Of a DNA stretch of 28,631 nucleotides, positions 1 to 28,631 are shown in pieces. The position numbers and the translations under genes are program-made. Source of the stretch: a virus. Position 1 is the stretch's first letter. Each line of letters opens with the position of its first letter. The stretch covers positions 1 through 28,631 of the IMG/VR virus record IMGVR_UViG_3300032020_000037, one strand, 5' to 3'. Under the pieces are notes generated by a model. The model searched no databases, had not been told where the DNA came from, and worked only from the letters and a program-made list of their open reading frames with translations.

Positions 1-1003
1 TGAACTTCTTTTCCTTTTCAGGCTCGGTTTGTTTAGCGCGGTCCTTCTTCGTCAGTTTCCTCATCAATGCCTGACAATCAAAACAGTACACCCTCCCATT
101 GAATTCCTTCCTCGATTCTTCCGCCAAAGCAGGCGATACTACGGCCTTGCATCCCGGATTCTGGCAATAAAAGACCTCTTCAACTGGTTTAGGGTGTTGG
201 TCTGCCAGAATGTCTTCTATCCCCCCTTGCTTGGCCAATTCGCCCTCTTTTTCCTCTTCCTCGACTATTTCTGCGTCCTCGATGATTTCAATGGGCGTAT
301 CGTCCAATTTGCCCTCTTCTATGGGCTTCTCAACCTTGTACTCAATCGCCAGGATCTTGCGGTTGTTTTCGATGGCCTGGTTAAGCATTTCCGTGTTCAG
401 GTTCGTTGAGAATCGGAAAAGGTAATGGGTCTGCATTGTGCCATTGGCGGGATTCCCCACTTTTTCGGCCACTCTTTCCAAAGTCAGAGGAATGCACTTG
501 CACCTGTGAACCATCTCCTTCCAGTAAGCCATAACATCGAGAATGCGGTTGATATTCGTCCCGGAGCCAGTATCAATCTGGTAGACTCCACCCAGGGAGA
601 CCTTAGGAAGAATGACCATAAGATGTCCCCTCTTGCCACATTCGTTTTTCTCCAGTGCATCACAGGGACATTTCTTCTCTTCCATCTCTTTCGTTTCAGG
701 ATTGAACCAAATCGCTTCTTCCCCGTCCCCTTTACACTTGAGCCTTTGATTTGAGCCGTAGGATTTGTAAGAATAAGGGATCACTTCTGCCTGGTTTTCG
801 CTGGGAAACATTACATCCAGAATCTTCGGCTTTTCTCCGTAGACTGCCTTGACTTCTGGCGGGCAGACGAAATAATCAACTTCCTTCGGGTACTCCTTGC
901 CTGTCTTTTGGCTAATTACCTTAATTCCCAATCTTACTTTTCCCAAACGCGGGAGGTACTGAATCCTCTTGAAATCCTTAATCGATGTGAATTTTTGCTC
1001 CAT
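1..1003 (-). CDS. Phage Gp3 / recombination-directionality-factor-like protein (3' end cut by window)
   Basis: The frame opens at an ATG at 1003, behind GGAGGCGAAAGAG, and stays open to the window edge for 334 codons, so the C-terminus is missing. The reading recalls the phage protein family annotated as recombination directionality factor-like: an N-terminal PRLGKVRLG segment, FVCPPEV, LDVMFPSE, a Cys pattern in CKGDGEEA and KKCPCDALEKNECG, then LMVILPKVSLGGVYQIDTGS and IPLTLERV. After about residue 215 comes a very acidic linker, and near residue 285 a Cys-X4-Cys plus CFDC pair that may be a zinc knuckle. It overlaps the upstream Cas4-like nuclease gene by 26 bases, so the two are probably made and used together in DNA recombination or replication. 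The family name is from memory; the biochemical role (integrase control or ssDNA handling) is uncertain. Confidence 0.72.
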   Translation of the reverse strand, partial: MEQKFTSIKDFKRIQYLPRLGKVRLGIKVISQKTGKEYPKEVDYFVCPPEVKAVYGEKPKILDVMFPSENQAEVIPYSYKSYGSNQRLKCKGDGEEAIWFNPETKEMEEKKCPCDALEKNECGKRGHLMVILPKVSLGGVYQIDTGSGTNINRILDVMAYWKEMVHRCKCIPLTLERVAEKVGNPANGTMQTHYLFRFSTNLNTEMLNQAIENNRKILAIEYKVEKPIEEGKLDDTPIEIIEDAEIVEEEEKEGELAKQGGIEDILADQHPKPVEEVFYCQNPGCKAVVSPALAEESRKEFNGRVYCFDCQALMRKLTKKDRAKQTEPEKEKKF

Positions 1004-2093
1004 TCTCTTTCGCCTCCTTCTTTTTGAATTCTTTTTTCAAGTTGATACTTAATCGTTCCGAAAAGCCCTCTTTCTCGCATAGCCCCAAAAATGGTGCTGG
1101 AATAAGTGTCTTATCAATACGCATTGATTTGATAAGGTTATTCTTGATAATATACCTGTCCGTCGTTCCTTCCCTTACGCCTTTCTCCAGGAGAGCCTTC
1201 TTAATTTTTTCCTTCAATTCCTCGTTCTCTTTCTTCATTTCGCTTAGATGCCCAGCTGTTTCCAGGTAATAAGCACACAGTTCTTCCATGTCTTGCAGGT
1301 CAGCCCCGGTACCTAATGTCTGGAATTCCGCCTCGTAGTTCGCCCAACAAACTTCATGGTACTGACAATACTCGCATCGCCAATAGTCTTTGGCATATTG
1401 TCTTGGTGGTAGTTCCTTCCGGGAAGCGAATTCTTCGACTGCTTGAAACTTTGCGAAGGAGTCCCTGACAATATTCGGGAATTCTAAATTCAATGGAGTC
1501 GGGTCCATACCTTCTCCCGACATAATCATTGACTTTACCAAGCATAAATCTTTTTCCCTGAGGTACTCAATGGAGAATTCAAGATATTGAGCAGTATTTT
1601 TATTCTTCAATAACAGGATAGATTCAGTTATCTCTGAACAAATCTCACTCAATCCGTCGATATAAACACAAACCTGACTCAGATTATCGAGAGGTGGTTT
1701 TCCTTTTGCACTTTCATAAAATTTGAAATGATTTATCGCTTTATGTTCATAATGTCTATCGTAGTCCATTATATCTTGTATGATTCCGTCAATTTTCCCT
1801 TTGAGTCTGAAAGGATAACCTTCTCGATGTGAGTCAGTTGGCAAATCTTTTGAGTGGAATTTATATGCTGTCTTCCTAATCCAGTCCGCAGTAAGTTCCT
1901 CATGCCAATTAGAATCATCAAAAACCATCGCTGCTCTCCCAGGCAAAGGAGTGGCGGGAGTTTCCATTTTCCAATACACCATCTGCCTGATACAGCGGTC
2001 GGGCCCCGATAGCGAGGGCCTCGGATAATAATGACTATCCTCTTTCTCCTGATATTCCTGAGCTGCAACTTTGTGAAGCAGTTCCGCCAACAT
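978..2093 (-). CDS. Cas4/RecB-like PD-(D/E)xK nuclease with Fe-S cysteines
   Basis: A 371-residue protein starting at an ATG behind AAAGGAGG. The nuclease core is visible: Cys34 in GPDRCIRQ, His64 in SNWHEE, Asp102 in GKIDGII, then Glu116-His-Lys118 as the ExK motif. A C-terminal cysteine set follows, with Cys240 and Cys243 in RCEYC and Cys249 in HEVCW. One N-terminal Cys plus three C-terminal Cys is the 4Fe-4S arrangement of Cas4 and AddB-type nucleases. Residues from about 265 on form a charged coiled coil and a basic tail, an extension also common in phage members. Expected activity is single-strand DNA exonuclease in phage recombination. No cas1, cas2 or CRISPR array lies nearby, so a recombination role fits better than CRISPR adaptation. 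Its 3' end overlaps the next gene by 26 bases. Confidence 0.8.
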   Translation of the reverse strand: MLAELLHKVAAQEYQEKEDSHYYPRPSLSGPDRCIRQMVYWKMETPATPLPGRAAMVFDDSNWHEELTADWIRKTAYKFHSKDLPTDSHREGYPFRLKGKIDGIIQDIMDYDRHYEHKAINHFKFYESAKGKPPLDNLSQVCVYIDGLSEICSEITESILLLKNKNTAQYLEFSIEYLREKDLCLVKSMIMSGEGMDPTPLNLEFPNIVRDSFAKFQAVEEFASRKELPPRQYAKDYWRCEYCQYHEVCWANYEAEFQTLGTGADLQDMEELCAYYLETAGHLSEMKKENEELKEKIKKALLEKGVREGTTDRYIIKNNLIKSMRIDKTLIPAPFLGLCEKEGFSERLSINLKKEFKKKEAKENGAKIHID

Positions 2094-2106
2094 CTTTTTG
2101 CCTCCT

Positions 2107-2664
2107 TTACCTGAAGATTTTATTTATGCACCGCCTTGCAGAATGGTTTATTTCCGTTTCTGTAAATCTGTAAATCCTATAACTCTTAAATCCTAAAATC
2201 GTATCTTGTGCAATATCTTTACCTTTATTTTTTCCCCTGCTATGCCAATACTTTCCGTCTGCTTGCACGATAATTTTATTCGGTAATAGAAAATCTACTA
2301 TTGCTATACCTTCCAAAGGAATTTGTTTCATATAAGAAATGCCTTGACGTTTTAGTTCATTTTCCAATTTTAATTCTATCGATGTTTCTTTATTTTTCCA
2401 TTTCCCAGAAGTCATAAACTTTATCATCCTTTCCCGCCCTCGAGCCCCATACATCGGATTCCTTTCTCCTTTGTTATATCCTTTTCCTTCGGTTTTTCTA
2501 ACAAAAAATTTACCTGTTATACCTTCAAACTTACCATGTTTCCAATTAGGATTTCTATTACCCAGTTTACATTCCCGTTGTTTTTTTATATATTCAGGAT
2601 TGTGGTAATCCGTATTCATTCGCCCCCAAATTCTTCCATCTTTACATATTTTAATTTTTTTCAT
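2107..2664 (-). CDS. Free-standing homing endonuclease: NUMOD3-like motifs plus Vsr/DUF559-like nuclease
   Basis: A 185-residue basic protein. The N-terminal half has two NUMOD3-like DNA-binding motifs, GNRNPNW near residue 35 and GERNPMYG near residue 66. The C-terminal half resembles the very-short-patch-repair/DUF559 nuclease fold: IELKLENELKRQGI (95-109), Asp124 in IVDFLLP, Asp136 in ADGKYWH with His141, then a KD...GFKSYRIYRFTETEI ending. That pairing matches the phage EDxHD-type homing endonucleases. It sits between two unrelated small phage genes with a weak SD (AAAGGGA almost touching the ATG) and looks more A/T-rich than its neighbours, consistent with a mobile insertion. No intron or intein boundaries were recognised, so it is probably free-standing. 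The domain assignment is by motif reading only. Confidence 0.72.
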   Translation of the reverse strand: MKKIKICKDGRIWGRMNTDYHNPEYIKKQRECKLGNRNPNWKHGKFEGITGKFFVRKTEGKGYNKGERNPMYGARGRERMIKFMTSGKWKNKETSIELKLENELKRQGISYMKQIPLEGIAIVDFLLPNKIIVQADGKYWHSRGKNKGKDIAQDTILGFKSYRIYRFTETEINHSARRCINKIFR

Positions 2665-2791
2665 TCCCTTTCTTTATTAACTCCCTCATCTCCTTGATAA
2701 TCGTTCCAATCCTGTCAATCTGTTGATTCACTGCCAGGAATAGTCTTAGGGCTTCCGCTTCCAGTTCCCTCTGTTCTGGTGTTTGATACAT
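2651..2791 (-). CDS. Small helical hypothetical protein (46 aa)
   Basis: An ATG at 2791 behind AAAGGTGGTG opens a 46-residue frame rich in Glu, Leu and Ile: MYQTPEQRELEAEALRLF, then QQIDRIGTIIKEMRELIKK. It reads as one amphipathic helix or short coiled coil. It overlaps the 3' end of the histone-like gene by 77 bases in another frame and the start of the homing endonuclease gene by 14 bases. The good ribosome binding site and protein-like composition support it. The function is unknown; a short helical partner or accessory protein is the most one can say. Confidence 0.55.
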   Translation of the reverse strand: MYQTPEQRELEAEALRLFLAVNQQIDRIGTIIKEMRELIKKGNEKN

Positions 2792-3017
2792 CTTTTTTCA
2801 CCACCTTTCTTTTGCCTTTCAAAAGAATAGCCATCCTCTGACCTAAATTTATAAGCGTACTATCAATCCTTTTATGATGCCCATTGAACTGCCTGCAAGC
2901 CTTCTCAATTATCTGTTCCATCGTAATGTCAAGAGCCATCAATCCATCCCTTGTTATCTGCTTGCCTGCCTGGTGGAATTTCTCTTTGACCGCTTTAATC
3001 TTAATGTAGTGCATCAT
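2715..3017 (-). CDS. Histone-fold-like small basic DNA-binding protein
   Basis: A 100-residue protein with a clear SD (AAAGGAGAG) before ATG-ATG. The first ~65 residues read like the archaeal/bacterial histone-fold pattern: IKAVKEKFHQAGKQITRDG, then LMALDITMEQIIEKACRQF and a final helix, comparable to known short phage and bacterial histone-like proteins (helix, long central helix, short helix). The usual RKT/TI element before the last helix is replaced by HHKRIDSTLINL, so the match is imperfect. The C-terminal ~30 residues are a Lys, Gly and Ser-rich tail overlapping the next small ORF, and may be a disordered DNA-contacting tail. It lies directly downstream of a terminator and dyad-rich control region. 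The likely role is phage DNA compaction or transcription control; no database check was possible. Confidence 0.55.
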   Translation of the reverse strand: MMHYIKIKAVKEKFHQAGKQITRDGLMALDITMEQIIEKACRQFNGHHKRIDSTLINLGQRMAILLKGKRKVVKKDVSNTRTEGTGSGSPKTIPGSESTD

Positions 3018-3035
3018 TCACTCTCCTTTTTTCTA

Positions 3036-3078
3036 AAATAAAAAACCCGACAAATCTTAATCCAAGAAATGTCGGGTT
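3036..3078 (-). terminator. Intrinsic terminator upstream of the histone-like gene
   Basis: On the minus strand AACCCGACA pairs perfectly with TGTCGGGTT (9 bp, 17-base loop) and is followed by TTTTTTATTTT. On the plus strand the stem is followed by TTCGTCG, so it should act only on minus-strand transcripts. It lies about 20 bases before the start codon of the histone-like gene, so it ends upstream transcription or gates that gene. Confidence 0.85.
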
Positions 3079-3083
3079 CGTCG

Positions 3084-3118
3084 TTAACAAAAGTATTACA
3101 AAGTTATACTTTTGTTAA
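3084..3118. repeat. 13-bp perfect inverted repeat, operator-like
   Basis: TTAACAAAAGTAT and ATACTTTTGTTAA are perfect reverse complements separated by 9 bases. In DNA this is a candidate operator, for instance for the ribbon-helix-helix protein encoded just upstream; in RNA it would be a stable hairpin immediately before the terminator. There is no run of U after it, so it is not itself a terminator. Confidence 0.8.
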
Positions 3119-3128
3119 TCTAATATAC

Positions 3129-3151
3129 ATTATATGTACTTGTGGCCACAA
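3129..3151 (-). promoter_or_regulatory. Consensus -10 box with 12-bp palindrome in the spacer (weak promoter candidate)
   Basis: A minus-strand TATAAT (plus 3129-3134) sits in a small dyad TACAT-ATA-ATGTA. Five bases upstream is the perfect palindrome TTGTGGCCACAA (3140-3151), where the spacer would be. The hexamer at the -35 distance is GTTTTT, a poor match, so if this is a promoter it is weak or activator-dependent. Transcription would start near 3127 and run through the inverted repeat and terminator towards the histone-like gene. Confidence 0.45.
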
Positions 3152-3156
3152 AAAAA

Positions 3157-3342
3157 CTAAAACCCGCCACTTCTTGTTGATTTCATTATGTATTTTCTTA
3201 AAAGAGCCGCAGGCGTGTCGCCTCTTTGTTTGCAGTATTTTGAGAACCTTCTTTTGAGATTTGTGCTTACCCGAATCTCAATGACATCATCATAGAGTTT
3301 GGGGCGTTTCTTTCTGCCTAATTTGTTTAGTTTCTTTGCCAT
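3157..3342 (-). CDS. Ribbon-helix-helix (Arc/MetJ-type) DNA-binding protein
   Basis: A 61-residue basic protein. After a Lys/Arg-rich N-terminal arm comes a likely beta strand, DDVIEIRVS, then two helices, TNLKRRFSKYCKQRG and DTPAALLRKYIMKS, which is the layout of a ribbon-helix-helix repressor dimer unit. It is flanked by control DNA: tandem promoters and an attenuator-like leader upstream, dyads and a terminator downstream. A role as the local phage regulator is therefore likely. No SD precedes its ATG; the 14 bases before it are AT-rich. Translation may depend on coupling to the upstream membrane-protein gene, whose stop is 7 bases away. Confidence 0.72.
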   Translation of the reverse strand: MAKKLNKLGRKKRPKLYDDVIEIRVSTNLKRRFSKYCKQRGDTPAALLRKYIMKSTRSGGF

Positions 3343-3349
3343 AGTAGAA

Positions 3350-3652
3350 TTAAAAAATTAAAAATATTCCCCATATAAATGTAACAGTGGAAGAAACAAG
3401 AAACAAATTCCCGACCAGTTTTACGTCTCCTTCGCTAATGGTAGGCTTATCGGTTAACATTCTGTATCCCACATAGCCAGCAAACAAAGACCAGCCAATA
3501 AGTAGTAATCCTTTCAATTTGGTATGTTCCTGAATAGTCGTGGTTGAAAAATCATCTTGGCTTTCTTTATCACGGATACGCAAGGTTGCCGCCAATGCAG
3601 AACCCGTAATCAACAAGACCAAACATAAAAGTAGAGTTATAATTTTTGTCAT
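3350..3652 (-). CDS. Small membrane protein with N-terminal signal/TM segment
   Basis: A 100-residue protein. The start MTKIITLLLCLVLLITGSALA looks like a signal peptide or first membrane span, possibly cleaved after ALA. A polar stretch (residues ~22-45) follows, then spans around LKGLLLIGWSLFAGYVGYRM and the C-terminal VGNLFLVSSTVTFIWGIFLIF. No SD precedes the ATG: the T-tract of an intrinsic terminator ends three bases before it. It is the first sizeable gene behind a consensus sigma-70 promoter, so its expression probably depends on read-through of that terminator. The function is not recognised; host-envelope modification or superinfection control are guesses. Confidence 0.62.
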   Translation of the reverse strand: MTKIITLLLCLVLLITGSALAATLRIRDKESQDDFSTTTIQEHTKLKGLLLIGWSLFAGYVGYRMLTDKPTISEGDVKLVGNLFLVSSTVTFIWGIFLIF

Positions 3653-3714
3653 CTTAAAATAAAAATGGCGGTCTGGGCGACCTCAACCTTTCGGTCAGAG
3701 ATGTCAAACCGCCA
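3653..3714 (-). terminator. Intrinsic terminator/attenuator before the membrane-protein gene
   Basis: On the minus strand TGGCGGT pairs with ACCGCCA (extendable by a G-U and an A-U pair) around a structured 35-base loop, followed immediately by TTTTTATTTT. The T-rich end touches the start codon region at 3652, so read-through is required for the downstream gene. Confidence 0.75.
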
Positions 3715-3767
3715 CGAATTTTTCCTATAAAAAAACATCCCTTGTCTGAGGTCGCTCTTTTTCCCAT
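3654..3767 (-). CDS. Possible leader ORF (37 aa)
   Basis: AGGAAGGG four bases before an ATG at 3767 opens a 37-residue frame (start MGKRATSDKG, end PRPPFLF) that stops at TAA one base before the ATG of the membrane-protein gene. Translation would run through the whole structured leader and terminator, so a translating ribosome could control the folding. The amino-acid sequence resembles no family and may be incidental. The strong SD and the stop adjoining the next start are the reasons to list it. From the nearer promoter the 5' leader would be only about 11 bases. Confidence 0.35.
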   Translation of the reverse strand: MGKRATSDKGCFFIGKIRGGLTSLTERLRSPRPPFLF

Positions 3768-3783
3768 TTTCCCTTCCTAACTA

Positions 3784-3812
3784 ATTATACCACAAAAAAT
3801 TCCTTTTGTCAA
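3784..3812 (-). promoter_or_regulatory. Perfect consensus sigma-70 promoter
   Basis: On the minus strand TTGACA (plus 3807-3812), a 17-base spacer and TATAAT (plus 3784-3789) match the housekeeping sigma-70 consensus at all twelve positions with ideal spacing. It lies in the gap after the lysis genes and points at the membrane-protein, ribbon-helix-helix and recombination genes, so it is probably an early phage promoter used by host RNA polymerase. Confidence 0.9.
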
Positions 3813-3838
3813 GGGCTTCTTTCCCCCTTTGTGATTAC

Positions 3839-3867
3839 AGAGTATCAGATATTGAAATATTTGTCAA
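3839..3867 (-). promoter_or_regulatory. Second, upstream sigma-70-like promoter (extended -10)
   Basis: TTGACA (plus 3862-3867), a 17-base spacer and TACTCT (plus 3839-3844) preceded by TGA, giving a TGn extended -10. The -35 is perfect but the -10 matches only three of six bases. It is 55 bases upstream of the consensus promoter and faces the same way, so the two may act in tandem. Confidence 0.55.
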
Positions 3868-3900
3868 GAGAAATCTTCAATTATTTTTTCCCGACGCTGT

Positions 3901-4071
3901 TCACCGCCAAATTCCGTCTTCGTGTCTCACAGGCAGCCTGGGTCGGCCGAAGAAATGGTAAAAATATTTCTCGCTTGCTTTAGGAATTCTGATGCCCCGC
4001 TTTCTCGGATTCGTCCTTCTGTCGAAAATCTTAATATGCTTGGCTTGCATTTCTGCAGTTAAATGAAACAT
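3901..4071 (-). CDS. Small basic hypothetical protein (56 aa)
   Basis: An ATG at 4071, four bases after the muramidase stop and behind AGAAGG, opens a 56-residue frame beginning MFHLTAEMQAKHIKIF and ending VRHEDGIWR. It is strongly basic (RRTNPRKRG in the middle) and rich in aromatic residues near KYFYHFFGRP. No known domain was recognised. It is the last gene of the late transcript before the promoter region, so it could be a small late or nucleic-acid-binding protein. Confidence 0.6.
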   Translation of the reverse strand: MFHLTAEMQAKHIKIFDRRTNPRKRGIRIPKASEKYFYHFFGRPRLPVRHEDGIWR

Positions 4072-4075
4072 CGTT

Positions 4076-4564
4076 TCAAACCTTCTCTATTAGAAATTTG
4101 ATATTGCTATCCTGTTGCAAAATTCGATAGAGGGATGTCAATTTGGTAGGGTAATTCGGGTCAGTGGCATATTGTAATGGTCCCTGTTTTGTCATTACAC
4201 CGTTCATAAGGCCAATAAAATACTCCATTGGATTGTCCCGTTTGTAGTAGGCTTCGGGATAAAGCCTCCTAATAAAGCCACAGTACCAAATAATCGCATC
4301 ATTGGCAGAATCAAAATCAATGAACGGTGCCTTAACTGGCACCCGTTTGCCGTCAATGTATTCGTGGGTATCGACAAGGACGACCTTCCCCTTCCAAACT
4401 TTCGGCTTCTTGATCCCCCAATAACCGTGATTACCGATAACTTTCCTGAATGCCCCAGATTCGTGCCAGGCATGCGTGAGCACTCCCAATTTGTTAAATC
4501 CCTGCTCTGCGGCAATTTTAAGGGCTTCGCAGAATTCCTTAATTATTCGTAAATCCGGGCTCAT
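4076..4564 (-). CDS. Endolysin: GH73-type (FlgJ/glucosaminidase-like) muralytic enzyme
   Basis: A 162-residue protein from the ATG at 4564, four bases after the holin-like stop and nine bases after a GGGA; upstream in-frame starts at 4609 would overlap that gene and lack an SD. The sequence follows the glucosaminidase plan: LTHAWHESGAF with the likely catalytic Glu35, then VIGNHGYWGIK, VDTHEYIDGKRV, FIDFDSANDAIIWY, and a C-terminal YATDPNYPTKLTSLYRIL. There is no signal peptide and no cell-wall binding domain, so it should rely on the upstream holin-like protein to reach peptidoglycan. The cleavage specificity (beta-N-acetylglucosaminidase) is inferred from the family. Confidence 0.85.
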   Translation of the reverse strand: MSPDLRIIKEFCEALKIAAEQGFNKLGVLTHAWHESGAFRKVIGNHGYWGIKKPKVWKGKVVLVDTHEYIDGKRVPVKAPFIDFDSANDAIIWYCGFIRRLYPEAYYKRDNPMEYFIGLMNGVMTKQGPLQYATDPNYPTKLTSLYRILQQDSNIKFLIEKV

Positions 4565-4568
4565 TAGC

Positions 4569-4823
4569 TTATTTCCCATTCGGGCTGAATTTCTGAGCCA
4601 CGCTTTCACCCAGATTTACGGCAAGGTAACCCGTTATTACCCATTTAGCCCATTCCATCCATTTGTCTACAGGTAACATACCCTTGAAGACAAGGACATA
4701 GGAAGCTACAAGAACTCCAACAACTAACCAGAATTTTCTTGAAGTCCACCTGTCATTCATAAGTAACTCCTTCAGCAGTTTCTCAATCTGCTTTATCAAA
4801 ATTAACTTCTTCAACCAGTTCAT
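4569..4823 (-). CDS. Holin-like membrane protein
   Basis: The start at 4823 (MNWLKKL) has GGAGG seven bases upstream, and the longer frame from 4871 would overlap the preceding gene. The 84-residue product has an N-terminal amphipathic Lys/Leu-rich helix, a hydrophobic span KFWLVVGVLVASYVLVFKGML (about 32-52), and a second span in the MEWAKWVITGYLAVNLG region. The short C-terminus is polar. Size, two spans and its place directly before the endolysin fit a class II-like holin. Assignment rests on topology and context only. Confidence 0.65.
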   Translation of the reverse strand: MNWLKKLILIKQIEKLLKELLMNDRWTSRKFWLVVGVLVASYVLVFKGMLPVDKWMEWAKWVITGYLAVNLGESVAQKFSPNGK

Positions 4824-4824
4824 A

Positions 4825-5208
4825 TTAAAACCTCCACCCCCCGAAAACTCCCCATAACCATTTTTTGACACTAAAGTTTCTGGCTCCGTAAACTCCGAGG
4901 TCTAATGATTCTGACAAATTGAAGTGAAACGGAAGTTTTGTTATTGTTGCTAATCCGTTCACCGCATTTTGTAAATCAAGACTTGCTCCCGACATTAGTG
5001 CCACCGAATCCAAGTCGGTAACTAACCCAATGTCAACACTAACTATTTTTGCCAGGTCAAACACAGATGTAAATCCTCCAAGTAGAAGGTCGTCTCTATT
5101 GAAGTCATAAAATGAACCTACTGTCAAACTCTCTAAGTTGAGATTGTAAGCATTTGCTATTCCAAACATAAACCCAACCAAAAGAATCGCTATAATTAGT
5201 TTTTTCAT
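4825..5208 (-). CDS. Exported small beta-barrel-like (outer-membrane type) protein in the lysis cassette
   Basis: A 127-residue protein with a textbook signal peptide, MKKLIIAILLVGFMFGIANA, and a likely cut after ANA. The mature part alternates polar and hydrophobic residues (NLNLESLTVGSFYDFN, LGGFTSVFDLAKIVSVDIGLV) and ends in GVFGGWRF, with an aromatic C-terminal Phe as in outer-membrane beta-barrel proteins recognised by the BAM machinery. At about 107 residues it could form only a small barrel. It lies one base upstream of the holin-like gene behind GGAGGTGAGG. A role in outer-membrane disruption or host-surface alteration is plausible; it resembles no classical spanin. Confidence 0.6.
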   Translation of the reverse strand: MKKLIIAILLVGFMFGIANAYNLNLESLTVGSFYDFNRDDLLLGGFTSVFDLAKIVSVDIGLVTDLDSVALMSGASLDLQNAVNGLATITKLPFHFNLSESLDLGVYGARNFSVKKWLWGVFGGWRF

Positions 5209-5213
5209 CTACC

Positions 5214-5477
5214 TCACCTCCTCCTCATCTCTTGTAAATAAGTCTTAATCCACTCAATATCTTTTTTGATACCTGAAATATCTTCTTTAATTTCCGTATA
5301 ACCGCTTTGGACTTTTTCCACTTTAATATCTGTCTGCCCTTTGACAGTAACAAGCCAGCCAATAAAAGTAGCCAGAAGAAGAATCGCCCCCCAAGTAACA
5401 ACATAAGTCGCCTTGTTGTTATTTTTTCTTCTCTCTGGTATCAAATTACCATCTCCATCCCTAACTTTTTTTGGCAT
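5214..5477 (-). CDS. Single-span membrane protein with C-terminal coiled coil (lysis-associated)
   Basis: An 87-residue protein with a basic cytoplasmic N-terminus (PERRKNNNK), one membrane span TYVVTWGAILLLATFIGWLV (about 24-43), then a heptad-rich helix KVEKVQSGYTEIKEDISGIKK to the C-terminus. A positively charged N-terminus, one span and an external coiled coil resemble an inner-membrane spanin or an XhlA-type lysis accessory protein. It sits five bases before the beta-barrel-like gene, so the two may form an envelope-spanning pair. The function is inferred from topology and place. Confidence 0.6.
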   Translation of the reverse strand: MPKKVRDGDGNLIPERRKNNNKATYVVTWGAILLLATFIGWLVTVKGQTDIKVEKVQSGYTEIKEDISGIKKDIEWIKTYLQEMRRR

Positions 5478-5495
5478 ATCTCACTCCAAGACAAC

Positions 5496-5804
5496 TTACT
5501 TTCGCTTTATTTCCTTGAAATCGATATTAGTTGCTAAATTAGGTGGTCTTACGGGTTTCGTCTTATCATCAATTTCGCATTCGTCAAGAATGAGCTGTGA
5601 TAAAGTTTTCTTCTTATTTTGTGCCTCTTCCTGAAATTGCTTCAATAATGTTGGTTCTTTGATTTTAATTATTCTCCAATTTGTTGGCATAGGGTCTAAA
5701 GTTATCGGCGCCTCATTTTCTTTATCGGGACTGCTGGGGTCTGGAGCTTCCCAACAATAATTGATTTTGTTATTCTCGTTGACAATTATCCAAATTTGGT
5801 GCAT
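5496..5804 (-). CDS. Hypothetical protein downstream of tail fibre genes
   Basis: A 102-residue soluble protein with a good SD (AAAAGGAG). It starts MHQIWIIVNENNKINYCWEA, has a Pro-rich middle (PDPSSPDKENEAPI), a helical charged segment LKQFQEEAQNKKKTLSQLIL and a basic tail. No family was recognised. Its place between the fibre-like genes and the lysis cassette is typical of small fibre-assembly or tail accessory proteins, but nothing in the sequence proves this. Confidence 0.5.
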   Translation of the reverse strand: MHQIWIIVNENNKINYCWEAPDPSSPDKENEAPITLDPMPTNWRIIKIKEPTLLKQFQEEAQNKKKTLSQLILDECEIDDKTKPVRPPNLATNIDFKEIKRK

Positions 5805-5816
5805 TCTATACTCCTT

Positions 5817-6542
5817 TTAACTTGCTGCAATATAACGCCAACGAACATAATAATTTGCGGCTGATGCCCATTCATTCCATATTGCGAACCGTCCTATATA
5901 ATCGGCAGTATTTGTATTGAATGCTGCCAATGTTCCAATTTCACTCAGGTAAATATTAGGGAAAAAGCAATAATCATTCATTGTGATAAAAACTCTTGCA
6001 TTTCCAGCTACATTTCCCGAACTTGAACCTACTGATGTTTTTATTTTTCCTGCAGCAACATTTAAGTTCGCAATCTTGTCCCCAGTAACATTCAAATCCT
6101 TAATCTTGAGAGTCTCAACACTATCGATTGCCAGACCCACAGCCGTCAACGGAATGTTATCCAGATTAAGGACATTTTGCACCGTATTCATATGCACCGC
6201 CTGAATTACATCGCCCAGCCCTTTATAACTGATATAAATTAGAAGATTGGCATTTGCCTCGTTAAACCTGATATATCCACTCTGGAATTTGTAATCCACC
6301 TGAAACTGATTTGCCCCTGGTGTGCCTGACACTTCAGTAAATTCCGTTCCCGTCTTCCCTGCCCCTGTCCAGATTTCTATCGATGAGGGCGAATCTTGCT
6401 TGACCACCTCTTTCGTCCTTACATAAAACGGGCTTGCTGCAGGTATTGTCTTTTGCTCATCGTCTATACTGGCTGGCGAGAAAACCTCACTGAATGGGTC
6501 AAATCTGTCTTTTATGAAATCTACTTTTGTAGATAATGGCAT
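5817..6542 (-). CDS. Tail fibre / receptor-binding-like structural protein
   Basis: A 241-residue protein from the ATG at 6542, which has GGGGGA five bases upstream; a longer frame from 6590 lacks an SD and overlaps the previous gene. The N-terminal half (ASPFYVRTKEVVK, IWTGAGKTGTEF, QFQVDYKFQSGYIRFNE) looks like a small beta domain. The middle, LKIKDLNVTGDKIANLNVAAGKIKTSVGSSSGN, has the repetitive beta pattern of phage fibre shafts. The C-terminus ends in a Tyr/Trp-rich YYVRWRYIAAS. The final gene of the tail cluster is the usual place for host-binding proteins. No specific family was recognised. Confidence 0.6.
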   Translation of the reverse strand: MPLSTKVDFIKDRFDPFSEVFSPASIDDEQKTIPAASPFYVRTKEVVKQDSPSSIEIWTGAGKTGTEFTEVSGTPGANQFQVDYKFQSGYIRFNEANANLLIYISYKGLGDVIQAVHMNTVQNVLNLDNIPLTAVGLAIDSVETLKIKDLNVTGDKIANLNVAAGKIKTSVGSSSGNVAGNARVFITMNDYCFFPNIYLSEIGTLAAFNTNTADYIGRFAIWNEWASAANYYVRWRYIAAS

Positions 6543-6571
6543 ATTTATCCCCCTTCTTCTAAATTTATCCC

Positions 6572-7138
6572 CTATCTCACGCACTTCCACATAATCGTGA
6601 TAGTTGCATTAGTATTTACAAAATTTATGGTAAAACCATCAGAGTTCATACTGACGAATGTTGCTGCTAAAACAATCTCTCCAGGATAATTTCTAAAGTA
6701 AATACAAGCAGATTGATATTGGGCTCCTCTGGATTCGTGAGTTGCGGCTCCAACAGCACTTGAGATAGCCCCCTGATTTCCATTATAATCCATCCAACCG
6801 TGATTATTGTAAGCACCTATATCACTTACAACTCCAGCCATAAACTCTACATATCTCGGCTTAAATCCAACTCCTGTTACGGAATAATTACCTGTTGCCG
6901 CTGGACAGGTGAAAGAGCCAATTTTGACTTTTATGGCGGTTTCATCATCGGCTGCTATACCGTGCTTCAGCTGTTTTATGTTCATCTGTGTAAGTTCTTT
7001 TTCAGTCGCTATTGCCCGCACAGGATTTAGTATTTCCTGGGCAAAGGAATGTAATTCGCCTAAATTCATATCGCATTTGATTCCTGCAGGGGAAATCCTA
7101 TAATTTACTTTTTTAATAAAAAGTTCTTTCGCTGGCAT
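6572..7138 (-). CDS. Tail fibre / baseplate-distal structural protein
   Basis: A 188-residue protein whose start overlaps the hub-protein stop by one base. The N-terminal part is helical (LGELHSFAQEILNPVRAIATEK). From about residue 70 a beta-rich domain follows: FTCPAATGNYSVTGVGFKPRYVEFMAG, HGWMDYNGNQGAIS and a final TINFVNTNATITIMWKCV. The VGFKPRYVEF...GWMDYN...GFTINF pattern is common in phage receptor-binding and tail proteins, which supports a virion role. The exact family is not assigned. Confidence 0.6.
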   Translation of the reverse strand: MPAKELFIKKVNYRISPAGIKCDMNLGELHSFAQEILNPVRAIATEKELTQMNIKQLKHGIAADDETAIKVKIGSFTCPAATGNYSVTGVGFKPRYVEFMAGVVSDIGAYNNHGWMDYNGNQGAISSAVGAATHESRGAQYQSACIYFRNYPGEIVLAATFVSMNSDGFTINFVNTNATITIMWKCVR

Positions 7139-8154
7139 TATTCTCTCCCGAAGATTCTCGCTTTACCCTTTGCTTTGATGATGTTCATATATAGTTCCAC
7201 ATCTTCAACTTTGGCTTTTTCTACAGGATATGCGAGTCGGCTCAATTTATAATTTCCCCACCTTTCGGCATCCGATAAATTGAGGCTTGAAGGAATTGTC
7301 AAAGTCCCTTCCCTGATTCCGTAGGTGGTCTTGCTTCCAAGGTCCTCGACCATGCAGATATAATTACTCCCAGAGGTAATCTTCCCAGCCAGTATGTAAA
7401 TCTTATTCAGTATTCCCGATGTGTCTTTTTCCAAAACATAACGACTGAAATGCTTCCCGATGACTTTTATGGCATCATAATTGACCGAGGTCTGTATTGC
7501 CCTGAAGAAAAACTTTCTATCTTCTTCCACGCCCATTACGAAATCCTGTGCCATTTCTGCAAGGTCATCCAATGCCTTTTTGGCCGTTACCTTATTGAAT
7601 TCTATCTCGTTGACCGTATAGCCAGTATTTTCTATCTTGGTTGCATCATAAACTATATCGGTCTTTGGCTCGACAAATGTTTGAATTATGTCTTTTATGA
7701 TCGCCGATATTTCAGTAGCGGTATATTTCTTGTCTACAATGCAGGTTTCTAATTGATAATAGAATCCGAAGCCCGCATATCCATATTCGACCTCGGTAGT
7801 GCCCTCGATGGGCAATTCCATTATGTATCCGCTGAACCAGGGGTTAGCATCGTTGAATAGGTGTATATCTACTCGGGTTCTGTAATCTATGGTAAAATCA
7901 GGTTTTCTCGCCAGAGTAAAATTAAATTGGCCACAACCCAACTCGAGCAAGTCAAAATTGACATCAAGAATCATTCCCTGTTGCGTATCATCGCCTATCT
8001 CCGCTTGCTTTATCCCTTCGGTGTTATAAAACTTTAACTTGATGCCCCGCTTGGTGGGCGGGTAATAAATAAGAACAACAATAAAATCACTATATCGTAT
8101 GTCCCCGTAAGAACGGGTGCCATAAGCCGACCTGTTTATTTCTCGTTCATACAT
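7138..8154 (-). CDS. Tail hub / Tal-like baseplate protein
   Basis: A 338-residue protein placed directly after the distal tail protein gene with a one-base TAATG overlap and AAGGA SD. It carries hub-type features: LGCGQFNFTLARKPDFTIDYRTRVDIHLF, FSGYIMELP and a following domain with KKALDDLAEMAQDFVMGVEEDRKFFFRA, as in siphovirus Tal/gp44-like hub proteins. There is no C-terminal lytic or collagen-like domain, so it is near the minimal hub length. The function is structural, at the tail tip joining Dit and the fibres. Identification rests mainly on order and these local resemblances. Confidence 0.72.
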   Translation of the reverse strand: MYEREINRSAYGTRSYGDIRYSDFIVVLIYYPPTKRGIKLKFYNTEGIKQAEIGDDTQQGMILDVNFDLLELGCGQFNFTLARKPDFTIDYRTRVDIHLFNDANPWFSGYIMELPIEGTTEVEYGYAGFGFYYQLETCIVDKKYTATEISAIIKDIIQTFVEPKTDIVYDATKIENTGYTVNEIEFNKVTAKKALDDLAEMAQDFVMGVEEDRKFFFRAIQTSVNYDAIKVIGKHFSRYVLEKDTSGILNKIYILAGKITSGSNYICMVEDLGSKTTYGIREGTLTIPSSLNLSDAERWGNYKLSRLAYPVEKAKVEDVELYMNIIKAKGKARIFGRE

Positions 8155-8897
8155 TAGAGTTTCCTTCTATAAAATTCAAACTTTACGGTTGCATTGGCCC
8201 CTTCATATCTTATGGTATTATTTCCGGGGAGAAGCCGCAGGAATTGCCCAGCAAAGTATCTGATTGTATTCGTTCCATCTAACTTGACCGTTCCTTTTTT
8301 ACAGTCCACAACGAGAACCTTCGTGATTAAAAATCCACTATCGATATAAGAAAAGATGGCGTTGTTGTCGGTTATATTTTTGAGGGTCATATTGGGATTA
8401 TTTGCATTTGCGGTAATTGTAATTACAGGATATGCCACATAACTTCCATCGTTGGTAACGACGAATTCCTCTGGCGGGGCGGGGCAGGATTCTTCTTTGG
8501 TCGATAAATCCTTATGCTCCCAGAAAGGGTCGGATGCCACAAGTTCTATTTCAATCTGTCCTAAACGCTTCCTCAGGCTTTTGTCAAAAGTCTGGTCTAT
8601 CCTTTTTGCTCCAGCAATTAAAATTTGCCAACTACCATCTTCAAGATAAAATTCTACTTGGGTCATTTTAAGAATCAATTCATTCCATTTGCTATCATAC
8701 TCGCCATCGCTATTTGCCAGAAGCTCCCCTTCTAATTTCAACGAGCGAATATCAATCATATCATCGCCCTTGTTGATTCCGCCATCAGAAAAGGCTCTTT
8801 CGGTAAGTTCCATCCTTTTCTCAAAGCCAGCATCTGTCAGGTGAAAATTGTTCGGCAATTCCCAACTATCGCCGCCTTTGACTATTTTCAAACCCAT
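8154..8897 (-). CDS. Distal tail protein (Dit-like)
   Basis: A 247-residue protein right after the tape measure. Its first half, KGGDSWELPNNFHLTDAGFEK then a long beta domain with LKLEGELLANSDGEYDSKWNELI and RKRLGQIEIELVASDPFW, follows the Dit N-terminal plan, including the conserved ASDPFWE junction. The second half, about 140-247, is a beta-sandwich (YVAYPVITITANANNPNMTL, then DCKKGTVKLDG and NTIRYFAGQFLRLLPGNNTIRYEG), matching the galectin-like Dit C-terminal domain. It should form the ring linking tail tube and baseplate. Confidence 0.85.
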   Translation of the reverse strand: MGLKIVKGGDSWELPNNFHLTDAGFEKRMELTERAFSDGGINKGDDMIDIRSLKLEGELLANSDGEYDSKWNELILKMTQVEFYLEDGSWQILIAGAKRIDQTFDKSLRKRLGQIEIELVASDPFWEHKDLSTKEESCPAPPEEFVVTNDGSYVAYPVITITANANNPNMTLKNITDNNAIFSYIDSGFLITKVLVVDCKKGTVKLDGTNTIRYFAGQFLRLLPGNNTIRYEGANATVKFEFYRRKL

Positions 8898-8898
8898 T

Positions 8899-10758
8899 TC
8901 AATCGCCTCTTATGGCATTTTTGATTTTCCGACCCAACATATTGCTTATTTCTTCAATGTCGGCTTCGGTTCTGATGTCGCCATAAAAATTAGCCCTTAC
9001 TACGACTTCCCGGGTAATTACTATCGGGGGTTCGGGACGAGTCATTATGCTTTCCCTTCCGCCAAACCTCTCTCCACCGAGAGCCTGGACAAGCACGGGT
9101 CTGCCTATCGGTCCGGGGACTATGCCAGGCATGTCAAAAGAACTTATGGCCTTGAGGCCAGCGATCCCCACGGCTGCTGCTGCAAGGACTACCCCTATCT
9201 GATAGGCCGCAGCTCCCCATGTTATCGTGGCGTTCATTATCGCCTTTGCCAGGGCCGAGAGTTTGTGAACAATGATTTCCTGAATAGATTCGAGCACCCA
9301 CTGCCTCAGCCTTTCTTTCAGGGCTTCCTTTAACGCCTTTGTCCCCGATTTCCAGGTAAGTTTCTCGGTATCGGCGACCTTCTGGATGCCTGACATTACC
9401 GCATCAGCCCATTTCTGGGCCCCTTCCATCATCTTTGCGGTCTTGTCACCTTCTATTTTCAGGATAGCTTTGGCATAGAGATCATAGGCCTCGGTATCTA
9501 CTGCATAAGCCGCTTGGGCAGCCTGGAGACGAATCAGTTGTTGTTCTAATGTTAGATTCGTTATGTCCAGAATTTGCTGAATATCCTTTTCGGCTTTCTC
9601 AAGGTCTATCGCCTCAAGTTCGGCATTTTTCTTTTGCTGTGCTTCAAGTTCTTTTTTGCCCGATTCTTCCTTTACTAACTGTACCCTTTCGGCTAATTCT
9701 GCTTCACGGGCGGCCTTCCGTTCGGCCATTTTTGCTTCCAGATCCTCTTTTTTCTTCCCTGTCTCTGCAGTAGTTGCGACTTCCTTGACTGAGAGCGCAT
9801 CCAGCAGGGCACCATATTTTGAGACCTTATCCGTAAGGTCAGTCCATCCCTTTTTCGTGATTGTCAGGCGACCATCTTCGGTCATTCCAAACATCTTCAC
9901 TGCGCTTTTGGCCAGGTCGAGTGCAGCCACCACGCCCAGGGCGCTTCTTGCCATAAAAAGCAAGGTTTTGGCGAACTCGTCCGTGATTCCCTTTGTGTCT
10001 TTGGTTCGGCCCATCCAGCCTTCGAGCAACGGAAGCACCTTGACTTCCACGACATCCATAAGTTCTTGCACTATTGGAATGACTTTGAAGCCGATCGTCT
10101 CTACAATTTCGCCCCAGCGGTTTTTCAATACAGTGATTCTGCCGAGATATGTTTCTGCCTGGGCCTGGGCTGCCCCACCAAATAGCTTCGATATATTATC
10201 GACTGCCATCTGCATCCGCTCGGTCGACCCGACTGTCCCTTCTATTGTTACGCCGTATCTGGCGAGAGCATTTGTTGAACTCCCGATGGCTTTGGCCACA
10301 AGGTCGGCGGCACTTCCTAAATCCATCTTCTTTGCCGAAGCCAAATCCAGCGTAGCCTTCGTGAGCTTGTCAAGCATCTCGCCTTCGGCCCCGAAACGAA
10401 CCAGCATCTCCTGAACGCCTACTATGACTTCGTCGGCGTAAATCGATACCTTCTGAAGGGATGATGCATAGTCGAGATTGTGCTTGTAGGCTGCCTCGGT
10501 GTAAGTTCCCGCCAGTTTCATCGCATCAGCAAGCATAAGGTTGGCCTGCTCCTGTTCCCCCGCCGCCTGGGCGGCTTTCAGGGCGGCATAGACCACGGCA
10601 GTTCCCATTGCTGCCCCGGCGAGAGCCAGTTGTTTGAACTGGGCAGAGTTCTTTTCTACCCACCCGCCAAGTTTACCGAGTTGGTCCTTTGCGTCGGTCA
10701 TACCCTTGGGGTCGAAAGTTGAGGCAATTTTTACGAAAAGTCCGCCAATCTCTGCCAC
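8899..10758 (-). CDS. Tail tape measure protein
   Basis: A 619-residue protein from a GTG at 10758 behind AAGGAAGGG; it begins two bases after the stop of the frameshifted chaperone. It is long, Ala-rich and helical, with an N-terminal hydrophobic stretch LALAGAAMGTAVVYAALKAAQAAG (43-66), a conserved-looking segment LARYGVTIEGTVGSTERMQ, a charged coiled coil near 330-400, and a C-terminal hydrophobic segment YQIGVVLAAAAVGIAGLKAI before a Gly/Pro-rich tail. It is one of the shorter tape measures, which predicts a short tail of roughly 90-100 nm if the usual 0.15 nm per residue holds. Its place after G/GT is diagnostic. Confidence 0.92.
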   Translation of the reverse strand: MAEIGGLFVKIASTFDPKGMTDAKDQLGKLGGWVEKNSAQFKQLALAGAAMGTAVVYAALKAAQAAGEQEQANLMLADAMKLAGTYTEAAYKHNLDYASSLQKVSIYADEVIVGVQEMLVRFGAEGEMLDKLTKATLDLASAKKMDLGSAADLVAKAIGSSTNALARYGVTIEGTVGSTERMQMAVDNISKLFGGAAQAQAETYLGRITVLKNRWGEIVETIGFKVIPIVQELMDVVEVKVLPLLEGWMGRTKDTKGITDEFAKTLLFMARSALGVVAALDLAKSAVKMFGMTEDGRLTITKKGWTDLTDKVSKYGALLDALSVKEVATTAETGKKKEDLEAKMAERKAAREAELAERVQLVKEESGKKELEAQQKKNAELEAIDLEKAEKDIQQILDITNLTLEQQLIRLQAAQAAYAVDTEAYDLYAKAILKIEGDKTAKMMEGAQKWADAVMSGIQKVADTEKLTWKSGTKALKEALKERLRQWVLESIQEIIVHKLSALAKAIMNATITWGAAAYQIGVVLAAAAVGIAGLKAISSFDMPGIVPGPIGRPVLVQALGGERFGGRESIMTRPEPPIVITREVVVRANFYGDIRTEADIEEISNMLGRKIKNAIRGD

Positions 10759-10759
10759 T

Positions 10760-11433
10760 TTAAGCCCTTCCTTGTTTAATGATTTTTCGTCCTAATCCGA
10801 GGGCACTCAAAGTTCCCTCGGCAATTATTATCCGTTCTTTCTTTTCTTCTTCCATAGTGCCGATGACCTTGTCAGGGTCAATTCCTCTCATGGCAAGTTG
10901 CATCTTTAGTTCATCCATCCTATGCCTCTCGATTTCCTCATAAACCATCATCACCCATTCGGCCGTATGGTCAAGAAGTTCCTCAATCTTGTAAGGCAAC
11001 GAGGAGGCTATCCTGACAAGGATGGTGAGGAGGTCTTCTTCTGTACCGCCCCCACCATCCTTTGCACATTTTTTAGGATCTTCCCGAAATCGTTCCTCTC
11101 GCAGACAGCTGCAAGGACTTCTGTGGTTGCCTCAAGGGTGAGATTCTTCCTGAGAAAAGGTTCGTCTTCCTCATTCAGAATTATCCCGATGATTTTTGCA
11201 ACCTCATCCTCGTTGAGGAAATCAAAAAGCGTGAGCAAGTCCTCAATGTTGGATTCGCCCTTCTGGAGTTTACTCAGGTCAGCTGTGCCTAATCTGACAG
11301 TCACTTTTGTCACTTCTTTGAGCAACTGGATGGTCTGCTTTATCGAGAGGCCGTCCACTTTATAGCTCTTTTTTCCCACGGCAACCTTGCTATATTCAGG
11401 CATAAGGTTACCGAGGATTTCCTTCTTGGCCAT
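10760..11433 (-). CDS. Tail assembly chaperone GT (programmed -1 frameshift product)
   Basis: Ribosomes translating the G frame can slip back one base at A AAA AAT (11068-11074) and continue in the -1 frame to the stop at 10760, giving about 224 residues: the first 122 of G plus 102 more. The added part starts KDGGGGTEEDLLTILVRIAS and continues LLDHTAEWVMMVYEEIERHR, ending with GLGRKIIKQGRA. The downstream frame has no good start of its own; its first in-frame candidate is a TTG at 10999 without SD. Lambda-like siphoviruses make such G and GT chaperones to hold the tape measure during tube assembly, and the next gene here is the tape measure. Slippage is predicted, not shown. Confidence 0.85.
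11008..11433 (-). CDS. Tail assembly chaperone G
   Basis: A 141-residue protein starting at an ATG behind GGGAGGAG. It is mainly helical: KVDGLSIKQTIQLLKEVTKV, NIEDLLTLFDFLNEDEVAKI, NLTLEATTEVLAAVCERNDF. The 0-frame ends KKTSSPSLSG shortly after the slippery site. It sits between the tail tube and tape measure genes and carries the frameshift signal at its 3' end, the hallmark of the lambda gpG/gpGT pair. The un-shifted product is expected to be the more abundant form. Confidence 0.85.
   Translation of the reverse strand: MAKKEILGNLMPEYSKVAVGKKSYKVDGLSIKQTIQLLKEVTKVTVRLGTADLSKLQKGESNIEDLLTLFDFLNEDEVAKIIGIILNEEDEPFLRKNLTLEATTEVLAAVCERNDFGKILKNVQRMVGAVQKKTSSPSLSG
11018..11074 (-). promoter_or_regulatory. 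Programmed -1 frameshift signal: slippery heptamer plus stem-loop
   Basis: The heptamer A AAA AAT lies in the G frame as cta-aaa-aat (plus 11068-11074) and fits X XXY YYZ. After a five-base spacer, AAGGATGGTG (11053-11062) pairs perfectly with CACCATCCTT (11018-11027) around a 25-base loop. Slippery site, short spacer and strong stem are the standard parts of a stimulated -1 frameshift. Confidence 0.88.
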
Positions 11434-11448
11434 AACTCCTCCCTAAAT

Positions 11449-12336
11449 TTATGCCGTTACGCTAAACTGCTCTATCTTCATTGCTGCAAGGTGATTACCA
11501 GCCGCATCCTTCAATCCAGTAGTGACGATTGCCTGGAATGTGTTACTGGCAACCCACTCCGCAGTAGGCGTAAAGGTGACTTTCTTCAATGTCGAATTGT
11601 AGACAATCGAACCCGCCACGAGTGCCGCAGTCGCCGGGGCTGTGGTGTTGATAATCATAATGGTTGCATTGTCCTCATCGCCATAGACGATTGAACTCTC
11701 GTCCATCTCGTTGTCTTCGGTAATGTCCCACACGATGACTGTTTTGCCGCTTGGGGGAACTGTCCCATTGTCAAGCGGGCTACTCAATGCTATGGTCGGT
11801 GGAGTCGTATCTGCGGGAGTGTCCAGAATCTGCCCGAACCGCTGTTTTGCCGTCTTGGTCGTGTCCTCAAGGACGTGGAATTCCACCTCAACAATGGTCT
11901 TCTCGCCCTTCTTATAACTATGGGCTGCTGAACCTACTGATACACATTTGTGTAAGGTTACTTTTCTTGTCCCTCCGCCCGGACCATCGCCATTGATGTA
12001 AAGCGTCCTGAAAGTAACAGTATCGTCTCCGCCGAATTTGAACAAAGTTGGTGGAGTCCCGCCCGTGACTGCTGATGCTGGATAGTCGAAAGCCACCGCC
12101 AGATTAAGCAGCGATATTTCGGCCATTGCACACTTGACAACCATTATCTCGCTGATTTTCTTCTTGTCTACTACGCCAAGCCATTGGTCGGCTTTCACAT
12201 CGTAATATTCCCGGGTAATCTCAGCACTAACCCCTCCCTCTAATGCGCCGATGTCCAAGGCATCTCCTTCTGCCTGCCCGTAAGTGCCAACCTTCAGGGT
12301 GGCGTTTTTTGCAATTAGATTCTTTACGTCTGCCAT
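11449..12336 (-). CDS. Major tail tube protein with C-terminal Big_5-type Ig domain
   Basis: A 295-residue protein with GGAGG SD. Residues 1-~170 match a tail tube plan: NLIAKNATLKVGTYGQ, a beta-rich core and VTLHKCVSVGSAAHSYKKGEKTIVEVEFHVL. After an Asp/Pro linker, DTTPPTIALSSPLDNGTVPP opens a C-terminal domain (about 180-285) with YNSTLKKVTFTPTAEW and GLKDAAGNHLA, the pattern of SbsA/Big_5 immunoglobulin-like domains. Such domains decorate the outside of many siphovirus tails and may bind surface sugars. Gene order between the tail terminator and G/GT agrees. Confidence 0.85.
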   Translation of the reverse strand: MADVKNLIAKNATLKVGTYGQAEGDALDIGALEGGVSAEITREYYDVKADQWLGVVDKKKISEIMVVKCAMAEISLLNLAVAFDYPASAVTGGTPPTLFKFGGDDTVTFRTLYINGDGPGGGTRKVTLHKCVSVGSAAHSYKKGEKTIVEVEFHVLEDTTKTAKQRFGQILDTPADTTPPTIALSSPLDNGTVPPSGKTVIVWDITEDNEMDESSIVYGDEDNATIMIINTTAPATAALVAGSIVYNSTLKKVTFTPTAEWVASNTFQAIVTTGLKDAAGNHLAAMKIEQFSVTA

Positions 12337-12347
12337 GTCTTCCTCCT

Positions 12348-12782
12348 TTATGCAACTTTCTTTTTATATGCGAACTCGTACATCACGACCCGAACCCATT
12401 TTAGCGTATCCGGGTCCTGGAATTCCGAGCCGCCTGATCTTATTCCCGAATATACGAAAAAACTGGTCGATGCTATCGATGTCGGCACAGTTCCTTTCCT
12501 TAACTCATCATTTATTTCCAGCAGTGTTTTCAACCTATCAAGAATCTGCCCTGCATGAGAATAGCTGTCATCAACGACCTGAAGTTCAATGCTATCCCTG
12601 TCCAGAAGGTCGGAGAACATTACGGCAACCGGGCTTACCGAATAGATTATGTAAGGTGGATTCTCCTGCTGTTTCTGGGTTGCCCTTATGGGATATAACT
12701 TTTCATAAGTTGCCGTTACCAGCAATAATGTATCCAGTATCGCATCATTCTTGAGATGGTTGATTATGTCCTGCTCTATCAT
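12348..12782 (-). CDS. Tail terminator-like protein (gpU / DUF3168-type)
   Basis: A 144-residue protein whose ATG overlaps the stop of the gp10-like gene by four bases. It begins MIEQDIINHLKNDAIL, continues PPYIIYSVSP, then a helical segment YSHAGQILDRLKTLLEIND and a C-terminal beta part, WVRVVMYEFAYKKKVA. This alpha/beta plan and length fit the minor tail/tail terminator proteins that cap the tube. Position directly before the tail tube gene supports it. The family match is a reading judgement. Confidence 0.7.
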   Translation of the reverse strand: MIEQDIINHLKNDAILDTLLLVTATYEKLYPIRATQKQQENPPYIIYSVSPVAVMFSDLLDRDSIELQVVDDSYSHAGQILDRLKTLLEINDELRKGTVPTSIASTSFFVYSGIRSGGSEFQDPDTLKWVRVVMYEFAYKKKVA

Positions 12783-13210
12783 TTTGCCACCTCTTTCACT
12801 GCTTCCTTAATCTTGTTAGAAATGGTTTGGAGATTCTGGTTGAGGGCTGGCCTAAGATAGGGCCTTTTCTGCATCCTGCTTGTACCGAATTCGAGAAATA
12901 AGCCATAATTCTTGGTATCTGGTTCCGTGCCTCCTTCTATTCCCACCCTGCCTTCTATGTCCTTGCCTTTTTTGACATCATAGTTTATGCTCGCCCGTAA
13001 TTTGCCTGTCATAACTGCTGGCGGTTCGCCCGGCGGGGAAGGAATGTGCGGAGTGCCCGTGCCCCTCATCGACTTCTTGCAATCGCCTTCAACAAGGATA
13101 CAAGATTCCGTAATTGCATTTAGCAAGTTATTTTCTATCTCGTCGCCCTTGCCTTTCAACTTTGCCACTATCGTTTCAGTCCCGACGATGACCATTTTTA
13201 TTTCCATCAT
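12779..13210 (-). CDS. HK97 gp10-like neck / tail completion protein
   Basis: A 143-residue protein starting at one of two adjacent ATGs that overlap the previous stop. It has the gp10 signature: a helix of the form NNLLNAITESCILVEGDCK, HIPSPPGEPPAVMTGKLRASI in the middle, then GLFLEFGTSRMQKRPYLRPAL, the strongly conserved YGxxLEFGT...RPFLRPA element. These proteins join head and tail. Overlapping starts and stops with both neighbours indicate translational coupling. Confidence 0.9.
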   Translation of the reverse strand: MMEIKMVIVGTETIVAKLKGKGDEIENNLLNAITESCILVEGDCKKSMRGTGTPHIPSPPGEPPAVMTGKLRASINYDVKKGKDIEGRVGIEGGTEPDTKNYGLFLEFGTSRMQKRPYLRPALNQNLQTISNKIKEAVKEVAK

Positions 13211-13545
13211 TCCACTTTCTCCAGTAGCAATTCCAGATGACTGGTATATGATTTCCCGGGGATTACCGAGACCGACAGGATTGTGTATTTTTCCCCGGCC
13301 ACATCTATCCTATGATTTGCAGTTGAAATATACAGGCCAATTCTGGCCCGCATATAGAGGACGTGGCTCGCCTTCTCATATATCGCCTGTGGCCCCACGA
13401 CCCTGCCCCCGCCTTTTGGCTCGAACCTGCATTTGACTGCTGACGCAACAATCCCCCAGCTCTCGACTTCCTGGCCCGAGGCATCCTGCGTCGGCATGTT
13501 CTTTTCTATATTGCACCGCTGGTTAAGAAGTCCATCAAAGGACAT
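13207..13545 (-). CDS. Head-tail joining (head closure / adaptor) protein
   Basis: A 112-residue protein with GGAGG eight bases before the start. It opens with SFDGLLNQRCNIEKN, carries GRVVGPQAIYEKASHVLYM and ends YTILSVSVIPGKSYTSHLELLLEKVE, matching the SPP1 gp16/HK97 gp7-type stopper plan (xYTILxVxxIxxxxxHxELLLE). It overlaps the connector gene by 11 bases and the gp10-like gene by four. Confidence 0.85.
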   Translation of the reverse strand: MSFDGLLNQRCNIEKNMPTQDASGQEVESWGIVASAVKCRFEPKGGGRVVGPQAIYEKASHVLYMRARIGLYISTANHRIDVAGEKYTILSVSVIPGKSYTSHLELLLEKVE

Positions 13546-14434
13546 CCATCTTCCTCCATAGGTTCAGCTGCTTCTTCAAATCGGCGGGCAAATCGTCTTT
13601 GGAATAGGATACAGCATAGCCCCCCATCCTCTCGGATTCTACCCCTTGCCTGTCGGGTTGATTATATTTCAGATTCACCAAGGCGTTACAGATTTCTTGC
13701 AATTCGGACGGAATCCCGTCGGCAGCAAAATCGTAGCCAGCTGTATAGTTTATCTTGATATTCTGGTGGCCCGTTATCCATCCGCCACTCCTGTAAATGT
13801 AGCCCCCCAAATTGTAAATCTTGTATTCGTCGGCATCGATAAGGTCGTCTGCCACATCGACATAAGTCCAGTATATGCTGGCAATGGTGACTATGGGATA
13901 GTTCCTGAGGAAGAGAGTCTCCGTCCCGTCGCCGTCATATAGCTCATTGGTGTAAACCGTCTTCAGGAACCGCCGCCTGCAATAGTCTTCCATGAAGTCC
14001 GTGGCCGCATTTATCAGAGTCTCCAGGAGTAGATTGTCCGGTGCCGTGAGCGTCTGCCTGTTGGCAAATCCCAGGCATCCCACCGCACCCGTGAGGGCGA
14101 GGTCGGAGCTTGCCTGCGACCCGTTAGCAATGACTTTCGCCACCCATCCCTTGCCGAGTCCGCCGGGAGGAGCAGTATTGATATAGGCAGCCAATTCGGT
14201 CAAAGTATCCTTGTTCGCATCGGCGAATGCCAGCGATGTGTCATGTACATTGGTCCCACCGGTAACAATCAGGCGCAGGACAGTTGCCGTTACTTGGTAT
14301 GTCGCAGTCGTGGCTTCTGTCGGTCCACTATTGTTGTATAGAACCAATACGGGAACGAGCAAATCCTCGTCCTGCTTCCTCATATAATTCTTGACCGACT
14401 CGAGTGTCGTCAAGGCATAGGCGTGTAGTGACAT
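13535..14434 (-). CDS. Head-tail connector (gp6/gp15-like) with an inserted domain
   Basis: A 299-residue protein. The ATG at 14434 has GGGAAGGGAA upstream, a better start than the in-frame ATG at 14449, which follows a hairpin. Residues 1-15 begin a connector helix (LTTLESVKNYM). Residues ~30-130 (TYQVTATVLRLIVTGGTNVHD ... ALTGAVGCLGFANRQTLT) look like an inserted beta domain. From about 135, TLINAATDFMEDYCRRRFLK, YPIVTIASIYW, YRSGGWITGHQNIKINYTAGYD and IPSELQEICNALVNLKYNQPD form a typical adaptor. That is roughly twice the usual ~110-residue length, so the insertion deserves note. Confidence 0.82.
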   Translation of the reverse strand: MSLHAYALTTLESVKNYMRKQDEDLLVPVLVLYNNSGPTEATTATYQVTATVLRLIVTGGTNVHDTSLAFADANKDTLTELAAYINTAPPGGLGKGWVAKVIANGSQASSDLALTGAVGCLGFANRQTLTAPDNLLLETLINAATDFMEDYCRRRFLKTVYTNELYDGDGTETLFLRNYPIVTIASIYWTYVDVADDLIDADEYKIYNLGGYIYRSGGWITGHQNIKINYTAGYDFAADGIPSELQEICNALVNLKYNQPDRQGVESERMGGYAVSYSKDDLPADLKKQLNLWRKMDVL

Positions 14435-14451
14435 AGTTCCCTTCCCCATTC

Positions 14452-14487
14452 GGGAGGCCCGAAAGGAGATGACCCTTCAGGCCTCCC
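14452..14487 (-). other. Strong hairpin between capsid-accessory and connector genes
   Basis: GGGAGGCC and GGCCTCCC pair over eight bases, continued by a partly paired AAGG/CCTT inner arm. No T-run follows in the minus direction, so it is not a standard terminator. It lies just before the connector SD. Such hairpins in late phage operons can stabilise mRNA or pause polymerase, helping set copy number between capsid and connector genes. Confidence 0.75.
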
Positions 14488-14493
14488 AGCTCC

Positions 14494-14901
14494 TTATCTA
14501 TAAAGGATATAGGCGTTTACTTCTGTGGCTGTTGTCGACTTCCTGATGGCGAAGTCCGTGACCTTCATCGGGTTGTGATATGGCCAGTCGAGAATTATCG
14601 GCCCATCCACTGCGTTTGAAGGGACATCAATTACCAACCTCGATGAGATTGTCGTCGAACTTGCCGCCAATTGGTAAACTGTTACTACTTGGGCAGTTGC
14701 CCCGCTGTTGCTCAAAGTAATCTTGTCAATCTTAATATTGCCTGCTATGTTGGCTCCAGGTACTTGCCCAACTACCGAATAAGTCGTCAAGGCAATGTCA
14801 AAGTCATCAGCCTTGACAATTCCGACAAAAAATACCAGAAATGCTGCCACTATTACAATTCCAATTAGGAATTTCGTGCCTAACACTTTCGTCGATTTCA
14901 T
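14494..14901 (-). CDS. Exported or membrane-anchored protein inside the head gene cluster
   Basis: A 135-residue protein with GAGGAGG SD. The first ~31 residues are a basic start followed by a long hydrophobic stretch (FLIGIVIVAAFLVFFVGIVKA), a signal peptide or anchor. The remainder is beta-rich and Thr/Val-rich: FDIALTTYSVVGQVPGANIAG, KIDKITLSNSGATAQVVTVYQL, NAVDGPIILDWPYHNPM and a final ATEVNAYILYR. Capsid decoration proteins do not normally carry an export signal, so this may act on the host surface during late infection, or the hydrophobic end may be virion-buried. The plan resembles the product of 25415-25804. No named family was recognised. Confidence 0.65.
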   Translation of the reverse strand: MKSTKVLGTKFLIGIVIVAAFLVFFVGIVKADDFDIALTTYSVVGQVPGANIAGNIKIDKITLSNSGATAQVVTVYQLAASSTTISSRLVIDVPSNAVDGPIILDWPYHNPMKVTDFAIRKSTTATEVNAYILYR

Positions 14902-15095
14902 TTTTTCCTCCTCTTTGATTTTGTCTTCACAGGCGATTTGACCATCTTGTCCTTTGGAGGCCTATCCATAGCCTTGGCCTCTATGAGACCTTGATGTCTG
15001 AGTTCGTCAACCTTTTCGGGATTCAGGTCAATAGTGTCGCCCTGATTATACTTCTGCCCTCCCATTCCGAAGGGCATTATTACCTTAACTTCCAT
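14898..15095 (-). CDS. Small SH3-like capsid-adjacent protein
   Basis: A 65-residue protein from the ATG at 15095 behind AGGAGGGG; the longer frame to 15158 runs into a hairpin and lacks an SD. The core MEVKVIMPFGMGGQKYNQGD plus TIDLNPEKVDELRHQGLIE reads as the small SH3-like fold often found directly after the major capsid gene in siphoviruses. The C-terminus is very basic (KSPVKTKSKRRKK), which suggests contact with packaged DNA. The exact role is not known. Confidence 0.7.
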   Translation of the reverse strand: MEVKVIMPFGMGGQKYNQGDTIDLNPEKVDELRHQGLIEAKAMDRPPKDKMVKSPVKTKSKRRKK

Positions 15096-15115
15096 ATTCC
15101 CCTCCTGTCCACTGC

Positions 15116-15156
15116 GGGGCCCCATCCCACTTGCGAATGGGCATCGCTGGGGCCCC
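15116..15156 (-). other. Very strong hairpin after the major capsid gene
   Basis: GGGGCCCCA (15116-15124) pairs perfectly with TGGGGCCCC (15148-15156), with an inner CCCA/TGGG stem capped by eight bases. It starts 12 bases after the capsid stop codon. No T-run follows, so termination would be inefficient. It may protect the 3' end of the capsid message or cause partial polymerase pausing so that capsid outnumbers downstream products. Confidence 0.8.
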
Positions 15157-15167
15157 AATCCGAAAAA

Positions 15168-16355
15168 CTATTTGACCAACATTCTGGAGAATGCTACTGG
15201 TAGTGCGACATCCAACGACATTCTTTTCTTGAATCGGCTCCAAGTCTCATCCATCATGAAAGCACTCGAGTTATCCCGAAAATCGGAAGCGTCCTTTGAG
15301 GTATAAACCTCATAGCTTCCCCTGTCGGAGACGAAGAAGTGCTTCTTCCAATTGCCGAACAGGATTGCCGTTGATGTCCCCGTTCCGAGGTTGGTTGGTA
15401 TCTGGTCACTAATCTCATAAGGATATGTCCATATTCTCGGAATCTGTCCCTCTCCCGGAACCTGCCAGAGATACCTGCCTTGGGAATCCTTAATCTTCAT
15501 AAGAAGCTGTAATCCGGCTGTGGATGTCACCAAGGTTGCCCCTTCGCGGTACTTCGCATTAAGTAGCATTATCTGGTCTACTAGGTCGTCGAAGGTCAGG
15601 TTTGCACCCGCCATTAGTTGCACAGGCACTCCGACAGCATACAGCACGCCCATGAATGGGTCGCCTGCTCCAGTGTTGCCTGCGAATCCTACCCTGTCCT
15701 CCTCAACCCCCATGGCCTCGGCAATGAGCTCCATAACGAACTGGTCAACGTTGACATTGTTGTCTTCCAGAAGCTCGTCGGTGAACTTCACGACTGCTGC
15801 CAGCTTCTTGGCTGTCTGAATGAGCGGGTCAAAGGTCGGCTTGGTTTCAGTTTTGGCATAAGCCTCTTCCGTCCAGGTTACTATCACATTGGTGAGCTGT
15901 CTCGGCACTCTGCGGGTCAGTGTTCCCATGGGGAAGTCCCTTGCTAATCGGCGCAGAATTGATCCTGCCTTTTCTAACTTGATTATCTCATTGGCATACT
16001 CAATAGGAACGAGATACCCGCCCTGAGCGGGAGACCCTTCGCTCATGATAGTCTTGATACCGACCTCCGTCAAGAAACTATTGTCCTTGTCAGCTATAGC
16101 CCGGATTATCTGTCCCAGATAAGCTCCGCTTTCTGGCATCTTGCCATCGGCAATGAGCTTCTCAACCGTCTTGCCCTCGAAGGTCTCCTTTGCCGGACCG
16201 AACCTCATCGTCCTCTTTGGAGGATGGACTTTGTCCATTACCTCCTGAAAGAGTTTGTCCTTCTCCTCTTTCTGCTTCTCTGGCGAGAACTTCGCCTCGA
16301 GAATCTCTCGTAGAGCAGCAATCTGCTCGTCTAACGTTAATACTTTTTCTGCCAT
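15168..16355 (-). CDS. Major capsid protein, HK97 fold
   Basis: A 395-residue protein with a strong AAGGAGG SD. Residues 1-~60 are a helical charged scaffold-like delta region (LDEQIAALREILEAKF, EKDKLFQEVMDKV) expected to be removed by the prohead protease. The capsid core follows: GGYLVPIEYANEIIKLEKAG (N-arm to E-loop), RRVPRQLTNVIVTWTEEAYA, KLAAVVKFTDELLEDNNVNV (spine helix region), AGNTGAGDPFMGVLY, and the C-terminal DRGSYEVYTSKDASDF, characteristic of HK97-family capsids. Position after the protease and the strong hairpin after its stop fit high expression. Confidence 0.93.
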   Translation of the reverse strand: MAEKVLTLDEQIAALREILEAKFSPEKQKEEKDKLFQEVMDKVHPPKRTMRFGPAKETFEGKTVEKLIADGKMPESGAYLGQIIRAIADKDNSFLTEVGIKTIMSEGSPAQGGYLVPIEYANEIIKLEKAGSILRRLARDFPMGTLTRRVPRQLTNVIVTWTEEAYAKTETKPTFDPLIQTAKKLAAVVKFTDELLEDNNVNVDQFVMELIAEAMGVEEDRVGFAGNTGAGDPFMGVLYAVGVPVQLMAGANLTFDDLVDQIMLLNAKYREGATLVTSTAGLQLLMKIKDSQGRYLWQVPGEGQIPRIWTYPYEISDQIPTNLGTGTSTAILFGNWKKHFFVSDRGSYEVYTSKDASDFRDNSSAFMMDETWSRFKKRMSLDVALPVAFSRMLVK

Positions 16356-16356
16356 T

Positions 16357-17835
16357 TCAATTTCCTCCTTTTATTATTTCGCCAAGGGCTTTCACTTCCT
16401 CAGCTAATTTTTCCCTTCTCTTTTTTTCTTCTTCTGTCAATTCCTTACCGCCTTCTTCCTGCGGTTCGGATGCGGTAAATAGTTCTGTTAATGCGTCTAT
16501 GCACTTCTTGACGATTGACCGATTTTTTTCTGACAAGACCCTTCCTGATTTCGCCTCAATATCGGCATTTTCCATCTCCATTGTGATGATGTCCCCGAGT
16601 TCCTCATACCAGATGTCGTCGAACATTTCCCTGAGCTCTGGCTCGCTGTATTCCCTCATCTCTGGCGGTTCCTTATCGAATTGTTTGTAGTGCTTTGCAA
16701 GGTGATTATAGACTCCCCTCTTGTCGCCTGCGGGAATCTGCACTCCTCCCCGGGCCCCGAGCAGTGCTCCCATGGCTGCCGCCACGCCCCGCCATACGAC
16801 ATTGTGGCCTTTGGCCTTGTGATGCGGGAGCTTGTAGGAAGTCTTGAGGTCTGGCTCCTCACTGTTGACCCAAGCGCACATTATTTTCAGGTCCTCGACT
16901 TCCGCCTGCCTGACTTCCATCCCGGCATCCCAGCCTGCATCTTCAGACTCCTTGCCCGTTTCCTTATAGGGAATTGCCCCTTTGTATTCCTCTTTCTCAT
17001 CGGGGATTACCAGACCGAAACTCTTGGCTATGACATCTGCCATAGTCCGCTCGGCCAATGCCTCGACATTTGAGGGAACTGGGCATCCCGAAATTTCCAA
17101 AAGTTCTTGGGATGTAAATTTCCGTCCATGCGGACCACATTGTTTGCCTTCTTCTTCCTCCTCGATATCCTCGAATTTCAGCGGTATGAAACCAACAGAA
17201 AAAGTTCGCAAGTATTTGTTTTTATAGAGCTGAAATACTGTATCAGCAAAAGGATATATTTCTTTCGTTGCAAATTGCGGCCTAAACATCAGTTTATTAT
17301 CCTCGACCTTGATGTCCGTGGCTCTTGCTATGGGTAGTCCCCTATAATCGTGGGCCCAAAGCACGACAGGATTCGTCCTGAAGTTCTTGAGCTTCCATCC
17401 AGTTGGTTCGAGAATGTCGCCATCTCTATCCTTTATGCCTGTGGATGCCACCGCCAGAAAACTGCGGTCTTCTTCATCCACATCCTTAATCTCAAAGTCA
17501 ATAAATTTCCTTATCATTTTCATATTGCCTTCCTCCTTCTTTGGTTTGTGGTGTTCTTCTACCCATTTCTTTGCTTTCTCCATCGTCCATGGGTAGACCT
17601 TCTTATTGAATAGATATGTCCGAATTTCCTTAATTTTTCCACAGTACAGGGCGGTTATTCCCTTCTCCTTGTCTATGGTTAGGGTGGCTGTTACTTCACA
17701 GGCCGACCTAACTGGTATACGGATAAAGTTTTCGGTTTCTTCGGGCTTGGTCAATGGATTTATATAACTGCACATAAAACCTTCCTCATCGACAATTTTA
17801 TGAAGAAATGGAGCATAATATCGTTTATCTGTCAT
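16357..17835 (-). CDS. HK97-type prohead protease with N- and C-terminal extensions
   Basis: A 492-residue protein. Residues ~105-290 are the U35/S78 protease: DFEIKDVDEEDRSFLAVAST, GDILEPTGWKLKNFRTNP, the catalytic His162 in LWAHDYRG and Ser213 in LRTFSVGF. Residues 1-104 are an added domain with KVYPWTMEKAKKWVEEH. Residues ~340-400 (LPHHKAKGHNVVWRGVAAAMG, HLAKHYKQFDKEPPEM) form a C-terminal domain seen in other phage proteases, followed by an acidic tail that may act as scaffold. Residue 105 is an ATG (17523) preceded by AAGGAGGAAGG, so a shorter protease could also be made from an internal start. The start overlaps the previous stop (ATGA). Confidence 0.87.
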   Translation of the reverse strand: MTDKRYYAPFLHKIVDEEGFMCSYINPLTKPEETENFIRIPVRSACEVTATLTIDKEKGITALYCGKIKEIRTYLFNKKVYPWTMEKAKKWVEEHHKPKKEEGNMKMIRKFIDFEIKDVDEEDRSFLAVASTGIKDRDGDILEPTGWKLKNFRTNPVVLWAHDYRGLPIARATDIKVEDNKLMFRPQFATKEIYPFADTVFQLYKNKYLRTFSVGFIPLKFEDIEEEEEGKQCGPHGRKFTSQELLEISGCPVPSNVEALAERTMADVIAKSFGLVIPDEKEEYKGAIPYKETGKESEDAGWDAGMEVRQAEVEDLKIMCAWVNSEEPDLKTSYKLPHHKAKGHNVVWRGVAAAMGALLGARGGVQIPAGDKRGVYNHLAKHYKQFDKEPPEMREYSEPELREMFDDIWYEELGDIITMEMENADIEAKSGRVLSEKNRSIVKKCIDALTELFTASEPQEEGGKELTEEEKKRREKLAEEVKALGEIIKGGN

Positions 17836-18035
17836 CTTTTATCCTCCGGAACTTGCACCTTAATGATTAAAATTTCATCTGGCCCAAAATTGTATAAATT
17901 TGGTTCAACTTCTTCAGGCGAATGGTACATAATACCGCTTATCTTCCAGAAGCCTTCCTTCTTCCACATTGCAAGATAAACTTCATTCGGATTTTTCGGT
18001 TCCACAATTTCGCCATTAACTGTAAGTATTTTCAT
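17832..18035 (-). CDS. Small hypothetical protein between portal and protease
   Basis: A 67-residue protein whose ATG overlaps the portal stop by four bases and whose stop overlaps the protease start by four bases, so it is certainly part of the coupled head operon. It begins MKILTVNGEIVEPKNPNEVY, includes KKEGFWKISGIMYHSPEEVE and ends ILIIKVQVPEDKR. It looks like a compact alpha/beta fold. No known family was recognised; a portal or protease accessory role is suggested only by position. Confidence 0.65.
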   Translation of the reverse strand: MKILTVNGEIVEPKNPNEVYLAMWKKEGFWKISGIMYHSPEEVEPNLYNFGPDEILIIKVQVPEDKR

Positions 18036-20146
18036 CTCTTAATTACTCCGCTGACGGTACAACGACAATTTATTATTTCTTCCGCCGCTCCTGCCGGGTC
18101 TCCAGGGTACATCAACCCATTCGAAAACGGTTCATCTAATTTTGCGGGTTCTCCATCTATCTGATGGCTCGGTCTCACATCTGCATCCCTTGAACTTATC
18201 CATTCCTTTTCTTCCACGACTCCTGATTGCTCATAGGAGGCCATAGCCCCCTCATTGTAAGCCGAGATTATCTCCGTTCTCGCTATCTTTTCAGTCCGAG
18301 ATCCCCTGGCTATATCAAAGACCCTTTCAATACGCTTTTCCGCTTCCTTGATTCCTTCCCCTGTCGAGATTGCCTCCTTAAGTTCTGCTCGCAATTCCGC
18401 CCGAGTCTCGTCATTCACATAATCGGCGAAATGGAAAATCTTTTTGTTAATCCACGCCTGGACTGCCGGGTTGCTAATATCGAAGTCAATGCCCAGTCCC
18501 AATCTGTCTATCTCTATCTTGGCTTTGTCTTCCAATGCCCCGCTAATTATGGGTTTGCCCGATTGCCTGAAAATCCTGTTGGCTTCCTTCAGTGAGAAAA
18601 GGAGAACGCTTATCCTATCCTTACCGGTATAGTCCATTTTCGGCAATATCCTCGCCAATGGATTAGCCTTCCAATCACTATCCCTGAGATTGCGGATGAC
18701 TTCCCTTTCCTGCCCTGTGAACAAGTCCCGAAGTATAGGTTTGAACTTCCGCTCCCACGCTTCTGTCCCTGCCTTGAAATAAGCCCATATTTTGTCCCGG
18801 ATGGCCTTTGCCCTGTCCTCCTCCGAAATCTCCTCGGGCTTGCCCGTTTTGACCGCTTGGGGCTTAATGTGGCTGGCTTCTTTGCCTTCTTCTTCCGGTG
18901 GTTTCTCAGGGCCCGGTTCCGGTCTTGGGTTCGTTACGGGCAGCAAGCTCATTGGGGCGAACCAAACATCACCGTAAGGAAGAGGCGGGAGTTTCCTTTC
19001 TTGTCTGACCTCATTTCTCAACTTGATTCCGCATGTGACTAATATGTTGTCTACTTCTGCCTTGCGTGCTTGGTCTTCTTGTAGTACCTCGATTCCCGAA
19101 TAATCAAACTTGCATATCAGATTCGGCTCGTATGGCTGTACAAGGAAGGAGTTTATCACAGCTTCTACTTTACTCAGTTTCGGCATCATTGTATTGACCC
19201 AGAATATTTTCTGTTGCTCCCTGGTGTTGGCATAGTTTGCGTATTCAAAAACACCTACAAGTGAAGGCGGAACGCCGAAAACGCCAAGTATATCTTCCCT
19301 GGTCATTTTCTTGCTACTGACGAACTCCATGTCCTTCTGGGTAATTCCTATCGCTTCCCATTTGGCTCCACCCTCAAAAAGAGCAGTCTTGTGGGCGTTT
19401 GCCACTCCCCTGTGCATGTTCATCCACGCGGCGACAATTCTGTCTCTCTGAGGTTGGCTCAATTCTTGGTCAGTTACTAAGGCGCCTCTTGGCTCTGCGC
19501 TGTTGATGAAGAAGTTACGGTTATATGTATCGCTGTATACCTGCGTGTCTACTGCTATCCTTCCTGCCGAAAGCGGAGATAACCCATAATATTCGTCTAC
19601 TGGATTGAAATATTTGAAGTGAAGTATCGCCGCCTTCTCTATATCTATCGCCTGCCCCCCGCCAATGCTGTATTTGTAACCTGCTACATATTCTGTTGCA
19701 CTCGGGGCTATCTTGACCTTATGTGGATTAAGGGGATATATCTCGGTCGGTTTACCACCAATGAACATATCCAACAGCCAGTAAGCATTGCCTGACAATT
19801 CCTCATAGGTGAGTGTTGCCTCTATCAAGTCGCACCCGCTCATAAAGGGATTGACCGTATCAAGAAGGGTTAATATAGGATGGTCGGTTATTTCATCCAT
19901 CGTTACCTGTCCGTCCTTCTTTTTCTTCCTGTATAACTTCAGGGGCACGCCTGCTGCCTGTGTGGCTATCCGATAGACGCAACTGTAAACCCAAGCGGCA
20001 TCCGCATACTGTTGCATGTATTTCTGATAATTCTGCGGCGTGGGCTTGCCCATCGTTCCATAAATGCCCGAAGTCACATCGGTTCTAAATAATCTTGATG
20101 CCTTCGCATACCCGAAGGCTTCCATTATCCTGTCTAATATTCGCAC
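18032..20146 (-). CDS. Portal protein fused to a Mu F / SPP1 gp7-type head morphogenesis domain
   Basis: A 704-residue protein, far longer than a ~400-residue HK97 portal. Residues 1-~410 are portal: YADAAWVYSCVYRIATQAAG, PLKLYRKKKKDG, TYEELSGNAYWLLD, IEKAAILHFKYFNPVDEYYG, KMTREDILGVFGVPPSLVGV. A Pro/Glu-rich linker (PRPEPGPEKPPEEEG) follows near 410. Residues ~450-704 are helical and end in the Mu F domain, with IARTEIISAYNEGA, ISSRDADVRPSHQIDG and EIINCRCTVS. The start is a GTG at 20146, overlapping the terminase stop by 13 bases, with weak SD; an ATG eight codons later (20125) is an alternative. Mu F/gp7 proteins act in head assembly and DNA delivery. Confidence 0.9.
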   Translation of the reverse strand: MRILDRIMEAFGYAKASRLFRTDVTSGIYGTMGKPTPQNYQKYMQQYADAAWVYSCVYRIATQAAGVPLKLYRKKKKDGQVTMDEITDHPILTLLDTVNPFMSGCDLIEATLTYEELSGNAYWLLDMFIGGKPTEIYPLNPHKVKIAPSATEYVAGYKYSIGGGQAIDIEKAAILHFKYFNPVDEYYGLSPLSAGRIAVDTQVYSDTYNRNFFINSAEPRGALVTDQELSQPQRDRIVAAWMNMHRGVANAHKTALFEGGAKWEAIGITQKDMEFVSSKKMTREDILGVFGVPPSLVGVFEYANYANTREQQKIFWVNTMMPKLSKVEAVINSFLVQPYEPNLICKFDYSGIEVLQEDQARKAEVDNILVTCGIKLRNEVRQERKLPPLPYGDVWFAPMSLLPVTNPRPEPGPEKPPEEEGKEASHIKPQAVKTGKPEEISEEDRAKAIRDKIWAYFKAGTEAWERKFKPILRDLFTGQEREVIRNLRDSDWKANPLARILPKMDYTGKDRISVLLFSLKEANRIFRQSGKPIISGALEDKAKIEIDRLGLGIDFDISNPAVQAWINKKIFHFADYVNDETRAELRAELKEAISTGEGIKEAEKRIERVFDIARGSRTEKIARTEIISAYNEGAMASYEQSGVVEEKEWISSRDADVRPSHQIDGEPAKLDEPFSNGLMYPGDPAGAAEEIINCRCTVSGVIKR

Positions 20147-21363
20147 TCAATCACCGTTACCCTTGGTCCGCCTTCACTAGATTTGGAGAATTGATGACTA
20201 TAAATCCCATAACGCTTCGCATCCATCAAATGGTCATTGAATTTCACTGGCTCATCTAGCACTATGCCATTTTTGTCTTTGCGCCATTTGTAAGACCGCC
20301 GTTCCTTATTCAGATTCACATTCTCAGCACAACTGTGAATTTTCTGCCTCTTGACAAAATCAATACCATCTGAAACACTTTTATCTGCCGGATGGATATT
20401 AAACCCTGCACGACGTATTTCCTCAATCCGTGCTGGTTCACTCTCGTCGGCATAAATTGGGTCATGTCGTTGGCTTGGTGGAATTGCATATTCTAGTTTC
20501 ACAATTAAATCCTCATTCGTCAGGCGGGATTCGTAAATTTTCTCCTCAAGCCATATTTCGCCGTCATATTCACCTATTTTAAGGAGTGCACAAGGGTTAT
20601 TGAATCCAAAGTCCAACCCGTAATAAACATCTTGGAAAACCTCACGCCAACCATCCATCGCATATGGCGCATAGATAATATCCTCCAAAATACCCCACTC
20701 ACCCAATCCATATATGCGCCAGTAATTTGGGTCTATCTCCTTTAGTTCTTCCAAGTTTCGCACATATTCCTTATCCAAAAAAGGATTGTCCCGATAGGTG
20801 GAATGTATTACCTGACAATGACCTTTGCTGAAAAATTTAGGGTCAAGGATCATTTTCTGGTTAACGAAACAGTATTCCTCCGACGGATTAAAACTCATAA
20901 ATAACTGATTCGGCTGGTCAAGAGTAGTCTTGCCAGAAAGTCTAGTCTCCAATACCATGAAATCATCCCAAGTAAACTCGTTCGTTTCCTCCATCCAGAT
21001 ATAATTCCATTCGGTTGACTTGACCTTCTCGGGGTCATCAATAGAAATGAACACCATCATATTCGTGCCATACTCAATCGTATTCGCTGTCTTATTGTGC
21101 TCTACTCTTGTATAGAGTCCGTAGGCTTTCAGAAGATTGAGAATAATTTTGTAAGCAGTAAGGCGTAAGGCAGGCATTGTCTTTCTGGTTACAAGAAACA
21201 TTTTGTCTTTCTCTTCGAAAAACTTCTGTATGAATAGTTGTGCCAAGGAATAAGTCTTTGATGAGCGTGCACCACCAATGTTGATTACATAGCGAACCTT
21301 GCTCTTACGATTCTTTTCGTATATCTGGGTAACTTTAGCTTTTATCTCGTTTAACTGGCTCAT
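20134..21363 (-). CDS. terL: Terminase large subunit (PBSX/XtmB type)
   Basis: A 409-residue protein from the ATG at 21363 (AGGA six bases upstream) rather than the TTG two codons earlier. The ATPase has Walker A NIGGARSSKTYS (about 28-39), EHNKTANTIEYG, Walker B-like WNYIWMEETNEF (about 119-130) and LFMSFNPSEEY. The nuclease domain has YYGLDFGFNNPCAL with Asp251, YADESEPARIEEIRRAG and NDHLMDAKRYG, giving the acidic residues of the RNase H-like fold. This is the complete PBSX-family motor. It overlaps TerS by 29 bases and the portal gene by 13. Confidence 0.95.
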   Translation of the reverse strand: MSQLNEIKAKVTQIYEKNRKSKVRYVINIGGARSSKTYSLAQLFIQKFFEEKDKMFLVTRKTMPALRLTAYKIILNLLKAYGLYTRVEHNKTANTIEYGTNMMVFISIDDPEKVKSTEWNYIWMEETNEFTWDDFMVLETRLSGKTTLDQPNQLFMSFNPSEEYCFVNQKMILDPKFFSKGHCQVIHSTYRDNPFLDKEYVRNLEELKEIDPNYWRIYGLGEWGILEDIIYAPYAMDGWREVFQDVYYGLDFGFNNPCALLKIGEYDGEIWLEEKIYESRLTNEDLIVKLEYAIPPSQRHDPIYADESEPARIEEIRRAGFNIHPADKSVSDGIDFVKRQKIHSCAENVNLNKERRSYKWRKDKNGIVLDEPVKFNDHLMDAKRYGIYSHQFSKSSEGGPRVTVIECEY

Positions 21364-21730
21364 AGACAATCCTTATTGCACCCTCATGTAATCCAAAATG
21401 CTCAAGTCTTTGCTGTACTGCGAATTCTTTAGGTAATTTTCTTTCAAGATATTTTAAGGCAAGTTCAGGGTCGCCATCAAGTCCCTTAACAAGTTCCTGT
21501 CTTGCTTTCAAAATAGGTTTCTGCAGAAGTGCCTCTTTTCGTTCCAAAATTACTGGATGTTTTTGTAAATATCTACAAAGCGCAGGAGGACTAATCTCGG
21601 CATAAAAGCAGGCTTCTTTGTCAGTTCCACCTATACTCCAAACCTGCTCCAGTTTCGGAATTACCTCTTTCTCGTTTTTCCCATCAAAAATCTTTCTTCC
21701 TACTTTTGTTTTAAGTCCTCGCTTTGCCAT
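21335..21730 (-). CDS. terS: Terminase small subunit
   Basis: A 131-residue protein directly before TerL. IPKLEQVWSIGGTDKEACFYAEISPPALCRYLQKHP (about 25-60) reads as the N-terminal helix-turn-helix that binds the packaging site. It is followed by a helix, LERKEALLQKPILKARQELV, and GDPELALKYLERKLPKEFAV, a segment typical of small terminase C-terminal parts. It overlaps the ParB-methyltransferase gene by 20 bases and TerL by 29. Confidence 0.85.
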   Translation of the reverse strand: MAKRGLKTKVGRKIFDGKNEKEVIPKLEQVWSIGGTDKEACFYAEISPPALCRYLQKHPVILERKEALLQKPILKARQELVKGLDGDPELALKYLERKLPKEFAVQQRLEHFGLHEGAIRIVYEPVKRDKS

Positions 21731-22880
21731 TTAACTTTACCGCCTTCTTGCCTGTATAATTCTCCCATCGCCTGATTATCACATCGCAATAGATAGGGTC
21801 GATTTCCATCATATAACAAATGCGACTTAGTTGTTCGCAGGCGATAAGGGTTGAACCTGAACCACCAAATAAGTCGGCTATTAAATTTGTTACTTTACTA
21901 AATTCTTTTATAAACCAAATGAATAATCTTACGGGTTTTTGCGTAGGATGTATCCTTTCTTTAGTATCTTCTTTTGATAAACCAAAAATCCCCTTCCATA
22001 GACATCCTATAATTTGTCTTTTGTGTCTATATTTACTCCAGCATAGTTCGAAATTGCTACCAAATTGTTTTTCATAGGCGGAATTAGTCCTAATTCCGCC
22101 TTCAGTTTTATCCCACACAAAAAAGCAACCATCATTTCTTTTTGGTATTAACTCAGCATAATAGTCCGCTCCCCATAGAAAAATTTCTTTACAATAAGTA
22201 AACCAGTCGAATATATGCTTGGGGTCATAGGTTAATTCGTCACCTTTTACTTTTCTGTATCTTTTGCCTCGCCCAATTCCTTTCATATCCGAAAAATCTG
22301 TATCTAATCCAATCCCATACGGCGGGTCAGTAAAAACCATATCCGCCTTTTTGCCAGCCATTAACTTTTCAACATCTTCCTTTTTCGTAGCATCCCCACA
22401 CATTAGCCTATGACTACCTAACTTAAATAAATCGCCCTGCTTTATACTTGTCTTTTCCCTAACTTCAGGAATTTCATCGGCATTTTTGCCTAAATCAAGG
22501 TCAAAAATCTTATCCAATTCTTCACTTTCAAATCCCACGCCTTTTAGCAATTCCTCATCAAAATTAGCCAGCAAGTCCCAATCCCATTGACCTAAATTCT
22601 TATTTAGTCTCAAGTTAAGTTCCTGTTCTCTTTTGAGCTCAGGAATATTGACATAAACTACAGGTATTGTCTTTATTCCCATCTCCTGACAAACTTTGAT
22701 TCTGAAGTGCCCACCTATAACTATATTTTTCCTTTTCGGGGCTGAATTGACAATAATCGGGTCTACTATTCCGAATTCTGTAATGCTTGCTTTGAGGTCG
22801 TTATATTCCTTCTCGCCAGCTTTTCTGGGATTATATTCTGAAAACTTTAGGCTATTGATTGGAATCTCTTTTACCTGCAT
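21711..22880 (-). CDS. ParB-like domain fused to a beta-class DNA methyltransferase
   Basis: A 389-residue protein with GAGGAG SD. Residues 1-~95 are a ParB N-terminal-like domain: FSEYNPRKAG, LKASITEFGIVDPIIVN and IGGHFRIKVCQEMG. From about 145 comes an amino-methyltransferase of N6-adenine/N4-cytosine type with motif IV DPPY at 185-188 before motif I DLFGGSGST at 336-344, so beta class; HPTQKP lies shortly before motif I. Such ParB-MTase fusions are frequent next to phage terminase genes and probably protect phage DNA or mark it for packaging. No cognate restriction gene is in the window. The target sequence cannot be predicted. Confidence 0.9.
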   Translation of the reverse strand: MQVKEIPINSLKFSEYNPRKAGEKEYNDLKASITEFGIVDPIIVNSAPKRKNIVIGGHFRIKVCQEMGIKTIPVVYVNIPELKREQELNLRLNKNLGQWDWDLLANFDEELLKGVGFESEELDKIFDLDLGKNADEIPEVREKTSIKQGDLFKLGSHRLMCGDATKKEDVEKLMAGKKADMVFTDPPYGIGLDTDFSDMKGIGRGKRYRKVKGDELTYDPKHIFDWFTYCKEIFLWGADYYAELIPKRNDGCFFVWDKTEGGIRTNSAYEKQFGSNFELCWSKYRHKRQIIGCLWKGIFGLSKEDTKERIHPTQKPVRLFIWFIKEFSKVTNLIADLFGGSGSTLIACEQLSRICYMMEIDPIYCDVIIRRWENYTGKKAVKLNGKART

Positions 22881-22891
22881 AATTCTCCTCT

Positions 22892-23182
22892 TTAAGTAAA
22901 AACCTCAAATACCATAAACTGAAAACTTTCTCCCGTTAGCTTAAAAGTCGCATCCTCCACATGGGCATGGCCCCGATATGTTCCTGCTTCATTCAAGTCA
23001 CCTTCCTTTATTACATAGGACAGATTGCCTTCGGTAGGTTCTCCCTTTACTTGAGCCTGCCATTCCACTATCTGCCCGCTGGGTTTGCGAATAACCAACT
23101 TATACATTGTCGCCTCGACTAAACTGGCACCAACATTGACTATAAATTCTATCCCCACATCCCCTTTGAAAAGTTTTGCCAT
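22892..23182 (-). CDS. Small Ig-like / baseplate-upper-type structural protein
   Basis: A 96-residue beta-rich protein: KLFKGDVGIEFIVNVGASLVEA, YKLVIRKPSGQIVEWQAQV, LSYVIKEGDLNEAGTYRGHAHVED and SFQFMVFEVF. The pattern, ending with 'GDL..AGTY..H' and a final strand, resembles the small Ig-like proteins often found beside phage structural genes and the N-terminal domain of baseplate-upper (BppU-like) proteins. It follows the repeat protein by one base. A virion surface role is likely. Confidence 0.65.
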   Translation of the reverse strand: MAKLFKGDVGIEFIVNVGASLVEATMYKLVIRKPSGQIVEWQAQVKGEPTEGNLSYVIKEGDLNEAGTYRGHAHVEDATFKLTGESFQFMVFEVFT

Positions 23183-23183
23183 C

Positions 23184-24200
23184 TCAGCACCTGGATGATA
23201 ACCTGATAATTTTGGTTACAGGACTCCTAAATGATAAGGTCTTTTCTATTGGACTTCTCAGTAAAATGTCTTTACCTTTAACTTCCGATTGCAAGCTTAC
23301 TATCTTGGCTATTTTCGATTCAACGGAAATCGGATTCTCCTTTTTCTCGGCAAATGATGAAAACAGACTTAACACTTGGTTAATCCACGGTATTACTGAA
23401 GAAATGTAAATTTGCTCTATGGGTGGTTTTTCCCATTTTGTGCCTAAACCGGCAAGTACCCCATTGCCCGAGATAATAGCAACGCCAGAATGAGCTTCAA
23501 CCGATGAACCAGTGGCGACAATAGAACCGCCGCCAGTAATAGTTAAATCACCAAGAGCCTGCTTTGTCCCAATTCCTGTAAAGGTGCCGCCCTCAGATAT
23601 GGCGCTTATTCCTTTTCCAGCTTTGAAACCCGTAACCGCAAGTGAACCGCCGCTTGTGATAGATATTGGGGAAGATGTATTTTTAGTCCCTTCCGAACTT
23701 ACTAAACCATTTGCGGAAATGGATGCGACTGAGGATACCGACTTCTTTCCATCGGTGGTTATCAGGCCATTGCCAGAAATGGCAGAAGAACCTTGGGCGT
23801 TTTTTCTACCTTCGGATGAAACCGCACCATTTCCAGATATAATTGCACTACCAGAGTGTACCTCTCCTTCTGATTTTTCGCCTGTCGCAATGAGCGAGCC
23901 ATTACCCGAAATAATGACATTGGCAATGGCAGACTTTTTCCCAGTAGCAATTTGAGTGCCTGCACCAGATATTGAGGCAATAGCCAGCATCCCAACGATG
24001 CCGAAAGTTACGAGTAATCCCTTACCAGAAATTAAGGCAAACCCAGAATGTTGTTCTCCCGTTCCAAACCACCAATTTAACCACATGTCATTATTGCTTT
24101 TGGGTAAACGAGTTTCTTTTGTGCAAAGCAATTCAAGAGGGCTATTTCTACAGCCCCTGCTAAAAGCCCATCCTGATTTTAGTTGTTGACCTTTTGCCAT
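23184..24200 (-). CDS. Repeat-containing structural (adhesin-like) protein
   Basis: A 338-residue protein. Residues ~51-256 contain ten copies of a ~20-residue unit of the form xAxISGNGxxxxxGxKxxxx; clear copies start near residues 93, 115, 137, 157 and 237. The alternating small polar and hydrophobic pattern suggests a beta-solenoid or stacked beta strands. The first ~50 residues are Trp/Cys-containing (MWLNWWFGTGEQ). The C-terminal ~75 residues carry a different short repeat around SPIEKTLSFRSPVTKIIRLSS. It has no membrane span or signal peptide. Its neighbours are virion-like, so a surface fibre or decoration protein is the best guess. The SD is weak. Confidence 0.7.
   Translation of the reverse strand: MAKGQQLKSGWAFSRGCRNSPLELLCTKETRLPKSNNDMWLNWWFGTGEQHSGFALISGKGLLVTFGIVGMLAIASISGAGTQIATGKKSAIANVIISGNGSLIATGEKSEGEVHSGSAIISGNGAVSSEGRKNAQGSSAISGNGLITTDGKKSVSSVASISANGLVSSEGTKNTSSPISITSGGSLAVTGFKAGKGISAISEGGTFTGIGTKQALGDLTITGGGSIVATGSSVEAHSGVAIISGNGVLAGLGTKWEKPPIEQIYISSVIPWINQVLSLFSSFAEKKENPISVESKIAKIVSLQSEVKGKDILLRSPIEKTLSFRSPVTKIIRLSSRC
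23433..24050 (-). repeat. Ten in-frame tandem repeats of about 60 bases
   Basis: The coding repeats average 20 codons; the shared core encodes I-S-G-N-G (or close variants) followed five to six codons later by G-x-K. The units have diverged in DNA sequence, so this is an old protein repeat rather than a fresh slippage array. Confidence 0.75.
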
Positions 24201-24215
24201 TTTATTCTCGTTTAT

Positions 24216-25019
24216 TTAGCCTTGTGTCCAAATGCAATGACCTGTTATATTACTTGCTGATGTCGTACTTGGAATGAAAATTAAGAATGGAACGGTATTG
24301 TCATACAATCTCGAAAATCCTGATGTCAAAGCATCAATAGCATTGGGAATATTTGCCGCCGTCAATTCCAATCTTGCTAAAATCCTGAAAGCGACTAAAT
24401 GTTCCACCCCTGTTACATTTGAAGCATTTCGTGTATATGTTTGTATTGACTTTACGCCCGTATCCCCCGCCGCTAAACCAATCATATAAAACGCACCTAT
24501 TGCTGAAAGGGTTATTCCTGTTATAATACCCGTTCCTGTCTTTGTCCCAGCGTCTAATGGATTAGTATACACTATCGAAAGGACTGGCGCACCTGCACCC
24601 CAAATTGTTGATACTTCAACGCCAATCAAAACACCTTCTCCATTTATTGTCCCATTAGCATCCCTCGCAGGAAACTCAACACTATTGATAGTTTGAGGCG
24701 TAGTTACTGTGATACTCATTCCCGAATTATGCCAAAGTCTATCACATAGCAAAAGTGTTCCTGCTTGTGTTGCCTGTCCGTGTAATCTCGCTAAATAAGA
24801 ATTGCCAGAAATAGGATTTGTAAATGGTATTTGTCCCGCATAGGTTGTTAATGCCACTCCTGCGACTCCAGGCGTGGGTGCGACTGCCGCTCCTGGCATA
24901 CCTGCCAGATAAAACAAAGAGTGTGGTCGCCCCGCTACTAAAGCAGGTGTTGCCGCTTTTATAATCTCTCTGGGATATTGCATTCCTGCTAAAGCTTGGT
25001 CTAAAGTAATTATTGCCAT
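24216..25019 (-). CDS. Virion structural protein (unclassified)
   Basis: A 267-residue protein with AGGAG SD. It starts MAIITLDQALAGMQYPREII and is rich in Ala, Gly, Thr and Ile. A section LYLAGMPGAAVAPTPGVAGV-like near residue 35 and PFTNPISGNSYLARLHGQAT precede a beta-rich domain; later VEHLVAFRILARLELTAAN and a final FLIFIPSTTSASNITGHC. The composition resembles phage capsid or fibre proteins, and it is followed and preceded by virion-like genes. The family was not identified with certainty. Confidence 0.6.
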   Translation of the reverse strand: MAIITLDQALAGMQYPREIIKAATPALVAGRPHSLFYLAGMPGAAVAPTPGVAGVALTTYAGQIPFTNPISGNSYLARLHGQATQAGTLLLCDRLWHNSGMSITVTTPQTINSVEFPARDANGTINGEGVLIGVEVSTIWGAGAPVLSIVYTNPLDAGTKTGTGIITGITLSAIGAFYMIGLAAGDTGVKSIQTYTRNASNVTGVEHLVAFRILARLELTAANIPNAIDALTSGFSRLYDNTVPFLIFIPSTTSASNITGHCIWTQG

Positions 25020-25036
25020 TCTATTCTCCTGTTATG

Positions 25037-25390
25037 TTAAGCGTTCAAATCCAAATCCGCATCGGTCAAAGTGTATGTTCCTTGGTTAGCAAAAACCTCA
25101 TCCGTCACATTTGCCGCCCCGTAAAATATCCCACCTGAAACAGCAGACCAGAATCCAACATACGAAACCGTGGTTGCCGCAGGCACATCGAACACTGGCA
25201 CATTTGAATTATCCATTGAACCGCCACTCGCTGGATTCCAAGTGGAAGCCTTTCTTGCATAGGCGGGACTGCCACCAGAAATTTCATTTGCACCGTTCTC
25301 CCCGGGGTCACCAGTATGAAGTGAAACAAAATCGGCGAGTGCTCCAAGAGCATCTAACATTGCATTTTTTCCAAGTATACTATAAGGCAT
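25037..25390 (-). CDS. Tail-fibre-family protein (LHTGDPG...GANE type)
   Basis: A 117-residue protein with AAGGAGG SD. The N-terminal half, MLDALGALADFVSLHTGDPG then NGANEISGGSPAYARKASTW, is a widespread signature in small phage proteins annotated as tail fibre proteins. VSYVGFWSAVSGGIFYG and TYTLTDADLDLNA follow in the usual order. The protein is probably a virion component. In this genome it lies upstream of the terminase instead of after the tail hub. Confidence 0.75.
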   Translation of the reverse strand: MPYSILGKNAMLDALGALADFVSLHTGDPGENGANEISGGSPAYARKASTWNPASGGSMDNSNVPVFDVPAATTVSYVGFWSAVSGGIFYGAANVTDEVFANQGTYTLTDADLDLNA

Positions 25391-25414
25391 GGTTTAATCC
25401 TCCTTACTTAAATG

Positions 25415-25804
25415 CTATGGTCTCCAAAATTTCCATTGTATCCGAATATTAACTGTTGGGATCGTTCCCGCATCAATGGACATCTTGCTTGAGTTTATTT
25501 CTTCAGTCCTTGAACTGCCCCTGACTACTATGCCCTGATTGAAGTCTTCCATGTAGCCCGTAAGCAGGAAGTTCGTATTAGCGGGTGTGGTAGAAACCCA
25601 GTTGACATAGGCAGGATAGGTGGTATAATTCACCACATAGATTTCAGTGGTGATCCTGTCGAAGTTGATCGCGGTTATTCCGGTAGTTGTGATTACTTGC
25701 CAACCAACCTCGTTGCCCGAGGCTCCCGTCCCATCTGCTATCGCCTTGCTTCCGCACAGACAAAGCAAGCCGACCAATATGATTGCAAATAAGATTTTCT
25801 TCAT
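25415..25804 (-). CDS. Exported protein encoded with virion genes
   Basis: A 129-residue protein with GGAGG SD and a signal peptide MKKILFAIILVGLLCLCGS ending KAIADG; cysteines at the end of the hydrophobic core could also make a lipobox. The mature part is beta-like and rich in Thr, Val and Ile: VGWQVITTTGITAINFDRIT, EIYVVNYTTYPAYVNWVST, NFLLTGYMEDFNQGIVVRGS, SIDAGTIPTVNIRIQWKFW. The plan resembles the exported protein near the capsid gene (14494-14901): signal followed by a ~100-residue beta domain. Whether it coats the virion or the host surface is unknown. Confidence 0.65.
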   Translation of the reverse strand: MKKILFAIILVGLLCLCGSKAIADGTGASGNEVGWQVITTTGITAINFDRITTEIYVVNYTTYPAYVNWVSTTPANTNFLLTGYMEDFNQGIVVRGSSRTEEINSSKMSIDAGTIPTVNIRIQWKFWRP

Positions 25805-26037
25805 TTCTGTATTTCCTCCTTTGGAATGAATACGATTATCCCTTTCCGTCTTTCAATCGAAAACATACTTTGCAACATCGGGCAGGACTTTTGGTCGTCT
25901 CCCGTAGCAGGATATCGCCAGGGCTGGTCAAGACTTGCCCATAGCAGTTTTGAATTTTTGAAGTAGTCGAAAAGTTTCTGGATAGTTTCTTTCGGCAGGT
26001 TCGTCTTTTTCGAAAGGGCTTGAATTATTTCTTCCAT
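25801..26037 (-). CDS. Small hypothetical protein opening the structural transcript
   Basis: A 78-residue protein with GGGAGGAGAG SD, starting at the first ATG after the terminator. It begins MEEIIQALSKKTNLPKETIQ, a helical stretch resembling a small DNA-binding or regulator fold (LPKETIQKLFDYF). The second half (DQPWRYPATGDDQKSCPML) is different and ends IVFIPKEEIQK. Its stop overlaps the next start (ATGA). It is not recognised; as the first gene after a promoter and terminator it could have a control role, but that is only positional. Confidence 0.55.
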   Translation of the reverse strand: MEEIIQALSKKTNLPKETIQKLFDYFKNSKLLWASLDQPWRYPATGDDQKSCPMLQSMFSIERRKGIIVFIPKEEIQK

Positions 26038-26059
26038 CTCTCCTCCCGATTTGTGGCAT

Positions 26060-26112
26060 AAAAAAAGGGGCTACACCCAAATCCAGTCTTTCTGGATTAA
26101 GGCATAGCCCCC
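26060..26112 (-). terminator. Strong intrinsic terminator before the structural operon
   Basis: On the minus strand GGGGCTA pairs with TAGCCCC and, inside, AATCCAG pairs with CTGGATT around AAAGA; seven T residues follow. On the plus strand there is no T-run after the stem, so it works on minus transcripts. It lies between the promoter candidate at 26155 and the first structural-region gene at 26037. Confidence 0.9.
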
Positions 26113-26154
26113 GTAAAATACAGGACAGGGCCTCAATATTCTTTTATTACTAAT

Positions 26155-26183
26155 ATTTTAATCTATTATATCAATTTTGTCAA
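26155..26183 (-). promoter_or_regulatory. Sigma-70 promoter upstream of the structural region
   Basis: TTGACA (plus 26178-26183), a 17-base spacer and TAAAAT (plus 26155-26160), eleven of twelve consensus bases with ideal spacing. It overlaps the last codons of the preceding gene. Transcription should begin near 26148 and meets the terminator about 35 bases later, so expression of the structural genes from it would need read-through. Confidence 0.75.
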
Positions 26184-26391
26184 TACTTTTTTTAAGGAAG
26201 AGATATCTGCCCATAGGATTATATGGCGTTACTTGTTTATCCTTTGCAATTTCACACATTCTTTCCCAAGCCATTTTTAAGAGAACTTTTTTTTCTTTTG
26301 ATGTCAGAGAAAAGCAATCCAAATCAACATTTATAGCCATCATTAACACTCTGCCATTTTTATTATAAAAGCGTTTTCTAATTTCTACCAT
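26158..26391 (-). CDS. Small hypothetical protein (77 aa)
   Basis: The ATG at 26391 has AAGGAAAG upstream and is preferred to a TTG seven codons earlier. The product starts MVEIRKRFYNKNGRVLMMA and includes SLTSKEKKVLLKMAWERMCE and TPYNPMGRYLFLKKS, a mostly helical basic protein. No family was recognised. Its start codon overlaps the stop of the 44-residue frame before it, so the two are coupled if both are real. It is the last gene before the promoter/terminator pair. Confidence 0.6.
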   Translation of the reverse strand: MVEIRKRFYNKNGRVLMMAINVDLDCFSLTSKEKKVLLKMAWERMCEIAKDKQVTPYNPMGRYLFLKKSIDKIDIID

Positions 26392-26519
26392 TTGCTTTCC
26401 TTGGGTTTCCAACCAGCAACAAGAACGGCACGGACGATTTTCTTAATTAAATTCTTTGTGGTAATGCTTCGGCTTTTTACACTTTTGGCCCATAAATTAT
26501 TACCTTTTGCGTCAGGCAA
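26385..26519 (-). CDS. Possible 44-aa ORF or shifted continuation of the ORF at 26569
   Basis: A TTG at 26519 opens a 44-codon frame, with a protein-like middle (LWAKSVKSRSITTKN) and a helix LIKKIVRAVLVAGWKPKESK before a stop that overlaps the next ATG. The start has no SD. This frame is -1 relative to the well-started 30-residue ORF at 26569, so a single ~60-residue gene broken by a base change, or a natural slip, is equally possible. Confidence 0.35.
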   Translation of the reverse strand: MPDAKGNNLWAKSVKSRSITTKNLIKKIVRAVLVAGWKPKESKW

Positions 26520-26569
26520 TCACTAATTACTTCGGTTAATTCTCTTTCCAGTTCTTTCTTTGATTTCAT
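26477..26569 (-). CDS. Tiny ORF (30 aa) with strong SD
   Basis: AGGAG eight bases before an ATG opens a frame starting MKSKKELERELTEVISD and ending KVIIYGPKV. The first part is a charged helix. It may be a genuine micro-protein, or the 5' part of a gene whose remainder lies in the -1 frame (26385-26519). No function can be assigned. Confidence 0.45.
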   Translation of the reverse strand: MKSKKELERELTEVISDCLTQKVIIYGPKV

Positions 26570-26592
26570 TTTTGAGGCTCCTAATTCCCTTT

Positions 26593-26790
26593 TTACTTCT
26601 TTTTGGATTCGCTGTCAACTATTTTTTCCTTGAATCTGAAGTTTTCCCCTGCCCTGATTATCGTTTCCTTTTCTCCTTTTTCAATAGATGACCTGACCTC
26701 AACAGTATATTGGCCTTCTCCGTGTAAATATATCCGCTTACTTATTTCCATCAATTTTTCCAGAAATTCCTCTAATGTGGGTTTCCCCAT
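26593..26790 (-). CDS. Small hypothetical protein (65 aa)
   Basis: An ATG with AGGAG four bases upstream opens a 65-residue frame: KPTLEEFLEKLMEISKRIYL (helix), GEGQYTVEVRSS and ETIIRAGENFRFKEKIV (beta). A helix followed by a small beta sheet ends in a charged SESKKK tail. It follows the control region at 26791-26914. No family was recognised. Confidence 0.6.
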   Translation of the reverse strand: MGKPTLEEFLEKLMEISKRIYLHGEGQYTVEVRSSIEKGEKETIIRAGENFRFKEKIVDSESKKK

Positions 26791-26800
26791 AAATCTCCTG

Positions 26801-26830
26801 TTGACAACAGTTATAGGAATTTAGTATATT
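26801..26830 (+). promoter_or_regulatory. Plus-strand sigma-70-like promoter candidate
   Basis: TTGACA (26801-26806), an 18-base spacer and TATATT (26825-26830) point right, against all genes in the window. A transcript would begin near 26837 and run antisense into 26915 and beyond, where no plus-strand gene is evident. It would be an antisense or small RNA, or a chance match. Confidence 0.45.
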
Positions 26831-26837
26831 CCCTATG
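26812..26837. repeat. Operator-like dyad overlapping the plus-strand -10 box
   Basis: TATAGGAAT (26812-26820) and ATTCCCTATG (26828-26837) are near-perfect reverse complements (one inserted C and one end mismatch) spaced by TTAGTAT. The dyad covers the TATATT of the plus-strand promoter candidate, the usual place for repressor binding. Confidence 0.55.
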
Positions 26838-26858
26838 GGGTCGCCACCCTTTTTAATG

Positions 26859-26885
26859 GGGGACGGCTACCTCCAAACCGTCCCC
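26859..26885. other. Hairpin with CCTCC / GGAGG in its loop
   Basis: GGGGACGG and CCGTCCCC pair over eight bases around an 11-base loop. Read on the plus strand the loop contains ACCTCC, an anti-Shine-Dalgarno-like run; on the minus strand it contains GGAGG. No T-run follows in either direction, so it is not a standard terminator. The intergenic gap 26791-26914 otherwise contains only this hairpin and the promoter/dyad. Confidence 0.7.
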
Positions 26886-26914
26886 AGTTCTATCCATTCA
26901 CCACTAAATACCAA

Positions 26915-27367
26915 TCACCTCCCTCCAGTAAATAATTCCATCTGTCCGAAATCTTTAACTTTCTCCTGCCTTTCCGCCCATTGCTTTGGCAAGTCATAAT
27001 ATCCGATTGCTTGTTCAAGCGTTACCCTTTCTTCCGAGACTTCCTGAACTTTGTTATTGAAAGTTTGCACCCATTGGGGAATTGCTGACCCGTTCAAGAC
27101 TTCCCCTACTCTTTTGGTCAAGTGCCAACATCCGCCCATCCTTTTTCCCATCTCATAATGCTTTTCAATTAGTTGGAAGTATTGGAGTTTTTGATAGTTT
27201 GCGTATTGGTTTTTCGTTAAATTCAAATCTTTTTGTAGATGGAATGACTCATTAACCCCAAACTTCCGGGCTGTCAGCAATAATAAGTCAGCAAGGCTTC
27301 TTGAAAAGCGATGCTTATTTTTTAGTATCTTTTGCCCGCAATGTGAACAGAATTCTTTGTCGGGCAT
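26915..27367 (-). CDS. Cys-pair, winged-helix-like phage protein
   Basis: The ATG at 27367 has GAGGAAGG just upstream and is preferred over a TTG four codons earlier. The 150-residue product begins with a zinc-ribbon-like FCSHCGQKIL. It continues with a winged-helix-like region: FSRSLADLLLLTARKFG, LTKNQYANYQKLQYFQLIEK, and GGCWHLTKRVGEVLNG. A C-terminal stretch with ERVTLEQAIGYYDLP follows. The 'Lt.nqy.N.qKL.y..Lie' helix is frequent in phage hypothetical proteins of replication modules. DNA binding is likely; the exact function is unknown. It overlaps the nuclease gene by 53 bases. Confidence 0.65.
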   Translation of the reverse strand: MPDKEFCSHCGQKILKNKHRFSRSLADLLLLTARKFGVNESFHLQKDLNLTKNQYANYQKLQYFQLIEKHYEMGKRMGGCWHLTKRVGEVLNGSAIPQWVQTFNNKVQEVSEERVTLEQAIGYYDLPKQWAERQEKVKDFGQMELFTGGR

Positions 27368-27680
27368 ATCCTTCCTCAACTATTTCTGGCTCATAGGCAG
27401 TTACAATTCGCAATTTCGCCCCTTCCCGGATGTAGATACGATAAGGAGCCCTGATTGCTTTGGCTATCTTGATTGCCCTTTCATTCTGACTTCTGGTCTT
27501 GGGGTCGAAGTAATACTTGCCCTTTCTCTTTTTGACCTCTACTAATTCTGCCACATTGCCCTCGGAAAAACAGATATAATCTATCGCCTGTCCGATTGCC
27601 AATTTCAAAACATTTCCCTCACCGTATTTCTTTTCTAATTCCTTCTTAACCCAATATTCAGTCCAATATCCCTTTCTCAT
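27315..27680 (-). CDS. Hjc-like Holliday-junction resolvase / PD-(D/E)xK nuclease
   Basis: A 121-residue protein, the size of archaeal Hjc. It has Glu8 in the first helix (YWTEYWVKKELEK), a GEGNVLKLAIG stretch, Asp34 in AIDYICF, then Glu48-Val-Lys50 in ELVEVKKRKG, the D...ExK catalytic set. A final SQNERAIKIAKAIRAPYRIYIRE resembles the family's last helix and strand. The expected role is cutting branched phage DNA for recombination or packaging. Its ATG overlaps the previous stop by four bases. Confidence 0.75.
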   Translation of the reverse strand: MRKGYWTEYWVKKELEKKYGEGNVLKLAIGQAIDYICFSEGNVAELVEVKKRKGKYYFDPKTRSQNERAIKIAKAIRAPYRIYIREGAKLRIVTAYEPEIVEEGYARQRILFTLRAKDTKK

Positions 27681-27865
27681 TTCCTCTCTATCCTCTTGCC
27701 TACATTTGCAGGGTTGTATAAGTCCCGGAATATATCGGCTATCCTTCCGTTAGCAAGTAAGCTTGAAATAACATAACCTAATGCACAAGAAGAGCTTGCA
27801 ACGAAAAAAACTACAATTCCCATCTGCCAAGGATGAGCGTTGCAGAATTCAAAAAATGCTCCCAT
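27677..27865 (-). CDS. Small single-span membrane protein
   Basis: An ATG at 27865 has AGGAGG eight bases upstream; a GTG three codons earlier overlaps that SD and is less likely. The 62-residue product has one span, WQMGIVVFFVASSSCALGYVISSLL (about 14-38), then a polar, partly basic tail ending VGKRIERK. No family was recognised. It could be a membrane anchor or holin-like early protein, but it is far from the lysis cassette. Confidence 0.6.
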   Translation of the reverse strand: MGAFFEFCNAHPWQMGIVVFFVASSSCALGYVISSLLANGRIADIFRDLYNPANVGKRIERK

Positions 27866-27877
27866 TTGACTCACCTC

Positions 27878-27967
27878 CTATATTTCAACCATCTGAATGT
27901 AGCGGATACCTTTCTTATTTTCAAAAAGTGTTTCCCACGCTTTCAGTTTGCTTGACGGTATCTTCAT
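27878..27967 (-). CDS. Possible micro-ORF (29 aa)
   Basis: The frame reads MKIPSSKLKAWETLFENK and on to RYIQMVEI, mostly helical and basic. GGGAG lies eight bases upstream. It fills the gap between the paralog pair and the membrane protein. Its stop adjoins the next SD. It is too short to be sure. Confidence 0.4.
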   Translation of the reverse strand: MKIPSSKLKAWETLFENKKGIRYIQMVEI

Positions 27968-27983
27968 CCCGGGAACTCCCGCC

Positions 27984-28175
27984 TCACTTCTCCCCCTGGC
28001 AATCTGGACATAGCCATTTACTGCCTTTGCGTTGCCAATCATCTTGCACTAAAACAATTATCAAATCTTGCTTTACAAGGAAATAATCGTGCTTAAAGTC
28101 CCAGTCTATTATATAACCGCATTTCCCATCTTTCCCATCACATTTCGCAATATAAAATTTCCTTTGCTCAATCAT
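27984..28175 (-). CDS. Zinc-ribbon-like small protein, tandem copy 2
   Basis: The ATG at 28175 has AAGGGGC seven bases upstream. The 63-residue product starts MIEQRKFYIAKCDGKDGKCGY and ends WQRKGSKWLCPDCQGEK, so it has a Cys pair near each end (CDGKDGKC and CPDC) consistent with zinc binding. The first ~13 residues and the ribosome binding site repeat those of the preceding gene, which points to a tandem duplication. A longer frame from 28358 covers it in phase but would overlap the neighbour entirely. It is unidentified beyond the zinc-ribbon pattern. Confidence 0.6.
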   Translation of the reverse strand: MIEQRKFYIAKCDGKDGKCGYIIDWDFKHDYFLVKQDLIIVLVQDDWQRKGSKWLCPDCQGEK

Positions 28176-28362
28176 TCTTTGCCCCTTTCCTAAAACAAAA
28201 TTTAATCGCATATCTGTTAGGATTAACATATCTTCCCCAACATACACACCACCAAAGAAACCCTTTTCTCTTGAGCGGTTCAACTCTGACACACTCTTTA
28301 CATTTATTAGTAATCTTTTTTGTATCAAGTTTGCCGACAAAAAATTGTCTTGGCTCAATCAT
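28168..28362 (-). CDS. Small Cys-containing protein, tandem copy 1
   Basis: An ATG at 28362 behind AAGGAGC opens a 64-residue frame: MIEPRQFFVGKLDTKK, then KCKECVRVEPLKRKG and LWWCVCWGRYVNPNRY. It has CxxC and CxC pairs. The N-terminal pattern MIE[PQ]R[QK]F[FY][VI][GA]K and the spacer to the SD are shared with the next gene. The rest has diverged completely, and the other open frame over its second half is also protein-like, so a frameshift since duplication is possible. Confidence 0.5.
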   Translation of the reverse strand: MIEPRQFFVGKLDTKKITNKCKECVRVEPLKRKGFLWWCVCWGRYVNPNRYAIKFCFRKGAKND

Positions 28363-28372
28363 TCTTTGCTCC

Positions 28373-28631
28373 TTATAATAAATTCGGCGTAGTATTCTTT
28401 AGCCTCTGAACTGCTATGTCGCAGTAATTTTTGCTAATCTCTATTCCTATTCCCTTGCGGTTTAATTCCTTGCAGGCTACCAATGTTGTGCCAGAGCCAA
28501 GAAAGGGATCAAGAACAAGTTCGCTTTCTTTTGAGGAATTTTTTATCATCTTCTTAATTAAGCCTAATGGTTTTTCTGCTTGATGTAACTTATCTTTTCT
28601 TGTAAAATTTATAGGCGGTATTCTCCAAACA
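28373..28631 (-). CDS. DNA methyltransferase C-terminus (5' part outside window)
   Basis: The frame enters from the right edge as WRIPPINFTRKDKLHQAEKP and runs 85 residues to TAA. It contains KPLGLIKKMIKNSS, then motif I DPFLGSGTTLVACKELNRKG and GIEISKNYCDIAVQRL, the end of a beta-class N6-adenine/N4-cytosine methyltransferase whose DPPY motif lies outside the window. It is a second methyltransferase, different from the ParB fusion at 21711. The next gene's SD overlaps its stop region. Confidence 0.88.
   Translation of the reverse strand, partial: VWRIPPINFTRKDKLHQAEKPLGLIKKMIKNSSKESELVLDPFLGSGTTLVACKELNRKGIGIEISKNYCDIAVQRLKNTTPNLL

Follow-up and report, generated by a model that had tools for sequence, protein, structure and literature searches.

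What does a short phage leader gain from two interleaved helices, the second of which runs directly into a T-tract? The question is raised by a 28.6-kb phage record from IMG/VR (IMGVR_UViG_3300032020_000037, analysed over its full 28,631 nucleotides and called the window below), in which the RNA of the element is read from the minus strand. Upstream of the leader, on the same strand, lie late and lysis genes, including a glucosaminidase-family endolysin (4609-4076). Downstream follow, in this order, genes for a small signal-peptide protein, a ribbon-helix-helix-like (RHH) protein, a DUF559/Vsr-like nuclease, a Cas4-like exonuclease and a partial Gp3-like recombination directionality factor. 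Judged by this gene content, the downstream genes would form an early or replication operon.

Organization of the leader

The features to which the text refers, all on the minus strand, are as follows.

3784..3812 (-): sigma-70 promoter, TTGACA-17-TATAAT with an extended -10 (TGG), 12/12 match
3771..3778 (-): Shine-Dalgarno sequence (SD) AGGAAGGG of the leader ORF, from sequence
3654..3777 (-): predicted leader RNA, from a start near 3777, placed by the promoter, to the end of the leader ORF
3654..3767 (-): leader ORF of 37 codons, from sequence; frame open to the end of the element
3746..3755 (-): arm A, inside the ribosome footprint of the leader start
3697..3742 (-): P2 hairpin of the minimum-energy fold, 3742-3734 with 3705-3697; most of B lies in its loop
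3705..3715 (-): arm B, 5' arm of the predicted terminator, from helix and shuffle analysis
3686..3695 (-): GAAA tetraloop hairpin, ACC-GAAA-GGT, from folding
3677..3686 (-): arm A', partner of A or, in part, of 3700-3698 (inner stem of the terminator)
3665..3675 (-): arm B', 3' arm of the predicted terminator, from helix and shuffle analysis
3656..3665 (-): T-tract TTTTTATTTT
3350..3652 (-): first downstream gene, a 100-aa signal-peptide or membrane protein; its ATG is one base past the leader stop

The promoter is the only 12/12 match in positions 1-14000 of the window. The leader ORF begins with the ATG at 3767, crosses A, B, A', B' and the T-tract, and ends with the TAA at 3656-3654, one base ahead of the ATG at 3652, which has no SD. 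Thus, as in leaders of the pyrBI type, the ORF spans the terminator (3715-3656) and ends near the structural gene. The first-pass annotation of this DNA had omitted or understated the promoter, the length of the terminator stem (11 bp) and the extent of the ORF. It had recognized the two perfect interleaved helices, the GNRA hairpin and the terminator, all of which are present: both helices form in minus-strand RNA, the hairpin is the GAAA hairpin at 3695-3686, and B' continues directly into the T-tract.

Helix A pairs 3755-3747 with 3685-3677 over 9 bp, or 10 bp if one G-U pair is counted. Helix B pairs 3714-3708 with 3672-3666 over 7 bp and extends with G-U pairs to 11 bp (3715-3705 with 3675-3665); together with the T-tract it constitutes a predicted intrinsic terminator. 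The linker between A and B contains a run of seven T's, which is missing from most of the other elements described below. The whole fold of the leader RNA has a z-score of about -2.7. When energies are calculated as nearest-neighbour sums over contiguous stems, the two interleaved helices sum to -42.0 kcal/mol. Shuffling the transcribed part 20,000 times, with dinucleotide content preserved and the T-tract kept, never reached this value (best shuffle, -36.2). When only the sequence ahead of B was shuffled, none of 500 trials produced an equally strong helix A. The interleaved helices are not a product of chance.

Searches for families and homologues

The first-pass annotation had named no known riboswitch, and this assessment stands: no Rfam model matched at the gathering score, a search of positions 3600-3900 up to E=10 gave nothing useful, and no riboswitch model of Rfam matched either the window leader or the related leaders. 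The covariance model of C4 antisense RNA likewise found nothing at either of these thresholds, and that of IsrK gave no match to the leader. Searches of 50,697 phage records and of IMG/VR returned no relatives of the leader, the downstream protein or the RHH protein, one of the searches giving only scattered weak matches; homologues of the endolysin were likewise not found. As the collections searched yielded no sequence homologue, the recurrence of the layout in unrelated leaders takes the place of classical covariation.

Recurrence of the layout in other phages

Related phages were fetched through their Cas4-like and Gp3-like proteins, with RNA disregarded. Among the first six loci, the three lowest fold z-scores of leaders at promoters belonged to the window, L003 and L004, each of which has the order A-B-A'-B' followed by T's. 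The layout hypothesis was set at that point, and 20,755 T-tract sites in 2.23 Mb were then scanned. Interleaved pairs with energies below -35 occurred at 33 sites, 12 of which have a promoter matching in at least 10 of 12 positions no more than 75 nt from A (at least 11 of 12 in ten cases); among 18,859 sites lacking such structure the corresponding numbers are 252 (1.3%) and 33, the score bins having been chosen by eye after the first scan. The 12 promoter-linked sites represent 11 distinct elements, because the L003 element was fetched twice, and 8 of the 11 are new relative to when the hypothesis was set. Counted from the promoters, an interleaved pair of -32 or better follows 8 of 27 perfect (12/12) matches, as compared with 0.1 expected from shuffles. 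The elements come from uncultured phages, represented mostly by fragments.

Three further leaders, L012, L052 and L140, are probable additional members, with a weaker promoter or, in L052 and L140, no T-tract. L015, which is doubtful, and L027 were retained only as weak members, for want of a strong promoter or of an ORF across the element. Another pattern match with both helices, L002, was rejected as fortuitous, since it lies in coding DNA of high GC content. It should be noted that nested and side-by-side pairs of hairpins are likewise enriched after promoters matching in at least 11 of 12 positions; these phages therefore often have structured leaders, of which the interleaved ones make up one class. 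In a second set, drawn from held-out bacterial genomes and covering 846 kb in the surroundings of Gp3-like genes, one of the 14 best-scoring sites was a further element (L196); taken alone, this result is not significant. Five reference phages had no promoter-linked element.

In all, about ten phage leaders of unrelated sequence have in common the order promoter, A, B, A', B', T-tract; as a rule, an ORF stays open throughout. The similarity does not extend to the bases. A gene in which Cas4 and Gp3 are fused occurs in ten phages and is preceded by an interleaved leader in three, each of a different sequence and too diverged for pairwise covariation. L008 has tail genes in common with the window (75%), but not the leader region, and L012 has one Bacillus phage match, of 36 nt at 89%. 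Moreover, three phages contain two or three elements that differ in A and B (L018/L140; L056; L004/L134). These elements are positioned at 13241 and 15327 of L018 and 4497 of L140, at 8375 and 13870 of L056, and at 5790 of L004 and 10976 of L134; several of them directly precede HNH nuclease or replication genes.

The anatomy of 13 elements was compared. In these, A begins 6-28 nt past the -10 box, overlapping or adjoining the region where a small ORF starts, and the gap between A' and B' is 1-11 nt. In 8 of the 13, the stop codon lies 6-15 nt beyond B', and in the window, L018b and L134 it abuts or overlaps the next ATG; the ORFs of L022 and L140 end ahead of B'. A frame open from the early start to B' was found in eight of nine elements tested and in 12-48% of shuffles, and open frames may be partly favoured by the GC-rich helices. 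The leader peptides, compared in frame 0, are no more alike than translations of frames 1 and 2, and motifs picked by eye as signs of a peptide family failed this frame control. The lack of peptide conservation makes the act of translation a likelier function than the peptide. A hairpin located between B and A' was also considered as a general feature and was rejected, as it occurs in about 8 of 14 elements.

Alternative folds and folding order

The first-pass annotation had suggested either a pseudoknot or an antiterminator/terminator switch. A leader with one or the other is upheld, but the competition runs through A' and does not set A against B. Arms A and B share no bases, so helices A and B can coexist as a pseudoknot. 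Region A', in turn, can be used in two ways: it pairs with A, or its first half builds the inner stem of the terminator hairpin. In silico, A/A' dominates upon completion of A' in all 13 elements, with pair probabilities of 0.65-0.99, and upon completion of B' eight of the 13 have a nested ensemble in which B/B' is favoured. For the full-length window RNA, the nested ensemble prefers A/A' over B/B'. When the T-tract and the next codons are present, the preferred fold combines A/A' with pairing of the SD/AUG region to CCAUUUUU. Given this preference in full-length RNA, A/A' might act as an antiterminator. The folding programs used ignore pseudoknots, and both helices may therefore coexist.

Relation to known systems

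The closest known logic is that of the Escherichia coli pyrBI operon, in which the pyrL leader ORF runs through an intrinsic terminator and a trailing ribosome blocks the hairpin (PMC5021804, PMC4824070). The pyrBI system differs in that it relies on transcriptional pausing and serves a bacterial biosynthesis operon, not a phage. We know of no description for pyrBI of an interleaved helix closing the leader start site. A second parallel is IsrK of the prophage Gifsy-1: a prophage promoter gives a short RNA ending at a terminator, read-through enters a short ORF coupled to the next gene, and alternative folds close the start site (PMC4825925). The ORF of IsrK, however, lies after the terminator, whereas that of the window crosses it, and IsrK acts in trans. 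In the CI RNA of P4 and the C4 RNA of P1, complementary segments of a phage leader stop operon expression, and the immunity leader of P4 itself scores as a weaker interleaved element (-30.9; L152, 8448-8394 on the minus strand, inside a gene annotated cI) by the same descriptor. Unlike the window element, which has no match to the C4 model, these are processed antisense RNAs, and no intrinsic terminator closes the block. Finally, the put RNA of HK022, which consists of two simple hairpins just behind an early phage promoter, is a structured, promoter-proximal RNA that suppresses termination, whereas the window element contains a terminator. Translation-coupled attenuation is known; what would be new is the recurring interlocked layout, which sequence-based RNA searches miss.

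A possible translation-gated attenuator

In our opinion the leader is real and probably regulated. The reading that we prefer, and to which we give about even credence, is a promoter-proximal, translation-gated transcription attenuator with logic like that of pyrBI, which closes its own start site by means of an added helix. It rests on the sequence, the promoter match, the ORF, helix strength, the recurrence of the layout and the folding order in silico; from these we infer the transcription start, termination, ribosome loading, coupling and regulation. Translation of the leader ORF, which the first-pass annotation had listed as a candidate signal, is retained as such.

Transcription would start near 3777 and expose the SD and AUG of the 37-codon ORF. 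If a ribosome loads early and trails the polymerase, it would cover B, so that the B/B' terminator could not form and the polymerase would read on; the ribosome would then stop one base ahead of the next ATG and restart there. If A' emerges before any ribosome has loaded, it would pair with A and block initiation; B' would follow, and B/B' with the T-tract would end transcription, leaving an RNA of about 110 nt. With the start site closed, the terminated transcripts, which have no stop codon, would also be kept free of ribosomes, and the cell would be spared their translation. Precedent exists in E. coli, where the intrinsic terminator of the pyrL leader is suppressed when the leader is translated (PMC5021804, PMC4824070). 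A polymerase that does not pause is seldom caught by a ribosome in the first ~100 bp (PMC4824070); a pause would therefore be needed, perhaps at the A/A' hairpin.

The main rival is a dual small and messenger RNA of the IsrK or P4 CI sort, in which the terminated RNA of ~110 nt would be the effector. Formation of A/A' would first keep the polymerase going or the read-through RNA silent, and the short RNA would then open or shut the leader ORF of longer copies in trans, in a role in prophage immunity or induction. The fold preferred by the full-length window RNA resembles that of the silent IsrK read-through RNA (PMC4825925), the P4 leader has the interleaved order, and the P1 record annotates the C4 target sites a1 and b1 right behind the c4 promoter. 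On the other hand, A' is locked in a strong cis helix, which makes it poorly suited to trans action, the ORF is placed differently with respect to the terminator, neither covariance model finds a match, and several elements of different sequence in one phage suit cis control better. We regard this rival as unlikely.

The remaining explanations fare worse. The element might be a small RNA or a short real gene, a complete unit of ~150 bp with its own promoter, compact RNA and terminator, the next gene being reached by leaky read-through and the interleaving merely stabilizing the RNA; the unconserved peptides, the stop codons at or over the next ATG and the repeated overlap of A with the leader start site make this improbable. 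That an ordinary terminator of the late operon happens to lie behind the next promoter, with helix A arising by chance, would accord with the late lysis genes upstream on the same strand and with the enrichment of other kinds of structured leader after strong promoters in these phages. It is quite improbable in view of the shuffles (0/500 for helix A, 0/20,000 for the full arrangement) and of the link between the recurring layout and promoters. A riboswitch-like leader sensing a ligand or a protein, for example one bound by the RHH protein encoded downstream, had been proposed in the first-pass annotation, and the compact junction, the GAAA hairpin and the possible pseudoknot are in keeping with it. 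The ligand-sensor claim is not borne out, as there is no Rfam match and no conserved aptamer, the ten or so leaders being alike in layout and lacking a common sequence core; we consider sensing of this kind highly improbable.

If the attenuator reading is extended to the other elements, they may form a previously undescribed class of phage leaders, a proposal that we put forward tentatively and with somewhat more doubt than belief. The class would be defined by a promoter, an arm A at the start site, B, A', B' and a T-tract, with an ORF across all; its layout and not its sequence would be conserved, its operons would run only when a ribosome loads immediately on the nascent RNA, and one phage would employ it repeatedly, in different sequences, at several operons. 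Such a compact RNA gate would make the onset of early or replication operons depend on active translation in the host, and a single genome would have orthogonal copies of it. Homology-based searches (Rfam, covariance models) cannot see a class that conserves its layout alone; a descriptor search for a promoter, interleaved helices and a T-tract would find such leaders.

Additional features of the window and of related records

Between the RHH gene and the next gene, the window contains a near-perfect palindrome (3084-3118) with 16-nt arms, TTAACAAAAGTATTAC and GTTATACTTTTGTTAA (94%), and a 3-nt gap; its form suggests an operator, which might serve the RHH protein. A second hairpin, at 3044-3078, adjoins it. 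Elsewhere in the window, on the minus strand, a second promoter (11/12) opens a leader at 26183-26060, in which a strong nested hairpin and TTTTTTT (fold z about -3.5) precede the gene at 26037-25801; this leader is of the promoter-terminator type, without interleaving. On the plus strand, a 12/12 promoter match at 25602-25629 lies inside, and antisense to, the gene at 25804-25415.

Among the related records, the element at 633 (-) of L196, from a bacterial genome, has its leader ORF fused in frame to the next gene, as does L004. A very strong interleaved pair (-57) follows a 10/12 promoter at 6338 (+) of L081, a high-GC phage.
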